Virus record (IMG/VR): IMGVR_UViG_3300030430_003380
Location: 1 to 62,400 of that record
Direction: 5' to 3' (one strand)
Length of the DNA stretch: 62,400 bases
Origin: a virus
Position numbers and translations under genes: made by a program. The notes beneath the pieces were generated by a model. That model saw only the letters and a program-made list of their open reading frames with translations. It did not search any database and was not told the origin of the DNA. The number at the start of each line of letters is the position of its first letter. Position 1 is the first letter of the stretch. Positions 1 through 62,400 of the stretch are shown one piece after another.

Positions 1-319
1 AATACTCAAAACCATCTACTCTACCAATTGTAGCAGCATCACTGTATGAGTTTTCTGTACCGTTATAAAAAGTTAAGGCTCTATTTTCGTATCCAAATCT
101 TTTTATCTTTCTAAGACCTACAGAAAAAGTATAATCAAACGGGGTTTCTATTACATCTTCTTCAAGAGATCCTGATGTTACAGACCAAACTTGATTGTCA
201 CCTAAAGATGTGCCACCATTTACTGCAGCATAAAAAGTAGAATATTTAAATATTTTGTGTAATCCCTGAGCACTTCCTAAAAAAGGAATAAATAATAATA
301 TTAATAGTATTTTTTTCAT
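1..319 (-). CDS. Outer-membrane barrel-like protein, N-terminal part (runs off window)
   Basis: The frame opens at ATG 319 and stays open for 106 codons to the window edge. It begins with a clear signal peptide (MKKILLILLFIPFLGSAQG), then short strands rich in aromatic and glycine residues (for example FDYTFSVGLRKIKRFGYENR), as expected for a barrel or periplasmic-facing envelope protein. Its ATG overlaps the stop of the T9SS protein gene (ATGA), so the two are probably translationally coupled. The right window edge carries the C-terminal end of a barrel protein in a compatible frame, and I infer that both are parts of one gene. The role is unknown; altering the host surface (for example superinfection exclusion) is one possibility. 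I do not recognise a named family with certainty. Confidence 0.72.
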   Translation of the reverse strand, partial: MKKILLILLFIPFLGSAQGLHKIFKYSTFYAAVNGGTSLGDNQVWSVTSGSLEEDVIETPFDYTFSVGLRKIKRFGYENRALTFYNGTENSYSDAATIGRVDGFEY

Positions 320-2730
320 CTCTTTAATACCTTCGTTGTGCTAGTGTTACCATTATACGTTACGCTAAAACTATAAATTCCAGAAGGAAGTAAACTTACA
401 TCTAATTGATTAAGACCTTTATGTGTTTGATTTTCTTTTATTTTAATAATAAGTTTACCTGATATATCATATACTTTTATACCAACAGGTCCATTAGTTA
501 GAATATTTAAGCTATCATCCATAGGGTTAGGATACATAACCACATTATGACCTCTAAGTAAATCTCTAGTATCAAGATCGCTATCTCCACTACAACTCCA
601 ATATAATTGTTGACACTTATCATCCCAGTTGTTATTACAACAATATGGATCAACCATAATAACCCAAGCATAACAGGTATCATTTAGCCAGTAAGGGACT
701 CCAGGACCTCCAATACAACCTGCATCATACAAACAACTTCCATCATCTGTATTATACACAGAGTTATAGTTGTGAGCAAAAGGATCCATACAGCCCTCTA
801 ATACATCTATACAACCCCCGTTGTCTGTATTAGCTAAAATATCGTAATTAAAAGCGTTTGAGTCTGTGCAACCATATACTATATCAACGCAAGAGAAATC
901 CTCTGTATTAGCCTCTAAATTGTAATTAAAGGCATTTGGGTCTGTGCATCCAGGAGTTATTGGAATACAAGACTCATTATTGGTGTTAGCAATAGGGTCA
1001 TAATTAAATGCAGTAGTATCAGTACACCCAAATATAAAAGGGATACAATTATCGCTTGCTGTATTCGCTTCATCATTATAATTATACATTGTAGGGTCCA
1101 TGCATCCTATTATTACAGGAATACAGCTACCATCATTAACATTAGATTCTATATTAAAATTAAACGCAAAAGGATCTGTACATCCTGGAACAGGATATAT
1201 ACAATTATCATTATTTACGTTTGCTGTACTATCGTAGTTAAGAGCTAAATTATCAGTACAACCAAAATACAAACAAGAACTATCTGCTACATTAGCAGCA
1301 TCATTAAAGTTCCAAGCTACCACATCCATACATCCATAAACAAAAGCTTCACACTCTCCGTCATCAACATTTGCTAGAGAGTCGTAATTAAAAGCTAATT
1401 CATTTGTACATCCTTCCACTACAGGAATACAATATCCAAAATCTGTATTAGCTAAAGAATCATAATTAAACGCTTCGGGATCCATGCAACCCTCTACTAC
1501 ATCTATACAATAATCACCACAATAAGGTAAAGCACTATATATATGCCAAAAAGGTGGCTCAAAAGGTTGAAGTGCACCTGCACCATTCATAGCAAATGGA
1601 TTAGATCCTCCTGATATTAATAAATCTAAATCTTCGTTAAATAAAGAAAAAGAATTGTGCATTGTTTGAAATTCTAACTCTTCTTGAGGTACTTGTGGTG
1701 GACCTAATTCAAAATATCTGATATGAACAGGAATATCTGTTCTTAAATATATCCATTTAACCTCTTCATATATACCAGGTCCTAAAGTGTATACTCCAAG
1801 AATAGAATCTCCTTGTGTAATAGCTAAATGAGAATCACCCCATCCGTCACCTCCTGCATCATTTAAAACTAATTTGTATTCACATATAGGAACTATATCA
1901 TTTAATGTAGCTTCAGGATCATAGTTATATGCATTCCAATTTAAACAACCTACAATATGTTCTGTTTCACAGCTACCATCATCTACTTGTGCAAAAGGAT
2001 TAAACTCCATGAAATCATTATCCATACATCCATATACAGTAGGTATTTCACAATTCTCTACATATATAACGCCTGAATATGCTACAGCTCCAAAATTAGA
2101 ATCAGGTAACTCCCATAATACGTCAGGGCTACCACAAGGCTCTAAATCACCCATAATAGTAAAACTACCATCTGAGCCTCCCCACTGACTACCACCTAAT
2201 CCATCACCATATGTATCACTTAATATAAGCTCTACACCTGTTTCAGGCACACACACTTGATATGGTATTGTAGTATTAGCTTGATTGTATGTATATTCAC
2301 CAGCTGCTACACTTTCTACTGGTTGTCCTGTAGATACATCTGTAAGAATCCATCCTGTTTCTCCAGGGTATTGATCTAATGTAATTTCAAGAAGCATTTT
2401 TGCTTGCCCTTCATCACATTCTACGTTAGCACAGCTACCATTATCTGTATCTGCTAAAGGATTGTAGTTTATAGCTTCTGGATCCATACATCCAGGTGTA
2501 ATATTAGGGTCTATTGGTAAAGGGCAATCACCATTATCAAATCCAAACTCAGGGCAGTTAAAATTTATAAGATAACCATTCCAGGAATATGTGTTGTCAT
2601 CACAAAAACCATCACCTAACCAACTTTCAGGAGCTTCATTTTCTGCACAATCTAAAAATAAAGTGTCTTGAGAGTAAACGTTTAAAGATATAAACGTAAA
2701 TAAAATAGTTAGTCTAGTTAACATTTCCAT
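316..2730 (-). CDS. Secreted multi-repeat protein with T9SS C-terminal sorting domain
   Basis: A protein of 804 residues. A signal peptide ends near residue 20 (VYS-QD). A Cys-rich segment at 28-69 (WLGDGFCDD...FDNGDC) resembles a Lin-12/Notch-type repeat. A segment near 105-235 with YGDGLGGSQWGG resembles modules common in secreted Bacteroidota proteins. Thirteen GC-(M/T)D-x-x-AxNY(N/D)...C repeats of about 21 residues lie between residues 80 and 680, many ending DDGSC, so calcium-binding acidic loops are likely. Residues about 733-804 (YPNP...LNI...VKVYDISGKLI...KVLKR) match the type A Por secretion-tail family, which directs T9SS export and surface attachment in Bacteroidetes. MLTRL, two codons in, is an equally good start. 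It overlaps the upstream basic-protein gene by 13 bases and the downstream barrel gene by 4. Whether it is virion-borne or made in the cell cannot be told from sequence. Confidence 0.88.
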   Translation of the reverse strand: MEMLTRLTILFTFISLNVYSQDTLFLDCAENEAPESWLGDGFCDDNTYSWNGYLINFNCPEFGFDNGDCPLPIDPNITPGCMDPEAINYNPLADTDNGSCANVECDEGQAKMLLEITLDQYPGETGWILTDVSTGQPVESVAAGEYTYNQANTTIPYQVCVPETGVELILSDTYGDGLGGSQWGGSDGSFTIMGDLEPCGSPDVLWELPDSNFGAVAYSGVIYVENCEIPTVYGCMDNDFMEFNPFAQVDDGSCETEHIVGCLNWNAYNYDPEATLNDIVPICEYKLVLNDAGGDGWGDSHLAITQGDSILGVYTLGPGIYEEVKWIYLRTDIPVHIRYFELGPPQVPQEELEFQTMHNSFSLFNEDLDLLISGGSNPFAMNGAGALQPFEPPFWHIYSALPYCGDYCIDVVEGCMDPEAFNYDSLANTDFGYCIPVVEGCTNELAFNYDSLANVDDGECEAFVYGCMDVVAWNFNDAANVADSSCLYFGCTDNLALNYDSTANVNNDNCIYPVPGCTDPFAFNFNIESNVNDGSCIPVIIGCMDPTMYNYNDEANTASDNCIPFIFGCTDTTAFNYDPIANTNNESCIPITPGCTDPNAFNYNLEANTEDFSCVDIVYGCTDSNAFNYDILANTDNGGCIDVLEGCMDPFAHNYNSVYNTDDGSCLYDAGCIGGPGVPYWLNDTCYAWVIMVDPYCCNNNWDDKCQQLYWSCSGDSDLDTRDLLRGHNVVMYPNPMDDSLNILTNGPVGIKVYDISGKLIIKIKENQTHKGLNQLDVSLLPSGIYSFSVTYNGNTSTTKVLKR

Positions 2731-3026
2731 CTTCTTCGTGCTTGTCGGATTCTTGAGTTAGGATTATTTCTAGTTTTTGCACTACTACGTTTTAGTTGAC
2801 CTAAAGATCTAGCACAATAAGATTTTCTTCTTTTAGCTGCTTTACTGCCAGGTTTTACTTTACCAGTTACAGCAGTTTTAAGTTTACTACCAGGATTTGC
2901 ACGTCTATATGCAGCGACACCTTTTTTTGTCATCCCAGCACCTTTTTTAGTAGGTCTAAAATTACCAGACTTAATACTGGTTTTTATACCCATACCTTTT
3001 TTTGCTTTTTTTATTACTTTAGCCAT
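2718..3026 (-). CDS. Small highly basic protein
   Basis: A protein of 102 residues, strongly basic throughout (MAKVIKKAKKGMGIKT at the start, RIRQARRRWKC at the end), with Pro/Gly linkers and no hydrophobic core. It is the third of three consecutive short basic genes that abut or overlap by one base (TAATG-type junctions), so they are probably made together. Similar basic proteins occur in marine phages and large DNA viruses. A DNA-binding or packaged, condensing role is inferred from charge only. It has two cysteines, one terminal. Confidence 0.75.
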   Translation of the reverse strand: MAKVIKKAKKGMGIKTSIKSGNFRPTKKGAGMTKKGVAAYRRANPGSKLKTAVTGKVKPGSKAAKRRKSYCARSLGQLKRSSAKTRNNPNSRIRQARRRWKC

Positions 3027-3292
3027 TATCTCTTACGTTTGCGAACAGCTTTTACTTTTCTTTTTCTTTTATACCTAGACACCCTACCTTTAGTATTTTT
3101 TTCTTTTTGGGCTCTACGTTTTTCACTAGGGGTAAGTTCACTCCAAGTAGTGGGCGTATCTTTACTAATTCTTTTAGTAGGTCGAAAAGTGTTTTCACCA
3201 CCCTTGTAATCTTTCTTTCCTCTAGGTGTACGCCAGTCTTCTTTAAACCAACGTTTAAGTCGTAAACCTGCTGCTGTCTTTCTAACCGCCAT
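3026..3292 (-). CDS. Small highly basic protein (LKRWFKEDW type)
   Basis: A protein of 88 residues. The N-terminus reads LRLKRWFKEDWRTPRG, a pattern I recall from short basic proteins in cyanophages, pelagiphages and giant viruses, followed by a Pro/Thr segment (TPTTWSELTPSEKRRAQ) and a Lys/Arg tail (YKRKRKVKAVRKRKR). The start and stop overlap the flanking basic genes by one base. Nucleic-acid binding is the obvious inference. No catalytic motif is visible and the real function is unknown. Confidence 0.75.
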   Translation of the reverse strand: MAVRKTAAGLRLKRWFKEDWRTPRGKKDYKGGENTFRPTKRISKDTPTTWSELTPSEKRRAQKEKNTKGRVSRYKRKRKVKAVRKRKR

Positions 3293-3498
3293 TACTTCTT
3301 TTTCTTACCACCTTCACCCCAGTTAGCAGCACCTACTTTTCTACACTTAGCCATTGCACCACTTCTATAAGCTGAAGTCTTAGGTCCGTATCTAGATACT
3401 ACTTTGTGGTAGCAAGCATCTTTTACAGAGCCACCTTTCTTCATGCTTTTAACTTTTTTCTTTCGCTTTACAGCTTTACAAGTGCAATTCTTTCCCAT
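3292..3498 (-). CDS. Small basic Cys-containing protein (KDACYHKV type)
   Basis: A protein of 68 residues. It has two parts: a CTC plus Lys-rich head (GKNCTCKAVKRKKKVKS) and a conserved-looking tail, KDACYHKVVSRYG followed by SAYRSGAMAKCRKVGAANWG. I recall the same tail from small proteins of marine phages and large eukaryotic viruses. The paired Cys and His residues could bind zinc, but this is inference. It is the first of the three-gene basic cluster and starts one base before the stop of the membrane-protein gene. Confidence 0.77.
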   Translation of the reverse strand: MGKNCTCKAVKRKKKVKSMKKGGSVKDACYHKVVSRYGPKTSAYRSGAMAKCRKVGAANWGEGGKKKK

Positions 3499-3710
3499 TA
3501 TTTATTAGCAAATTTTTCTACGCCAGAAATGCCAAACGAGCCAAGAACAACCCATACAAATGAATCGTATACAAACTCGTTTATTACTAGGTCTGATCCA
3601 ACCCACCCTGTAACAAGGTCAGCTATCATTATCAAACACATTATTGCAAAAGCTATAAATCCAACTATAGCCTTTTCATTCCAAGCGTTATCGTTCTTAA
3701 ATATTTCCAT
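3498..3710 (-). CDS. Two-helix membrane protein, holin-like
   Basis: A protein of 70 residues with two hydrophobic segments, about 14-36 (AIVGFIAFAIMCLIMIADLVTGWVG) and 45-62 (YDSFVWVVLGSFGISGV), joined by a short polar turn. Size and topology fit a small class II holin or antiholin, or a virion-associated membrane peptide. A separate three-helix holin candidate sits beside the endolysin near the other window edge, so this could be a second lysis membrane protein. It ends one base into the following basic-protein gene. Confidence 0.6.
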   Translation of the reverse strand: MEIFKNDNAWNEKAIVGFIAFAIMCLIMIADLVTGWVGSDLVINEFVYDSFVWVVLGSFGISGVEKFANK

Positions 3711-3711
3711 T

Positions 3712-3951
3712 TTATTCTTCTTCTTCTATATACCAATCTGACTTAGCCATTTCAATTTTTATCTCGTCATAAGTGTATGTTGTTTTACCACTTAAAAAAG
3801 ATGGCTGTTCTCCTTCATATTTTACTAAAGCTTTAGTACCGTCAAGACTGTATCTTAACATGTCAGCATTTCTATTTATAAGCTTAGAAAAATTTACAAC
3901 AGAGTTTTCATCTGTAATTTCTGTGGTATCTATTATAACGTATGTAACCAT
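3712..3951 (-). CDS. Small hypothetical protein
   Basis: A protein of 79 residues, not recognised. It starts MVTYVIIDTTEITDENS, contains an alternating hydrophobic pattern suggesting mixed alpha/beta, and ends with a run of Glu (WYIEEEE). It lies 3 bases after the LamG protein gene and one base before the membrane-protein gene, within the same leftward transcription unit. No signal peptide or motif is visible. Confidence 0.65.
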   Translation of the reverse strand: MVTYVIIDTTEITDENSVVNFSKLINRNADMLRYSLDGTKALVKYEGEQPSFLSGKTTYTYDEIKIEMAKSDWYIEEEE

Positions 3952-3954
3952 AAT

Positions 3955-5553
3955 TTAAGGAGTATCAGATGAAAATGTAACACCACCAGATGTTAATCCT
4001 GGATTTTCATTTAATTTTACTAAAGACACTTTACTAAGAACTATACCAACATTACCACTATTTTGTCCAGATAGCTGTAGAGGAAGATTATTCCTACTAG
4101 TTCCAGAGTAAGCAATATACTGTACATGAGTTCCAACAGCATGAGGTGCGTCTGCATAATTACCACCATTCCAAATACTGAAATGATCCGAACCGTCAAA
4201 ATCACTGTTAGAAACAACAGTGTAAGTTACTTTATATGTGTTACCTTCCGTTATTGTTACTCCATCAGCACATTGCATAAAAACTCTACCAGCATTACCA
4301 TGAGGAGTTGTAACAGAAATACTTAATTCTCCATTTTGAACAGAAGCTGTAGTGACACCACCAGGCTGTAAACTGTAACCAAGAGTAGTTAAAGTGGTAT
4401 TATCTAAATCACCAGAGTTGCTAAAGTTTGGTACAAGTAACAGCTCTGTTCCAAACCCAGGATTATTTAATTCTTTTATTGAAATATCACTAATATTAAC
4501 AGAACCAACACCCGTATCTTTAGATTTTATTCTTGCAAAAGTATCACCTGAACATCGAGCAATAAAAGTAAATCTATCTGTCCCATTAAAATTAAAAGAT
4601 TCTGAGTTTACGCCAAGAAACATACTAAAATCACCTGAGGTATAGCTTGAAAACTTTACAGTCATTCTATAAACCTTACCTATAGTAAGTATGTCATTTG
4701 TAAGAGTACTTCCTGTACCATCATTAGTAGCTACACCATTTGATACACTCCAACCACCATTAGCAGTCCATGTACCATCATTTAATTCACTACCAGTTGC
4801 AGCATTACCTTGATCGTGAACTACGCCATTTGCTTTATCATCAAAGAAACCATCACCCATTCTATAGTAAGTCTGAAGGTCAGAACTATTGTCGTAGTTA
4901 CCTTGATCAAACTTTAAATTAAGTGGTGAGCCATTATTGTAAATAGCAGTTACTGCATCAGAATCTAAAACAGTATTAAAAATTGCAAACTCATCTAACC
5001 CGCCTTCATAATGATTCAACGCTGAACCTTCAACACTTCTTGCAGCAAGTAATAAGCTTAAGTCACTTGTATAATTAGCATGATTAGCTGAAGGTATATC
5101 TGCTTGTTCATTAGTTTTATCTACACCATTAACGTATATTTTTCCTATACTGCTACCACTACTCTGTAAATCCATAGTTACAACAAAGTGAGTCCAAGAA
5201 CTTTGAGCACCATCAGAAAAAGCAAAACCACCGTTTCCAGTTGTCTTCCAAACACCAACATCAGCAGCTGCAGTAAATACAAACCTAGGAGATCCATCAG
5301 ATTGAAGTTGAAAATAAACTTCAGCTCTACCACCACTGTTACCATCATCATTTGAATCATTATCAACTCCAAAAATCATTTCAGAGCATCTACCATCACT
5401 AGGTTTAACCCAAAAGCTTATTGAAAAATCACCTCTAAATACAGATTGAAAAGTTTGATTTGTATCTATAAAATCATCAATCCCATCAAAGCTAGCACTA
5501 TACTTAGACTCTACTACTTGAGTAGCTGATATGTTACTTCCAAGACTAAGCAT
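3955..5553 (-). CDS. LamG/concanavalin-type virion protein, probable tail or capsid adhesin
   Basis: A protein of 532 residues. Residues about 18-215 form a LamG-like jelly roll: SASFDGIDDFIDT, FSISFWVKP, WTHFVVTMDL, KIYVNGV and the terminal strand GGLDEFAIFNTVLD. This is the pattern of the Laminin_G_3 family, which binds carbohydrate. The rest (about 230-530) looks like two carbohydrate-binding-module-like beta sandwiches (GTWTANGGWSVSNG..., GKVYRMTVKFSSY...; ITEGNTYKVTYTVV...). No signal peptide is present, which fits a phage particle protein rather than a secreted one. It follows the 120-residue gene by 3 bases. A host-surface glycan-binding role is inferred. Confidence 0.78.
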   Translation of the reverse strand: MLSLGSNISATQVVESKYSASFDGIDDFIDTNQTFQSVFRGDFSISFWVKPSDGRCSEMIFGVDNDSNDDGNSGGRAEVYFQLQSDGSPRFVFTAAADVGVWKTTGNGGFAFSDGAQSSWTHFVVTMDLQSSGSSIGKIYVNGVDKTNEQADIPSANHANYTSDLSLLLAARSVEGSALNHYEGGLDEFAIFNTVLDSDAVTAIYNNGSPLNLKFDQGNYDNSSDLQTYYRMGDGFFDDKANGVVHDQGNAATGSELNDGTWTANGGWSVSNGVATNDGTGSTLTNDILTIGKVYRMTVKFSSYTSGDFSMFLGVNSESFNFNGTDRFTFIARCSGDTFARIKSKDTGVGSVNISDISIKELNNPGFGTELLLVPNFSNSGDLDNTTLTTLGYSLQPGGVTTASVQNGELSISVTTPHGNAGRVFMQCADGVTITEGNTYKVTYTVVSNSDFDGSDHFSIWNGGNYADAPHAVGTHVQYIAYSGTSRNNLPLQLSGQNSGNVGIVLSKVSLVKLNENPGLTSGGVTFSSDTP

Positions 5554-5556
5554 TAA

Positions 5557-5919
5557 TTAGTGCTTTGGTGCTATGTAAGCTATTATTTTTCCTGAGTCAA
5601 CATCAATTTCTGTCCATCTTCCAAATATAGTGATACCTTTAGGAAATGTTACAGAGTCTACAACAGCACCACCAGTACCTTGTTCTTCTGTTTCTGCACC
5701 AGCAGTTAAATCATGAGCAGCAGTTTCTGTATTAATAAACTTAGTTGGAGCCTCTGAAATCAAACCACCTGAACCATCAAAAACTGTGTCATCTAAAAAA
5801 GTTATAGCAGCAAAAATATGATTTGTTGGTGGATTAATTTCTTCAGATGAGCCTGTAGTATATACAGATCCATATTGACCTAAAGAAAGTTCGTTGAACT
5901 TTGTACCTGTTAAAGCCAT
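5557..5919 (-). CDS. Hypothetical virion-associated protein
   Basis: A protein of 120 residues, first gene of the leftward unit after the divergent promoter region at 5920-6018. It is rich in Gly, Thr and Ala (MALTGTKFNELSLGQYGSVYTTG...), ends in a beta-rich segment (FPKGITIFGRWTEIDVDSGKIIAYIAPKH), and resembles small structural proteins of marine phages. The position ahead of the LamG protein supports a particle role. No family is recognised. Confidence 0.6.
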   Translation of the reverse strand: MALTGTKFNELSLGQYGSVYTTGSSEEINPPTNHIFAAITFLDDTVFDGSGGLISEAPTKFINTETAAHDLTAGAETEEQGTGGAVVDSVTFPKGITIFGRWTEIDVDSGKIIAYIAPKH

Positions 5920-5952
5920 AATATTTTATTTTAAATTTTTTTATTTTATACG

Positions 5953-5960
5953 CAAATGTA
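5953..5960 (-). promoter_or_regulatory. Bacteroidota-type -7 element (TACATTTG) for the leftward unit
   Basis: Read leftward, the sequence is TACATTTGC, an exact match to the Bacteroidetes -7 consensus TAnnTTTG, placed 33 bases before ATG 5919. The -33 TTG is not obvious; the upstream region is AT-only. It sits back to back with a rightward element at 5991-5998. Confidence 0.55.
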
Positions 5961-5990
5961 ATGATAATTTTTTAATTATAATAAAATTAT

Positions 5991-5998
5991 TATCTTTG
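5991..5998 (+). promoter_or_regulatory. Bacteroidota-type -7 element (TATCTTTG) for the rightward island
   Basis: TATCTTTG matches the TAnnTTTG consensus exactly and ends 20 bases before ATG 6019. The upstream -33 position is T-rich without a clean TTG. It is the only promoter-like signal found before the winged-helix gene. Confidence 0.55.
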
Positions 5999-6018
5999 AC
6001 CTAATTTAATCTAAGACA

Positions 6019-6342
6019 ATGAGGAATTACCTGAAGTATCTCAGTGATACCCTGTACTCCTTTGAAAGAAAGTACGACCTTACAGATAACCAAATGAGGT
6101 TTCTTCTTTTTATAAATGATGAGAAGAAATCTTTTACTAAAAGGTTTGTAAGAGAAAATATGTACATTAGTCAAAAATTTAATGATAAAATGTTTCCTGA
6201 GTTAGTTAAAAGGGATTACATTTTTTTATTTGAAAAACGAAACTGGAACTCAACCCAACCTAACCAGTATCGTGTTACAGCTAAAACAAGGAGGTTGGTA
6301 GATAAATTTTATAACGTCTTAGAAGGCAAAGAAGAATTTTAA
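6019..6342 (+). CDS. Winged-helix (MarR-like) protein
   Basis: A protein of 107 residues. The order is a helical N-terminus (YLKYLSDTLYSFERKYDLT), a helix-turn-helix-like part (TDNQMRFLLFINDEKKSFTKRFVRENMYISQKFNDKMFPELVKRDYI) and a wing with a basic C-terminal strand and helix (YRVTAKTRRLVDKFYNVLEG). This fits MarR-like or phage winged-helix folds, but such small proteins in fibre loci may also be structural adaptors. It is first in the rightward island, one base before the Lys-rich gene. If it is a regulator, the adjacent divergent promoters at 5953-5998 are its natural target. Confidence 0.6.
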   Translation: MRNYLKYLSDTLYSFERKYDLTDNQMRFLLFINDEKKSFTKRFVRENMYISQKFNDKMFPELVKRDYIFLFEKRNWNSTQPNQYRVTAKTRRLVDKFYNVLEGKEEF

Positions 6343-6343
6343 A

Positions 6344-7000
6344 ATGAAAGTAATTAAAAAAGGTAAAAAAGCTAACAATGGTGCTAAGGTTAAAAAGCCA
6401 AAGAAAAAAGCTAATGATCCAATGCTAAGAGCTTTGACAAAAGGCGGAGAAGGAAGAGAATTTAAGAGTCTTAAAGCTAAAAATCTTTTTGAAAGCGTAG
6501 ATTCGAAAGGTGCAGAAATGAGAGGTGTTTTTGGACCTAAAGGTGCTGAATCAGCTAAATTAATTGCAAAATCAGATAATACTAAAAGCCCAAAGTTTAG
6601 ACCAGAGCCTCCTAAGAAAAAAAAATCTACTACTGATGAATTGATAGAAAAGGCTGAGAAAAGAGAAAGAGCTTATAACGTTAAAAAATTTAATGAAGAA
6701 TACGAAGAATCTAAAAAAAATAAAAAAGCTAAAAATGGTGCGTCTATGAAAAATGTAAAAGTTGTTAAAAAAGCTAAAGCAGGTGCTAAATTAAAAATGG
6801 TTAAAGGTCCTGATGGTAAAATGGTTCCATTCTACGCTGCTGATGGAAAAGGTAAAATGGAGTATGGTGGTGCTCTAAAAAAAATGAAAGCTATGTATGG
6901 CTCTAAAGTAAAAATGGCTAAACATGGAACTAAAGTAAAGATGGCTAAAAATGGATCTAAAATGAAAATGGCTGGTAAAGGAGCCTACATGAAAAAGTAA
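6344..7000 (+). CDS. Lys-rich low-complexity protein, probable virion component
   Basis: A protein of 218 residues, very basic. The first half is charged and probably helical or disordered (KKKKSTTDELIEKAEKRERAY). The C-terminal third carries PDGKMVPFYAADGKGKMEYGG followed by near-tandem repeats of the type GSKVKMAKHGTKVKMAKNG and MKK at the end. I recall similar tails in phage particle proteins but cannot name a family. It lies between the winged-helix gene (1-base gap) and the fibre gene (3-base gap). A nucleic-acid-binding or particle-internal role is inferred from charge. Confidence 0.6.
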   Translation: MKVIKKGKKANNGAKVKKPKKKANDPMLRALTKGGEGREFKSLKAKNLFESVDSKGAEMRGVFGPKGAESAKLIAKSDNTKSPKFRPEPPKKKKSTTDELIEKAEKRERAYNVKKFNEEYEESKKNKKAKNGASMKNVKVVKKAKAGAKLKMVKGPDGKMVPFYAADGKGKMEYGGALKKMKAMYGSKVKMAKHGTKVKMAKNGSKMKMAGKGAYMKK

Positions 7001-7003
7001 TAA

Positions 7004-9127
7004 ATGAAATCACCCCTTAAGAAATCCATAGGTGAGGTAGTCACTGATTACGGAACTAAGGTAATGAGAATACTAAAGAAAAGGCTACAGCGTAGCCTTT
7101 TTGATTTTTACGGAGACGTAAAAGCTGATAACCTTAGAACAAGGGAGACTATTAATCCTCCAACAACTCCTGTCGATGGTGACGGTGGTGTTATATATAC
7201 AAAATCTGCAGACGGAAAATTATATTACAAAAGTAATGAAGTTTCAGAAGTTGAGCTTAGTTCTAGTGGATCTACACTAACCACTGAACAAGTTCAAGAT
7301 ATTGTTGGAGCTATGTTTAGTAGTAATACTGAAACTAATATTACAGCCACCTATGAAGACTCTGATGGGACAATAGATCTTGTAGCTACAGATACAAACA
7401 CACAGCTTAGCACAGAGCAAGTCCAAGATATTGTAGGTGCAATGTTTACTGGTAATACTGAAACAAGAATATCTGCTACATACGAGGATAGTGACGGTAC
7501 TATTGATTTAGTTGTAAATGATATACCTGTTGATTTAACTGTAAGTGGGGATGGAACTATTCACGCTGACAATGTACCTACATTAAATCAAAATACTACT
7601 GGTAATGCAGCAACTGCTACTGCTTTAACGTCTGGTAATAAAATTATTCAAGGTGATTTAGAGCTGCAAGGTAATTTATTGTTTAGCCAAACAGACGGGG
7701 GTCCTCAAAGTATTCATGACGCTCAAGATAATGCTGTTATTACAATTGCTGATGATGGTTTAACAACATTATTAGCTGCAGGAGATTTAGATATAGGAAA
7801 TCATGATTTTAGAGCTAAAAGCTTTACATCTGATGTGGCTACAGGTACAGCACCATTTACAGTTTCTTCTACTACAGAGGTAGCTAATTTAAACGCAGCA
7901 ACTGCTACAAATTTAACATCAGGAGATAAAACTTTAAATGGAATAATTACCTCAAAAGGACTTGTAGTAGATGATAATAGAAGTGTAACCCCAAGCGTAG
8001 ATGGTGTAGCAATACACGTTGATGCTATGGATGTAACAGATAGTAGCACATCTGCATCAGGAACAGCAAGTACCTATAATCATATAACTTTTGAAAATCC
8101 TAGATTATTTGCTACAAATGCATCTGTAACAACTACTGATGCAGCTACTGTATTTATAAAAGGAGCTCCATTTCCAAGCACCAATCAAACTATTACTAAT
8201 AATTATGCTCTTAAAATTAACTCTGGAGATAGTTATTTTGCAGGAGATATAATAGCTGCAAATAACACTATAAAAGACTCTGGAGGTAACACAATAATAT
8301 CATCTGATGGTAGTGGTGTTGTTACTATGGCAGGAGGAAATATAGTTATTGGTGGTAGTAATGCTAAGATTAACCTGAATGCTGGTTCTGATGTAGTATT
8401 AGAAGCAGATAATGCTGGAGGTAGCTTATCTTCTTCTATACAATATGTTGACGCTGCTGGAACAAATAGAATTATGTTAGGAGCTGATAGCAATGCAGTA
8501 GTATTAGCTAATAGAGCTTCAAATGGTACAGTACAAATTAGAGCTAATACATCTACTGCAGGTGGTAGTGGTGAGGTAACTGTTGTTACAGTACAGGATA
8601 ATCAAGTTGATATATCTCAAAATTTAAATGTTACAGGAACAATTACAGGTAAACAGTATCAAGTATTTCCAACTAACTTTATAGATGATATTGGTACTTC
8701 TGAGGTTTTTCTGCCTATACATGGAACAACATTTGAGCAATCTTTAGTTTACCAAGATGATGTAGCTTTAGTGGCTCCATGTGATGGTAGAGTAGTATCT
8801 GTTACTCTTAGCATAATGAGTGTAACAGGTACTTCTGACGTTAATGTTAGGGTTTATAGTAGAGCCCCAGATAACTCAGGTACAAGTTTAGCTAATTGGA
8901 CTTTAGAAGAAACTGAAGAAGTAAATATAACTTCTAGTGATGATAACCACGTTGTGCATTTTGGTTTTAGTAATGCTAAACATTTTGAAAGTACAGAAAA
9001 ATTTGCAATATCAATACAAGCAGACTCAGATATAATGAGTAATACATTTATCTATGCAACAACAGTAATAGAATGGGATTATAGCACTTTGTTAGGAGCA
9101 AGTGCAAAATATGATTCAGTACCTTAG
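7004..9127 (+). CDS. Tail fibre protein
   Basis: A protein of 707 residues. The N-terminal 60 residues are basic (a likely particle-binding end). A GGVIYTKSADGKLYYKS motif, typical of phage fibres, follows near residue 63. Two tandem repeats TEQVQDIVGAMF...NTET.I.ATYEDSDGTIDLV lie at about residues 92-130 and 134-170. A long Gly/Ala/Thr-rich beta-repetitive shaft follows, and a separate C-terminal domain starts near residue 545 (YQVFPTNFIDDIG...) and ends in beta strands, probably the receptor-binding or trimer-forming tip. No chaperone peptidase motif is seen. Its orientation is opposite to all other virion genes. Confidence 0.82.
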   Translation: MKSPLKKSIGEVVTDYGTKVMRILKKRLQRSLFDFYGDVKADNLRTRETINPPTTPVDGDGGVIYTKSADGKLYYKSNEVSEVELSSSGSTLTTEQVQDIVGAMFSSNTETNITATYEDSDGTIDLVATDTNTQLSTEQVQDIVGAMFTGNTETRISATYEDSDGTIDLVVNDIPVDLTVSGDGTIHADNVPTLNQNTTGNAATATALTSGNKIIQGDLELQGNLLFSQTDGGPQSIHDAQDNAVITIADDGLTTLLAAGDLDIGNHDFRAKSFTSDVATGTAPFTVSSTTEVANLNAATATNLTSGDKTLNGIITSKGLVVDDNRSVTPSVDGVAIHVDAMDVTDSSTSASGTASTYNHITFENPRLFATNASVTTTDAATVFIKGAPFPSTNQTITNNYALKINSGDSYFAGDIIAANNTIKDSGGNTIISSDGSGVVTMAGGNIVIGGSNAKINLNAGSDVVLEADNAGGSLSSSIQYVDAAGTNRIMLGADSNAVVLANRASNGTVQIRANTSTAGGSGEVTVVTVQDNQVDISQNLNVTGTITGKQYQVFPTNFIDDIGTSEVFLPIHGTTFEQSLVYQDDVALVAPCDGRVVSVTLSIMSVTGTSDVNVRVYSRAPDNSGTSLANWTLEETEEVNITSSDDNHVVHFGFSNAKHFESTEKFAISIQADSDIMSNTFIYATTVIEWDYSTLLGASAKYDSVP

Positions 9128-9146
9128 ACAAAATAAAATAATTTTA

Positions 9147-9154
9147 TATATTTG
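9147..9154 (+). promoter_or_regulatory. Bacteroidota-type -7 element (TATATTTG)
   Basis: TATATTTGC lies in the 51-base gap between the fibre gene and the next gene and ends 24 bases before ATG 9179. It is an exact TAnnTTTG match. The -33 position has only TTA, so strength is uncertain. It would allow the small virion gene to be expressed separately from the fibre. Confidence 0.45.
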
Positions 9155-9178
9155 CAAACACACATAATTTAAACTAAA

Positions 9179-9577
9179 ATGGCAACAGTAACACCAAAAT
9201 TAACAATAACAAGCACTGACTTACTATCTCAGAACTTAAATTTATCTTTATCTACATCTATTACTGCAAGCTCTACTACAGGTTTAGCTCGTAACGCAAT
9301 AACATCTACAGCTAAAGGCACAGCATCTGGTCAAGTAACATTACACACAGCAGCAGATTTTACAGCTCCTGCCTATCTATATGTGAAAAATACAGACTCT
9401 ACAGCATCAGACCATATAATAGTATATGATGCTACTACATCTGGAAATCCTATACTTTTATTATTGCAGGGTGGAGAGTTTGCTTTTATGCCTCTAAATA
9501 GTTCTATAGATTTAAAAGCTTACGCTGTAACTAGCGGAACAGTAGTTGAGTTTATGGTATTTGGTACAGAAGCTTAA
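9179..9577 (+). CDS. Small virion structural protein (decoration-like)
   Basis: A protein of 132 residues rich in Thr, Ser and Ala (ATVTPKLTITSTDLLSQ). The middle (APAYLYVKNTDSTASDHIIVYDA) and end (LLLQGGEFAFMPLNSSIDLKAYAV...VEFMVFGTEA) match a pattern I recall from small beta-sandwich structural proteins of marine phages. It is last in the rightward island and its stop overlaps the end of the convergent HNH gene by 4 bases. Attachment to capsid or tail is inferred. Confidence 0.65.
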   Translation: MATVTPKLTITSTDLLSQNLNLSLSTSITASSTTGLARNAITSTAKGTASGQVTLHTAADFTAPAYLYVKNTDSTASDHIIVYDATTSGNPILLLLQGGEFAFMPLNSSIDLKAYAVTSGTVVEFMVFGTEA

Positions 9578-9954
9578 GACTTCTTTTCCCAAGATTTTCT
9601 ATAATCACTTTGAACCTTTACACACCCTTCACATCGACAGCCATTTCTATAAGCTGTCGTTGAAGGACAAGGTTTACCCTGCCTATTTCTAGCTGCTTTA
9701 TAGTTACAACTCTTGTGTGAGAAAGCTATGTTGTCAATATCAAAAAACAAACCCCTGGGATCTTCTGAGTGAAGCCAAGGGGTTTTGTGTTCTATAGTAA
9801 ATTTATCTGAGTCTTTTATCTCTGCAGCACACTGATAACACCAGTGCATATCTAATTTCTTTGCAAACTCAAATAAAAGGTTTTTTTTGAGCCTATTAGA
9901 AGCAGTGCCAGGATCCATCCCTAACTGTTTAGTCTTCTCGTTCTTGATCCCCAT
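9574..9954 (-). CDS. HNH endonuclease
   Basis: A protein of 126 residues. The N-terminal GTASNRLKKNLLFEFAKKL leads into the HNH core: C39-x2-C42 (CYQC), E55-H56 (IEHKTPWL), a short insertion, N75 (DIDNIAFSH), then H80-x2-C83 (HKSC). The paired CxxC and HxxC positions bind the structural zinc in this family. A second Cys group (CRCEGC, 106-111) follows. Known members are phage packaging nickases, homing nucleases or host-directed nucleases; position at the junction of two convergent units favours a mobile or accessory enzyme. Its start lies inside the end of the upstream 45-residue gene. Confidence 0.82.
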   Translation of the reverse strand: MGIKNEKTKQLGMDPGTASNRLKKNLLFEFAKKLDMHWCYQCAAEIKDSDKFTIEHKTPWLHSEDPRGLFFDIDNIAFSHKSCNYKAARNRQGKPCPSTTAYRNGCRCEGCVKVQSDYRKSWEKKS

Positions 9955-10066
9955 CGTTAGATGAAATACTAATTACGTTACCAACAGGATCTTGACATAT
10001 TACAACACATAACTCGTCAATCCAATAGACACTATATATTATATTTAAAGTGCTACTATAAATCAT
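9929..10066 (-). CDS. Small hypothetical protein (45 residues)
   Basis: The ATG at 10066 overlaps the stop of the 37-residue gene upstream (ATGA), and the frame ends TAA at 9929-9931, 26 bases inside the HNH gene. The protein begins MIYSSTLNIIYSVYWIDELC, has a central QDPVGN turn and an acidic end (GDQERED). Support for it being real comes from the unbroken chain of overlapping starts and stops from 10462 to 9574. Function unknown. Confidence 0.5.
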   Translation of the reverse strand: MIYSSTLNIIYSVYWIDELCVVICQDPVGNVISISSNDGDQERED

Positions 10067-10176
10067 TTCTTTAATTTATTTAACGTTCCGTATACATACT
10101 TATCTTGAAGCTTTTTATTATTAGGAAACTTCTTCTTTGCTCTTTTGTATAACTTTTTCTTTAAAGCCTTAGGCAT
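10063..10176 (-). CDS. Small basic protein (37 residues, YVYGTL type)
   Basis: The frame runs from ATG 10176 to TGA 10063-10065. It starts MPKALKKKLYKRAKKKF and ends DKYVYGTLNKLKK. I recall short phage proteins with the same two ends (a basic PKALK head and YVYGTL plus basic tail), so it is probably a genuine conserved micro-gene. It overlaps the upstream basic gene by 8 bases and the next gene by 4. A nucleic-acid-binding role is inferred from charge. Confidence 0.68.
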   Translation of the reverse strand: MPKALKKKLYKRAKKKFPNNKKLQDKYVYGTLNKLKK

Positions 10177-10462
10177 TTCTACTTCTTCTTATTGATTCTT
10201 TACCACGTTTGAATATACTAGCAACTTCACTTTTACCCATAACCTTAGCACGCTGCTCGCCTACAGTCAATATCTGTATCTTTCTAGCGTATGGTTTACT
10301 AATACGTTTAACTTTTGCAACAGTTGCCCTAGCATCTGCAGGAGTAGCAAACTTAATACTAACAGTGTCTTTTGGGTTTTCATCTGTATACAGTCGCCTA
10401 CCAGAACCTTTTGGTTTTTTACCAGTGCCAACTTTTGGATCACGTTTAACTGCTTTTGCCAT
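10169..10462 (-). CDS. Small basic protein (GTGKKPKGSGRRLYTDENP type)
   Basis: A protein of 97 residues when started at ATG 10462 (MAKAVKRDPKVG). A longer open frame reaches 10612 but the extra 50 codons look non-coding (they cross the structured GC-richer stretch), so the inner start is preferred. The segment KVGTGKKPKGSGRRLYTDEN followed by DTVSIKFATPADARATVAKV strongly resembles a short protein widespread in marine phages, whose function is unknown to me. The C-terminus is basic (RGKESIRRSRNA). It leads a chain of three overlapping small genes ending in the HNH nuclease. Confidence 0.75.
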   Translation of the reverse strand: MAKAVKRDPKVGTGKKPKGSGRRLYTDENPKDTVSIKFATPADARATVAKVKRISKPYARKIQILTVGEQRAKVMGKSEVASIFKRGKESIRRSRNA

Positions 10463-10597
10463 AGTTTGATTTTTTGCCAAGGTATAAAAATTTTTTGAGA
10501 AGTAAAAAGGGTGGGGGTTATATATTAGTGTGACGTGTGCGATTGCAAACCCGAAACCGAATCTCTGCATGGGGGTGCCTAAAGTCGAATCCAACCC

Positions 10598-10619
10598 ACC
10601 GATTACAAACACCGATTAC
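10598..10619. repeat. Direct repeat, ACCGATTAC twice
   Basis: ACCGATTAC occurs at 10598-10606 and 10611-10619, separated by 4 bases. It forms part of the repeat-rich non-coding stretch and could be an iteron-like protein-binding pair. Confidence 0.6.
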
Positions 10620-10698
10620 TATATTCAGTTCAGCTGTAACTAAAGTACAACTAAGCTACTATTTATCTACTCTAAGGCGAAATTTAATCTTGTACAGG

Positions 10699-10747
10699 GA
10701 ATGGGGCATATGGTCGTAGCTCCACGAGATCTCAAGAAGGACATTCC
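10699..10747. other. Hairpin (GGAATG / CATTCC)
   Basis: A perfect 6-bp stem pairs 10699-10704 with 10742-10747 around a loop that contains the palindrome GAGATCTC. It may be part of an RNA structure or origin. Confidence 0.4.
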
Positions 10748-10748
10748 A

Positions 10749-10782
10749 ACCCTCTGCTTGATGATCATTTTACCCTCTGCTT
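10749..10782. repeat. Direct repeat, ACCCTCTGCTT twice
   Basis: The 11-mer ACCCTCTGCTT occurs at 10749-10759 and 10772-10782, start-to-start 23 bases, about two helical turns. Such phasing is common for initiator or repressor sites. The complementary purine tract AGAGGGAGAG lies about 60 bases downstream. Confidence 0.6.
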
Positions 10783-10908
10783 CCAGACGGACTGTATCCG
10801 ATGACTTGGAGTATCATCCTGTATAAATGTGTGTGAGAGGGAGAGAGATAGGGAGTAACCCCCCAAACCTTACATCAGACATCAAAACATCCACTTATAC
10901 AGGCAAAC

Positions 10909-10962
10909 ATACCACAGGATAATTATCGTGTGTTACAGGGCTTCTAACTAATTATGTGGTAT
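10909..10962. repeat. Large inverted repeat (ATACCACA / TGTGGTAT)
   Basis: The arms 10909-10916 and 10955-10962 are a perfect 8-bp match. After a 3-base bulge on the left side, TAATTA at 10920-10925 pairs with 10949-10954, giving 14 paired bases. There is no T-run on either side, so it is not a normal terminator; an operator or origin dyad is more likely. Confidence 0.55.
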
Positions 10963-11001
10963 AATTATTTTACCACCTTCCTGTAGGCTATTAAAGGGCA
11001 T

Positions 11002-11024
11002 AAAAAAAGGGAGCAAACGCTCCC
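11002..11024 (-). terminator. Rho-independent terminator, leftward
   Basis: Read leftward: GGGAGC, loop GTTT, GCTCCC, then seven T. It closes the unit containing the 23-residue and 183-residue genes. Confidence 0.82.
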
Positions 11025-11029
11025 CTTGA

Positions 11030-11101
11030 TTAGTCATCGTACATTGATTTAAACAAAGCACATAAGACTACAATCGATAGTAACAGGCTAATCAACTTCA
11101 T
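11030..11101 (-). CDS. Membrane micro-protein (23 residues)
   Basis: An ATG at 11101 opens a frame to TAA 11030-11032. The product is MKLISLLLSIVVLCALF plus a short charged tail (KSMYDD): one hydrophobic helix with a Lys at the N-terminus. It overlaps the end of the 183-residue gene by 14 bases and stops just before the terminator stem, which is the placement expected of a real last gene of an operon. Function unknown. Confidence 0.45.
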   Translation of the reverse strand: MKLISLLLSIVVLCALFKSMYDD

Positions 11102-11639
11102 GACCATCCTCCTGTAGCATTTCAGATGGTACATCTTGTGAAGATGGGCATACCTTGTCAATGATTCTATCTATAAGCCCTGTTAAAGCCTCATCATCGA
11201 AATCTGCATCGAATTCAATATCCTCTGCTACACTATCCCAATTTACATCAGAGTATGAAAGGCTATAATCATTAAGGATGATTTCATTATTGTGTTGTAC
11301 ATCAAAACTCTCATCCGATACTTCTACATCACTCTCTACATTTCTCTCAAATGAATCTTCAATACTATCTACATCAAGATTAAAACTAAGGAGTTCTCTC
11401 TCCGTTACTCTATTGAATGCATCTCTTAAGATATGTCTTAAATCATCAGCCTCTATACCACCTTTATTGATGTTAGTTTCGATGTCTAATACCTTAGCGT
11501 TAAGTTCTTCTAACTGCTCTGTCATAGACTTAACTTCATTGTACAATTCAGCCAATGGTTGTAGCTGATTTTCGAAGGCTTTAGCCTTGCTTACTAATTG
11601 ATGAATGTCTGAGATAATCTCTCTTGAAAAATTGTTCAT
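11088..11639 (-). CDS. Acidic coiled-coil protein, unknown function
   Basis: A protein of 183 residues. Residues about 5-75 show heptad-like spacing (LVSKAKAFENQLQPLAELYNEV..., QLEELNAKVLDIETNI), predicting a coiled coil; the remainder is very acidic (DFDDEALTGLIDRIIDKV) with no catalytic motif. It follows the 71-residue gene by 17 bases. Phages often place such acidic small proteins among early host-takeover genes, so an inhibitor or DNA-mimic role is possible but unsupported. Confidence 0.6.
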   Translation of the reverse strand: MNNFSREIISDIHQLVSKAKAFENQLQPLAELYNEVKSMTEQLEELNAKVLDIETNINKGGIEADDLRHILRDAFNRVTERELLSFNLDVDSIEDSFERNVESDVEVSDESFDVQHNNEIILNDYSLSYSDVNWDSVAEDIEFDADFDDEALTGLIDRIIDKVCPSSQDVPSEMLQEDGHEVD

Positions 11640-11656
11640 GATTAATTGATTTTAGG

Positions 11657-11872
11657 TTAAATTGAAAATAGGTTAATTGGTTGCTCTTGTTCAGCGTAGA
11701 TATTAGTACTGCCATCATCGTGAAATTCAATGACAACTACACTTGCTCCACTTCTATGGAGTTTATCAATACACTTGAATTGAATTGGTGTAATATTCCA
11801 ACTGAATGTGCCTCTTGGCTTCTCAGTTCCATCAGCATTAACACCGATTACTTTAATAGTACTCTGCTTCAT
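11657..11872 (-). CDS. Small hypothetical protein
   Basis: A protein of 71 residues, beta-rich (STIKVIGVNADGTEKP..., ASVVVIEFHDDGSTNIYA). Not recognised. Its start codon is preceded, after 8 bases, by the recurrent TTAACCAATTAAACC leader, like three other leftward genes of this module. It lies downstream of the DUF932 gene but is separated from it by a terminator at 11991-12017, so it probably has its own promoter or arises by readthrough. Confidence 0.6.
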   Translation of the reverse strand: MKQSTIKVIGVNADGTEKPRGTFSWNITPIQFKCIDKLHRSGASVVVIEFHDDGSTNIYAEQEQPINLFSI

Positions 11873-11880
11873 AATTACTT

Positions 11881-11895
11881 GGTTTAATTGGTTAA
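11881..11895 (-). promoter_or_regulatory. Recurrent leader TTAACCAATTAAACC
   Basis: Read leftward, TTAACCAATTAAACC ends 8 bases before ATG 11872. The same 15-mer precedes the starts at 14238 and 14434, and close variants precede 13031 and 14905. Confidence 0.6.
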
Positions 11896-11990
11896 TAATG
11901 GCATAAAGATAATCAAATAATTGATACCTACAAGTACTGGTCTACTTGTACCCCTACACTTTTGATACATCTCTCTGCATATGTGTGCAA

Positions 11991-12017
11991 AAAAGAAAAG
12001 GGAGCATCTCTGCTCCC
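11991..12017 (-). terminator. Rho-independent terminator, leftward
   Basis: Read leftward: GGGAGCA, loop GAGA, TGCTCCC, then TTTTCTTTT. It lies 22 bases after the stop of the DUF932 gene. Confidence 0.85.
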
Positions 12018-12038
12018 CTGTTTTCATATGTGTGCCTG

Positions 12039-13031
12039 TTACACAAGTACAGATGTCTTCGTTGGCTCCTGTAACCATCTAACGATAGTATTGTAGGCAA
12101 CAAGATTCTTCTTGTACCCTGCACCTACCATCAAGTGATTAAGGTCTTTCTCCTTCTTCTCCATGTGGTTAGTGTAACGTGTAACTGCGTTAAACAATGT
12201 CCACAGGCTTTCTCCACCCTTCTGCTCCTTCTCGATGTTATACGCCTTAGCAAACATCTGAACGTTATTCTTAGTTCGTGTGCCTATCTCAGTTTTACCC
12301 TTTGGATTGAATAGGTTATTGATTACCTTAGTGACAATATCCTGCGTAATCTCAGCTGATGCCATATTGTGATAGTTCTCTATAACTTTAGCCTCCCCAT
12401 TCATAGCAGATTCAAAGCCTTGAATAGCCTGTGCTAATCTGTCACTTGCAGATGCAGTATGTCTAAACTTACTAATGTCTTTAAGGGCAGTGTAAAAAGT
12501 GTTAGAGCATATCACTACTTCATTAGTACTACCAAAGCCAATACTGGAACTACCATCATGTGAATTAAGGCAAGTGATGTATCTCTTGATACCATTGTTC
12601 TGATAGTTACCTACATTAACCTGTGGTAATGATAGCTGAAAGAATACCTTCTTACCATCCTGTAGGTTGCCACCTCTTAAATCTCCACCATATTGTGATT
12701 GTAAGTCTACTAAAGTTTCAGCTAAAATATCATTCTGCATAACTTCATATCTCGCACCTACAACACCAAGATTCTCATTGTTGTCACTACGGAATAATCC
12801 TCTACTATTAGTGGTCAATAACATACCACCATCTTCATCATCTTTTCTTGCTACCAATGGAAGGTCTAATACGTTCCATGCATTCCCTGTATCAGATAAC
12901 AGGTCGGCTATCTTAATGCCTCTTTTAATCTGCTTGTCATTTGTCATAACTAAAGGTTTAATTGATTTGATTTTTGTGCCTTCTGAAAAGTTAGGCATCT
13001 CGTTTAAAAAATTTTCTACGATGTTACTCAT
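12039..13031 (-). CDS. DUF932-family phage/plasmid protein
   Basis: A protein of 330 residues, the usual length of the DUF932 / TIGR03299 family found in phages and plasmids. Family-like parts are NVLDLPLVAR, the ARYEVMQN block (residues about 90-105), the GKKVFFQLSLP core, YITCLNSHDGSSSIGFG, and VVICSNTFYTAL followed by an Arg-His segment. The function of the family is not established. It has a TTAACCAATTAACC leader 8 bases before the ATG and a strong terminator right after the stop, so it is a single-gene unit and may be well expressed early. Confidence 0.85.
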   Translation of the reverse strand: MSNIVENFLNEMPNFSEGTKIKSIKPLVMTNDKQIKRGIKIADLLSDTGNAWNVLDLPLVARKDDEDGGMLLTTNSRGLFRSDNNENLGVVGARYEVMQNDILAETLVDLQSQYGGDLRGGNLQDGKKVFFQLSLPQVNVGNYQNNGIKRYITCLNSHDGSSSIGFGSTNEVVICSNTFYTALKDISKFRHTASASDRLAQAIQGFESAMNGEAKVIENYHNMASAEITQDIVTKVINNLFNPKGKTEIGTRTKNNVQMFAKAYNIEKEQKGGESLWTLFNAVTRYTNHMEKKEKDLNHLMVGAGYKKNLVAYNTIVRWLQEPTKTSVLV

Positions 13032-13039
13032 AATTAAAA

Positions 13040-13053
13040 GGTTAATTGGTTAA
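13040..13053 (-). promoter_or_regulatory. Recurrent leader variant TTAACCAATTAACC
   Basis: Read leftward, TTAACCAATTAACC ends 8 bases before ATG 13031. It lacks one A relative to the 15-mer. About 10 bases further upstream lies TATATTAG (13063-13070), one mismatch from a Bacteroidota -7 element. Confidence 0.58.
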
Positions 13054-13109
13054 TAATTTCAGCTAATATATAAATTAATATTAAACTACCAAAACTTTTT
13101 TCAGCTAAT

Positions 13110-13136
13110 AAAAAAAGGGGTACATTTCTGCACCCC
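13110..13136 (-). terminator. Rho-independent terminator, leftward
   Basis: Read leftward: GGGGTGCA, loop GAAA, TGTACCCC, then seven T. It closes the four-gene leftward unit 14434-13157. Confidence 0.82.
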
Positions 13137-13156
13137 TCTTAACCAATCAACACCAA

Positions 13157-13549
13157 CTAAAAACTTGTCAAGCAAGTGGGACAACAAGTGAACACATCTG
13201 TGTACTCAACCACCTCGTTACACTTGCTACATAAATCTTTGTATATGCGTGTGATATTCTCATCCTTGCTAACGATATCCTCTTCCTGTTTCATTACTTC
13301 CATAGTTACCCTTTCCGTTTCCTTCCACATCTTAAAGTAATCTTGATTAAGGTCACATAACTCCTCTATGTCGTTAAGGTCTACAAGTAAGCTATACCCT
13401 TCAATTTGTGGTATCTCTATCCTTCCTTTGTCTACATGCGAGAGTATTCTATTTATACTATTATGCACAAGCCTTAGTCTAACTAATAACTCATGCTCTC
13501 TAACTGAAAAATCCACCTTCATAACTTTATACTCTACTACAATAAACAC
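13157..13549 (-). CDS. Small protein with C-terminal zinc ribbon
   Basis: A protein of 130 residues from ATG 13549; MKVDFSVREHEL at 13522 is an alternative start that removes most of the overlap with the upstream gene and may be the true one. The body is helical (ELLVRLRLVHNSINRILSHV; FKMWKETERVTMEVMKQEED). The C-terminus CSKCNEVVEYTDVFTCCPTC has two Cys pairs suited to one zinc ion. It is last in the four-gene unit before the terminator at 13110-13136. Function unknown; protein or nucleic-acid binding through the ribbon is likely. Confidence 0.65.
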   Translation of the reverse strand: MFIVVEYKVMKVDFSVREHELLVRLRLVHNSINRILSHVDKGRIEIPQIEGYSLLVDLNDIEELCDLNQDYFKMWKETERVTMEVMKQEEDIVSKDENITRIYKDLCSKCNEVVEYTDVFTCCPTCLTSF

Positions 13550-14048
13550 TCTCTAATCTTCTGTACTGAAAGTCATATTGGTCTAAAGAATGGTAGAATA
13601 TACCATCATCTGTAGCAATGACTTTATCTTCTCTCGTTTCATTAAAAATTGTATCCTTAAGATAATCCTGTAACTCTGTTTCTCTATCAGCTATAGCTTT
13701 AGCAAACTCTATCTGATTGAGTATACGCACTTCGTTTACGTTACATAGTATTTCTACTGCGTAAGCATCTTGTGGTAAGGTGTAGTAACGATAACTTCCA
13801 CTATCATCAACACCATCCTCTGATATGTCATAAAACTCATACCCATTCTTAACCTTCTCTACTACCATAACATCTTCTTCCTCATTCTTATAAGCCTCAG
13901 TCTTACAATAAGCATCAGCCTCTTGTTTAGTATCGAATAACTTTATCTCTGTACCATTCTCTGAAGAATGCCCTTCTCCATTCCATGTATCTACTGCGAT
14001 ATACTTTTTACTTTGCTTCATCTTGTTTTGTTTTAAGGAAATCTCCAA
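13527..14048 (-). CDS. Hypothetical acidic protein
   Basis: A protein of 173 residues from ATG 14048. The inner MKQSKKYIAVDTW at 14021 overlaps the upstream gene less and is a plausible start. The N-terminal half (YIAVDTWNGEGHSSENGTEI...FDTKQEADAYCK) resembles small beta-alpha phage proteins with a DTKQEADAYC helix; the rest is acidic and mixed. No motif is recognised. It is co-directional and overlapping with its neighbours. Confidence 0.6.
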   Translation of the reverse strand: MEISLKQNKMKQSKKYIAVDTWNGEGHSSENGTEIKLFDTKQEADAYCKTEAYKNEEEDVMVVEKVKNGYEFYDISEDGVDDSGSYRYYTLPQDAYAVEILCNVNEVRILNQIEFAKAIADRETELQDYLKDTIFNETREDKVIATDDGIFYHSLDQYDFQYRRLESVYCSRV

Positions 14049-14238
14049 GTAATCCTGTGATTTCTGTTTCTACACTTTCTACAAAAATTGTCTTGTAATC
14101 ATCTGAACTACATTGAGTACTAATACTTGCGTATGGTACTTCAATAGCCTCAGCTAATTTCTTTACTGCCTCTCTTACTTCTGAAACATCTTCAGCGTAA
14201 TAAGGAATACTGATAATAAATCGTTTGTGTTCTGCCAT
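14008..14238 (-). CDS. Small hypothetical protein
   Basis: A protein of 76 residues with an alternating strand-helix-strand pattern (KRFIISIPYYAEDVSEVREAVKKLAEAI...SSDDYKTIFVESVETEI), like a small ferredoxin-like fold. Not recognised. The TTAACCAATTAAACC leader ends 9 bases before its ATG and lies inside the end of the upstream 64-residue gene, so the leader must act at translation or by internal initiation here. Confidence 0.58.
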   Translation of the reverse strand: MAEHKRFIISIPYYAEDVSEVREAVKKLAEAIEVPYASISTQCSSDDYKTIFVESVETEITGLLGDFLKTKQDEAK

Positions 14239-14239
14239 T

Positions 14240-14434
14240 TTAATCTTGGTTTAATTGGTTAACTTTAACTCTCGTATCCATTTGTATTCTTAGATACTCT
14301 TTTCCATCATCATCTATATCTACATCAGCAATATTACAATCTATTAGATTATCAATCTGACATAAATCTGTAAATGTTTTTATGTGTAATTCACACATAT
14401 CGTTACCGAAATAATCTTCAATTTTAATTATCAT
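14240..14434 (-). CDS. Small hypothetical protein, first gene of leftward early unit
   Basis: A protein of 64 residues, acidic (NIADVDIDDDGKEYLRIQM), not recognised. It is the first gene after a well-formed Bacteroidota promoter (14464-14493) and has the TTAACCAATTAAACC leader 7 bases before the ATG. Position argues for early expression. Confidence 0.58.
   Translation of the reverse strand: MIIKIEDYFGNDMCELHIKTFTDLCQIDNLIDCNIADVDIDDDGKEYLRIQMDTRVKVNQLNQD
14248..14262 (-). promoter_or_regulatory. Recurrent leader TTAACCAATTAAACC
   Basis: Read leftward, the exact 15-mer ends 9 bases before ATG 14238 and overlaps the last codons of the preceding gene. Confidence 0.58.
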
Positions 14435-14441
14435 TTGATTT

Positions 14442-14456
14442 GGTTTAATTGGTTAA
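14442..14456 (-). promoter_or_regulatory. Recurrent leader TTAACCAATTAAACC
   Basis: Read leftward, the exact 15-mer ends 7 bases before ATG 14434 and begins 7 bases after the -7 element, so it spans the likely transcription start and 5' leader. Confidence 0.6.
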
Positions 14457-14463
14457 TATTTTA

Positions 14464-14493
14464 CAAACATACACTTTTCTTTTGAAACCACAA
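14464..14493 (-). promoter_or_regulatory. Bacteroidota promoter (TTG, 19 bases, TATGTTTG), leftward
   Basis: Read leftward: TTG at 14493-14491, a 19-base spacer, then TATGTTTG at 14471-14464, an exact TAnnTTTG match. It drives the 14434-13157 unit and is one of the best-formed promoters in the window. Confidence 0.72.
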
Positions 14494-14520
14494 TACCTAT
14501 TGTATTTTTTTTCCTTACAT

Positions 14521-14732
14521 TATGTTTCCAAAAACTCTTGAAACCCCCAGCAGTAAAGGATCGTGTGTGTGCGTGTGAGTGGTGAAGTCACATGCGAGAA
14601 TCGACAGAATATAGTTAGGGCTAGTGCATAACATTGTGACTTTGCACCACATTGTATATACTAAAAGATTTTCACCTTCGTACATAGGTCAAACTAATGC
14701 GTTAGCATGTACGAAAGTGGTTTTTGTTTTTA
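14521..14732 (+). ncRNA. Candidate structured small RNA
   Basis: No gene fits this stretch, yet it has a full RNA-gene layout on the + strand. A promoter-like TTG (14500-14502), 18-base spacer and TATGTTTC (14521-14528, one mismatch from TAnnTTTG) come first. A long stem then pairs 14579-14591 (GTGGTGAAGTCAC) with 14636-14650 (GTGACTTTGCACCAC), 13 base pairs with a 2-base bulge. A terminator hairpin with T-run follows (14673-14732). The RNA would be about 200 nt, starting near 14535. It resembles no RNA family that I recognise. Its position between divergent early promoters suggests a regulatory role; a structured origin is the alternative. Confidence 0.5.
14673..14732 (+). terminator. Rho-independent terminator, rightward
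   Basis: TTCGTACAT (14677-14685) pairs with ATGTACGAA (14707-14715), extended past one mismatch by CAC/GTG, and is followed by GTTTTTGTTTTT. No protein gene precedes it on this strand, which is the main reason to suspect an RNA gene upstream. Confidence 0.68.
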
Positions 14733-14840
14733 AATTCTATTTAGAAATAAAAGCCATGTGGAAGTACATCACTTAAGATGGGGTAAAGTTATAAGAAATA
14801 ATATTTAAAATCAACAAGGGAATAAATTATTTTTATTTTT

Positions 14841-14871
14841 TTGTGATATTAAATTATTTTACCTATCATTG
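14841..14871 (+). promoter_or_regulatory. Early rightward promoter (TTG, 20 bases, TATCATTG)
   Basis: TTG at 14841-14843, a 20-base spacer and TATCATTG at 14864-14871 (one mismatch from TAnnTTTG) lie 33 bases before ATG 14905. It would drive the early/replication block. Confidence 0.55.
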
Positions 14872-14880
14872 CAGAAGTAA

Positions 14881-14898
14881 TTAACCAAATTAAACCAA
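14881..14898 (+). promoter_or_regulatory. Recurrent leader variant TTAACCAAATTAAACCAA
   Basis: On the + strand this variant (one extra A) ends 6 bases before ATG 14905, at the same spacing as the leftward copies. Confidence 0.58.
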
Positions 14899-14904
14899 TT
14901 TATT

Positions 14905-15282
14905 ATGGGATATACAAGCGAAGTACATATAGCAGTACCAAAGAAAGCAGAGAAAGAAATGGATAAAGTTTTAAATAAACATAATCTTATAACAGAGGAT
15001 GAGTATAGTTATAAGTTTAAAAAAACACACCACACGCAGAGGTGGAAAGAACATACTAATGGTGTTACCACAGATAAGTCTAACGATATTATTTTATATC
15101 AAGCAAGTAGTCTTAAATGGTACGAAGAATATGATGATGTTCAAGGAATAACAAGTATAGTAGAGGAGTACGAGCCAAGTGGTGCGTGTATGGTATGTGT
15201 GGGAGAAGATGGTGCAGTACACTCTGATATGGGAGAATATCACGATGTGTTTAATGTATATGTAAAAGTAGAATTAGCTTAA
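14905..15282 (+). CDS. Conserved phage hypothetical protein (MGYTSEV type)
   Basis: A protein of 125 residues. The start MGYTSEVHIAVPKKAEKEM and the pattern LKWYEEYDDVQGI resemble a small protein seen in many phages (recall, not search). The C-terminal half (ACMVCVGEDGAVHSDMGEY) is beta-rich. Function unknown. It is first in the rightward early block, behind a promoter and the recurrent leader. Confidence 0.65.
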   Translation: MGYTSEVHIAVPKKAEKEMDKVLNKHNLITEDEYSYKFKKTHHTQRWKEHTNGVTTDKSNDIILYQASSLKWYEEYDDVQGITSIVEEYEPSGACMVCVGEDGAVHSDMGEYHDVFNVYVKVELA

Positions 15283-15298
15283 CTTAAATTAAATAAAA

Positions 15299-15751
15299 AT
15301 GAAAAACAAGACAATTGAATGGGGATGGGAAAAAGGTAAACCATCAAATGTAAGAAGTAAAGAACATCAAGCGTTCTTAATTAAGGAGTACAATAAGAAC
15401 AGACCAGAAGAATATCATGTCAAAGATATGGCTGAACTTAACAGAGCCTTATTAGATAACGAGATAAAGTATTTTGGTATGCGTAGCGTTACAATAACTG
15501 AACGAAGAGTGTATCACAAGGTAGCTAAGATAACTATTGAATTACCTAAAGATATTGAGTTAAAAGATACTGATGAATGGTTGCAAGGTAATGATGCTTG
15601 GGAACAACCTTTAGATAATAAATTTAAAGATGCTACACTTGAGTATGGCTTAGGTTTAGATAACCCATCTTGTGATGGAATGAATGATTCTATGGCAGAC
15701 AGAGAAACAAGATACCATATTAATGGTGAAAACTATGGGGGACACTTATAA
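15299..15751 (+). CDS. Hypothetical early protein
   Basis: A protein of 150 residues. It starts MKNKTIEWGWEKGKPSNVRS and has a central basic strand segment (RSVTITERRVYHKVAKITIELP) that recurs in phage hypotheticals; the C-terminal 50 residues are acidic and turn-rich. No catalytic motif is seen. Its stop codon shares a base with the next start (TAATG). Confidence 0.6.
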   Translation: MKNKTIEWGWEKGKPSNVRSKEHQAFLIKEYNKNRPEEYHVKDMAELNRALLDNEIKYFGMRSVTITERRVYHKVAKITIELPKDIELKDTDEWLQGNDAWEQPLDNKFKDATLEYGLGLDNPSCDGMNDSMADRETRYHINGENYGGHL

Positions 15752-15981
15752 TGGCTAAGATATATATAGATAACGCAAAGTACATGGGTTTTATATGTGA
15801 TGTTGCTCATATGATGGTAGAGCAAAGTTTTAATATAGAAGATATATGGGATGATGGGGAATATAAAGAGGATGCTCAAATATTTTTTGATGAAAAATAT
15901 GATGAAGTAGAAACCATGTTAAACAACACCCTAAACATACATAGCAATGAACACTTTGACGGAGATAGTAGAGAGGTATGA
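15751..15981 (+). CDS. Small acidic hypothetical protein
   Basis: A protein of 76 residues, acidic, helical (FICDVAHMMVEQSFNIEDIWDDGEYKED), unknown family. Start overlaps the preceding stop by one base; its end overlaps the next gene by 35 bases, typical of the compact early block. Confidence 0.55.
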   Translation: MAKIYIDNAKYMGFICDVAHMMVEQSFNIEDIWDDGEYKEDAQIFFDEKYDEVETMLNNTLNIHSNEHFDGDSREV

Positions 15982-16198
15982 TGATGAGGAGTTCTTAAAG
16001 GCTGATGGTTTTGATGAGGCAGTCATAGGGGTATGTCACATTTCAAGAAGGTTGATATACTCCTATGCTAAGTGCATTGAGATATTAATACAGGGTGAAG
16101 GCATGAGTGAGATTGATGCTATAGAACATCTATCTTACAATGTTATTAATAGCTATGTGGGAGAAAAAACACCCATATGGTGTATAGATTATGAATAA
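15947..16198 (+). CDS. Conserved phage hypothetical protein (YVGEKTPIWC type)
   Basis: A protein of 83 residues. DEEFLKADGFDEAVIG, SRRLIYSYAKCIEILIQ and the ending YVGEKTPIWCIDYE match a small protein that I recall from many phages; its function is not known. It overlaps the preceding gene by 35 bases, and its strong resemblance to a known type supports the overlap being real. Confidence 0.7.
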   Translation: MNTLTEIVERYDDEEFLKADGFDEAVIGVCHISRRLIYSYAKCIEILIQGEGMSEIDAIEHLSYNVINSYVGEKTPIWCIDYE

Positions 16199-16471
16199 AT
16201 GATAGAAACAAGAAAAGAGTTTATAAGTAGGGTGTTGTGGATGATAAAGGAGATAGATAAATCTAAATTTAAATCTTTAGATATACTATCTATGATAGAC
16301 TTTCAATTGAAACAAAGAGAGGTTGATTTAATGAAAAAAGACAGAGACATAATGATAAGTCTTATAGATAAATCATTAAATAATCTATCCATATACAATA
16401 GGCAAACTAAAGCAAAGATTTCGACTAAAGTTGAAGTTGAATTTAATAAGTTAATTGAAGAGGACAAATGA
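16199..16471 (+). CDS. Small helical hypothetical protein
   Basis: A protein of 90 residues, almost wholly helical and charged (RKEFISRVLWMIKEIDKSKFKSLDILSMI...). No motif is seen. It begins directly after the previous stop and ends ATGA into the 52-residue coiled-coil gene. Confidence 0.55.
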   Translation: MIETRKEFISRVLWMIKEIDKSKFKSLDILSMIDFQLKQREVDLMKKDRDIMISLIDKSLNNLSIYNRQTKAKISTKVEVEFNKLIEEDK

Positions 16472-16626
16472 AAATAGATATGCTACAGGTAACAAATCAA
16501 ATTAGATTTTACATAAGTGAAATAAAAAGTCTACAAGATGAGAACACAATTCTTAAAGATGAAAATAAGAAACTTAAGGTTGAATTAAAGAAGAAGAAGG
16601 ATGGAAAAACAAGTAAAGACAATTAA
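16468..16626 (+). CDS. Small coiled-coil protein (52 residues)
   Basis: Starts at ATG 16468, sharing ATGA with the previous stop, and ends TAA 16624-16626. After MKIDMLQVTNQIRFYISEIK it has a leucine/isoleucine heptad segment (LQDENTILKDENKKLKVEL) and a Lys-rich tail, so a short parallel coiled coil is expected. It overlaps the next gene by 26 bases. Function unknown. Confidence 0.52.
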   Translation: MKIDMLQVTNQIRFYISEIKSLQDENTILKDENKKLKVELKKKKDGKTSKDN

Positions 16627-16960
16627 TGTTGATGAACTTTGGACAAGAAAAGGGAATGAATCTTGTTGCACTGAATATGTGTACTACGCTAAAATTAGGA
16701 GAAAGTATTTAAATTACATCAATGATAATATAGAGTCGTTATCAATAGAGTTGTTGAATAAGAAAAACTTTACTGATTCTAAATCGCTAAACGAGAGGAG
16801 AATTTATTATATTGTAAGGTCTATTGATAGGTTTAAGGTGCATGACCTAAAGAAATTACTCGATCAGGAGTACTCAATTACAGACTTTTTAAATAAGGCT
16901 AATGGAATACGAGAAAAAAATGTTGAAATCTTTGCTCGAAGAAATAGGGATAAATCATAA
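16601..16960 (+). CDS. Hypothetical early protein
   Basis: A protein of 119 residues, basic and helical (YYAKIRRKYLNYINDNIESL; RRIYYIVRSIDRFKVHDLKKLL). Unrecognised. It overlaps both neighbours (26 and 59 bases). Base composition is like the rest of the early block. Confidence 0.52.
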   Translation: MEKQVKTINVDELWTRKGNESCCTEYVYYAKIRRKYLNYINDNIESLSIELLNKKNFTDSKSLNERRIYYIVRSIDRFKVHDLKKLLDQEYSITDFLNKANGIREKNVEIFARRNRDKS

Positions 16961-17264
16961 ATTAAAAAGAAGTATTAAACCCAGTAAACATCCTTATATG
17001 CGAAAGTTAGAAAGGTATTTAAAGGCTCATAATTTTAAGTACATATACTTTTCTGATACAGATAGTTTAGCTATAACAGAAATTAATTATCATCCATTTA
17101 AATGTCTTTCAAATACCCTTATGACTCCATCAAATATAGGTATAAATGTTATGATGGTTATGAATGGTAGAGATATGTGTGATAAAAAGATAAATGACAT
17201 GGAACATGCTTTAGATTATATACTTTTAGATGATTTATGTTATAATATTATAGGTGTTGTGTGA
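16902..17264 (+). CDS. Hypothetical early protein
   Basis: A protein of 120 residues from ATG 16902; MLKSLLEEIGIN at 16920 is an alternative start with less overlap. N-terminal half is basic (KLKRSIKPSKHPYMRKLERYLKAHN); the second half is hydrophobic and mixed (NIGINVMMVMNG). No family is recognised. It closes the run of small early genes before the 86-base gap ahead of the ERF gene. Confidence 0.5.
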   Translation: MEYEKKMLKSLLEEIGINHKLKRSIKPSKHPYMRKLERYLKAHNFKYIYFSDTDSLAITEINYHPFKCLSNTLMTPSNIGINVMMVMNGRDMCDKKINDMEHALDYILLDDLCYNIIGVV

Positions 17265-17350
17265 AAAAAATTTTACCACTTGTAGTGTTCTATTAAAAAA
17301 ATTTTTACTACTTTTACCGACAGAAAGTTAATTTAATTAAAAAACCAATT

Positions 17351-17917
17351 ATGGAAAAATCAGAGACCATTGGCAAGCTAACCCTTGCCTTATCGAAAGT
17401 GCAGGCTCAATTAAAACCTGCTAAAGAAAACTCAAAGAATCCTTTTTTTAAATCAAGCTATGCCGATCTTGGTGCAGTTTGGGATTCTGTTCGTAAACTA
17501 TTAGCTGAAAATGAATTAGCTATTATTCAAATGCCTACAGATGTGGGTGGTCTAACAACAATCTTATCACATTCAAGTGGAGAATACATTTCATCCACCA
17601 TGTACATTCCTTCAAAGGAAGACGCTCATGGTGTTGGCTCTGCTATATCATATGCGAGAAGATATGCTTTAGCATCAGTTGTTGGTGTGGTCACAGGTGA
17701 TGACGATGGCAATGGTGCAGTAAAAGGTACGCCTAATGTATCTAAGAAGCCTACATCTAAACCTAAGCTAACCGATGCTCAGTATAAGTCTATGCTGAAG
17801 GCTATTGAGGATGGTAAGGGTAGTGTTGTTGAGCAAAAGATGGCTGGGTACAACATGACTAAAACTCAAGAAGAAAAGTTAAATAAGATTTTGAAAATTA
17901 CTAAAACTTTAGTGTAA
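17351..17917 (+). CDS. erf: ERF-family single-strand annealing protein
   Basis: A protein of 188 residues. The core FFKSSYADLGAVWDSVRKLL...ALAIIQMPTD-like segment, LTTILSHSSGEYI and GSAISYARRYAL (residues about 97-110) is the hallmark of the ERF superfamily, which anneals complementary strands in phage recombination and genome circularisation. A linker and small helical C-terminal part follow (TDAQYKSMLKAIEDGKG). It is directly followed (TAATG) by a RecE-like nuclease, the usual annealase-exonuclease pair. The start context contains a degenerate form of the leader (AAAAAACCAATT before ATG). Confidence 0.88.
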   Translation: MEKSETIGKLTLALSKVQAQLKPAKENSKNPFFKSSYADLGAVWDSVRKLLAENELAIIQMPTDVGGLTTILSHSSGEYISSTMYIPSKEDAHGVGSAISYARRYALASVVGVVTGDDDGNGAVKGTPNVSKKPTSKPKLTDAQYKSMLKAIEDGKGSVVEQKMAGYNMTKTQEEKLNKILKITKTLV

Positions 17918-18684
17918 TGAGTTTGAATAAGTTTATTAGTAAACTAACAGATGATACCTTTTATTACTCTGACTATGAGTTCGTAACTAATTCTCAGTTA
18001 GGGTTGATAAAACAGGATGTTAGAACTTATAAGATGATGAGGGATAATCCTGATCTTAACAAGGAAACTATGCCTATGATCTTTGGTAGAGCATATCATG
18101 TAGCTATGTTAGAGCCTAATGATTTTAACGATAAAGTTTTAGTTTTTGATTCAGCTACAAGAACTACTAAAGGGTATAAGGAATTTGTGTTAGCTAACCC
18201 TAACGCACCTACAATAATCTTACAAAAAGAATACGATAAGATTATGTATATGCAAGATGTATTGTTCTCTCACAGCGAGGTGAATGACCTGTTACAAAAG
18301 GAAGGTGAACGGGAGATTGCAAACGCTTGGCAGGATCATGATACTGATGTTTTCTGTAAGGCTAAAGCTGATTACAAGAATGGTAAAACTATTATAGATC
18401 TTAAGACTACAGGTGATGGTAGCTTATATGGTTTCTCTAACTCGTGTAAGAAGTATGGATACGATAGGCAATCAGCATTCTATTTGGATGGGTTTGGTTG
18501 TGATGAGTTTGTTTTTATAACTCAAGAGAAGGAAAGACCATACAACGTATCTATATTCTATGCTGGAGATGAGTTCACAGAGAGAGGTAGGGCTGAGTAT
18601 AAATACTTGTTAGATGTTTACAAGAAATTTTTTATAAATAATGAGGAAGTAGTAGAGGAACACATAATTATGGAAACGCTATGA
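17917..18684 (+). CDS. RecE-like PD-(D/E)XK exonuclease
   Basis: A protein of 255 residues. GRAYHVAMLEP (57-67) gives the His of the family; CKAKADY (147-153) supplies an Asp and IIDLKTT (159-165) the D-x-K, followed by the Y..Q..FYLDGFG helix (residues about 178-192) typical of the exonuclease VIII / PDDEXK_12-type group. It would make 3' single-stranded ends for the neighbouring ERF protein. Its start overlaps the ERF stop by one base. Confidence 0.85.
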   Translation: MSLNKFISKLTDDTFYYSDYEFVTNSQLGLIKQDVRTYKMMRDNPDLNKETMPMIFGRAYHVAMLEPNDFNDKVLVFDSATRTTKGYKEFVLANPNAPTIILQKEYDKIMYMQDVLFSHSEVNDLLQKEGEREIANAWQDHDTDVFCKAKADYKNGKTIIDLKTTGDGSLYGFSNSCKKYGYDRQSAFYLDGFGCDEFVFITQEKERPYNVSIFYAGDEFTERGRAEYKYLLDVYKKFFINNEEVVEEHIIMETL

Positions 18685-18887
18685 CCTTAAGAGAAAAACT
18701 AGAAGAACAACAGATTAGCGAAAGATGGCTATCAGAAAGATTAGGGTTGAGCAGACCTACCCTATTAAAGTACTTAAAAAAACCTAACGAGTTTAGAGTT
18801 AAACACGTTAAAAAAATTGTTGAGTATTTAAGAATAACTGAAAGGGATGCATTAACTAATTATTTTAAACACAAAAATTATGAGTAA
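18681..18887 (+). CDS. Small helix-turn-helix protein
   Basis: A protein of 68 residues, essentially a single helix-turn-helix domain: LREKLEEQQISERWLSERLGLSRPTLLKYLKKP. It is like short Cro/C1-type or XRE repressors. ATGA overlap with the nuclease stop. It may regulate the early block or act as an excision/replication accessory factor; no operator can be assigned. Confidence 0.7.
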   Translation: MTLREKLEEQQISERWLSERLGLSRPTLLKYLKKPNEFRVKHVKKIVEYLRITERDALTNYFKHKNYE

Positions 18888-19143
18888 ATCTGAAAAAATT
18901 TACATTGGAAATGGAACTGAGAAGTTCGATGGTGGTATCGTACAATTCTCTCTTAATCTAACAAAACTTAAAAACGAAGCTTCTGAGCATATGTTTGAGT
19001 ACAATGGAGATAAGTTTATTAAGTTAAAGGTAGTTAAGAAAAGAGAAGCTGATGAGTATGGTAAGACTCATTACGTTGAGGTGGACACATTTAAGCCAGA
19101 GCCTAAAAAAGTCACTACAGTAGATGATGATCTACCATTTTAA
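18880..19143 (+). CDS. Hypothetical protein with SSB-like acidic tail
   Basis: A protein of 87 residues. The body is beta-rich (IYIGNGTEKFDGGIVQFSLNL; KFIKLKVVKKREADEYGKTHYVEVDTF) and the last residues are VDDDLPF. A C-terminal acidic stretch ending in (I/L)PF is the recognised docking tail of bacterial SSB proteins. The placement between ERF/nuclease genes and helicase genes supports a small single-strand-binding or SSB-partner-recruiting protein. The fold itself is not recognised. Confidence 0.62.
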   Translation: MSKSEKIYIGNGTEKFDGGIVQFSLNLTKLKNEASEHMFEYNGDKFIKLKVVKKREADEYGKTHYVEVDTFKPEPKKVTTVDDDLPF

Positions 19144-19152
19144 TTGATAATG

Positions 19153-19239
19153 ATAGGCATGAGTGAGAGCAGTTAAACTCTAATAATCATAGCTACTGCA
19201 GGTAAGACTTCCGTACAAAACCTATGAGCCTATTTTTTT
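19153..19239 (+). terminator. Structured terminator or attenuator
   Basis: ATAGGC (19153-19158) pairs with GCCTAT (19228-19233), followed by seven T. Inside are two mutually exclusive smaller pairings, GAGT/ACTC (19161-19164 with 19177-19180) and GCAGT/ACTGC. It lies in the 109-base gap between the SSB-tail gene and the helicase-loader gene and could end or attenuate transcription there. Confidence 0.42.
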
Positions 19240-19252
19240 AAAACCAAAGACC

Positions 19253-19738
19253 ATGATATTAAGAGTATCCGATAAAGACATAGTTGACACAAGTAAGATT
19301 GGTTACATCACCCTTGATGGACAAAAAATTATATTTGGTGATTTAACTTGGTCTATATATAATAATGAAATGGAAGCTCAATGTGTGTTCAATAATATAG
19401 TAAATCATATGCAGATTAAAGACATGAGGTTTGCTGAAAAGAAAACCATTCAGCCAAATGATAGAAAAGAAAAAGCATTTGAGATGTTCTGGAACCTGTA
19501 TGATAAAAAAGTATCGTACAGCCAAGCAAAAACAGCTTTCATGCAACTAACCTTGCAAGAGATGGGAAAGGCTGTGAAGTCAGTTAAAGAATATATAGAC
19601 TCAACACCAAATAAAGAGTATAGAAAAAACCCAACAACATGGATACGCCAGAAGTGTTGGAATGATGAAATAGTTTTAAATAAAATAAAGAAAAAAAATA
19701 GATACGTTAAGCCTAAATATATAACAGATGAAAGATAA
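19253..19738 (+). CDS. Replication initiation / helicase-loader-like protein
   Basis: A protein of 161 residues. The C-terminal 80 residues (FEMFWNLYDKKVSYSQAKTAF...KAVKSVKEYIDSTP...NPTTWIRQKCW) match the pattern seen in DnaT/lambda-O-type loader or primosomal proteins of phages, where an FW-LYDKK helix begins the domain and an N-TTW-I-Q-W motif ends it. The N-terminal part is short and unrecognised. Its stop overlaps the start of the DnaB helicase gene by 11 bases, which fits a loader-helicase pair. Confidence 0.72.
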   Translation: MILRVSDKDIVDTSKIGYITLDGQKIIFGDLTWSIYNNEMEAQCVFNNIVNHMQIKDMRFAEKKTIQPNDRKEKAFEMFWNLYDKKVSYSQAKTAFMQLTLQEMGKAVKSVKEYIDSTPNKEYRKNPTTWIRQKCWNDEIVLNKIKKKNRYVKPKYITDER

Positions 19739-21050
19739 GGTTGAAATGGAAAAAAGGCTTATAGGTAAATTAATGTCAAAGCCAGACGAGTATTATGACT
19801 TACATGGAATGTTGTCTGAAGATATTTTTAGTGACAACATAAATAAAAGGCTTTACAAATCTATATCTACTATACTTAATAATGGTGGTAAGTTAGATAT
19901 GATAAATGTAACTAAAGGAATAAAAGGTAACGATGCTTCAATAAGATTAGCTGAATGCGTTTCACTTGATCACTACGCATACATAGGAAAGAATATAGTT
20001 TTATTTTTATCACAAGAAGATAAAAAAATTAAATTAAAAAGGTTAGCTAAATCAACAATTAAAAGGCTTGATGACGGAGATGATTTATTTGATGTTATAG
20101 AACATGTCGATGATCAGATGAAAATAATATCTGATATTAAGTCAAGTGAAATGCCTGACATAGTAAAACAACTTAAAGTTTTACATGATGATATAGATAG
20201 AAGAATGTCATCAAAGGACATGAACGGTCTACCTACAGGTTTTCAGTCTGTAGATAAATTTACTGGTGGTTGGCAAGCCACCGACTTAATTATAATAGGT
20301 GGTGCATCATCTATGGGTAAGACATCACTTGGTTTAGCTTTTTGCTATAACTGTGCTAAAGCAGAAATACCTGCTGCAGTGTTCTCATACGAGATGGGTG
20401 ACACACAGCTTTTACAAAGACTAGTTTCTTTAGAAAGTAAAGTTAACAATAGGTATATAATGAAGGGGACTATTGAAGATGATGAGCTTAAAAGGATACA
20501 TAAAGCTATAGGCAAGTTAGAAAAAACTTGTTTATTTGTTGATGAGTGTAAGGATTCATCTTTAAGTTATCTTTTAAATAAGATAAGAAAATATGTTATC
20601 GTAAAGAAGGTTAAGTTTTTCTTAATAGATTATCTTCAACTTGTTAAAGGTGTTGGAAGTTCTAGAGAGCAGGAAGTGGCTGTTGTTGCTCGTGAACTTA
20701 AGAATATAGCTAAGGAATTAGATGTAACAATAGTTGCGTTGTCACAACTTAGTAGAGCAGTTGAAAGAAAGGATGGTTGTAGACCAAGTCTTTCAGATTT
20801 AAGAGAGAGTGGTGAGATAGAACAAGCATCAGATATAGTTATGCTGGTATATAGACCAGAATACTATGGTATAATGACTGATGATAACGGTCAATCTACA
20901 GAAGGTCTTGTAGATTTGATATTCGCTAAAGGTAGAAATATAGGTACAGGAACGTTACCTCTTAGATTCCAAAAAGAATACACAAAGTTTATTGATCCAC
21001 AGGATTTTGAAGCTAAATTTATATCAGTTAAACCAGAAGAATCTTTTTAA
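19728..21050 (+). CDS. dnaB: DnaB-like replicative helicase
   Basis: A protein of 440 residues, close to the usual length. N-terminal helical domain about 1-140 (EKRLIGKLMSKPDEYYDLHGML). RecA-like motor: Walker A GGASSMGKTS (191-200), YEMG (221-224), Walker B FFLIDYLQLV (297-306), then ALSQLSRAVERK and SDLRESGEIEQASDIVM (residues about 355-372) with the arginine-finger region, and KGRNIGTGTLPL near the end. It unwinds the fork and forms the centre of replication. No phage DNA polymerase or primase is visible nearby, so host enzymes are likely recruited. Confidence 0.94.
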   Translation: MKDKVEMEKRLIGKLMSKPDEYYDLHGMLSEDIFSDNINKRLYKSISTILNNGGKLDMINVTKGIKGNDASIRLAECVSLDHYAYIGKNIVLFLSQEDKKIKLKRLAKSTIKRLDDGDDLFDVIEHVDDQMKIISDIKSSEMPDIVKQLKVLHDDIDRRMSSKDMNGLPTGFQSVDKFTGGWQATDLIIIGGASSMGKTSLGLAFCYNCAKAEIPAAVFSYEMGDTQLLQRLVSLESKVNNRYIMKGTIEDDELKRIHKAIGKLEKTCLFVDECKDSSLSYLLNKIRKYVIVKKVKFFLIDYLQLVKGVGSSREQEVAVVARELKNIAKELDVTIVALSQLSRAVERKDGCRPSLSDLRESGEIEQASDIVMLVYRPEYYGIMTDDNGQSTEGLVDLIFAKGRNIGTGTLPLRFQKEYTKFIDPQDFEAKFISVKPEESF

Positions 21051-21053
21051 ATT

Positions 21054-21137
21054 ATGATAGAAGTATTTTTAAGTGTCCTTTGTTTTATTTTATTATACAT
21101 GGCTTGGGAAATAGTTAAATATAATAGTAATAAATGA
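21054..21137 (+). CDS. Membrane micro-protein (27 residues)
   Basis: ATG 21054, three bases after the helicase stop, opens a 27-codon frame ending TGA 21135-21137, which overlaps the next ATG (ATGA). The product is one hydrophobic helix (MIEVFLSVLCFILLYMAW) with a basic tail. Placement exactly between two genes with coupling overlap argues that it is translated. Function unknown. Confidence 0.5.
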   Translation: MIEVFLSVLCFILLYMAWEIVKYNSNK

Positions 21138-21583
21138 GAAAGGAGCCTAGATTTGAGAGTCAAGAAGATAGAGATAGGGAAGCCGAAACTCTTCGTATAT
21201 TACTTGAAGGTAAAGACTTAACCTTTAATCAACTGGATAAATATGCACCAGTTGATGCTGAAATAATTGACAACAGAACAATGCAGGTTATATCTTTATG
21301 TGAGGTAAAGACAATGAGTCTTAATATGATAGACATAGAAAGAGTTAGAACATCTGTAAGAAAAATACAGCATTGTCAAAAAGAAGCTTTACAAAAAGGT
21401 TTACCACTATGTATAGCGTGGAGGTTCTTAGATGGTATTGGTTACATATGGATGCACAAAATAACAAAAGCCACAGTTGAGTGGGGTGGCATGAAAAACC
21501 CACGACCAGGATCTATATGGGATAGAGAATTATTATTCTACATAGATATGGATTTATTAACTATAATTAATTTTACAAAATGA
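21134..21583 (+). CDS. PD-(D/E)XK nuclease-like protein
   Basis: A protein of 149 residues. PVDAEIID (39-46) followed after a turn by VISLCEVKTM (52-61) is the D...E-x-K active-site pattern; helices IDIERVRTSVRKIQHCQKEAL follow and then a strand with PLCIAWRFLDGIGYIWM. This fits a small restriction-type or VRR-NUC/Holliday-type nuclease, or a DNA-repair helper. It lies downstream of the helicase and overlaps the next gene by 4 bases. Confidence 0.62.
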   Translation: MRKEPRFESQEDRDREAETLRILLEGKDLTFNQLDKYAPVDAEIIDNRTMQVISLCEVKTMSLNMIDIERVRTSVRKIQHCQKEALQKGLPLCIAWRFLDGIGYIWMHKITKATVEWGGMKNPRPGSIWDRELLFYIDMDLLTIINFTK

Positions 21584-21774
21584 GTAAACAAGAAAAAGAA
21601 GAAGAAAAAAACTACAGAAGACAAAAGTTTGATTGCGAGATGAGATTTAATATTGTTGAACTAGCAAGTCAAATGAAAGGTGATCTAAAGGAAAACACTA
21701 GAAACTTAGCCTCATATGTTTTTACAGGATACTTTCCTCAACCTGAAGAAGAAAAAAATAAATCAAAAAAATAA
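21580..21774 (+). CDS. Small hypothetical protein
   Basis: A protein of 64 residues, highly charged (MSKQEKEEEKNYRRQKFD at the start, PEEEKNKSKK at the end) with a central helix (FNIVELASQMKGDLK). Not recognised. ATGA overlap with the nuclease stop. A coupling or scaffold role cannot be deduced. Confidence 0.52.
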   Translation: MSKQEKEEEKNYRRQKFDCEMRFNIVELASQMKGDLKENTRNLASYVFTGYFPQPEEEKNKSKK

Positions 21775-21804
21775 TTCGTATCTTGCAGGCTACAATAATA
21801 TAGC

Positions 21805-22044
21805 ATGTCGAGTAAGAGTTCTAAGTATTACAAAAAAAATAAAAAGTCATACGCAAAGAAAAAAAAGTATGACTCCAAATATTCTTCATCAGAGAAGAGA
21901 AAAAATTATCGTGTTAAGCTAAACTTTTTTAATAGAAAAAAAGGTAAAAAAGGTGACGGAAAAGATGCATCACACACTAAGTCTGGCAAAATAGTATTAG
22001 AGAGTCAATCTAAAAACAGAGCAAGAAATAGAGGTAGGAAGTAA
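21805..22044 (+). CDS. Small highly basic protein (KGDGKDASH type)
   Basis: A protein of 79 residues. A Lys/Ser/Tyr head is followed by YDSKYSSSEKRKNYRVKLN, KKGDGKDASH and an end SKNRARNRGRK. I recall this pattern from small basic proteins found across many marine phages; their function is unknown. The sequence TATCTTGC (21779-21786), one base short of a Bacteroidota -7 element, lies 18 bases before the ATG. It resembles the other basic mini-proteins of this genome in charge. Confidence 0.68.
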   Translation: MSSKSSKYYKKNKKSYAKKKKYDSKYSSSEKRKNYRVKLNFFNRKKGKKGDGKDASHTKSGKIVLESQSKNRARNRGRK

Positions 22045-22064
22045 TTATTTTGTATCTTGGCTTG

Positions 22065-22526
22065 ATGCGATTCAAACGAAGAAAGGGAAAGCAGATAACT
22101 AAAGCTAAGAAACACGTTGCAGATGGAATCACATTTGCCTCTGGCTTAGAGCTTTACTGCTACAGAGCATTAAAAAAAGCAAAGATCCCCCACGAATATG
22201 AAGGAAAGACCTTTGAGCTTGTAGACAAATTCAAGTTTGAAGGTCTTCTTATGGATAAGGGTAAGACAAAGGGTAAGACTACCTTTAAGAAAAAACCTGG
22301 AAACATAAGAAACATAACCTACACACCCGACTTCATAAATTTAAAAAAAGGTTTTATTATAGAGACGAAAGGTATAAGGACTCCTGAGTTTAAGATGCGA
22401 TTCAAGCTGTTCTTAAAACACCTGTATGATACAGGTCAGAAGTTAGATGTTTATGTCCCATCAAATCAAAAGGAGGTAGATGCTACAGTCGATACCATCT
22501 TAGGTCGGGGTCCTTATAAAAAGTAA
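22065..22526 (+). CDS. DUF1064-like / Holliday-junction-resolvase-type nuclease
   Basis: A protein of 153 residues from ATG 22065 (MRFKRRKGKQITKAKK); the frame is open from ATG 22050 but the inner start fits the basic N-terminus better. It has FASGLELYCYRALKKAKI (catalytic Glu), NITYTPDFIN (Asp) and GFIIETKGI (E-x-K), then a basic helix KMRFKLFLKHL. This is the pattern of the DUF1064 / phage endonuclease group (PD-(D/E)XK), likely to process recombination or packaging intermediates. TATCTTGG ends only 4 bases before the start, so transcription could be leaderless. Confidence 0.78.
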   Translation: MRFKRRKGKQITKAKKHVADGITFASGLELYCYRALKKAKIPHEYEGKTFELVDKFKFEGLLMDKGKTKGKTTFKKKPGNIRNITYTPDFINLKKGFIIETKGIRTPEFKMRFKLFLKHLYDTGQKLDVYVPSNQKEVDATVDTILGRGPYKK

Positions 22527-22549
22527 AAGGAGGGAACCACCCCTCCTTT
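22526..22549. terminator. Bidirectional terminator between convergent units
   Basis: AAAGGAGGG (22526-22534) pairs with CCCTCCTTT (22541-22549) around AACCAC. Flanked by T/A-rich sequence, it can stop both the rightward early block and the leftward late block. Confidence 0.7.
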
Positions 22550-22579
22550 CATATCAACCAAAAAACCAATCAGAATGAC

Positions 22580-22594
22580 GTCCCAGAACGGGAC
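22580..22594. other. Hairpin GTCCC / GGGAC in the convergent gap
   Basis: GTCCC (22580-22584), loop AGAAC, GGGAC (22590-22594). There is no T-run, so it may be a secondary stem of the termination region. The rest of 22595-22651 is A/T-rich and holds nothing else. Confidence 0.35.
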
Positions 22595-22651
22595 TAAGAT
22601 TAGTAGTACAAATGTAATAATATTATTTATAAAAAAACGTATAATAAAATA

Positions 22652-25600
22652 TTATTTATAAGTATCTCCTATTGGTAATCTTAAAACCTTACCATGATCC
22701 CTCCACACTCTATTAATAATATGATCAGCTAGATGATTAGGCACTTTCAATTTATTAATCATAAGCTCTTTACTTTGATTTAAAGTATAGTGGTGAGCCC
22801 TTGCTGCAGCCACTAATACAGCCATCTGATCAACAAAGCCACTAAGATGTGGATCATAAAGAGGACTAAGTCTATTTAGTCTGCTATTTAGCTCATCCTG
22901 ATCGTACAAATTAAACTTCTCTCTGTTTAGTAAAGGTAGATTAATACCTTCTTCATAGAATATTTTATTACCTTTAGCTCTAGACTTAATCTTATTGAAC
23001 TGATCAGATAACTTAAACTGAGCTGATGTATCAGTATATATTCTACTTACTCTAAAACCAAGTAGTGCAGATATTTCATAAGAAACAACCCTTCTCTTGT
23101 CTGGATCAAAAGCATCATACAACTTAAACCCTTGCATAGCTGTAGAAGGTGCAAGCTTACCGCCAACGTATGTAACTACAGCAGGAATTATATCGTACCA
23201 TGGAGCTTCTTTATTGTATATTCTTTCAAACTCATTATCTCTAGCCTCTTGTATAGCGTTAAGAGTCATTTCCTCTGACAAGAATGGTTTGTATATTGTC
23301 TCTAGTATTCTAACTAAAGCGTCTTTACCATCTTTACTATCCACACCCTTAACAGCTATTCTAATCATATCTCTTATGTATCCTATACCAGACATCTTAG
23401 ACATGTTAACATAATCAACGTAAGGTCTACCTTGTTCATCTACACCACTACCTTTAGGTACTACGAAACCTGTTTGATCCCAATCAGGTTGTAATGCTCT
23501 TAGGTATCTTTTCTCAACCTCTTCGTCATCTCCTGCACCAAGTAACATTTGAAGCATCATTAGTTGTAAAGATTCTACAAGTGTTATTGTAGCTATAGAT
23601 GAGGCAAGTCTTGTTACACCCATTGATTTCAACTCTGGGTTACCACTACTCATCTCATTAAATGCTAGCATTACAGAGTTCTTAGCACATCTGATAGACT
23701 CAGCCTGGAATGCTACGAAGGTACCAACAAAAGGTGATCGACCTATGAATCTAATTATTCTAGGTATCTCATTATAGTTAGGGTAAGTGTTTCTTACATT
23801 CTCTGCGGCAACTAGGTCTGCCTCGTTTTCAGAAAGACCAGCTTTCATGTATTTTTCTTTCTCACTTAAAAATCCAAATATCTTAAATACATCATCTTCA
23901 GCTTGATACGCAGCAGTTAGTTTTTGATCTAATGTCTTTAACAACTTAGCTATATCACTTTCAGACTTGTTTGCAAAGAAAGTGTCAACATCAAAGTCTG
24001 CATCAGATAAATCTTTTGCTATACCTCTAATTTCTTGTAATGATGCAGACGAACTAACTACTCCAAGCTTGACTAGTTTTTTATAAAGATCTTTCATCTC
24101 AGGATCTTTAAACGTAGATACAGCTTGTATAGCTACCCTAGCAGAAGTAAACAACTTCTTACCATCCAAGTGACCATTCATTAACATGAAAGAAGAGTTA
24201 CCTATAATATTTCTTGTATGAGTACCAACACTCCAGATAGTCTTCATCTTTTTACCAAACATAACTACCTTCATGTATTGCTGATAGAAGTAGTTATCAA
24301 ACATATTCATCTTTCTATCAATCTCACTCAATACAGAGTACATCTCATCATCCAAGAAGTAACCATTTAAACTTCCAAATCTAGGATCTTTAACTTGGTT
24401 GTTAAACCCTTGATTTAATATCGCAGGTCTTCTACCAGATTCATCTGGTGGTGACAAGAATAATCCTTCACCAATATCTATAAGCTCTCTGTACATTTTA
24501 TCAGAGGTCACAGTTCTTGCTATCTTAGATATAGTATTTGTATAGTTGTAGAAAGGATCGTGTATCTCACCAAGTAAATCTCTAATCTCTACTGGTAGAT
24601 CTTCATTTCTAGCCATGAATATAGAACCAACTCTAGTTAATGCGTTACCAAAACCTTGTGAATAAGTCTGTATTCTTTCAGCTCTTGAAGTTTCATCTCC
24701 ATTCTGTATTATATCTAAGTCTTGTTTAGCAAAATCATAAGCCTCCTGCTCTGATAGTTCAGGATTTTTTTCCATATGAGCATTGGTCATAAAGTTCAAA
24801 GCTCTGTTAATTATCTTTTGATCTTCTTGCTTCCAACCCTTCTTCTCATACTGTCTGTATCTTCTTGTAAGATAAACACCAAGATTAGCATCAACCTTAA
24901 GAGTTGTAGGACCATCAACAATCTCCTCTCTAATTAAAGTTTTACTGAGCTGATCTATATGATCTCTCATGTTTATAAAAGCAGCTTTAAGTCTAGGGTT
25001 TCTTAACCTTAGTATCTTAGATCTGTCAGCTAAAAGCTCTGTGGCTTTTTGACCATCTATTTTTCTCTTACCAGAAACACTATTATTATATTCTATTATA
25101 GCAGCCTTAACTTCTTTAACGTTTTCACTAGCCTCAAACAACTCTTTATTTAAAGCACCTTGTGCCACAGTCATAAGGTCTTTAACCTCTTTACTACTAT
25201 GAGTACCAAATGGTTTTGCAAACAATCTAGATAACCTAACATCATACTGCTTGTCAGATATAGCCTTGAATGATGTAGCCCACCGACCTAAATCATAATC
25301 TCTTTCTATCATCATACGACCTATATCCCAAAGAACAGCAAAACCACCACGTCTATAAACAGTTCTACCTTGCTGGTTTGCTAGTTGGAATCTAGTTTTC
25401 GTATTAGATCTTACAGGTTCCCAAGTTGTAGCCATCTGTTTTCCACTATCATCAAACAAGAATCCTTGGAATCCTAATCCAGAGGCTAACTTAGCAATCT
25501 CTTCCATCTGATTGTAAGATACATCTTTAGACTTAACTTCTTTAGTATCTATGTTATCACAACAATCCTTAAGACTTTCTATCACTTCTTCAGATATATG

Positions 25601-28600
25601 CTCTGGGTAGTTAATCTTTACAGATAAACCTGTCTCTGTAGGTATAACTTCAGATGTATTTATGTGACCAAAGTTATCTGTATCTTCAAGAGCATGTCTA
25701 ACTAAGAATAAGCTAAGATTCATAGCATCCATATCCTTAGTTTCAAAGTTTAGGGTAGACTCCATTCTGTTTTCTGAATCCTTAAACCTATCTATATTGT
25801 AGTTAGCTACATCTCTTAGGTTTAGTGGATCCTTGTCTAGTGGATATAGTCTATCCATAGGGAACATAGATTTAACTTGAACGTCACCTATTCTTGAGTT
25901 TTCTTTTATATCAAGATTAGTATCAAAGAATGCTCTAGATCTAGACCACTTATTGTATTGTTCGTTAGAGAATGGTGTCATCTTCACGTTAGAAGGATCT
26001 ACCATCTCTGTATTTTCTGGAGCATAATGACTTAGAGATACCATGTTATCTATAATCTCCATATCTGGATACTCATTCTTAAGCTCCTCATAAGAGTCTG
26101 TAAGTTTAGCAAACTGTCTAGGATTTAAATTGCTAGTACCATTTTGATTAAGTTGGAACTTAGCTATACCTTTATTCTTGTGAGACTCCACCATATCCTG
26201 AGTTATAGGGAAGTTTCTAGCTCTCATTGGTTGTTTCTCTATAATCCCTCCACTTTCTAAATATTCAACAACTTTATCAGATAGTTTAAGTTTTGAAAGT
26301 AGGCTATTTCTATCAGCAACCAAAGCACCATCAATAGCAGCTTTAACTGGATTTATTAATTCTTTTAAATTAGATACGCCAATTTCTTGGGCTGACTCAG
26401 GAAATTCGTCAATTTTTTCTCTAATTGGCATAAGAAAACCATTTTGAAGATCATCTAAAAACGCTTCCTTACTCTCGTATATAGGAACAGACTCCACCTC
26501 TACGCTTTGAGTTATTCCCTCACCAACAGTTGTCCCTCCAAATGTTGAAATACGATTGACAAGTTTTTTACCTTTCGTGTATAGAGTTAAAACTTTACCA
26601 TCTTTCCTTAAACCTGTAGCATTACCAAGAAGCATGTCTATCTTTTGAACTGCAGTCCTAATCTCAACATCAGTTTCTACCTTAACTTCTTTTACAAGAT
26701 CTTCCCTTAGGTTACCTTTAGGACTCTCCATCTCATCTAACAAAACTGCTTCAACAGTATCTTGAAGGTATGTTTGAGTAATAAGGTTGTATAATTCATT
26801 ACTTATAGTACCATCCTCTTCAACCTGTATATCTATGAAGTCTAAAGGACTCTTACCTTCTCTCTCAAACTGACCTCTAACAATATTAGGTAGAGTATTG
26901 TCGTAGAAGTTTTTTAAACCTTCAGCTTGTTTACCCTCTGTAGGGACACCCTCTATCACCACACTCTCTTCACCAGTAATTAAAGCTACAGAGTCGTAAC
27001 CATTTTGTATAGCCACCTTCATTGCAGCTCTGACAGCTAGACCTGTATTCTTTGTTATATCACTCCAAGGGAAGTTAGGAACTCTATTTAAAACTTTAGT
27101 ATTCCTACTGAACTCTTTACGAACTTCCTCAAGATCTAAATCTTCTATTTTTTTCTCTAAAGCTTTTTTCTTAGAATTATAGTTTTCCCTCATAGAAACT
27201 ATCTCACGAGTTAAGCCATTAGCACGAGGATTAAATCCATTTAACTCCTCTGTAGTATTTAAACTAGAACCAAAATAAGTATCTAGTTTTGTCTCTAGCT
27301 CTGCAATCTTCCCATCATCTGGGGTAGTAGAGTTTATAAGTGTTGTTATTTGACTATCAAAATCTTCTAGTTCACGCTTATGTTGCTCTTCAAGACCGTC
27401 AAGAATTTGATCTCTAGTTGACTGAAGATCAATAATTTCATCGTAAAGTCTACTCTCTTCAACTTGTAATCTATCTATTTTAGCAGACAACTCACGACTC
27501 TTATCTCTAGCCTCAACTATATCTTTTAGTTCAGCAAAACCTTTCTTTCTACCTTCAGCCTCCCAATCAGATTGAACCTCTAGTATTAACAAAACTTTCT
27601 TACCATCCACAATCCTATCCTCTGTTCTAACAAATCCAACTAGGTTATCATTAAACCCAGTAAAGTGTCCACTGGTGTGGATTGTTTCACCTTTAGGGTT
27701 AAGGTTTATAAGTATGTTTTGAGGATTGTTTCTATCTTTTCTATTTCTATTTCTACCCCACGATACTGTAGCGTACTTAGAATTATATTTTTCTCTTAAC
27801 TCAGCTAAACTATTAACTCCAGGAAACAGAGATGACTTTGCTACAAAGTCAGATAGAACGATATACCTAACATCATTAGGCTCATTAACTCCACTATCTC
27901 TTATTGTTGTTGGCTCATTAGTGTTTAAAAAGTTTACAGCTATACCTGATAACCTGAAAGAATTAAGATCAAAGTCTTCATCAACACCTGTCATTTTGTG
28001 AGTTTCAATATCACCATTAGGCATTTTAATATCAAACGTTATATCGTAGGTAATATTTCCCTCATCATCAGGTACTCTTATATCTTTTTGAATTACACGA
28101 GAAACATTCTTCACAGTAACATCACCAAAATCTTTTTCTTCAATAACAAAGTTTTCACCTAATAAAGTAACCTCAATATCTGGAGTTAGGTTGTTAACTA
28201 ACACCTTTACATCTTCATATGTAGGATTCTTACCTGTAGTCTTAACTACGGTGTTCAAAGCCTCCTCTAAACCTGTAGATTTTATCTCATCACCAACACC
28301 CTTAACACCTGTGTCCTGCATTAACTTAATCCACTGCTTAACAGGTTTTCTAAACTTTCTACCTTTCTTAATTGTATTTAAGGTAGTGATTAAGTTAGAG
28401 TCAAAGTTCAGTGAGTTTCTTGCACTTAACTGAAACTTAGTTTCTTCTATGGTTATAGCATCAGGATCAAAGACAACATAGTTTCTAGCGTCACCTTCCT
28501 TATATGTCATACCATCTATACCAGCAGAAAGCATTAACATGGATGCTTCTTTCTGTGAACCTAGCTGACTCTCTAACTGTCCATAAAGTTGTGCTGTTGT

Positions 28601-31600
28601 AATGTTAGACTTCTCCTCAATCATGTAAGCTCTGTCAGCCTTACTAACTTTATCGTCACCAATCATCTCATCTACAATCTTCTCAACTGTTTCAACAGGA
28701 ACCTTAGAGTCCCAGTCTAAGTAGTCATACTCGTGATGTTGTTTTCCTGCGTGGAGTGAAACCTTAACTAAAGTACCAGCTCTTTTATAATTAGGTCTTA
28801 TATCATTGTTAGCCCAATCAAGAAGGTCTTGCGATGCTTCGTATTCAAATCTAAATTGATTTACTGCTGAGTCAAAATCAGACGTACCCTCTAGTAAATC
28901 TAAAAATATAGACTTCATCTCCATCTCTCTATAAGCTTCTTGAGATCTTACAGCACGAGCTTTATTCACCAACATAGTGTTGTACTCATGTACAGGCATG
29001 CTACCTATCTTATCATCTGCTGATGTAACTGATCCATCTCTATAACCTTTAGCTACTTCTTGCTCACTAGAGAAATAGAAACCATGACCATACTGAAGGT
29101 GACTCTTAATATAATTAGGGTTAAACTTGTCTATATTATTTGGACCACCATGATATAAATTACTTATTTGGAATCTACCAAACGCAGCATCACCGCCAGT
29201 AAAGTCATTAATAACATCTACGTTTGTTACAATACCACCATACATAGCAACATTGTAAGCTGACCTGTCTTGCTTATGCTTGAAAGGAATAGGTTTATTT
29301 TTCTTCTTTTCTGTCTCAGACATATAATTAGGAAAGGCTTCCTTTATATGAATAAACTTATTGAATATTTTGAAGTTACCTCCAGGTAAAACAAAAGGAT
29401 AACCAGGGTGATGACCAGCATCTCCCTCCTTAGTTTCTTTAATCGTAGCGTTAGTGTCTAAGTCTACAACACCAATAAGGTCACCCATTCTAGCATTCTC
29501 TATGAGTGGCTCGTTAACAAACTTTAATAAATCTTCAGGTCTAGGTAAACCAAGTTTTTTATTAAACTCAATCTTGTACAACTCTTGCATCACTTTGTTT
29601 CTATCACCAGTACCTATGGTTCTCATGTAGGCTTTAAACTCATCAAAGTTTTTAAACTTTTTCTTTGGTAAGTTTGTGTCTCTCTTTAATTTTTTTCTCT
29701 TACCTGTAACCTTATCTGTTTCCCAAAAATGATTAAGAACTGCAGCTTTATTAAAGGTGTTGTTTATCTGAGCTATAATTTCATTTCCAAACTTTTTATT
29801 GTTTTTTGATAAAGCTAACTCAACTTCTTTCTCAACATACTCTATAAAGTTTAAGTTTCCAGAAATAGAAGCGTTACTCATAGCCATAAAGACAACCTTT
29901 GTAACATCATCTTTTTTAAGTTTGTTTAGTAGGTTTTCAGCTTTAGACTTAGTAGTCCAAGCCCAACCTCCAGTGTCTTTCATCATAGGGTATAGTAATC
30001 CACCCATCATCTTATGCTTAACTCCAGTATCACTAGTTATATTACCAACTGAAGACCTGTCGATAGGAGCCACATAAACCTTTTCTCCATTTAAATCTAT
30101 AATAGATCCTACAGGAATATCTGTTTCTGAAAAATCAAATCTTTCTCTAAGCTGAAACTTAGATGGACCTCTATCAGATAGTAAATCTTCAGACACCTCT
30201 ACAAAGTCTGTAAGCATATCCTCACCAGCCTCAAGAGAGTTTTTTGTCATCGAATTATACTTAGCTTGGAACATTGCAACCTCTGTTGGCTCACCAACTT
30301 CAAACTCGTTTCCTGCTATGTTAATTTTCTTACCAGCTACGAAAGACTTAGCTAAACCTTTTTTAAGGTCACCTAGATTCTGTACAGTATCAAGTGTTAG
30401 ATCAAATATTTCACCATCAAAGTCAACGCCAAAGTAATGTTGTATAATATTCTTTACAGCCTGTTTTATTCTACCAAGAGTGCTTTGACTTCTTATAAAT
30501 TGATTTACAGCAGCATCACCCATCATCTCAGCAAAAGCTTCTTCAGTAAAGTATGCTCTCTTCTCTGCTGCAGACTTATCTTTTAAATAAGATGCAACCA
30601 TTTCGTTATTACCATACAACTGTTTAGCCCACTCGTAGTAAGACAACCTGATCCTTCTACCATCTTCAAGAACTATAAGCTTTGAATCTGATACTCCATC
30701 TGCTTTTCTTACAAGCTTTTCTATTTGTTTATATATCTTTCTACCTTCCTTTGTAGTCTTTAATTTATTTACCAAAGGATGTATTATCTCGTGGAACAAA
30801 GTATTACCTTGTATGTATTCCATGTTAAGATATATGGTGTCACCAAGGTAGAAAGCTGACTGACGAGAGTGACCAACTGGATCGTTGACCCCCTTTTGTG
30901 CTAGCATCTGAGCCATAGAGTCAGAGTTTCTAGCTATAGAGAAGTTAAGGTTACCTATAGATGATAACATCTTAACAATGAATCCTAATATTTTTTGTCT
31001 ACTATTAGGGTAGCCTTCAAAGAATGTAGCATCATAGTTTTCGCTAGTTGAGTCTAACTGATCCATGTTGTCAGCGTTAATATCCTTACCATGAACAGCC
31101 TCGTTTGTACCAAATCTTATAGAGAACTTTCTACCATTAGCATCTTTCATTATAAAGAAACTAGCACCATTTCTAGCGTCTGGTGATTTCTCTACAATAC
31201 CGTTTACAGACTGAACACTACCATTACTATTTAGAACACCTGTCTTACTTGAGAACACAGAAGTTTGACCAAAATTTCTACCCAGATTTAAAGCCTGAGC
31301 ATCTGTAAGCCCTTCAACCATGAACGATTCTTTAGACACTCCATTCTCTACAGTCCTAACAGTTTTATATTTAACTCCAAGGGCATCTAGCCTAGCCTTT
31401 AAGTTAGTAGACCTATTTTTGTTTTGCTCTGCAGTGTATCCATTCTTTTGCGATGATACAATATGGTAGTCTTTCTGTAAGTCATCTTGAGATACAGAGT
31501 CCATACTCTTAGCATCAGCTTTTCTAAACTCTAAGTTATTCTTCTTTACAAGCTCTGCCTTAGCATTCTCTTTAGCCATATCAGCTTTCTTCATCTCCGC

Positions 31601-34288
31601 CTGTCTGTGAGCCTCTAATAATTGATGTGCAGTTTCGTAATTTATGTTAGCAAACTCTATGGTGCCAACATCAGCACCAAGACCCTTACCTTGTTTACCT
31701 GAGTCTACAAGAACAGCAGTACCATCATGTTTTACAACAAACTCAAAAGTCCTATCCTGTAAAGCATCAAACTCTCTAGCACCTGTAGTAGCCTTAGCTT
31801 CTTTATCAGTTTGTTCTATATACTCTTCAAGTTTAGCTATCTGACTTTCTGTTAAAATCTTACCAAGCTGATTAACGTTTACACGAACAGCACTACCAGA
31901 TCCGACACCTGCTTCAGCTAACTTCTGTTCTACATACTCTATTCTGTTTTCGTTTATCTCTTTTTTGGTATACTCACCATCTTTATACTGAAACTTCTCC
32001 TCTGCTTCTTTCTGAAACTTTCTAGTCAAAGCTTTTTTTACAGCCTGAAACTCATCCTCTCCCTCTTTAGATACAGTGAATGAACCAGCTTGAAAGTCTG
32101 CAAGATTACCAATAGATATTCCTTTACTCTTTAAGAAAGAGTTTAATCTAGAGATAGTGCTTTCGTAAACTTTACTGGTAACAACAGTACCCTTATCAGC
32201 TATCAAAGCATCTATCTTAGATAAAGTCTCTTGTATACCATTTATTATATCAGCAGCACCACCATTCTTTACATTATTTTTATCTACAGATTCAATAGTT
32301 TTCAAGGACTTATCAAGTTCTTTAACCAACTCTAGCATAGAATCTCTAGCCTCCATAGCATCTTGACTGGTGTACCCCTCTAGTTTAGCTTTCATTTTAG
32401 CCTCTACTTCTGAGTCAATAGAGGTGTCAAACCCTATATCACCATTAGCTACAGCAGCTAAATTAGTTTCATCCTGAAAGAACAATAATGCATCCCTTCT
32501 AGTTAAAACTCTTTCGCTACCTGTCTTGTTATCAGTTATAGTTATAGAAGCTAAATTTTCTAAATCACCACTAATATCCTTCATAAAAGAATACCTAAGT
32601 TGTCTACTACCAATAACACCACCCATACCTGCACCAAGAATACCAGCATCAGTAACCTTCATTACAGCGTCAACGAAACTCTCTGGGGTACCAGCACCTG
32701 TTATAGCGTCATTAAGGATATTAGTAACCTCTGTACCCATCTCTGACCCAGCTTCCATACCCATGCCCTTGAAGTAATTTTTAACAAAGTTTTCTGACAT
32801 CTCCGTTGGAACATCAACTAACTTCATTTTACGCAGCTTACGCATAGTGTTTATATACTGGTAGGTAGGTATTTCAAATATCATCTCAGCACCACCACTA
32901 ACCATAGAGTTTATAGCTATCATAAGGGTACTCATGTCTACCTCACCTCTCTCTCTCATGTCCTTAAGGTCTAAAGACTTTTGACCATAAGCACTGGTAC
33001 CCATAGCACCTAAAGTTATACGCTGTGCTGCAGTTGTAGACAATCCAGCAGCTCCAAGAAACGCACCACCAGCATACATAGATAAGATCTGTGGTGCTGT
33101 TTGTGCTAAACCATTTCCAAACTGAGCTATAGCGTTACCAATGTTACCCTCTGTTAAAGATTCTGTAATACCATCAAACTCATAAGCTCTAGTTTTTTTC
33201 ATCCAAGATTCAGAACTCTCTTTAAGTGATCTTGCTATCTCACCACCATATCTATTGTAAGCTGTTATATTGTAATTGTTCATAGAGCCATAAGCAAGGA
33301 TTCCCTCTAAAGGCTCTATAATACCAGCAAGTAAACCTAGACTACCGCTAGCAAAAGAGTCAGCTAAATCACTAAACTGACCACCAGCCTCTAACTGTCT
33401 CTGATATAGGTTATTAAGGTAAGCACCCATCTCACTATTCTCAACCATTATAGGAGATATGTAGACATCATTCTTACCTTCTTGAAGGTCGTCTACAAAA
33501 TCTTGGTCTAACAAAGACTCCTTCATCTCTACAGGACTAACGTTTTTACCGTTAATCTTGAAGTGTTCCATCTGAACAAAAGTCTCATCTATACCCCTTT
33601 CTTTGAGGACATCCTCAATCTCACTTGGAGCATAGTTAATTACAGCATCATTAAAGTTTTGGGTGTTATAAGCTATGTCAGCTTCCTTAAACTCTTCTTT
33701 AAATAAATCTATTCTAGAGTTTAGAGTAGATAATTTATTATCGTTCATACGAGCATCAGAACCATAAGGATCCTTCTCTAACTTCATTTGCAACTCTCTT
33801 TGTTGCTTTAAAAGTTCTTGATAATATCGGTAATCTACACCGTAGTTTTCATACCATTGAGCCTTATATTCTTCTGTAGTTGGTACTTTTGATTGCTCTT
33901 CTTGTTCAAGCTTAACTTGTTTTTGCTTAAACCTATTCTCTGCAGATTCTAAAAGATAGTCTGAGTCTTCCGATTGAGATGTAATAGGTTCTTGATCTTG
34001 ATCCATGCTGACTTCCATAGTAGGCTCCGCATCTGAAGAATCTTTTTTTTTTACATCTTCTTGTGAAACATCTTGCTTAGGTTGTTGCTCTTTAGGTTTT
34101 TGTTCAACCCCCATAAGACTAGCAAAATCTTCTAAGCTATCTTCATAACCGTCTTGTTTAAATAAACCATAAGAGTGCGACAAAGCCTCTGGGTTTTCAG
34201 ACATAAGTATTTTAAATTCATCTAAACTATCACTATATCCATCTTTAGTGAATAAATCGTAGGCATACTGAATTGCTTCTTCGTTCAT
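22652..34288 (-). CDS. Giant polyvalent ejection protein (3878 residues)
   Basis: Two N-terminal repeats of the type YDLFTKDGYSDSLDEFKILM (about 9-28 and 38-57), seen at the N-terminus of phage ejection proteins, are followed by a charged linker. Hydrophobic stretches at about 310-340, 390-480 and 545-570 suggest membrane passage. A zinc metallopeptidase motif H1166EIIH1170 has a downstream EEAFAEMMGD helix (E1249-E1250). An ADP-ribosyltransferase-like start LYHGGP (1711-1716) continues into GHGFYFSSE. A VQSDW block (W2242) typical of polyvalent proteins has GYDSVALITG after it. The C-terminal 800 residues hold THTRNIIGNSSF and PFVGTFVAFQAESIR. F-Q-(L/I/A) junctions lie between domains. It probably enters the host with the DNA; no RNA-polymerase DFDGD motif is present. 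It is preceded by two other ejection-type genes. Confidence 0.8.
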   Translation of the reverse strand: MNEEAIQYAYDLFTKDGYSDSLDEFKILMSENPEALSHSYGLFKQDGYEDSLEDFASLMGVEQKPKEQQPKQDVSQEDVKKKDSSDAEPTMEVSMDQDQEPITSQSEDSDYLLESAENRFKQKQVKLEQEEQSKVPTTEEYKAQWYENYGVDYRYYQELLKQQRELQMKLEKDPYGSDARMNDNKLSTLNSRIDLFKEEFKEADIAYNTQNFNDAVINYAPSEIEDVLKERGIDETFVQMEHFKINGKNVSPVEMKESLLDQDFVDDLQEGKNDVYISPIMVENSEMGAYLNNLYQRQLEAGGQFSDLADSFASGSLGLLAGIIEPLEGILAYGSMNNYNITAYNRYGGEIARSLKESSESWMKKTRAYEFDGITESLTEGNIGNAIAQFGNGLAQTAPQILSMYAGGAFLGAAGLSTTAAQRITLGAMGTSAYGQKSLDLKDMRERGEVDMSTLMIAINSMVSGGAEMIFEIPTYQYINTMRKLRKMKLVDVPTEMSENFVKNYFKGMGMEAGSEMGTEVTNILNDAITGAGTPESFVDAVMKVTDAGILGAGMGGVIGSRQLRYSFMKDISGDLENLASITITDNKTGSERVLTRRDALLFFQDETNLAAVANGDIGFDTSIDSEVEAKMKAKLEGYTSQDAMEARDSMLELVKELDKSLKTIESVDKNNVKNGGAADIINGIQETLSKIDALIADKGTVVTSKVYESTISRLNSFLKSKGISIGNLADFQAGSFTVSKEGEDEFQAVKKALTRKFQKEAEEKFQYKDGEYTKKEINENRIEYVEQKLAEAGVGSGSAVRVNVNQLGKILTESQIAKLEEYIEQTDKEAKATTGAREFDALQDRTFEFVVKHDGTAVLVDSGKQGKGLGADVGTIEFANINYETAHQLLEAHRQAEMKKADMAKENAKAELVKKNNLEFRKADAKSMDSVSQDDLQKDYHIVSSQKNGYTAEQNKNRSTNLKARLDALGVKYKTVRTVENGVSKESFMVEGLTDAQALNLGRNFGQTSVFSSKTGVLNSNGSVQSVNGIVEKSPDARNGASFFIMKDANGRKFSIRFGTNEAVHGKDINADNMDQLDSTSENYDATFFEGYPNSRQKILGFIVKMLSSIGNLNFSIARNSDSMAQMLAQKGVNDPVGHSRQSAFYLGDTIYLNMEYIQGNTLFHEIIHPLVNKLKTTKEGRKIYKQIEKLVRKADGVSDSKLIVLEDGRRIRLSYYEWAKQLYGNNEMVASYLKDKSAAEKRAYFTEEAFAEMMGDAAVNQFIRSQSTLGRIKQAVKNIIQHYFGVDFDGEIFDLTLDTVQNLGDLKKGLAKSFVAGKKINIAGNEFEVGEPTEVAMFQAKYNSMTKNSLEAGEDMLTDFVEVSEDLLSDRGPSKFQLRERFDFSETDIPVGSIIDLNGEKVYVAPIDRSSVGNITSDTGVKHKMMGGLLYPMMKDTGGWAWTTKSKAENLLNKLKKDDVTKVVFMAMSNASISGNLNFIEYVEKEVELALSKNNKKFGNEIIAQINNTFNKAAVLNHFWETDKVTGKRKKLKRDTNLPKKKFKNFDEFKAYMRTIGTGDRNKVMQELYKIEFNKKLGLPRPEDLLKFVNEPLIENARMGDLIGVVDLDTNATIKETKEGDAGHHPGYPFVLPGGNFKIFNKFIHIKEAFPNYMSETEKKKNKPIPFKHKQDRSAYNVAMYGGIVTNVDVINDFTGGDAAFGRFQISNLYHGGPNNIDKFNPNYIKSHLQYGHGFYFSSEQEVAKGYRDGSVTSADDKIGSMPVHEYNTMLVNKARAVRSQEAYREMEMKSIFLDLLEGTSDFDSAVNQFRFEYEASQDLLDWANNDIRPNYKRAGTLVKVSLHAGKQHHEYDYLDWDSKVPVETVEKIVDEMIGDDKVSKADRAYMIEEKSNITTAQLYGQLESQLGSQKEASMLMLSAGIDGMTYKEGDARNYVVFDPDAITIEETKFQLSARNSLNFDSNLITTLNTIKKGRKFRKPVKQWIKLMQDTGVKGVGDEIKSTGLEEALNTVVKTTGKNPTYEDVKVLVNNLTPDIEVTLLGENFVIEEKDFGDVTVKNVSRVIQKDIRVPDDEGNITYDITFDIKMPNGDIETHKMTGVDEDFDLNSFRLSGIAVNFLNTNEPTTIRDSGVNEPNDVRYIVLSDFVAKSSLFPGVNSLAELREKYNSKYATVSWGRNRNRKDRNNPQNILINLNPKGETIHTSGHFTGFNDNLVGFVRTEDRIVDGKKVLLILEVQSDWEAEGRKKGFAELKDIVEARDKSRELSAKIDRLQVEESRLYDEIIDLQSTRDQILDGLEEQHKRELEDFDSQITTLINSTTPDDGKIAELETKLDTYFGSSLNTTEELNGFNPRANGLTREIVSMRENYNSKKKALEKKIEDLDLEEVRKEFSRNTKVLNRVPNFPWSDITKNTGLAVRAAMKVAIQNGYDSVALITGEESVVIEGVPTEGKQAEGLKNFYDNTLPNIVRGQFEREGKSPLDFIDIQVEEDGTISNELYNLITQTYLQDTVEAVLLDEMESPKGNLREDLVKEVKVETDVEIRTAVQKIDMLLGNATGLRKDGKVLTLYTKGKKLVNRISTFGGTTVGEGITQSVEVESVPIYESKEAFLDDLQNGFLMPIREKIDEFPESAQEIGVSNLKELINPVKAAIDGALVADRNSLLSKLKLSDKVVEYLESGGIIEKQPMRARNFPITQDMVESHKNKGIAKFQLNQNGTSNLNPRQFAKLTDSYEELKNEYPDMEIIDNMVSLSHYAPENTEMVDPSNVKMTPFSNEQYNKWSRSRAFFDTNLDIKENSRIGDVQVKSMFPMDRLYPLDKDPLNLRDVANYNIDRFKDSENRMESTLNFETKDMDAMNLSLFLVRHALEDTDNFGHINTSEVIPTETGLSVKINYPEHISEEVIESLKDCCDNIDTKEVKSKDVSYNQMEEIAKLASGLGFQGFLFDDSGKQMATTWEPVRSNTKTRFQLANQQGRTVYRRGGFAVLWDIGRMMIERDYDLGRWATSFKAISDKQYDVRLSRLFAKPFGTHSSKEVKDLMTVAQGALNKELFEASENVKEVKAAIIEYNNSVSGKRKIDGQKATELLADRSKILRLRNPRLKAAFINMRDHIDQLSKTLIREEIVDGPTTLKVDANLGVYLTRRYRQYEKKGWKQEDQKIINRALNFMTNAHMEKNPELSEQEAYDFAKQDLDIIQNGDETSRAERIQTYSQGFGNALTRVGSIFMARNEDLPVEIRDLLGEIHDPFYNYTNTISKIARTVTSDKMYRELIDIGEGLFLSPPDESGRRPAILNQGFNNQVKDPRFGSLNGYFLDDEMYSVLSEIDRKMNMFDNYFYQQYMKVVMFGKKMKTIWSVGTHTRNIIGNSSFMLMNGHLDGKKLFTSARVAIQAVSTFKDPEMKDLYKKLVKLGVVSSSASLQEIRGIAKDLSDADFDVDTFFANKSESDIAKLLKTLDQKLTAAYQAEDDVFKIFGFLSEKEKYMKAGLSENEADLVAAENVRNTYPNYNEIPRIIRFIGRSPFVGTFVAFQAESIRCAKNSVMLAFNEMSSGNPELKSMGVTRLASSIATITLVESLQLMMLQMLLGAGDDEEVEKRYLRALQPDWDQTGFVVPKGSGVDEQGRPYVDYVNMSKMSGIGYIRDMIRIAVKGVDSKDGKDALVRILETIYKPFLSEEMTLNAIQEARDNEFERIYNKEAPWYDIIPAVVTYVGGKLAPSTAMQGFKLYDAFDPDKRRVVSYEISALLGFRVSRIYTDTSAQFKLSDQFNKIKSRAKGNKIFYEEGINLPLLNREKFNLYDQDELNSRLNRLSPLYDPHLSGFVDQMAVLVAAARAHHYTLNQSKELMINKLKVPNHLADHIINRVWRDHGKVLRLPIGDTYK

Positions 34289-34304
34289 TTGTTATTTTTT
34301 ATGC

Positions 34305-36164
34305 TTATTTAGACTTGCGAATTGCTTGCAAAATATCTGTCATTGTGAATGGAGTACCTGGAGAAAAATCTTTACCACCGTCCATTTTTTTAGTATATGG
34401 GATTGTTAAAACACCATTACTACTAAGACTTGGGGTTCTTACACCAATATTATTATATGATTTCCAAAAAACTTTTCTAACACCACTCTTACGAAGTTGA
34501 TCATAATTATCCTCAGTTAAACTGTTTTCAAAAGGATAAGATTTACCACCTATTTCTATATTACCATCAGTAGATGGAGGTTTAAGACCTAAATACGCAT
34601 CAACCTCAAAATCACTTTTAGGAACTTCTTGTACTGAAGTAGTTGATCCTCCTGGTTTATTCTTATTAAAGTTTGAAGCGTTATTTTCTTTAGGAGGGTT
34701 TTGTTTCTTTTGTAACTTATAATACTCAAACTGTTGTAAATGTACTGATGGTTTAGCATTTCCAACAACTTTGAATGGAGCTGAACTCATATTATCAAAA
34801 CTAACTAAAACAGTGTTATTAGTTCCAGGTAACTTATATTCACCAACAAAATCCCCATTTGCAAGTTGCATTGTCTTTACAAGTTGAGCATTTTCAAATA
34901 ATGCGTCTTCTCCTACTTTACTTGCTGATACTTCTAAAAGTTGTTCAAAAGTTATAGATTCTCCGTTTGGATCTGTAAATTCTTGTTGTTTATTATTTGG
35001 TCCAACATAAATATCTTTAGATGATATATCAAGTTTACTATCAAAATCTTTTAACTCAACAGGTATATCTGTCCCTTCAGCAGCAACAAATCCATTATAA
35101 GAGTTACTACCTGGCTTTGGATTATTGTATTTACCTACAAACTCTGGAGTTAGGATGCTGCTAGATTTATCATCATCATCTTTGTCAACCTTCTTATAAC
35201 TCTGTTTTATAACCTCTTCTTTTCTCAAGTCTTTTGTTAAATCTTTTGCCAACCATTTAGCGTACTGATCTGCAAGATCTGCATTGTAAGAATCGCTTTT
35301 AGGGTCCAATACTTCAGGGCTATCAATACCCTTAGTATTTTCTTCTTCAAAAAATCTAGTTTGATTTGATTGATCCATATAGTCAACTATCCAAGTAGAC
35401 TTAGCAACCTCACCAGTAGGTAAGTAAAGCTCGTTTGGGTTTAACTGCTCATAGATCTCATTTTCTATCTGATCTAATCTTTGATCTGTATAAAAACCAG
35501 TAGTTGTTTGAATATTATTAGCTATAGAAATTCTCTGGTCTCTAGTCTCTAAAAGACCACCCTTGCCTTTTTGCTTTTCTATATACATAGTACTACCTCT
35601 CTTAGGCTCTGGAGTACCTTTCATCGTAGGTAAATCTACAGGAAGGTTAGGGTTTATTTCACCATTCTTCAAACCTTCAAGAAACAATTTCTCATGAAAA
35701 TCAATTAAATAAGTACCCTCTTTAGACTTTTTATAGAGGTTAATATTAGTACCCTCTGTTCTCATGTCGTTAACAGTAGCATTGTAGTTTGTTGTTCTAT
35801 CTTTTAAAAAAGTTACATCCTGAAGTATTTGATCTTCTCTTCTTCTATACTCAGCTAAAGACTCATCTTTTATATTACCATTTTCATCCATGTTTTCGGT
35901 AATCCATTCATGATGACCTTTAATCTTACCAGCTATATAAGGTTGATAGTTAACATGAATCTCACCTTTATCAAAATACTCATCATAAAGGTTTTCTCTA
36001 TTCTCTCTTCTACGTTTAGCTCTAAGTTCTTCGTTTCGCTTTTGCTCTTCTTTGAACCTAGCAACATCTTGTAGGTGAGTTTGAATATCTCTAGATTCCT
36101 GTACTAAGTCCCTATTATTAAGATTACCTGCATCACCAATTCCAAATAGTCCTTCGTAAGCCAT
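34305..36164 (-). CDS. Probable ejection (cargo) protein
   Basis: A protein of 619 residues, with no signal peptide or enzyme motif. The N-terminus (MAYEGLFGIGDAGNLN...) leads into a long charged helix (FKEEQKRNEELRAKRRRENREN), then a mixed region. Its position between the 339-residue and giant proteins in a tight operon matches the internal/cargo proteins of podovirus-type phages. Function inferred from context alone. Confidence 0.6.
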   Translation of the reverse strand: MAYEGLFGIGDAGNLNNRDLVQESRDIQTHLQDVARFKEEQKRNEELRAKRRRENRENLYDEYFDKGEIHVNYQPYIAGKIKGHHEWITENMDENGNIKDESLAEYRRREDQILQDVTFLKDRTTNYNATVNDMRTEGTNINLYKKSKEGTYLIDFHEKLFLEGLKNGEINPNLPVDLPTMKGTPEPKRGSTMYIEKQKGKGGLLETRDQRISIANNIQTTTGFYTDQRLDQIENEIYEQLNPNELYLPTGEVAKSTWIVDYMDQSNQTRFFEEENTKGIDSPEVLDPKSDSYNADLADQYAKWLAKDLTKDLRKEEVIKQSYKKVDKDDDDKSSSILTPEFVGKYNNPKPGSNSYNGFVAAEGTDIPVELKDFDSKLDISSKDIYVGPNNKQQEFTDPNGESITFEQLLEVSASKVGEDALFENAQLVKTMQLANGDFVGEYKLPGTNNTVLVSFDNMSSAPFKVVGNAKPSVHLQQFEYYKLQKKQNPPKENNASNFNKNKPGGSTTSVQEVPKSDFEVDAYLGLKPPSTDGNIEIGGKSYPFENSLTEDNYDQLRKSGVRKVFWKSYNNIGVRTPSLSSNGVLTIPYTKKMDGGKDFSPGTPFTMTDILQAIRKSK

Positions 36165-36167
36165 TTC

Positions 36168-37187
36168 TTAATAGTTAAATTTTAATCTGTTTTTTATTTT
36201 AGATAAGTAGCTACCACCATGCTCCATCATTGTAGGTTCTTCTTCCTTCATAGGTTGTTCTTGTCTCATAGAATCTTCTTTCTTCATAGGAGCTTCAGTC
36301 TCTTTAGCTGATATAACATTGCTATCATACTTTTCAAAAAGTTGTTTTAGTAAAGACATAAGAGCTTTACCATCACCTTTCTCCATAAGCATCTCTATTT
36401 GAGCTCTGTCATCTGGTGGCATTATAATTTCTTGACCTGTCATCTCACCAATCTTTTCACCATCTTGAACTATGTCAATAGGGTTAGTATCGTGGCTAAA
36501 CTCATCAGGAGTTGTACCACCTTCTTCAGCTTCCAATTTAGCACCTTTCTTACCCATAAAAGCCTCTTGTATATCCTCACCAAACAACCCTTCAGAAGCA
36601 CCTGTTTGTATACCACCCAATACACCACTCATAATACCTTCAGTACCCTGAGTTCCTTGCTTAACAGCAGACTCTAATTCTTTTTGCAATCCTGCAGCTT
36701 CAGTTGTAGCCAACGCAACATCTTTTTCTTCAGCCTTTTCTTCTGCTGTCGCTAAGTTTTTCAAAGCTGCAGTTTTAGCAGTTTGCTGTACGTCAAGTAA
36801 ATCTAACCTATCTTTAGCGGCTTGCCTTTCCATACCCATAGCTACAGGTAGGGCATTTCTAGGATCTCTAGATAAGTTTGCCATCGCTGTAGCAAAGTTA
36901 GCTGCTCTAGCATCTTCTAATCCCTCTATATAATCTTGATCAACAGGCTCATCAACCATTTCTCTAAAAGTTGATGGTACCTCGTAAGTTAAACGACCAC
37001 TAGCTTTAAGGTCGTCAATAGCACTTCGTGCATCTCTTTCTCTGTCCTTACCTCTTTTTCTGTCAAATATTCCTTTAATACCTTGACCTATAAAAGGCAA
37101 GGCTTTTATTCCTAAAGCTGCAAGTTCTGCTCCAGTCAAAGCTTTTTTTACTTTTTTATTCTTATTATATTTAGGATAGTATGCCAT
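36168..37187 (-). CDS. Probable internal virion / ejection protein
   Basis: A protein of 339 residues. After a basic N-terminus (YYPKYNKNKKVKKALTG) comes a hydrophobic helix (AELAALGIKALPFIGQGIKGIF), an Ala-rich helical middle and a segment DEFSHDTNPIDIVQDGEKIG / EMTGQEIIMPP that I recall from ejection proteins of Bacteroidota phages. The end is Lys/Met/Glu-rich. It sits 16 bases after a TACATTTG promoter element and precedes the other ejection genes. Confidence 0.65.
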   Translation of the reverse strand: MAYYPKYNKNKKVKKALTGAELAALGIKALPFIGQGIKGIFDRKRGKDRERDARSAIDDLKASGRLTYEVPSTFREMVDEPVDQDYIEGLEDARAANFATAMANLSRDPRNALPVAMGMERQAAKDRLDLLDVQQTAKTAALKNLATAEEKAEEKDVALATTEAAGLQKELESAVKQGTQGTEGIMSGVLGGIQTGASEGLFGEDIQEAFMGKKGAKLEAEEGGTTPDEFSHDTNPIDIVQDGEKIGEMTGQEIIMPPDDRAQIEMLMEKGDGKALMSLLKQLFEKYDSNVISAKETEAPMKKEDSMRQEQPMKEEEPTMMEHGGSYLSKIKNRLKFNY

Positions 37188-37201
37188 TTTTTAGATTTTT
37201 A

Positions 37202-37209
37202 CAAATGTA
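37202..37209 (-). promoter_or_regulatory. Bacteroidota-type -7 element (TACATTTG)
   Basis: Exact TAnnTTTG match read leftward, 14 bases before ATG 37187. No clear -33 TTG. It could give separate expression of the three ejection genes. Confidence 0.42.
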
Positions 37210-37223
37210 CTAATTTTTTTTCA

Positions 37224-40200
37224 TTATTTATTACTGAGCTCACTCTTGTCTACATCTACGTTTGCAGCGTATAAGTTAAACTTATATTTAGATTGATACC
37301 AGTGAGATGTAAGTATTGTTTTAAGGTAGTGACCCTTAAGTTTTTCACCATCTATAAGCCCTTCTTTAACTATAAAGTAAAACTTACGACCTTGGAGACT
37401 ACTGTAGTTAACCGTAGAAATAAAGTCAACACTATTCTCTGATATGTTATAAACCCAACCCGAATGAGTGGTCTCTCCAGTTTTAGTATCCATACAATGT
37501 AAAGAATATTCACATGGGTAAACAGATGCATTTGACTTAGATGATGTTCCGTTTTTAGCTACAAAAATACCACTAGGTGGATTTACTTTTTGAACCCTTA
37601 ATTTAGTTATACTAAATTCAGGTTGATTAATAGTTGTTTTTATATATAAATAAGGATCAAGATTAATATCACCAGATGTTATTTCAATAGAAAAATTTCT
37701 ATTAGTATTTCTAGAATTAATTGTAATAGTTTCAAACCCTGTATTTTTAGATGGCAAACCCAAACTTCCACTTAAATTAGTTTCACCACCAAGTCTGAAA
37801 GATAAATTAATATTACCTCTTTGTATTCTTTCTGTTTTAACATGAAAAGAAATTATATAAGTAGATCCAGAACTAAAATTTAAAGAAGAAGTTGTTCTTA
37901 CCTGAGAAAAAGCGTTTTGTTTACTAAAATGTAAAACGTTACCACTGCTATTTTTATTTTCTTGAACTTTAACTCCTGCATTTAAAACAGTCCAATCAGA
38001 GGCGTTTGAAAAGCTTCCTTTATTGGAAAGAATATCATCACCAACTGTATTTTTGCTTTTAATATTAAAAACTTCTTCAAACTTAAAATCTCTTTTTACA
38101 TTATAAATACCATATATACCTCCAGGTATTATATTAGAAACAGACACAACCTTATTACCAATAAAAGGAAATTTGTTTATTTCAAAACGACCATTAAGAG
38201 AAAAACTACCACCAGAATACCTCCTTGCATTAAAAATACCCAATCCAAAAATATTAGAAGCATCTCCATTAAAGTCACCTTGAAGCTCACCATATCCCTG
38301 TATATTAAATTTACTTGCAGCAAAAGGAATTTGAGAATATTGAATACCTTCTTTTGTTTTATAATCAATAACATCAATTCTATTATTTTTTGATATATGA
38401 TTAACAGTATTATCTAAAGTTATTTTTTGTTTTGTTAAAATATTTTTAACTACATTGTATTGAGCTGAATCATTTTCGCTATTATAAAACCTAATTAAAT
38501 CTCCTGGAGCTAAATCTTTGTAAAAGTTAGATGAAGATGTACCATAAAGACAATAAGGTGAGTTTGCCTGTGTAGATATAAGACCATCAACTTTTTTATA
38601 ACCTATTTGAGTAGATATAACAGAGTCATAAGAGTTATTATGCTGACCCATGTTTGTAGACATATTAGTTAAAAGTTTTGTGTCACTCTCTAAAGATATA
38701 GCATTATAAGTTTTTACAGACGAAGTATCTGAGTTAAAAGGAAACTCTATATTTGAGTTATATCTAATACCATAAAAAGTATTAAAGTTAGATCTATTTT
38801 CTGTATTGTGTTTATATATTTTACCATTTTTATATGTAACAAATTGTCTATTTATTTTACCGTAAAATTCTGGTTTGTAACTATAAAAAGATGTCCATTT
38901 TTTTAGGGTATCATTAAAAGATATGGTTTTAGAAGGATCGTAACCTTCAATAAATACATTTTCAATTAAAGAGTAGGACTCATCAAAATTAACATTACTA
39001 GATCCCCAAAAGCCAGAATTTTCGTAACCTTCAGTTTTTAAAACCCTTGGTAGCGTGATTATATATTCATCATACTTAGGGTCATACCCAGCAACAATTT
39101 TAATATTTTCAACTTTTTCCTCTACATACTTTTGACTTTTATCTCTAAAATAATCGGACATTCCATAGTCAGATATTCTTGTTATACCATCTCTACTAAG
39201 TCTTAGAACAGAACCTCTCTTTATATCTACAAAATAAAATCTATCGTTATTCTCAACTATACTCTCAGGATTAAGGCTACATCCATTTTCTGCAGAATAC
39301 ACCTGAGCATAGTCAGCTAGTATATCTTTAGACAGAGTTAGGTTAGAAGCACCATCAGCATAATTAACTATATTCTTGCCAACCAAAGTTCTACCTACTC
39401 TATTCTCGTGAAATATTAAAAGATCATCACCCTTAATCATTAAAGATTGTATTGACCCAAAGTCTTGATTATAGTCGTAATATGGAGATATTGCCATGTC
39501 AAAAGTACTAAAACCATTAAAATTACCTGTGCTGGTAAAAACATCAGAGTAATATACTGAGGCTGACAGCCTTCTTTCCTCAGAGTAAGGGTTTACTATA
39601 TTAACCCTACCCTTATCCCAGTTGTTAGAATTATAAAAGTCTGTTAGGTAATAGCTCTCGCAAGCAAAAACTTGAGGTGCAATACCTGTAGTATCAGCTT
39701 CACCTTCACTATTAACAGCAGCATCTTGATGATGAAGAGTCATAACCCTTCTTCTAGTGTAAACATCACCATGAAGTAAAGTTCCCTCTGCAAAGTTTGT
39801 AGTGCTGTTTCCACTATCATCAATAGGTCCCTGTAAACCATCTATAGCTGTAACCTCCATTCTAGACTCCTCGTCAAAAAAGTAATCAGAACCTTGACCC
39901 TGATGGGATCTAAAATCAGTTCCTGGATTCTCTATCTCAAATTTTTCACCTACCTCATAAAACAAACCAGAAACTTCTGATTGTATAGATTTTTTAGGTC
40001 TATATATCTCTACTATAAGCTTGTGATAACCATTATGAGAAAAATCATCGTCAGTATGATCAACTTGAGAGTGATCAACAGCTATACTCCCATCAATATT
40101 TCCATCATTTGATATAGAAAAATCTATATCGTTATTAGCATCTGTAGGGCTATCTATAACAATGTAAAATCCTGGAATAAGGTTAGATCCTCCAACAGCA

Positions 40201-43200
40201 TCCTGAATCTCTTCTCTAGTGTAAAAATCATAAGATGATATAGGGACATCTATATTCTCTTTAAAATACCTCCTATTGTCTTCATTACCACCACCAAAAG
40301 ATATATATCTAACTCTATCTCCTTTTGCGTAAACATAATCTATTATAGCTGACGTAGAGTCTATATAACTATCCACATCAACACTTTCTTCACTCAATCC
40401 TTTTAATGATCCTAACCCTAAGTATATTTTATTATCTTGATTACCAGTTCCTTTATACGAGTTTAATATAGGGATTTGTATAAACTCATCTATAGTAGTG
40501 TTACCAGAGTAAACCCATTGATAATGAGTTGCCCATACTGGAGGCTTGTGATATATCTTCCACTCAAGACCATTAAATGTACTTTGAGGCTGAGCAATCT
40601 CAGTATAAAAAGGTGCGTAAACGTTTGTGCCTGAATTAAAAGTGTTTATAGCTTTTGATGTATTAACAAAAGAAGCCCTATTTGTCTCGTCATAGTACAC
40701 TAAACCAAAACCATGATTAGCTCCAGTCTTATAAGACTTACCAAAAGAAGGTGCACCACTATAAGTAGATCTTGAAGAAGTAAGCCCACCATGAAACATA
40801 TTTGTAGTACCACCTGAGCTAGTTCCCTTACCTGCGAAATTTAGATTAGCAGTAGTACCTATAGCAGTTTCAGAATAATTAGTATCATTTGTTATTATAT
40901 CAATTCCTACAGAATCAGGTAGTGGGTCATAATTTTCTGGATAAGTAAAAGTTATAGACAATTTTTTAGTAGACGAATTGTAAGACGCTACTGTTAAATC
41001 ATGCACAGGTAGGGTTTGAACATCATTATATATAGCTGATCCTCCATCTATAAAGTAACCAAAACTAGTATCTAAAAAAAAGTCTCCAACGTTAATTCTC
41101 TCTTCAAGGTGCAAACCTATGTCGTCAACACTACCAGGATTAAATATAGACGATTCATGCGTAAAATTACCACCCCTTGGAATAATACTTGATTGACCAG
41201 GAGCTTGTCCATGATTTTGAAATAAAGTTTTAACCCAATTATATCTTAAATTTATAATACCATCACCACCGTTTGTTTCTGGGTCTAAAGGTTGTAGATT
41301 AAAGCTAACTTTAAAAACAGTGCTAATAACTGGACCACCTGCATTTATCACTTCAAAATCAGGAGCATTAGTATAATTCCCATTTTGACCACCTCCACTA
41401 ATTTTATTTATAAACTGAGTCTCAGCATCTAAAGTAGTTACAGGCTTTATCTGCAGATTGCAGTATATATCTGTATTATCATATCCATCAACAACGTTAC
41501 CATACGCTATTCTATTTTTAGGCAATATGGTTTGAGCTTTTGCTAGTTTAGGTAAAGCATCTTGAAGCTTGTCAATATCTGTTTTAGATACAAAAGGGTA
41601 GACACCATCATTCCTAAATATTGCAGTTGAAAACTTAACATTAGCCTGAATAGCTCCACCAAAAAATAAACTAGGGCTAGTTAAAAGAGATTCGTTCTTT
41701 CTTCTTTTTAAATACTTTATAAAGTCATTAGGTATAGTTTCTATAAGAAAAAACTCACCATCATTACCATCCCTAGCTACAACCTCTACCTTATCTACAT
41801 AAGATATGCTATCGTTATATTTTATGTTTATAATGTTATTTACAGCATTATTAATAGTAGTGTTGTCTTCACCAGTAATATATCTCTTGGTGTAAACACT
41901 TTGATTAGCTACATCTGATATACCACTGTAAGCCGATACAGTACCATCTTTATAAACATATCTATATCTAAACTGAAAAAACTTACCAACTATATGATTT
42001 ACCCTAGCTGGCTCTTTATTAAAAGAAAACTCTGGTTTATACCTTGGTTGATGAGATAAAGCGTCAAGATATATCATCTTATCTTCAAACTCTCCAAAAC
42101 TAATTAGAGGAGAGTAGGCATCATCAGGCTGTGCATGTAGTACCTTACCCCCAGGAGATGTTGGTTCTAAATCAATAAAAGGAGTATTAGTTATAATACC
42201 ATTATTAGTTTTTAAATCAGCGTTAAACGATGATAAATCAAAATTAGTCGTACTTATACTAAAGTTAGACCACTTAGTAGTAGCCTCAAAAGTATGTGTA
42301 TTAACTATAAAATCAACTTCAATAAAGTATGGATTACCGTTAACTACAACGCAAACAAAATCACCAGCAAATAAATCTTTAGTAGGATTTTCACCCTGCA
42401 TTGAAACAGTTTTGTCGTTAAAAGTTAGAGTAACAGAAGTTGTTCCTTTTCCAAAGGGTTTAATAATATCAACAGCCTTAGCGTAACCATTATATCCTTT
42501 ACCTAATAAAGCTGGAGATAGAATCTCAAACTGTTGAAGGTATAAATGATCGTTTTTCTTAAAAGGATGATTGTTAGTTACACCAATTAATACAGTCCTT
42601 TCTTCTTTTATTTCTTTTAACGATATATTACTTATAGTTATATCAATGCCATGCTTATTTCTTTTAATTACAAAATAAGTGTTTTTAGAATAATATTTAG
42701 TTTTGTGGGTACCAACAGTTGTTTTTATAGCAATTTGTTCAGCTTCATCGTCAGCAGTATAAGTAGCTAATCCATTATCTTTATTACTACTGTCTATATC
42801 ATAAGAAAGCTCGTAATATTTTCCAGGAGTTACTACACCTGCCTTTAATATGTTTATATCTGTCGACCCTGAAGCTTCTGTAATAAATCTAAAACTTCCA
42901 GTGTCAGAAGAAATTACATTAGAGGTTTCACCGTTTATAGTGTTATCACCATCAACAAATCTAATTTGCCAATTATTATTTGAAATAATTTCACGACCTA
43001 AAATGAAATCATTTAATATTCCTTGAAACGTAGGACCAAGTTTTATATACTGCTCGTTTCTTTTAGCCTTTTCTACATCAATTTTTCTAGGTCTATTAAA
43101 ATTATCTGTAAAGTAAAGTATGTCTTCAACTTTATTAATACCAGTTATTAAATGATCTTTATCAAAGTTTAAAACACCTTCAGTGACCCCATTACTACCT

Positions 43201-43430
43201 GTTTTACCATCTTGATAAACTACAGTAGTTTTATCCTCAATCTGATTATATTCTACAATACAATCATATTTACCAGCTACACCAACATTATCTTCGGAAT
43301 ATAAAAAATAGTATATACAATTTGTAGGTTTATCTTCATAAGAGCCTATACAAATATATTCTCCTGGTAAAGTTTTAGTAGAAAAACTTTTATATGTATT
43401 TGAGTTTTTATTTTTTACTATTAAAGACAT
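37224..43430 (-). CDS. Giant tail/neck protein, P22-gp10/stabilisation or muzzle-like
   Basis: A protein of 2068 residues with no signal peptide. The first 140 residues (CIGSYEDKPTNCIYYFLYSE..., VLNFDKDHLITGIN, ILYFTDNFNRPRKIDVEKAK) are the beta-propeller start typical of phage stabilisation/muzzle proteins, with RYRYVYKDGTVSAYS near residue 490. It continues with FACESYYLTDFYNS and LIFHENRVGRTLVGK in the middle third, and ends with beta-sandwich modules that may bind receptors or glycans. The expected upstream part of this family is found in the previous gene (43441-47457), not here. It should form part of the tail stub or neck. Confidence 0.75.
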   Translation of the reverse strand: MSLIVKNKNSNTYKSFSTKTLPGEYICIGSYEDKPTNCIYYFLYSEDNVGVAGKYDCIVEYNQIEDKTTVVYQDGKTGSNGVTEGVLNFDKDHLITGINKVEDILYFTDNFNRPRKIDVEKAKRNEQYIKLGPTFQGILNDFILGREIISNNNWQIRFVDGDNTINGETSNVISSDTGSFRFITEASGSTDINILKAGVVTPGKYYELSYDIDSSNKDNGLATYTADDEAEQIAIKTTVGTHKTKYYSKNTYFVIKRNKHGIDITISNISLKEIKEERTVLIGVTNNHPFKKNDHLYLQQFEILSPALLGKGYNGYAKAVDIIKPFGKGTTSVTLTFNDKTVSMQGENPTKDLFAGDFVCVVVNGNPYFIEVDFIVNTHTFEATTKWSNFSISTTNFDLSSFNADLKTNNGIITNTPFIDLEPTSPGGKVLHAQPDDAYSPLISFGEFEDKMIYLDALSHQPRYKPEFSFNKEPARVNHIVGKFFQFRYRYVYKDGTVSAYSGISDVANQSVYTKRYITGEDNTTINNAVNNIINIKYNDSISYVDKVEVVARDGNDGEFFLIETIPNDFIKYLKRRKNESLLTSPSLFFGGAIQANVKFSTAIFRNDGVYPFVSKTDIDKLQDALPKLAKAQTILPKNRIAYGNVVDGYDNTDIYCNLQIKPVTTLDAETQFINKISGGGQNGNYTNAPDFEVINAGGPVISTVFKVSFNLQPLDPETNGGDGIINLRYNWVKTLFQNHGQAPGQSSIIPRGGNFTHESSIFNPGSVDDIGLHLEERINVGDFFLDTSFGYFIDGGSAIYNDVQTLPVHDLTVASYNSSTKKLSITFTYPENYDPLPDSVGIDIITNDTNYSETAIGTTANLNFAGKGTSSGGTTNMFHGGLTSSRSTYSGAPSFGKSYKTGANHGFGLVYYDETNRASFVNTSKAINTFNSGTNVYAPFYTEIAQPQSTFNGLEWKIYHKPPVWATHYQWVYSGNTTIDEFIQIPILNSYKGTGNQDNKIYLGLGSLKGLSEESVDVDSYIDSTSAIIDYVYAKGDRVRYISFGGGNEDNRRYFKENIDVPISSYDFYTREEIQDAVGGSNLIPGFYIVIDSPTDANNDIDFSISNDGNIDGSIAVDHSQVDHTDDDFSHNGYHKLIVEIYRPKKSIQSEVSGLFYEVGEKFEIENPGTDFRSHQGQGSDYFFDEESRMEVTAIDGLQGPIDDSGNSTTNFAEGTLLHGDVYTRRRVMTLHHQDAAVNSEGEADTTGIAPQVFACESYYLTDFYNSNNWDKGRVNIVNPYSEERRLSASVYYSDVFTSTGNFNGFSTFDMAISPYYDYNQDFGSIQSLMIKGDDLLIFHENRVGRTLVGKNIVNYADGASNLTLSKDILADYAQVYSAENGCSLNPESIVENNDRFYFVDIKRGSVLRLSRDGITRISDYGMSDYFRDKSQKYVEEKVENIKIVAGYDPKYDEYIITLPRVLKTEGYENSGFWGSSNVNFDESYSLIENVFIEGYDPSKTISFNDTLKKWTSFYSYKPEFYGKINRQFVTYKNGKIYKHNTENRSNFNTFYGIRYNSNIEFPFNSDTSSVKTYNAISLESDTKLLTNMSTNMGQHNNSYDSVISTQIGYKKVDGLISTQANSPYCLYGTSSSNFYKDLAPGDLIRFYNSENDSAQYNVVKNILTKQKITLDNTVNHISKNNRIDVIDYKTKEGIQYSQIPFAASKFNIQGYGELQGDFNGDASNIFGLGIFNARRYSGGSFSLNGRFEINKFPFIGNKVVSVSNIIPGGIYGIYNVKRDFKFEEVFNIKSKNTVGDDILSNKGSFSNASDWTVLNAGVKVQENKNSSGNVLHFSKQNAFSQVRTTSSLNFSSGSTYIISFHVKTERIQRGNINLSFRLGGETNLSGSLGLPSKNTGFETITINSRNTNRNFSIEITSGDINLDPYLYIKTTINQPEFSITKLRVQKVNPPSGIFVAKNGTSSKSNASVYPCEYSLHCMDTKTGETTHSGWVYNISENSVDFISTVNYSSLQGRKFYFIVKEGLIDGEKLKGHYLKTILTSHWYQSKYKFNLYAANVDVDKSELSNK

Positions 43431-43440
43431 AAAATATTAA

Positions 43441-46400
43441 TTAAAAACCAGTTATTGTAGTATATCTTGATGCGCTTGCAAAAAGAGTATGATCATCAAA
43501 ATTTGAAGCTATTATATTTCCCAACTGAGGTTCGTAAAGCCCACTAAATTGAATATCTTCTGTTGCAGGAACGTTGTCATACTGAAATTGATCAAAATAA
43601 AAGATCATTTGAATATCCCTATGTTGAAACAAATCATTTTGATTAGTTATAAATGAGTTCCATGGTGATTGAGATATATCTATACCACTAACTGCAGATA
43701 AAAAGGGAACTCCATCACCAATAGTTGATGTTTCTTCATTAAAATTAGCAAATAAACAAATTAATTTTTGAGTTGGGTATCCCAATCCAGATGGTATAAA
43801 ATCAATTGTTTGCCCATTTTGAAATCTATTTGTCAAATAATAAACTATATTATTAGTTTCACTATGTGGCTGATTTGCTAAAGCTTGACACTCGCTACCT
43901 GTAAGAATTACCAAAGTAGCAACCTCTGTTCGAGAACCGTCAATCATATATTGAATACTAAGTCTATAATCATTATTGAAATAAGCACTAAAAGATAAAG
44001 GACTACCACTTATACCACTCGTATCGGTTCCTACAAAAGTAAGCAATGTAGCCGCAACATTAGGACCTGTAAGAAAAGTTCCAGAATTATCTTGAAGATA
44101 AATTATTTGATTTTGTAAACTTATAACATTTAGCTGTGATTGTTCTAAATCAAGTTGAATTTGAGCTATCTCTTGAGCATGTTGTTCTTGTAAAGATACA
44201 AGATCTTCAGGGTTTGCTTGTGAGGCTTGAAAATAATTAACATACGCACTGTAAACTTGATTCTGAACAGCATTAGAAAAATCAAGTACGGCATCTGCAT
44301 AAGATTGAAGCCTATCTCCTATAGTTGAAACACTACCAGTACCATCAAAATATCCAGGAATAACTTTATTAAGAATATCGTTATAAACAGATTCTGACAC
44401 AAATTCACTAAGAGTGTCAAGTCCAGAGTTTTGCCAATCTAAAACAATATTATTAACCCCATTATATCTTTCAAGATAAAGTTCTTCAGCCTCTGGAACT
44501 AGATTGTTTAAATTAAAATCTATTGCTTCCTGAGCATCATTACTTAATCTAATTTGAGTCAACTTAATTTGAAAATCATTAACCTGTTGGCTGCTTACTG
44601 GTGGTGTAATTATAGTTATATTAGCCCACTTGTTTAAAAAATTTGATTCGTTGGTATCAACAACAGTAAATGTATGCTCAAAAACAGTATTACCTGTAGT
44701 ATTTAAACTTTGACTTATTTCAAATCCATAATTAATGTTACCATCCCATTGGTCAGAATCATCCCACAGATTAGTTATAAAAACATTATAGTTATTTGGT
44801 ATACTACTTGCCCCAGGACCAGTGCCTACGTCAGAACAATTAAACATCATCGTAATTGAAATTTCATTACCATTTTGCCAAGCTCCTTGATTAGTAAAAG
44901 ATGAATAAGGAAGTCTTACAGCACTATAAAGATTAGAACTTAAAGGAAGTATTAAGCCACCATTAGTTTCAGATCCAGAAGGGTTAACAATATTCCCTGA
45001 AGCATCAAAGGTAGATAAAATACTAAGGTCATTAGCATCACTAAAAAGACCCTCATATAAAATAAAATCACCTTGAAATAAACTTACGTTATTCATTCCT
45101 GGTTGATAAATTACTTGATTTTCAAGAGATAAAGCATTATATACTGTAAGAGTTTGAGAATAAGAATCACTTAAAGATGTGTATATATCATTATATTCAT
45201 TAAGTTTAGATACAATTATAGCGTCAGATATTCTTAGCTCTTCAAGTTGTGTTTGTAAATCATCAATTTGATTATTTAAGTCTTGAATAGTGGACCCAAG
45301 ACTAACTATTGTAGCACCTTGAGTAGCAATCTGTGCAGATTGATCAGATATAGTAGATTCTAAAGCTGCTACTGCAGCAACATGATCTGCAGTGAGAGCA
45401 GCTAAATCTGCATCAAACTGTGCTTGCAAAGCATCTTGTGCAGCTTGATCAGCAGTTTCTGCAGCAGCTAAAGCGTTAGCATGATTTATGTTTAATTGAT
45501 CAATTTCTGCTTGATAACCCGCTACTACGTCAGCTGTCTGTTGACTTAAAGTGTTTATTACATTAGATATAATGTCTTCAACAGATGTTATTATATTGAT
45601 AAAGTCAGTTGCTAAAGGTAAACCTGCAGCTTGTAAATGTTCTTCAAAAGATTGATTAAAATTATCTATAAAAGATGATTGGCTAGTCTGGAATTGATTA
45701 AACTGACTAATTAAAAGTATAACGTCTGCAGCTAAAGCATCAAAAGGTAAAGATCCCTGTACTGTTGGAACTATATCAGTGCTTAAATTTGTAACAGCAA
45801 TATTTAATTCCCCTAAACCAATATTCAAATTTTCTATGTCTTCAAACAACTCCGTATTTTCATCTGAAAGAATATCGTTAGCTTGGTTAAGATTGTTAAT
45901 ATTCCCCTCTAACCCAAGTATAATCTGGTTAGCATCATCTAAATCAGATTGAGTCTGACCTAAATTAGCAAGTGCTTGATCTGTTAATGCTATTTGAGCT
46001 TGAAGATCTGCTTCTAAAATACCATTATTAACGGTTTGTTGAATAGAAAATTGTTGTAAATCATTAAAATTATCAATTGCATTTTGTAAATCTTCTTGTA
46101 AAACATTATAGCTATTAACTATAGAATTTGTAATTTCAATAGAATTGTCAACTATTTGATAATTATTAAGAGTGATAAAAGTTCCATTACCAAAAATTGT
46201 AGCAGCATCTGTTTCTCCATCTGTAAATTCATTACCAGGCTGTAAGGCTACCATTAAATTTTCTGAGCTATCTAATAACGCTAGCTTAAATCTAACACCA
46301 ACAGGACCAACAACTACAATACTAAAAGAATTATTATTGCTATCAAAAGTTGCATTTTCAGAAAAAGTTAAAAAGAATTTGTCAGGATCTATATTAAAAT

Positions 46401-47457
46401 TTAAAGGTAGCCCGTCACATAAAACACTTTTACTTTCAGAAAATTGCCTATGTAAAAATGCAGATAATTTATTTTGATTTGAGTCAAACTCAAACTCTCC
46501 CTCAAACTCTCCACCAGATGAAAATGTGCCTTGATTTATTGTTAAAAAAGGTTCAAACTCAAATTCAAAAGTTTCATCTGCTGGATTCATGTTTTCCCTA
46601 TAAGAAAAAATAGCTACTTCATCAAAACTTGTAGGTGATGTAGGCTCCTCTCCAATAAATGTAATTCTCCAGACAGTTCTATTACCAACCTCATAAAGGG
46701 TTCCATCAGGACTTACAACAACACCATCATCATTAGTATCTGTATTAAAAATACCTCCAGAATCAAAACCTGGCAACAAGAATGCAGATAAGTTTTCGCT
46801 AACGCTTATAGGTATTCCAACTCCTTGTTCACCATAAGTGTATATTAAATTATCTGAATCAACATTAGATGAAATAGATAAATCAAAGTTAACACCAGCA
46901 ACATCACATTCAATTACAATATCAAAATAACCACCATGTAACACAGAATTTTGACCAAAAGATAAAAGTTTTACACTTGCAGTAAACTGATTACCAGTAT
47001 TAATGTCATAAACATTAATACCACTATTAAAAGGACCAACGCTACTAAATTGAGAGTTTAAATAAAAAGATGTAAAGGTATGACCAGTGTTTCCATTCCA
47101 ATTAAATTCTCCAATAAGAACATTACCATTAGGTCCAACTGAAAATAAAGAAAAGTTATACGCTTGATTAGTTTGTTCCCAACCCTGTATTCTTATAACT
47201 TTTTGATAAAACACAGTTGCAGGATTTATTTCCTCATATAAACCGTTGTCGTTAACAAAAAAAGTTTCTGGATCTGTAGAATAAAAATCAAAAGGAACCT
47301 CAACGTTTCCTTCTATATTTTCTAAAGAACCAATAGTTCCATCAACAGATGTTGCAGCTCTAACATTTAAAGCGTCTATGTAATCAGGGTTTTTGATAAG
47401 ACGAACATCTCCGTCTTTATTCATTCCACCCATAAAACTTCTTTTTTCTAAAGGCAT
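43441..47457 (-). CDS. Giant tail protein with stabilisation-protein N-terminus and coiled coils
   Basis: A protein of 1338 residues. The N-terminal 55 residues (LEKRSFMGGMNKDGDVRLI, DALNVR, GSLENIEGNVEVPF) are the standard start of the stabilisation/muzzle-like proteins. The rest is unlike them: a beta-rich region to about 400, long coiled coils at about 430-560 and 630-730 (DLQTQLEELRI), a further sandwich, another coiled coil near 1080-1115 and a beta-rich end. It lies 10 bases before the giant protein that carries the continuation of the family. It is probably a trimeric tail appendage. Confidence 0.68.
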   Translation of the reverse strand: MPLEKRSFMGGMNKDGDVRLIKNPDYIDALNVRAATSVDGTIGSLENIEGNVEVPFDFYSTDPETFFVNDNGLYEEINPATVFYQKVIRIQGWEQTNQAYNFSLFSVGPNGNVLIGEFNWNGNTGHTFTSFYLNSQFSSVGPFNSGINVYDINTGNQFTASVKLLSFGQNSVLHGGYFDIVIECDVAGVNFDLSISSNVDSDNLIYTYGEQGVGIPISVSENLSAFLLPGFDSGGIFNTDTNDDGVVVSPDGTLYEVGNRTVWRITFIGEEPTSPTSFDEVAIFSYRENMNPADETFEFEFEPFLTINQGTFSSGGEFEGEFEFDSNQNKLSAFLHRQFSESKSVLCDGLPLNFNIDPDKFFLTFSENATFDSNNNSFSIVVVGPVGVRFKLALLDSSENLMVALQPGNEFTDGETDAATIFGNGTFITLNNYQIVDNSIEITNSIVNSYNVLQEDLQNAIDNFNDLQQFSIQQTVNNGILEADLQAQIALTDQALANLGQTQSDLDDANQIILGLEGNINNLNQANDILSDENTELFEDIENLNIGLGELNIAVTNLSTDIVPTVQGSLPFDALAADVILLISQFNQFQTSQSSFIDNFNQSFEEHLQAAGLPLATDFINIITSVEDIISNVINTLSQQTADVVAGYQAEIDQLNINHANALAAAETADQAAQDALQAQFDADLAALTADHVAAVAALESTISDQSAQIATQGATIVSLGSTIQDLNNQIDDLQTQLEELRISDAIIVSKLNEYNDIYTSLSDSYSQTLTVYNALSLENQVIYQPGMNNVSLFQGDFILYEGLFSDANDLSILSTFDASGNIVNPSGSETNGGLILPLSSNLYSAVRLPYSSFTNQGAWQNGNEISITMMFNCSDVGTGPGASSIPNNYNVFITNLWDDSDQWDGNINYGFEISQSLNTTGNTVFEHTFTVVDTNESNFLNKWANITIITPPVSSQQVNDFQIKLTQIRLSNDAQEAIDFNLNNLVPEAEELYLERYNGVNNIVLDWQNSGLDTLSEFVSESVYNDILNKVIPGYFDGTGSVSTIGDRLQSYADAVLDFSNAVQNQVYSAYVNYFQASQANPEDLVSLQEQHAQEIAQIQLDLEQSQLNVISLQNQIIYLQDNSGTFLTGPNVAATLLTFVGTDTSGISGSPLSFSAYFNNDYRLSIQYMIDGSRTEVATLVILTGSECQALANQPHSETNNIVYYLTNRFQNGQTIDFIPSGLGYPTQKLICLFANFNEETSTIGDGVPFLSAVSGIDISQSPWNSFITNQNDLFQHRDIQMIFYFDQFQYDNVPATEDIQFSGLYEPQLGNIIASNFDDHTLFASASRYTTITGF

Positions 47458-47461
47458 TTAT

Positions 47462-48697
47462 TTACATTTTTGGAGATTGCTTGAAAGCTTTTCTAGAAAT
47501 TTGCATAGCAGCCTCTTTATTAAAGTTCATCATTCTAGCTCTAGCCAATCTTTTTTCGTTAAAATAAGATCTCTTAGCCATCTGCTTTTCGTTAGCAGGA
47601 ATACCACGTTTTCTTTGAATATATTTATAGTACATATAAGACCTTAAAGCTTCTTCGCAAAACTTATGTATTTTAGGTACATCACCCGCAGAACCCAACT
47701 GAATTAAAGATTGTTGTAATACACAAAAAGTTTGAGGATTGGTAGGAACAAATACATTTGCATCAAAAGTGCCATCAGGATCTAATAAATCTTTTGGTGC
47801 AGATAATAAATTGCTTATTACTATTGTTACAATACCACCCTCATTAGAAGCAGTTATATTAGTATCATTAGGTGCAACATGATACCTTGGATGACCCTCA
47901 TTTATTACTCTAGTCACAGCCTCAGCAATTTCTTCTGATGAAGTGTTGTCACCTTTATTTATAGATACAGGTACAAATATTTCTAAAGAACTTGGGTTTG
48001 AAGTTAAATCTTCAAAAGGATTTTCAGTGCTGTCTTTAAATATATATGTAATTGAACCACCATTTCTACTAGGTATTTTAAACACAGAACCGTTTTTAAT
48101 CATGTAAGTATAATTTTCAAGACCCGCATTAGCTCCTCCTTTTATAGATGGAGCCATTGAAAATTTTATTATATGGTCTTTTCCAGGTGTAGCAGTAACA
48201 CCATCAGATATATATTCCATAAACACTGTTTTACCAGCAACGTCTGAAGAAAAATTTATAGTTCCATCTTGTCTATTAACTCTGTAATAACCTAAAGTAT
48301 TTTGACCACCACCTATACCATATTTTCTACCAACCTCTGTATGATAATAAGGATTGTTTTCATCATAAGGGTCATCATTAATAACTGATTGAATAGTAGC
48401 ATCTAAAGATAAATTAGACTTATAACCTAAGGGATGAAACTCATCGTCATCACCTCTAAAACCAATCCTAAGTTCTTTTACATAATCAGCAGGTAAAGCA
48501 CACTGAAGTGTTGTAGAGTCTACAAGCATTGTATCCGTTTTAACTTTTTGTTCAACGTCAAATGTAAGCTCTCTAAGTCCTTGTAACGCTAGTAATCTTA
48601 ATTGATATATTTGTGCTTCTTTATCATAAGAGGTGTCATCAATCATTAACTGAACATCGTTAACAACCTCTTCTATAGTTGTGTAATCTATTGCCAT
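47462..48697 (-). CDS. Ring/tail-tube adaptor protein
   Basis: A protein of 411 residues. LLALQGLRELTFDVEQ (about 33-48), the LPADYVKELRIGF segment (about 67-80), NTLGYYRVNRQDGTINFSSDVAGKTVFMEYISDG (140-175), and a basic C-terminal region (YMYYKYIQRKRGIPANEKQM) are like ring or head-to-tail connector proteins of crAss-like phages. It would join portal to tail. One base overlap (shared at 48697) with the preceding gene. Confidence 0.72.
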   Translation of the reverse strand: MAIDYTTIEEVVNDVQLMIDDTSYDKEAQIYQLRLLALQGLRELTFDVEQKVKTDTMLVDSTTLQCALPADYVKELRIGFRGDDDEFHPLGYKSNLSLDATIQSVINDDPYDENNPYYHTEVGRKYGIGGGQNTLGYYRVNRQDGTINFSSDVAGKTVFMEYISDGVTATPGKDHIIKFSMAPSIKGGANAGLENYTYMIKNGSVFKIPSRNGGSITYIFKDSTENPFEDLTSNPSSLEIFVPVSINKGDNTSSEEIAEAVTRVINEGHPRYHVAPNDTNITASNEGGIVTIVISNLLSAPKDLLDPDGTFDANVFVPTNPQTFCVLQQSLIQLGSAGDVPKIHKFCEEALRSYMYYKYIQRKRGIPANEKQMAKRSYFNEKRLARARMMNFNKEAAMQISRKAFKQSPKM

Positions 48698-49470
48698 TAT
48701 TTTGTAGTTTTAGATTTAGCAGGAACTCTAGCATTTTGAAGCATCTCTTTGGTAGACGCATAATTAATTAAAGAAATTTCTCTTAAGTTAACGCCAAGAT
48801 ATTCTAGTATCTTAATAACAATTTCCCCATGAGTTCTACTAGGTAAATTAAATTGACTAGAAGTAGAAGGATCATGCACTGGTTTTCCTGCAACAGTAAC
48901 ATATGACCAGTTTGGGGATCTCTTAGGATACATGTATGCATGAACAATTACATTTTCTATATTGTCTGGAAAAATTTTAATTTTTAATTGTGTAGAATTA
49001 ACATCACCACTCATAAGACCTACAGGAAAATCTACAGAAGGTTTTACTAAACTACTTCTAAGAATTTTATTTATATTTTCAGAGCTTACTAACTCTAAAG
49101 GTATATGAGAATTTATTCCTAAATTTTCATCTGGTAATATAAAAATTTCTTTAACAAGAAGTGTCTCGCTATCAACTATAACTTCTGCTTCTGAATAACC
49201 AGATGTAATTGGAACTAATTTTGTTTTATATTGTGTTGTAATTAAAAAAGGTGCTAAATCTTGTTCCGCTATTTCAGGAGTTAAAGATTCTTCCATAACA
49301 CCTGATATTTTTTTAGCTTGGGATTTTTCTTGAAGTATTTCTATTCTTTTATTAATTAACTCTAGCTCTGCCTGTTTTGCTAAAAGATTAAAGTCAGAAG
49401 GTGTTATAAAACCTCTTTGTTCTTTATTTGCAAAGGTTTGAACTAATCTATATATTTCATCAATACTCAT
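48697..49470 (-). CDS. Ring/neck protein (NKEQRGFITP type)
   Basis: A protein of 257 residues. The start FANKEQRGFITPSDFNLLAKQ, then AELELINKRIEILQEKSQ, resembles ring/neck proteins from Bacteroidota phages. A beta-rich middle (KIFPDNIENVIVHAYMYPKRS) and a helical C-terminus follow. It sits after a Bacteroidota -7 element and directly before the adaptor protein. Confidence 0.7.
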   Translation of the reverse strand: MSIDEIYRLVQTFANKEQRGFITPSDFNLLAKQAELELINKRIEILQEKSQAKKISGVMEESLTPEIAEQDLAPFLITTQYKTKLVPITSGYSEAEVIVDSETLLVKEIFILPDENLGINSHIPLELVSSENINKILRSSLVKPSVDFPVGLMSGDVNSTQLKIKIFPDNIENVIVHAYMYPKRSPNWSYVTVAGKPVHDPSTSSQFNLPSRTHGEIVIKILEYLGVNLREISLINYASTKEMLQNARVPAKSKTTK

Positions 49471-49492
49471 TTCTATGTAATTTATTCCCTAG

Positions 49493-49500
49493 CAAAAATA
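49493..49500 (-). promoter_or_regulatory. Bacteroidota-type -7 element (TATTTTTG)
   Basis: Read leftward, TATTTTTGC ends 22 bases before ATG 49470. It lies just past the terminator at 49519-49544 and so would restart transcription for the tail genes. Confidence 0.52.
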
Positions 49501-49518
49501 CAAAATAAATCGAGATAA

Positions 49519-49544
49519 TAAAAAAAGGGGACCGCTAAGTCCCC
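49519..49544 (-). terminator. Rho-independent terminator, leftward
   Basis: Read leftward: GGGGAC, loop TTAGCG, GTCCCC, then seven T. It stands 25 bases after the stop of the 292-residue gene. Confidence 0.85.
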
Positions 49545-49569
49545 TACATAAATATATTGCATTAACTAA

Positions 49570-50448
49570 TTATTGATTTATGTTTTTTAACCTACGTTCT
49601 ATTTCTTCATAAACAGACTCACCTTCACCAGAAGAACAGAAATCTACCATTCTATCAATAGGCTGTGTACCTATAGCAGGAACACAAATTGTATTACCTG
49701 AGTTTGTCCAAGTAATACCTGTTTTCTTCATAGAAATAATACCTGATTCCTCAGCCATTAATAAAAGTTGTTTCATCTCTGTTCTAGGGTCATTCATACC
49801 TGCTAAGAAAGTTGTAGGATTCTTTTCTGCTTGTATCTTCATATCCCAACGTATTTCATCAACACTCTTGTTAGTGTTAACACCTAATACCTTAGCATAC
49901 CCTACAAGCTCATTTAAAGGCATTTTAAGAGCAGCTTGGACAGCATCCATAACATTAGTTACTTTTTCAATATCCTTCTTAGCATCTCTTGATTGATCCT
50001 TTAATCTAAATGAAGGAACTTTACCTTTCATTCTATTAGGATTGTCAGCGTTAGCATTACACGCATCTAAATACTTTTTAAGAGTAGGGTTAGTATGATC
50101 TACAAAAAGAAAACCATTAGTAAAAGATATAGGATCTCTCATCTTAGCGTTTTCTGATTGCTCATCAGCGTATATAGATGTTTCACCAGCAACATATCTA
50201 ATCTTTCTGTTTTCACCAGTTACTGCATCAAATATAACATCTTCTGATTTTATCATATATACTATAGGAAACTGAGTTTTTCCATTCCTATCTTTTCTAC
50301 TCTTAAGTAATTGATAAATTGAAGGTTTAATTTCTTTTGTTCCTGCAGTAAATTTTGGAACAAACTTTTTTTCTACTACGGGAGCTTTAGCTTCGACCTT
50401 AGTAGACGTAGGAGGCGTAACAGCCTTACGTTTTTTTGTTGGTGTCAT
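49570..50448 (-). CDS. Conserved structural-region hypothetical protein
   Basis: A protein of 292 residues. Basic N-terminus (TPTKKRKAVTPP), then YQLLKSRKDRNGKTQFPIVY, a beta region with IFDAVTGENRKIRYVAGETSIY, and helices AVQAALKMPLNELVGYAKVL. I recall this type between capsid and ring genes in Bacteroidota phages, without a known function. It is a single-gene unit between two strong terminators, so its level may be set independently of capsid and ring genes. Confidence 0.6.
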   Translation of the reverse strand: MTPTKKRKAVTPPTSTKVEAKAPVVEKKFVPKFTAGTKEIKPSIYQLLKSRKDRNGKTQFPIVYMIKSEDVIFDAVTGENRKIRYVAGETSIYADEQSENAKMRDPISFTNGFLFVDHTNPTLKKYLDACNANADNPNRMKGKVPSFRLKDQSRDAKKDIEKVTNVMDAVQAALKMPLNELVGYAKVLGVNTNKSVDEIRWDMKIQAEKNPTTFLAGMNDPRTEMKQLLLMAEESGIISMKKTGITWTNSGNTICVPAIGTQPIDRMVDFCSSGEGESVYEEIERRLKNINQ

Positions 50449-50480
50449 AATAATTATTTTCTAAAATTAACTTAAAGTTT

Positions 50481-50506
50481 TATAAAGGAGGGGATTACTC
50501 CCCTCC
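50481..50506 (-). terminator. Rho-independent terminator, leftward
   Basis: Read leftward: GGAGGGG, loop AGTAAT, CCCCTCC, then TTTATAAAA. It follows the capsid and decoration-type genes and would stop much of the transcription from the capsid promoter. Confidence 0.8.
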
Positions 50507-50534
50507 AGTAAATATAATTAACTATTTCTAGTTA

Positions 50535-50879
50535 TTAAGCAGCATAAGTAATTGCACATCCTGATACACTAGATAAAAACTCAGAGTTATCCGCATCGCA
50601 AACAACAATAAATCCATTATCTTTAGAAACAGGCTCATTAATTTTGTCTGCTAAAGCTTTTAACACTTCTTTTATTTTTCCACTACCAAAAGTTAAAACA
50701 ACTTTGTCGTTAACATCTCCTGTAGCAAGTGAGTCACCTACAACTTGAGGCTTAAAATATAAAGTAGCTGTTGTAGCTGATGTTGCATCTGCACCTTTTA
50801 ATGCACTTGCTGGGTAAAGAGCCGCTTCACCTGTAGCGTCTGCAGAATTACCATCAGCAAAATATAAGTACTTTTCCAT
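50535..50879 (-). CDS. Small capsid-associated protein
   Basis: A protein of 114 residues, Ala/Asp-rich (ASALKGADATSATTATLYFKP; VLTFGSGKIKEVLKALADKI), in the position (directly after major capsid) where phages encode head decoration proteins or auxiliary capsid subunits. No family is recognised. 26 bases separate it from the capsid gene. Confidence 0.62.
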   Translation of the reverse strand: MEKYLYFADGNSADATGEAALYPASALKGADATSATTATLYFKPQVVGDSLATGDVNDKVVLTFGSGKIKEVLKALADKINEPVSKDNGFIVVCDADNSEFLSSVSGCAITYAA

Positions 50880-50905
50880 TTTCTTATGTTTTTATATATT
50901 AATAA

Positions 50906-52312
50906 TTATGATTTTTTGAACAATAAGAAACGGTTAGGAGCAAATCCTTCAAAACCTCTCTCAGATCGGTAGTTACACTGTAACGTATCTGTTTGATTAG
51001 TTTTGTTTTGTAGGACAGCAGAACCAGTTAACCAGTGCTCCATCTCACGAGAGTATCCACCAGCAGCTTTGTAACGTAAACGTAAAGCAGGAATCTTTTC
51101 TCCTGAACGAGGATCACGTTGTGAATCCATAGGAATACACATTCCGTAACCATTGTAGTTAAATCCATCAGCACCTAATAAAGATGGGTGATTAAATAGG
51201 TCGTATGTTTTCTTGTGGAAAGTGTAACCACCACGAGAGAACGAGTTAAAACCTAAGTTCAACGCCATATCTTTGTTATTTGCGAAAGTACCATAATTAG
51301 CACCACCTGCAGCATAAGCTCCCTGTGCAGCTAATAGGTCATCAATATCTAAAGACAAGTTAATACCAGCGTAAAGAGCCATCTCTTTTGCACCTCTAAA
51401 TTTATCTAAAGATTTTACTGCAGCATCAAAGTCAGCCATTGTAATTGCAGAAGAACCAAGATCCATAGATTGACCTTTGTTTTCCATAAATGGTAAAAGA
51501 CCTTCAGTTAAGTAAACTCGACTTCCTCCAGTATCACCAGTATCTACTGTATTGGCATCACCAGCTTGACCTAATACACATGCTAATTCACAGTAATCCA
51601 TGAATCTATTGTAAGTGTCAGCCTCACCTTTTAAGTACCATAGGTATCCAGAACCTGATTTAGGAGAATCAACTTTTAAGTAAGTAATATTAGTTGCTTC
51701 AGTACCTGTAACTTCAAATGTTTCTTTAATAATTTGACAGTTGTTTTGGTAGTGGTGTACACGAGGTGTTAAACCATCAGGTTGTCCAGTACCTTCAGCA
51801 TAAGCATTACCAATAATAACAAACTCAGAAGAAGCTATAAGAGCTGTTTCAGCAGCACCTACTAACTGAACTTTCCAAGTTAAAGCAGATCCTGATTGTA
51901 CTAAATAAATATTACCACCAGCATTTTGAATTAAGTCACCAACTCTTAAAGCGTGGTGACCTGCAGCAGTATCATCATCAGCACTTACACTTAAAGTACC
52001 TTGATTACCACTTTCAGCAGCAATAGAACCTGTAAAATTATTGTGATAAAAGTCTTCTTCGTAGTGTTCAAAAAGATGACTTGATGTTTCTTTCTTGTCT
52101 CCAAGTAATTCTAAAAGACCAGTAATACCTTGATCACCGTATCTTTTAATCATTTGTTCGTCAACATCACGCTTATGTATTCCTTGAGCTGCTGTAGTAG
52201 TTCCCCCATCCATTCGAGAAACTAAATCAACAGAACTTACATAGTTAAATGATGTTGCAACTTTTACTGCTGAAGGTGTTAACTTCGCAGCCGCATTTGA
52301 AACTGTTGCCAT
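50906..52312 (-). CDS. Major capsid protein
   Basis: A protein of 468 residues with the composition of an HK97-fold capsid: helical/disordered N-terminal 50 residues (possible scaffold-contact arm), an E-loop-like beta region (LIQNAGGNIYLVQSG), P-domain helices, and a C-terminal A-domain (RYKAAGGYSREMEHWLTGSA, FEGFAPNRFLLFKK). It lies directly after the acidic scaffold-like gene and before the decoration-like gene, the normal place. Length is near that of crAss-like capsid proteins. No protease gene is seen in the cluster. Confidence 0.83.
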   Translation of the reverse strand: MATVSNAAAKLTPSAVKVATSFNYVSSVDLVSRMDGGTTTAAQGIHKRDVDEQMIKRYGDQGITGLLELLGDKKETSSHLFEHYEEDFYHNNFTGSIAAESGNQGTLSVSADDDTAAGHHALRVGDLIQNAGGNIYLVQSGSALTWKVQLVGAAETALIASSEFVIIGNAYAEGTGQPDGLTPRVHHYQNNCQIIKETFEVTGTEATNITYLKVDSPKSGSGYLWYLKGEADTYNRFMDYCELACVLGQAGDANTVDTGDTGGSRVYLTEGLLPFMENKGQSMDLGSSAITMADFDAAVKSLDKFRGAKEMALYAGINLSLDIDDLLAAQGAYAAGGANYGTFANNKDMALNLGFNSFSRGGYTFHKKTYDLFNHPSLLGADGFNYNGYGMCIPMDSQRDPRSGEKIPALRLRYKAAGGYSREMEHWLTGSAVLQNKTNQTDTLQCNYRSERGFEGFAPNRFLLFKKS

Positions 52313-52343
52313 AACAATCTATATTTTTTAAAAATTAATTACT

Positions 52344-53435
52344 TTATTTACCCCAGATTTCATCTCTGAGCATATCTAGTGTAGATCTTTGCTTTTGAGG
52401 AGCTCCTTGTTTATCTTGTGTAAACGAAGGATTTTTAATTTCATTAATTACGCTTTCAGTACCTTTACTTCTATACTGATTAGCAACACCCCTAACAATT
52501 TTATCCATGTTATTCAAGATGTACATATCAGTATTCAAAGCATCAAAGTCCCAGTTACCACCTTCATCAATATACTTATCAAAAAAGTTTTCTAAATTAG
52601 AGTTATAACCTTTAATCTCTTGACGAGCATTGTCATCTAGATTGTAAATAAACTCTTCACCTTGGTCGTTCATTTCAAATGATAAACCTTCAAGATCATC
52701 GACCTCAGATTCCATTTGACCTAACCACTCAGTTCTTTCTTGTTCAGATACTTCAGGAGAAGCACTCTCAGTAGGCATAGCATAATCTTCTTTTACCTTA
52801 TTAAAGTACTCTCTAGCAGCTTTAGCGTCTTTCATTAATTGAACCTTACCAGCATTCATATCTCTCGTAGTGTACTCATCTTTGTCCATCTTATATGTCG
52901 CAGCCATATAATCGTTTAACTCAGCTTCAGTTAAATTAGGATTATCTAATCTTAGATACTCCTTCATTACTGCGTCATCAGATACATTAGATAAATCAAC
53001 TGTTTGAGTGTTCAGATAATCTTGAACTGTACGACCAGTATTTTTTACATACTCATTAATAACTCGAAGCTGCTCGCTAGCGAAATCACCACTTTCTGCT
53101 TGTGTACTAGTTATGTTAAGATCATCAAATGATGTTAGGTCTCTCCCAAGCTTCTCGCTAAGGTATTGTAAGACAACTTCATCATCACTGATTTCTTCAC
53201 CCTCTACTTGTTGATCACCTTGAAATTCATCAACATTGGTAGTTTCCTCATTATTTAAAGAACTATCACTTGTTAAATCTATAACGTTAGAATCATCTTC
53301 CGTTACAGTTTGCTGTTCTTGTTGTTCAACACCCTCATCTTGATTAGATGTAAGGTCAACAACATTATTATTTTCTGCTTCTGTGCCTGCGACTTCTCCA
53401 CCGAAGGCTTTTGCAAATTGATCTTCTATTGCCAT
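52344..53435 (-). CDS. Acidic scaffold-like protein
   Basis: A protein of 363 residues, very acidic in its first third (NNVVDLTSNQDEGVEQQEQ; two copies of the V(V/I)DLTS motif near residues 24-29 and 50-54), then helical (FDKYIDEGGNWDFDALNTDMY). The composition and the place between portal and capsid fit an internal scaffold. There is a strong promoter at 53465-53495 just before it, so scaffold and capsid are probably highly expressed. Confidence 0.72.
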   Translation of the reverse strand: MAIEDQFAKAFGGEVAGTEAENNNVVDLTSNQDEGVEQQEQQTVTEDDSNVIDLTSDSSLNNEETTNVDEFQGDQQVEGEEISDDEVVLQYLSEKLGRDLTSFDDLNITSTQAESGDFASEQLRVINEYVKNTGRTVQDYLNTQTVDLSNVSDDAVMKEYLRLDNPNLTEAELNDYMAATYKMDKDEYTTRDMNAGKVQLMKDAKAAREYFNKVKEDYAMPTESASPEVSEQERTEWLGQMESEVDDLEGLSFEMNDQGEEFIYNLDDNARQEIKGYNSNLENFFDKYIDEGGNWDFDALNTDMYILNNMDKIVRGVANQYRSKGTESVINEIKNPSFTQDKQGAPQKQRSTLDMLRDEIWGK

Positions 53436-53464
53436 TTTATTTAAATTTACTTTAGTTGTTTTCG

Positions 53465-53495
53465 CAAATATAATTTTTTTCTAGTTAGAATCAAA
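53465..53495 (-). promoter_or_regulatory. Capsid-operon promoter (TTTG, 19 bases, TATATTTG)
   Basis: Read leftward: TTTG (53495-53492), a 19-base spacer, TATATTTG (53472-53465), exact matches to the Bacteroidota consensus. It lies in the gap between portal and scaffold genes and ends 29 bases before ATG 53435. Confidence 0.75.
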
Positions 53496-55898
53496 TTATT
53501 CTTCCTGTTTATTTTCAGTAATACCTAAAGGACCTCTGCGTCCTTCTCTTTGTTCTATTAATTGAGATTGATTTATAGCAGATTGCTGTTGAACAGACTT
53601 TCTAGTTTCTCCTTGTACAGATGCAGCACCTTCTTTACCAAGATTACTAAGTTCTATTTCTCTTAATCTTCTTTGATGTTGAGCTTGCTCAAACTGTTCT
53701 TTAAGCTGATAATCAAGTTGTTTTAATTGCATATCTGCCTGAGCTTTTGCCTGAACACGAGCTTGCTCTATCTGCATCTCAGCTTGCATTTCTTGTTGTT
53801 TTAACTGTGAAGATTGTTGAGCTGACTGTTGTTGCAACTGAGCATTTTGTTCTGCTGCTTGTTGAGCCATAGATCTTTGTTCTCTTTGATATTTAGATCT
53901 TCTTAAGACAAGCATTTGATTAGCCATCTTAACATTTTTTATAGAACGTATAGCTATAGCATCCTCTAACCTAAGTTCTTTTTGAGCTAAAGATACTTGT
54001 ATATTTTGCTCCATCATTTGCCTTTCTTCTTCATCAGGTGCTATATCCAAAGTAATACCAAATTCATGTATAGATAATTTTTTCATCATATCTATACTAT
54101 TCATAGACGCACCACCTATAACGTTAGCATACATCCCATGTAGATTTTTAAAATTAACTAAGTCTTGCATTCTAATACTTATACTTTGAGATATACTTCT
54201 TGTAACGCTAAGATAGGCATCATTAATATCTCTAGTAGCATTATTAGAGGCTAGTAAAGCTAACTTTTGAACACCCACTAAAGCTTCGCTGGATGGTTTA
54301 GAAGCATCTCTTGCTTCGTTTACACCAGTTACATCACGAATCATTTGTAAGTTATGTTGATAAACATTTATAAGGGTAGCAAAGTCACGACCTATACCAT
54401 TTTCTAATTCTTGAATAGGCATAGCGTTAGTCATATTACCTTCGTCATCCATTCTACGATAATAAACATTACCAGTTTGATCGTATATTTCTTGAAGTTC
54501 TAATGGTGTAAAAGTACCTCCATCACCCTTTGATACGTTTTCTAATGCACCTATCTCAAACGCTGCACCTTTAGGTCTAGCCTTAGCAAGAACCTGTTGT
54601 ATCTTAAGATGAGCTAATTGTATCTGGTCAGCAAAAGGAATCATCCTATCTACCAAAGAACGACTCTTCATTTTGTATAAGTTTGGTTGATAAATTATAT
54701 ACGAAAGTCTTGTTTCAGATAAATTTGACTTAGGTCTAGGCATATCTTGCATCATACCATAATTAAATATATAATCTGTACCAACTATATATTTACCACT
54801 ATAAATAACTTTTACAGTAGATCCAATACTTTCTCTTTTAGTTTTAGATTTTTTAGGTGGTTTATAATTACTAGGTTTTTTATTTACAGAATAACCACCA
54901 AATTTATTTTCTTTCTTTTCATAATTTAAGGAATGACTTGTAATAAACTCAGCATCTAATATATTTACGCTAAACTTATCATAATCATAAGTTTGGTTTC
55001 CATTTTCATAATAAGCCTGAGTACCGTAGTTCATAGGATTATTATTTTTACCTGCGTACTGTTTTGCAATTTTAGCATAATCATCTTCATCAAACTCATC
55101 CCCTGCCTGTTGCTTAAGATCAGCAATAGTTATAGAGTAAACTTCACCTGCATGACGAATATTTTTAAAATCTGGTTTAGAAGAAAAAGAAGTTATAAGA
55201 TTTGCAGGATCAACGTGTCTTATTTTAACACCTTCAGTTTTTGATATTTCTGTTTTAGCAGCACAAAGACCTAACACAACAAGATCGCGAATCATATATC
55301 TTTTAATATTATCGTAATCATTTATATCCATGGTGTATTCTATAGATTTCTCTAAAGCTATTTCTACTGATTGTTTGTAGTTCATAGCCATGTACATTTC
55401 TATTTCTTCAGGAGTATCAGCAACAAAACTTTCATCTGTTAACTTCATTCCAGCCTTATCTTCAATCTTTGAAATAAAAGACCTCATCATCATATCAGCA
55501 TACATTTTCTTTTTTTGCTCATATCTTTGATTAGTAGCAACTGGATCTATAGACTTAGCTTTAACCTCATAATCTTGATTTACCATACCATTAACAATAA
55601 CGTCAACAAACTTTGGTACTATTGATACTGGGGTAAAATCTATATTTAAATACGATGTATCACCTTGTACATCAAGAAGGTCTTTATATTTACCTACATC
55701 TTGATTACCTTCAGCATAAGATCTGTTACGATTGTATCGTATCTTCTTATCTCTAAAGTAAACATCACTATTATCTTGCCACTCATAGTACATGGTTCTA
55801 AAATATTCAAGACCATATTCTTTTGTAGCTTTTTCTTCATTTGTAGCTAGAGGTGATGGATAACCATTTAATTTTTTCTTATCGTTTAGATAGTTCAT
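53496..55898 (-). CDS. Portal protein
   Basis: A protein of 800 residues. N-terminal helical part (KATKEYGLEYFRTMYYEWQD, DKKIRYNRNRSYAEGNQDV), a middle wing and stem region with IRDVTGVNEARDASKPSSEALVG-like portal segment (near residues 530-555), and a C-terminal Gln-rich coiled coil (residues about 685-765, e.g. QQSSQLKQQEMQAEMQIEQ), as in large podovirus portals. It forms the dodecameric DNA gate at the capsid vertex. It overlaps the terminase stop by 4 bases. Confidence 0.87.
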   Translation of the reverse strand: MNYLNDKKKLNGYPSPLATNEEKATKEYGLEYFRTMYYEWQDNSDVYFRDKKIRYNRNRSYAEGNQDVGKYKDLLDVQGDTSYLNIDFTPVSIVPKFVDVIVNGMVNQDYEVKAKSIDPVATNQRYEQKKKMYADMMMRSFISKIEDKAGMKLTDESFVADTPEEIEMYMAMNYKQSVEIALEKSIEYTMDINDYDNIKRYMIRDLVVLGLCAAKTEISKTEGVKIRHVDPANLITSFSSKPDFKNIRHAGEVYSITIADLKQQAGDEFDEDDYAKIAKQYAGKNNNPMNYGTQAYYENGNQTYDYDKFSVNILDAEFITSHSLNYEKKENKFGGYSVNKKPSNYKPPKKSKTKRESIGSTVKVIYSGKYIVGTDYIFNYGMMQDMPRPKSNLSETRLSYIIYQPNLYKMKSRSLVDRMIPFADQIQLAHLKIQQVLAKARPKGAAFEIGALENVSKGDGGTFTPLELQEIYDQTGNVYYRRMDDEGNMTNAMPIQELENGIGRDFATLINVYQHNLQMIRDVTGVNEARDASKPSSEALVGVQKLALLASNNATRDINDAYLSVTRSISQSISIRMQDLVNFKNLHGMYANVIGGASMNSIDMMKKLSIHEFGITLDIAPDEEERQMMEQNIQVSLAQKELRLEDAIAIRSIKNVKMANQMLVLRRSKYQREQRSMAQQAAEQNAQLQQQSAQQSSQLKQQEMQAEMQIEQARVQAKAQADMQLKQLDYQLKEQFEQAQHQRRLREIELSNLGKEGAASVQGETRKSVQQQSAINQSQLIEQREGRRGPLGITENKQEE

Positions 55899-57988
55899 GC
55901 TCTTATTCGTTTACTAAACATTCCTCTGTTATTATATTTTTTAACTAAAGGAGATGAAATCTTTAATTCTTTTTTAGGTTTTATATATTTTTGAGAAGCT
56001 AGTAAAGCTAAAGAAGAAGATATACTAGCATCGTATTTTGTTCTATTATCTATCTCGAACCTACTCCAGTCATCTAAAAGAGTGTTAAAATAACATCTAC
56101 CAATTTCACCTGTATTTGCATTGTATCCAACATAATCATATATATATGTGGCTATAGCTTCTGCTTGAGCATTTATTACTGCTGCACCAGAGCCAGGTAT
56201 ACCTTTAGTTTTTTGTTTACCTCTGCTCCATTCTGTATGAGTCATATCTGGTCTATCCATTAAATACTCATAGTATCCTCTGTTTTCAAAATACTTTAAT
56301 ATTCCTACTTTATTATTCTCTACTAATATTTGACATCCATAAAATACACACATCTTAATCATGTCTTCGTAAAATATTTCCGCTTTAGGAGGTCTATTAA
56401 TGTACTCACACACAAACTGCATAGACGCATCACTTGCCATGCTAAACTTATGGAATACATGAGCAGCAGCGTCAGACCTTCTACCATCCGTAGTGGTATC
56501 ATGATCATAAGGGTCACATCCTGCAACCAAAACATCTGATTTACCAGGGAACTTTTTGCTATATCTAGATGTAATAACATTTTGGTTTTGAACTTCTGGA
56601 ACCCAAGTAATTTCCCATTTACCTTTTCTGTGAGGTATCCAAATAACCTCGCTATCTTGTATGCCATTTTTCCAAACAAATTCACCTCTTGTTGTTGGAG
56701 TGTTATTTATCTCATTATAATCCATTTGTTGATAAATTCTCTCAACATCAAATATACAACTTTGCGTATCGTTTCTAAAAGCTTCTTCTACAGTAAATGG
56801 AAACTGACGTTTAAATTCAGATAAAGCTGTAGTGTCATCTTTTAATACATCTCTCCTGTTTTGTATATAATCTCTAGCACCAGTATCAATCATCATATCA
56901 TCAATACCCATAACAGGTTTATCTGGTGTATCTATAACAGAATAACCATATTCATCTATAAAACCTTCAAGGTTATCATAAGCTGGTATAAAAAGTTTAT
57001 ATAGACCACTTTTAGTCCTACCATTGAGATCTTTTTCACCCATGTCAGAGTCATAAAATATGTCTTTAAACTCTGCACCACCATCTTGTTGTTTGTTAGC
57101 AGTAGAACCCATCATACACTTACCAACAACTTTTCTACCTAACAAAAGACATGTTTGAGTTACACTCCAGTTTTTCTTTATAGAGTTTTGACCTGTCCAC
57201 TTACCAGCCTCATCATGTACTAGAAGTTTTAACTTCATACCATCATAACTATTGTCAGCAGTATTTTTCCAATCTATTATAGAATTTAAGGCTTCAGATT
57301 TTTCTATGTGTTTTTGATTTCTTGTTATCTTTTTAGCAGGCTCTCTAAATGCTAACTCTACACGAGGATTACTAGAACCATCCTGTATAGGTTGAAAAAA
57401 GAAAGGATAGTTTCTATAAATACGAACCACCTTATCAGTAAACATTGTTTTAGCATCAGCACCTGTTTTAGATAACAAACCAAAGTTACTATCGTAAACT
57501 TGAGTAGCTAGATTAACTATTTCGCTACTTGCCATGTAAGAAAAACCACTACGTCTGTTTTTAAGAAAACACATACCGTATGAGTTCTTATCGTTTTTAC
57601 ACGCTTCCCAAAAAATAAAGAACGTTCTATTAGCATCCCTGTAATCAGGATAACCAACATCTATTTTGCTCCACTGGAGAAACATATAATGAGACCCAGT
57701 GATATAAGTTGGAACACCATTATTATAAAACCACAAACCATCTCTTCTTCTTCTAAACTCTTCTTCTATGTAGTCTACATAATCTGTAGCATTCTCTCTT
57801 GTTAATCCCTTTGGTATATCCTCTCTAGTCCACTTTTGTTGTTTCTTAGGCAGGTTGTGATATAGTATATTTTTTTTATATCTAGGCTTTTTAGGTAGAA
57901 CTATCTTTAAGTTGTCAAACTCTAAGATATCACCTTCACTACCGTCTATAAGATATATTATATCATTTTTTTGCATACCTTTCAGCAA
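55895..57988 (-). CDS. terL: Terminase large subunit
   Basis: A protein of 697 residues. The ATPase has a deviant Walker A LKNRRSGFS (142-150), preceded by YITGSHYMFLQWSKIDVGYPDY, and a Walker B KLLVHDEAGKW (254-264). The nuclease Asp is in LVAGCDPYDHD (487-497), with VENNKVG and an Asp-rich C-terminal region after it. The long N-terminal extension and the GSHYMFLQW element recall crAss-like and Cellulophaga phage terminases. It pumps DNA into capsids. MQKNDIIYL, four codons in, is an alternative start. It overlaps the 97-residue gene by 26 bases. Confidence 0.92.
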   Translation of the reverse strand: MLKGMQKNDIIYLIDGSEGDILEFDNLKIVLPKKPRYKKNILYHNLPKKQQKWTREDIPKGLTRENATDYVDYIEEEFRRRRDGLWFYNNGVPTYITGSHYMFLQWSKIDVGYPDYRDANRTFFIFWEACKNDKNSYGMCFLKNRRSGFSYMASSEIVNLATQVYDSNFGLLSKTGADAKTMFTDKVVRIYRNYPFFFQPIQDGSSNPRVELAFREPAKKITRNQKHIEKSEALNSIIDWKNTADNSYDGMKLKLLVHDEAGKWTGQNSIKKNWSVTQTCLLLGRKVVGKCMMGSTANKQQDGGAEFKDIFYDSDMGEKDLNGRTKSGLYKLFIPAYDNLEGFIDEYGYSVIDTPDKPVMGIDDMMIDTGARDYIQNRRDVLKDDTTALSEFKRQFPFTVEEAFRNDTQSCIFDVERIYQQMDYNEINNTPTTRGEFVWKNGIQDSEVIWIPHRKGKWEITWVPEVQNQNVITSRYSKKFPGKSDVLVAGCDPYDHDTTTDGRRSDAAAHVFHKFSMASDASMQFVCEYINRPPKAEIFYEDMIKMCVFYGCQILVENNKVGILKYFENRGYYEYLMDRPDMTHTEWSRGKQKTKGIPGSGAAVINAQAEAIATYIYDYVGYNANTGEIGRCYFNTLLDDWSRFEIDNRTKYDASISSSLALLASQKYIKPKKELKISSPLVKKYNNRGMFSKRIRA

Positions 57989-58256
57989 AAGATCCTTTAA
58001 AATCTTTTTTCTCTTCTATTAAGGATTCTCCTTCCTTGATTCTATCTTCAAGGTTTTTTATTCCTAAAAGAATTTCTTGACAGTCCTCAAAACATTCTCT
58101 TTTTGCTTTTATAGCTTGTCTTCTTTTAGCATCATCTTCTTCTATTAAAGGTTTACTTATTTCTTCTATAAGAAGATCTACAGCTCCTTTACTTGCTTCT
58201 ATTAACTTCTCTAAAGTTTTAAGAGCATAATCTTTATTCTGCTCCTTCATAAACAC
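57963..58256 (-). CDS. Small helical protein before the terminase, possible small terminase subunit
   Basis: A protein of 97 residues, wholly helical and charged (YALKTLEKLIEASKGAVDLLIEEI; AIKAKRECFEDCQEILLGIK). The place directly before the large terminase is where small subunits usually sit, but no DNA-binding motif is visible, so this is a positional guess. It overlaps the GroES-like gene by 23 bases and the terminase by 26. Confidence 0.55.
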   Translation of the reverse strand: MFMKEQNKDYALKTLEKLIEASKGAVDLLIEEISKPLIEEDDAKRRQAIKAKRECFEDCQEILLGIKNLEDRIKEGESLIEEKKDFKGSFAERYAKK

Positions 58257-58803
58257 CTAATATATCAAAGTTTCTCATTCGTAGAAGAGACTCTCCATTT
58301 ATATCCATGTCGTACTCAGAGTTTTCACTAAAAAATACTCTATCTCCTTTTTTAACACCCTGCTCTTTCATCCAGTCATTTATATATACAGCATGACCAT
58401 GAAGCTCTACATCAGAAGCAGATGTTTCTAAAAATATACCAGATTCAGTTTTTTCTGCTTCTTTTCTTTCTTGTTTTACAAAGTTCCATATACCTATTGG
58501 TATCATTTCACCATCTCTTTCAACTAAATATATTTGATCTTTAGTAGCCTGATAAACTTCTTTATTATCTATATATTTTACTTTGTTTGAATCTGTTGCA
58601 ACAAAATGATGAAACCATATTTTATCACCTTTTTGTATGTTTAATTTATTATGCATAGGTGTCTCGTAAACAACTCCAAATTGTCTTGCTAACTTCATCG
58701 GGTTATAAGACGTGTCTCTATACAATTCAACACCATTTAACATAATGGTGTCTTCAGTTTGCTTTACCACTTCTATCCAGTAAAGATCTTTAATTGGCTT
58801 CAT
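58234..58803 (-). CDS. GroES/Cpn10-like co-chaperonin
   Basis: A protein of 189 residues. Two stretches look like Cpn10 beta barrels: about 20-95 (LARQFGVVYETPMHNKL, IQKGDKIWFHHFV) and about 105-188 (SGIFLETSASD as mobile-loop-like segment, VKKGDRVFFSENSEYDMDINGESLL and RMRNFDILGVYE). The GD-(R/K)-V-x-F and terminal D-I-L-x-V elements are the Cpn10 signature. Double-domain or single-domain co-chaperonins encoded by phages (T4 gp31 is the classic case) redirect host GroEL to fold capsid protein. It sits in the assembly operon, just before the terminase region. Confidence 0.75.
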   Translation of the reverse strand: MKPIKDLYWIEVVKQTEDTIMLNGVELYRDTSYNPMKLARQFGVVYETPMHNKLNIQKGDKIWFHHFVATDSNKVKYIDNKEVYQATKDQIYLVERDGEMIPIGIWNFVKQERKEAEKTESGIFLETSASDVELHGHAVYINDWMKEQGVKKGDRVFFSENSEYDMDINGESLLRMRNFDILGVYEGAE

Positions 58804-58820
58804 ATTTATTTATTTAAAAT

Positions 58821-59090
58821 TTACTTAACTTCGTATTCATCTAAAACAGCAGTGTTATATTCTATTGCTGTGGGTTGAGAAAAAAACCTTTTCCAAGGTC
58901 TTGAAAACTCTTCTTCATCTTTTTTTATATATACATCATATACTACTTGTTGATGTTTATACCAAGCCGCTTCGTCTTGAATTATTGCGGTGACTTCTAG
59001 TGAACCTCCAAGCATCTTTTGACCTACCTGATAAGTCAATCCTTGCTTTAAGTCCCCTATTGTTATTTTTCTTATAATGGGATTTTCCAT
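58821..59090 (-). CDS. Small hypothetical protein in the assembly operon
   Basis: A protein of 89 residues. PIIRKITIGDLKQGLTYQVGQ and EVTAIIQDEAAWYKHQ recall small proteins of unknown function in Bacteroidota phages. It is beta/alpha mixed, with no motif. The gene lies between the fibre gene (15-base gap) and the GroES-like gene (17-base gap). Confidence 0.6.
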   Translation of the reverse strand: MENPIIRKITIGDLKQGLTYQVGQKMLGGSLEVTAIIQDEAAWYKHQQVVYDVYIKKDEEEFSRPWKRFFSQPTAIEYNTAVLDEYEVK

Positions 59091-59105
59091 ATTTATTTAA
59101 TTTAA

Positions 59106-60653
59106 TTAAGCTAATGTTCTTGATATTTTTATAAAGTGACAATAAAGAAATTTAGTTGTAGCTGATAAATTTTGTAAAGCTACAACTGGTTTTAATTGTG
59201 TAGTAGCTGTCATAGCTAAGGATTTTGAAGTAGAAACAGATTCAGTAACACCACCTGCAGTTGTTGTAGTTGGAGTAGATGTTAAGCCATATTGTATGTC
59301 ATTTACAAAAACACTAATTTTTCTATTTTCATCAAAAGCTAACTTTAATCTATAAACAGTACTAGCAGTGACTGCTACACCTAAATCTGTAATATAGTCA
59401 GTTCCACCTATACTATATATAAAATGAAGATTACCATTATTTGTTAAAGTTCCTGTTTCTGTATCATCATCACTAGAATATAAAAAATAAGCTTTATCGT
59501 TATCCGAAGTAATAGTGGCTGCAGTTGATAACTTCATTCCAGCCCATATTGCTGTATTTGTAATATCACTATGAGTTGATATTGCTACATTAAGTTCTGT
59601 TTGATACTCAGGATAAAAGTTTACATTTCTCCAAGGAGACGTGTTTATTAAGTCAGTATTATTTCCTTGATTACCAATTTTAGGATGAAGTATTACTTGA
59701 TCATTATCACCAGAAGTACTATATATTCTTAATCCTGGTTGAGCTCCAGCATACGATACATTATTTTCGCTAGAATTAGTTCCGTCTAAAGCCCAATGAT
59801 CATTAGCATCTATATGAGGATCAACTGTAACTTGAACTGTAAAAGTCATACTAGAAATATCAACATTAGCATTTGATATTCTAATTTTACAACTACCATT
59901 TGCTATATCATAAGCCATTACAACAACAGCAGCATTATCACCAACAGTTGCACTAGTATCAACTAAAACTGCGTGTATATAAGACTTAGTGTGTATCATG
60001 GTATTATTAAAAGTAAACTCTTGAGAGTCGTTAGCAGCTAAATCATTAGCAACTGTAGTAATTCTAGTGTTTTTAGTATTACTAGTCACAGCATCTGTAG
60101 CACTACCAGATTGAGTTATTTCAGCATCTTGTATGTCTTTATAAGGAAGTTTATGAAAATACTCATCAAGAAAATATCTATCTTCAGATTGAGAAATTAT
60201 ACCATTTACTTTAAGATTTGCGTTTTTATCTAAAGTCATAGATACAGATCCATTAGTACTAAAACTAAATGAATCATCAGCATGATTATAAGATATTTTA
60301 CCTACATCATTATCATTACTATCACCAAAAAACATATTACCCTGAGATGATGCACCTGACAATATAGATAAACCAGTATTTGTTGAAGACTCTAAAACAA
60401 CTTCATCAGCTAAAGAATTTGCTGTAACTGAGCCTGCAGATGTAGATAAAACATGTAATAATCCGTCAGGAGTAGAACCTGTATTACCAATACCTACTTT
60501 TGGAAAAACAGCTTTATCTGTAGATAATTTCATAGCAACATTATTTCCAGAACCACTTTGAACTTGTTTTAAAGTAGTGTTAGAAATTTCACTAGAAGAT
60601 TGAATTAAATTTTTATATGTAGATGCTATTGATCTTCCTTTTAAATCTGACAT
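59106..60653 (-). CDS. Tail fibre-like protein
   Basis: A protein of 515 residues. The first 150 residues hold fibre-type repeats (KVGIGNTGSTPDGLLHVLS; FSFSTNGSVSMTLDKNANL). After a hinge near 165-185 (YFLDEYFHKLPYKDIQDAEI) comes a jelly-roll-like domain with TEFNV-type strands, ending KFLYCHFIKISRTLA. It resembles the + strand fibre only in general repetitive style, so it is probably a second adhesin. It follows the holin gene by one base. Confidence 0.75.
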   Translation of the reverse strand: MSDLKGRSIASTYKNLIQSSSEISNTTLKQVQSGSGNNVAMKLSTDKAVFPKVGIGNTGSTPDGLLHVLSTSAGSVTANSLADEVVLESSTNTGLSILSGASSQGNMFFGDSNDNDVGKISYNHADDSFSFSTNGSVSMTLDKNANLKVNGIISQSEDRYFLDEYFHKLPYKDIQDAEITQSGSATDAVTSNTKNTRITTVANDLAANDSQEFTFNNTMIHTKSYIHAVLVDTSATVGDNAAVVVMAYDIANGSCKIRISNANVDISSMTFTVQVTVDPHIDANDHWALDGTNSSENNVSYAGAQPGLRIYSTSGDNDQVILHPKIGNQGNNTDLINTSPWRNVNFYPEYQTELNVAISTHSDITNTAIWAGMKLSTAATITSDNDKAYFLYSSDDDTETGTLTNNGNLHFIYSIGGTDYITDLGVAVTASTVYRLKLAFDENRKISVFVNDIQYGLTSTPTTTTAGGVTESVSTSKSLAMTATTQLKPVVALQNLSATTKFLYCHFIKISRTLA

Positions 60654-60654
60654 T

Positions 60655-61041
60655 TTATTTTTTTCTTATTTTTTCTATAGACCTACCTGCAAAGTAAGCT
60701 CCATATACTGTTATTAATAATGTTTGATATATAGGTATATAACTTTCTTGAATAACAAACTCTCCTATATTGCCATCAAACACTGACAAAACTACAAAAA
60801 TTGCAGTTAAAAATATACATATCAAAGGTCTGATGTTTTTACTAAGCCAGTTGTCAGACTTCATATCTGCTTCCCAACGTCTAGTAACTTGTTCTTGAGC
60901 TTGTGCTTCTGCCTGAATAAGAACTTCTTTCATAGCTTTTTTAGCAGCCATGGCTTCTTCTTTTGATGTAGATAAATTATCTACAACATTACCAAGTTTT
61001 TCAATTACACCTCCACCTAAAAAACTTAATAACTTACTCAT
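60655..61041 (-). CDS. Holin, three-TM/GTA-type
   Basis: A protein of 128 residues. An amphipathic N-terminal half (KEEAMAAKKAMKEVLIQAEAQ, then RWEADMKSDNWLSKNIRPL) is followed by hydrophobic helices at about 73-92 (LICIFLTAIFVVLSVFDG) and 104-122 (IYQTLLITVYGAYFAG) and a basic tail RSIEKIRKK. This is the pattern of the holin-of-3TMs family. It overlaps the endolysin stop by 4 bases, the expected lysis pair. Confidence 0.78.
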   Translation of the reverse strand: MSKLLSFLGGGVIEKLGNVVDNLSTSKEEAMAAKKAMKEVLIQAEAQAQEQVTRRWEADMKSDNWLSKNIRPLICIFLTAIFVVLSVFDGNIGEFVIQESYIPIYQTLLITVYGAYFAGRSIEKIRKK

Positions 61042-61493
61042 GACTCAACAAATTTATATTTTGTTTTTCCTTTTTCATTTTTGTAAGCCTCAAGAACTTC
61101 ATTTCTGTTACTGTTTTTCTTTAAAGATATATGTATCCAGGAAAAATTAAACTCGTTTATCATTTGATCAAACTCTAAATTTGAATCCAAAATCCAATCA
61201 TATATAACTTTATTATTCATTTTTCCATCACTCCAGTATTGCAGGTCCAAAGCTTGAGCTTTGCTATGCTGACTGCGAGATGATCCACCAATAGCTTTAT
61301 TGAGTTGCGGGCTACGATAACCACTACTAATACGAATAGGACCAATACTGTCCCTAAGAGGTTGTATGAGGTTGTCAATAAGGTTTTGCATATTTTCCAA
61401 ATGTTCCTGAGACATCTCATTTTTTATTCCTAACCTTTTAGCTGTATTACTATGCTCAATTTCTGCACGAGTAAAATTTTTACTTATTTTCAT
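61038..61493 (-). CDS. Endolysin, M15-family peptidase
   Basis: A protein of 151 residues. The D,D-/L,D-peptidase motifs are clear: ISSGYRSPQLN (55-65), SQHSKAQALDLQ (H76, D83) and WIHISL (H121), which bind zinc and cut peptidoglycan cross-links. FTRAEIEHSNTAKRLGI at the start is the typical cell-wall-recognition-like lead of phage M15_3 members. No signal peptide is seen, so it depends on the holin next to it. Confidence 0.88.
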   Translation of the reverse strand: MKISKNFTRAEIEHSNTAKRLGIKNEMSQEHLENMQNLIDNLIQPLRDSIGPIRISSGYRSPQLNKAIGGSSRSQHSKAQALDLQYWSDGKMNNKVIYDWILDSNLEFDQMINEFNFSWIHISLKKNSNRNEVLEAYKNEKGKTKYKFVES

Positions 61494-61501
61494 AATTTAT
61501 T

Positions 61502-61840
61502 TTAAAATGCTTCCATGACTATTTCATCTATAGAATCTTGAACATCTTTTTTAGTAGCTTCCATAGTCATCATTATATTTGCTTGAAATCTTTTTACTTC
61601 TTCATTATTATTAAAAATTACAATAGTAGGCACAACTACTATTTTATATTCTTTAGACCATCTTGAATCTGCAGTTATATCAACTCTTTTGGTTTTGCAA
61701 TCTGTAAGTTTTGGCAACCAAACCACCTCATTAGTTTTATTAAAACTAGCATTAAATTCAACAGCAACCATACCATCAGGAAAATCCTGACTAAAAGCTG
61801 ATAATGATATAAAAAAAAATGTAATTAGTAATTTTTTCAT
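61502..61840 (-). CDS. Exported thioredoxin-fold protein without CxxC
   Basis: A protein of 112 residues. Signal peptide MKKLLITFFFISLSAFSQ is followed by a thioredoxin-like core: VAVEFNASFN, TKRVDITADSRWSKEYKI, VVVPTIVIFNN and EVKRFQANI. The cis-proline position (VPT) is kept, but the CxxC motif is replaced, and the only Cys is in LTDCK. It therefore seems to have lost redox activity and may act as a chaperone or binding protein in the periplasm. It lies between the endolysin and the membrane-anchored coiled-coil gene. Confidence 0.7.
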   Translation of the reverse strand: MKKLLITFFFISLSAFSQDFPDGMVAVEFNASFNKTNEVVWLPKLTDCKTKRVDITADSRWSKEYKIVVVPTIVIFNNNEEVKRFQANIMMTMEATKKDVQDSIDEIVMEAF

Positions 61841-61844
61841 AACT

Positions 61845-62129
61845 CTATCTTAAGTTATCAATCTTTTCTTCCATTCTAATCATTTGATTTTTTATCTCTT
61901 TTACATCTTCTTGAGTTGTCATAATAGTTTGTCGTATAAGTTGATCTTTCATATCATACTCCATACGAGTAATTTCAGGGTCAGGAGGCAGGGGTAGTTC
62001 TTTAGCATCTGCTATATCATTTTGAAGTGTAAACCACATTCCAACTAATGTAAATATAAGAACAGCAATACCCGCTAGTGTTTTTAAACTTATATTAAAT
62101 GATGTTTCTTCGCTTAATTCTTTTGCCAT
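61845..62129 (-). CDS. Membrane-anchored coiled-coil protein, spanin-like
   Basis: A protein of 94 residues. One membrane segment (about 15-36, LKTLAGIAVLIFTLVGMWFTLQ), a Pro-rich hinge (LPLPPDPEI) and a C-terminal coiled coil (DVKEIKNQMIRMEEKIDNL). Topology is like an inner-membrane spanin, and it sits in the lysis region, but no outer-membrane partner is obvious. Other membrane-tethered roles are possible. Confidence 0.6.
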   Translation of the reverse strand: MAKELSEETSFNISLKTLAGIAVLIFTLVGMWFTLQNDIADAKELPLPPDPEITRMEYDMKDQLIRQTIMTTQEDVKEIKNQMIRMEEKIDNLR

Positions 62130-62131
62130 GA

Positions 62132-62400
62132 TTAAAATATTACATAATTAAGACCCACACTAAAGTTGTGCCACTGTCTGTTCCAATACTTATTGTACCT
62201 ACCCTCTACAAATATACCTAAACTTTTATTAAATCTATAACCGTATATTAAGCCAATAGAGTAATCTATCCATTGACCATTATTATACTTATGATATGAA
62301 TATAAATTATCAGTATCTAAATGATAAGGCATAATGTTTCCCCAAGTGTGAAACCAAAAATCTTTTGTAAAATGATAATAATCTAAACCTAAAACAAAAG
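62132..62400 (-). CDS. Outer-membrane barrel-like protein, C-terminal part (runs off window)
   Basis: The frame is open from the right window edge to the stop at 62132-62134, about 89 codons. It consists of alternating aromatic strands (GLDYYHFTKDFWFHTWGNI, YSIGLIYGYRFNKSLGIFVE, QWHNFSVGLNYVIF), ending in Phe, as outer-membrane barrels do. The ATG at 62332 is only an inner Met; upstream codons keep the same character. I infer this to be the other end of the gene whose N-terminus is at 1-319, if the genome is circular. Confidence 0.7.
   Translation of the reverse strand, partial: FVLGLDYYHFTKDFWFHTWGNIMPYHLDTDNLYSYHKYNNGQWIDYSIGLIYGYRFNKSLGIFVEGRYNKYWNRQWHNFSVGLNYVIF

Follow-up and report, generated by a model that had tools for sequence, protein, structure and literature searches.

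The main reading of the window, the whole stretch of 62,400 nucleotides that was analysed, is that of a conserved phage envelope module with a surface protein of the type IX secretion system (T9SS), for which receptor shielding is the leading, though not certain, purpose (probability about 0.5). According to sequence comparisons, the T9SS protein appears to be part of a conserved four-gene phage module, which is often accompanied by a holin-like gene nearby. In Bacteroidetes, T9SS is the principal pathway by which proteins reach the cell surface. The parts of the reading have been weighed separately: export of the 804-aa protein by the host T9SS is very probable from its sequence signals, joint action of the four module genes is probable, and receptor shielding as their purpose is tentative and falls somewhat short of even odds.

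The window, a virus record of IMG/VR, carries genes for terminase large subunit, portal, virion proteins, a GroES-like protein, holin and M15 endolysin, and it further encodes an Erf-type annealing protein, exonuclease VIII, DnaB helicase and a resolvase. No integrase has been detected among the window ORFs scanned, and no tRNA has been found in the window. The first-pass annotation had proposed a phage-encoded T9SS-type substrate, and the terminase, portal, holin, endolysin and virion genes indeed identify a genuine phage genome around it. The nearest deposited relatives of TerL belong to a Caudoviricetes phage from Manatee Spring (48%) and to phages of Maribacter, Flavobacterium and Cellulophaga. 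The nearest cultured relatives by TerL infect Flavobacteriia, which makes a member of this class the candidate host of the window phage, and T9SS is present in the phylum to which Flavobacteriia belong. One barrel gene is split between the two window ends, its N-terminal part at one and its C-terminal part at the other; the contig therefore reads as a circularly permuted, nearly closed map, from which ∼450 bp of the barrel gene are missing. Among the larger proteins, a virion protein of 2068 aa (37224-43430) weakly matches the C-terminal domain of the crAss muzzle protein (E 0.004, below cut-off), a hint of distant kinship to Crassvirales. In the 3878-aa protein on the structural strand (22652-34288), residues 1711-1771 weakly resemble an ADP-ribosyltransferase (polyvalent protein), residues 952-1011 match DUF3293, and a virion-protein PHROG is matched close to the C-terminus. 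The module and its surroundings are arranged as follows:

2..319 (-): N-terminal 106 aa of the barrel; the gene is cut by the contig end and is ∼344 aa long in relatives
316..2730 (-): T9SS-type substrate gene, 804 aa, ORF open from ATG
319..537 (-): predicted T9SS type A C-terminal sorting domain, residues 732-804 (TIGR04183, PF18962, Foldseek, dN/dS)
589..720 (-): Cys-rich domain PYWLNDTCYAWVIMVDPYCCNNNWDDKCQ, residues 671-714, where conservation of the T9SS protein is highest
733..1491 (-): ten tandem GC repeats, residues 414-666 (pattern match)
2668..2730 (-): signal peptide, residues 1-21, Q-rule type, ...NVYSQ followed by D (read from sequence)
2718..3292 (-): two small basic proteins, with DUF6321 and DUF5872, immediately upstream; the nearer of them overlaps the T9SS gene start
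3498..3710 (-): tm70, a 70-aa small membrane protein upstream of the T9SS gene, resembling a holin by eye
60655..61041 (-): holin (phrog_3427 4e-26)
61038..61493 (-): M15 peptidase endolysin (phrog_894 2e-37; PF08291 2e-15)
61502..61840 (-): trx112, 112 aa, with signal peptide and thioredoxin-like similarity, without CxxC (PF00085, TIGR01068)
61845..62129 (-): tmcc94, 94 aa, with short N-terminus, one TM segment, Pro-rich linker and coiled coil (topology by eye)
62132..62398 (-): C-terminal 88 aa of the same barrel gene, at the opposite contig end

The substrate gene encodes a signal peptide, an LNR-like segment, two DxxGDGx-type domains, 13 GC repeats, a Cys-rich C-terminal domain and a type A sorting domain. 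Translation may begin at M1 (2730) or at M3 (2724), because relatives start with MEML.. or MKKI... Directly upstream, at 2718-3498, the DUF6321 and DUF5872 proteins and a further one form a run of three small, very basic proteins. The signal peptide that had been read on this ORF is borne out as residues 1-21 of the Q-rule type. The claim of a Notch-like Cys segment has stood in part: a Notch/LNR-like segment can be seen at residues ∼28-69, an assignment made by eye only, but the Pfam search has given no match for it. The 13 GCxD...C repeats have been recovered in full, as the pattern GC-x(5-9)-[NE][YFW][NDQ]-x(8-16)-C occurs exactly 13 times in the protein, compared with 0.02 times on average and never more than 2 when the protein was shuffled 1000 times. 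Beside the tandem array, the three remaining copies are located at residues 80-100, 234-254 and 261-283, and the copy number in relatives ranges from 4 to 20. Giant putative virion proteins at three related loci (L124:106-4860, L048:2-5299, L056:2-6781) carry 3-6 GC repeats without a sorting domain, and none have been found in the window's own giant proteins. In the Cys-rich domain, a CC..WD..C core is present in 115/117 relatives. Except for the sorting domain and a few strands, the full-length T9SS protein has been modelled poorly by AlphaFold2 (AF2; pLDDT 61.9, pTM 0.30), and therefore no fold is claimed for the GC repeats. Likewise, since grouping the N-terminal regions of the relatives by BLAST has yielded one linked cluster, no domain swapping is claimed.

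The predicted sorting signal lies in the C-terminal domain. The first-pass annotation had read it as a Por-secretion-type T9SS domain and suggested a comparison with TIGR04183; the domain scores above the curated cut-off of this model (E=1e-11, 44.6 bits, cut-off 23) as well as that of Pfam PF18962 (E=5e-13, 49.5 bits, cut-off 27), and it is the only type A sorting domain in the 62.4-kb record. It is also the best-predicted part in the AF2 model of the T9SS protein, and Foldseek places the modelled domain closest to that of NucA, solved as part of a T9SS complex (8glk_D, TMt 0.79, also recovered by phmmer with E 0.0007), followed by two more from solved complexes, RemA CTD (8gl6_D, 0.73) and RemZ (8gl8_D, 0.71), and by RgpB CTD (0.59). 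The predicted sorting signal of the phage repeat protein is thus well supported by profiles and fold. Among 30 phage records tested, 24 have shown a TIGR04183 match, normally one per record; a second strong match at the far end of one record is probably a terminal repeat. A signal peptide has been found in all 117 distinct full-length relatives (117/117), as judged by a script for a hydrophobic N-terminus followed by Q and not by SignalP. Their C-termini fall into two types, a TIGR04183-type domain in 71 and an alternative motif (∼TDLLGRPxKxxKNKLLFYIYxDGTVERKxIK) in 46, and either type occurs within a single barrel lineage. Replacement of the type A domain by the alternative motif has been noted among L036, L037, L038, L041 and L123-L202. 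The alternative motif resembles the second half of the type A domain weakly (hhalign probability 38%) and was matched by no curated family model in this analysis; TIGR04183 has given no match in the tested relatives having it. It has been found in 80/150 genomes from the order of a Flavobacteriales metagenome-assembled genome (MAG), and at the ten host-order loci read, it lies at the C-terminal end of the ORF, nearly always together with a signal-peptide-like N-terminus. Both C-terminal types are taken as export signals, the alternative motif as a candidate one; the route of its carriers is uncertain because of the missing TIGR04183 match where tested and the weak CTD profile comparison.

The evolution of the T9SS protein has been followed by simple pairwise Nei-Gojobori dN/dS between the window gene and its relatives. 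Values are 0.09-0.30 for the sorting domain, 0.08-0.17 for the GC repeats and, where defined, 0.00-0.09 for the Cys-rich domain (671-714). The low dN/dS of the sorting domain indicates that the export signal has been maintained by purifying selection. Part of the N-terminal half changes fastest: residues 262-412 are the fastest-evolving in most pairs, with dN/dS up to 0.66.

The gene is joined to that of the barrel by an ATGA overlap, in which the barrel ATG at 319-317 overlies the T9SS-gene TGA at 318-316, precisely the coupling that had been noticed at first. The AF2 model of the barrel relative L002 has 14 strands at moderate confidence (pLDDT 69.6, pTM 0.63), and in the PDB the best Foldseek matches of the model come from various kinds of outer-membrane protein, with low TM. 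Most barrel relatives end in F, and many have an ordinary type I signal peptide, with a lipobox-like Cys, seen by eye, in some only. With signal peptide, antiparallel barrel and terminal aromatic residue, the protein is predicted to be of the outer-membrane beta-barrel type. It is highly conserved, with a mean column identity of 69% over 22 sequences. In the SprB-SprF / PorP pairing, a T9SS substrate gene is followed by an outer-membrane protein gene, and the module shares this arrangement; it differs in that its sorting domain is of type A, not type B, and in its barrel, for which PorP/SprF models have given no match in NCBIfam up to E=5 or in Pfam up to 0.1, so that an identity as PorP/SprF has been rejected. 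No match to the barrel has been found by tblastn in 50,697 deposited phage records, nor in 399 host-order genomes in a search run without positive control. A viral predicted structure (BFVD A0A516LKJ4) resembles the barrel (Foldseek E 2e-20, 24% identity) and is a likely homologue by its modelled fold; it was recovered neither by tblastn of two divergent barrels (E up to 10) nor in papers.

The two remaining module genes encode small predicted envelope proteins. The matches of trx112 are both below cut-off (PF00085 2e-4, TIGR01068 9e-5), and the CxxC active site is absent in 142/149 of its relatives. In tblastn against deposited phages, only partial matches to Streptomyces phage thioredoxins have been obtained; they are read as general fold similarity. 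For tmcc94 no spanin family match, and for tm70 no family match at all, has been found.

Conservation across phages has been traced from both ends of the coupling. A search for close phage relatives, as advised by the first-pass annotation, has located relatives of the T9SS protein in 44 IMG/VR loci, where the gene order in close relatives is T9SS protein, barrel (344 aa), tmcc94, trx112, M15 endolysin and holin, then terminase and portal. IMG/VR scans with two barrel lineages as queries have confirmed at least 573 and at least 460 barrel-encoding stretches, the best 80 of each of which were analysed. Among these best 80, a repeat/T9SS-type protein lies near the barrel at 54/54 and 33/33 loci with enough flank (58/58 under the criteria of a 76-locus survey), counts that come from related contigs and hence are not phylogenetically independent. 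The suspected coupling to an outer-membrane barrel has thereby turned out to be a near-universal co-occurrence among the best loci, and since one T9SS protein is normally present per phage record, the linkage is not due to chance. In lineage 1 the T9SS-type protein is usually the direct upstream neighbour of the barrel, and in lineage 2 it is found some genes downstream. Near the barrel, tmcc94 has been seen at 70/76 and trx112 at 73/76 of the best-scoring loci, and tm70 is near the module in many relatives. The module-bearing contigs are of several types, differ in other genes and reach up to 145 kb. Among deposited phages, tblastn with the CTD has retrieved just two weak matches, in 635-642 kb uncultured phages (E 0.004, 0.06).

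What the module may do has been considered against the established T9SS route, in which a protein is exported by Sec, recognised by its C-terminal domain, passed through the outer membrane and cleaved, and then attached or released. The module has the strand and order of the lysis and virion genes, and from its place on their strand, late expression is inferred. Late in infection, the T9SS protein would cross the inner membrane by Sec, the host T9SS would recognise its C-terminal domain and export the protein, and the domain would be removed while the phage protein is either anchored to the infected cell or set free from it; that it is displayed there is suggested by the sorting signals. With less certainty, the Cys-paired repeats could form a disulfide-bonded stalk presenting the faster-evolving N-terminal domains. 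The repeat protein, the barrel and the two partners may then alter the envelope in such a way that related phages or fresh progeny no longer adsorb to the cell or its debris. In marine phages of Bacteroidetes, a dedicated four-gene system that coats the infected cell via the host T9SS, with the phage protein anchored or guided by the phage barrel and two interchangeable sorting signals, would be a surface-remodelling or superinfection-exclusion machine, a possibility that we rate slightly below an even chance. The presence of the barrel counts against the main reading, since type A export as known works without a barrel supplied by a phage. A displayed protein with a fast-changing N-terminal region and envelope partners would suit shielding or superinfection exclusion, and if the giant repeat proteins are receptor-binding proteins, the shared repeats would suit receptor masking. 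The lipoprotein Llp of phage T5, which is small, sits at the host outer membrane and blocks adsorption, is alike in the proposed effect; in its place the module has a large T9SS-type surface protein and a barrel.

The frequent linkage to lysis genes could point elsewhere than superinfection exclusion, and a lysis role is the main rival to shielding. In a lysis or outer-membrane disruption module, tmcc94 would act like an i-spanin subunit, the barrel together with trx112 would replace the o-spanin lipoprotein, and the T9SS protein would have an accessory part, loosening or coating the surface when release takes place. Like spanins, these envelope proteins lie near holin and endolysin (M15 endolysin near the barrel at 44/76, holin or tm70 at 63/76 of the best-scoring loci), and the topology read by eye for tmcc94, one TM followed by a coiled coil, is i-spanin-like. 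Nevertheless, we consider the lysis role unlikely, at about one chance in four: no known spanin mechanism involves a protein exported to the surface, tmcc94 matches no spanin family, the barrel is large, highly conserved and unlike the o-spanin lipoprotein whose place it would take, and nearby lysis genes are absent at some loci.

Less likely still is an adhesin of the infected cell, in which the repeat protein would stick infected cells to neighbours or particles and so bring the phage nearer to new hosts before lysis. The LNR-like segment with the other N-terminal domains, the variable repeat number (4-20) and the occurrence of the same repeats in many host proteins would agree with such a role, which however leaves the membrane-anchored and periplasmic partners unexplained. 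The repeats are in fact common in Flavobacteriales (59/199 genomes at E up to 1e-20), some of the host proteins carrying sorting domains, and they may have come from hosts. No host homologue spanning the whole architecture has been found, the matches listed covering the repeat region only. The simple capture of one host adhesin, which the first-pass annotation had offered as an option, has therefore been rejected, in line with the absence of the barrel from the 399 host-order genomes searched and with the place of the protein in a conserved phage module; taken together, the module genes seem to belong to phages.

It is improbable that the T9SS protein joins the virion after lysis or forms a tail part, with an incidental sorting domain. 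Its gene lies on the structural strand and the giant putative virion proteins of some related contigs share 3-6 of the same repeats, whereas the conserved signal peptide and sorting domain direct the protein out of the cell and away from virion assembly, the protein has no PHROG match, and the window's giant proteins are free of repeats. Host DNA joined by assembly error, for which the commonness of GC repeats in host genomes might speak, is rejected as next to impossible because dozens of distinct contigs keep the gene order, with terminase, portal and lysis genes attached to it, and the barrel has been found neither in deposited phages nor in sampled host-order genomes.

With receptor shielding by a putatively exported surface protein retained as the leading purpose, the module can be set beside earlier systems. 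In signal peptide and type A domain (HMM and fold), the protein is like the T9SS type A substrates NucA and RemA of Flavobacterium johnsoniae and RgpB of Porphyromonas gingivalis, and it differs from them in being phage-encoded, inside a conserved barrel module, and in that its export is predicted. Phage use of T9SS has been found in one report only, on Cryophage (PMC7468147), in which three variable T9SS-tagged genes were described as a unique occurrence and a hijack of the host system was suggested. Both cases involve phage genes with T9SS type A sorting domains; those of Cryophage are variable island genes (endoglucanase, GH39, PA14) of one phage type, whereas here one conserved gene with different domains belongs to a fixed module of many phages. 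Genes of unknown function with Q-rule signal peptides have been reported in P. gingivalis phages (PMC10367356). For the present module, no description has been found in open-access papers, most subscription papers and preprints lying outside the search.

The sorting signal belongs to a conserved module, with at least 573 and at least 460 barrel stretches in IMG/VR, yet the barrel is unmatched by tblastn in the 50,697 deposited phage records. If the protein is exported, a common marine phage group would rebuild the host surface during infection, with consequences for phage-phage competition and the fate of cell debris.
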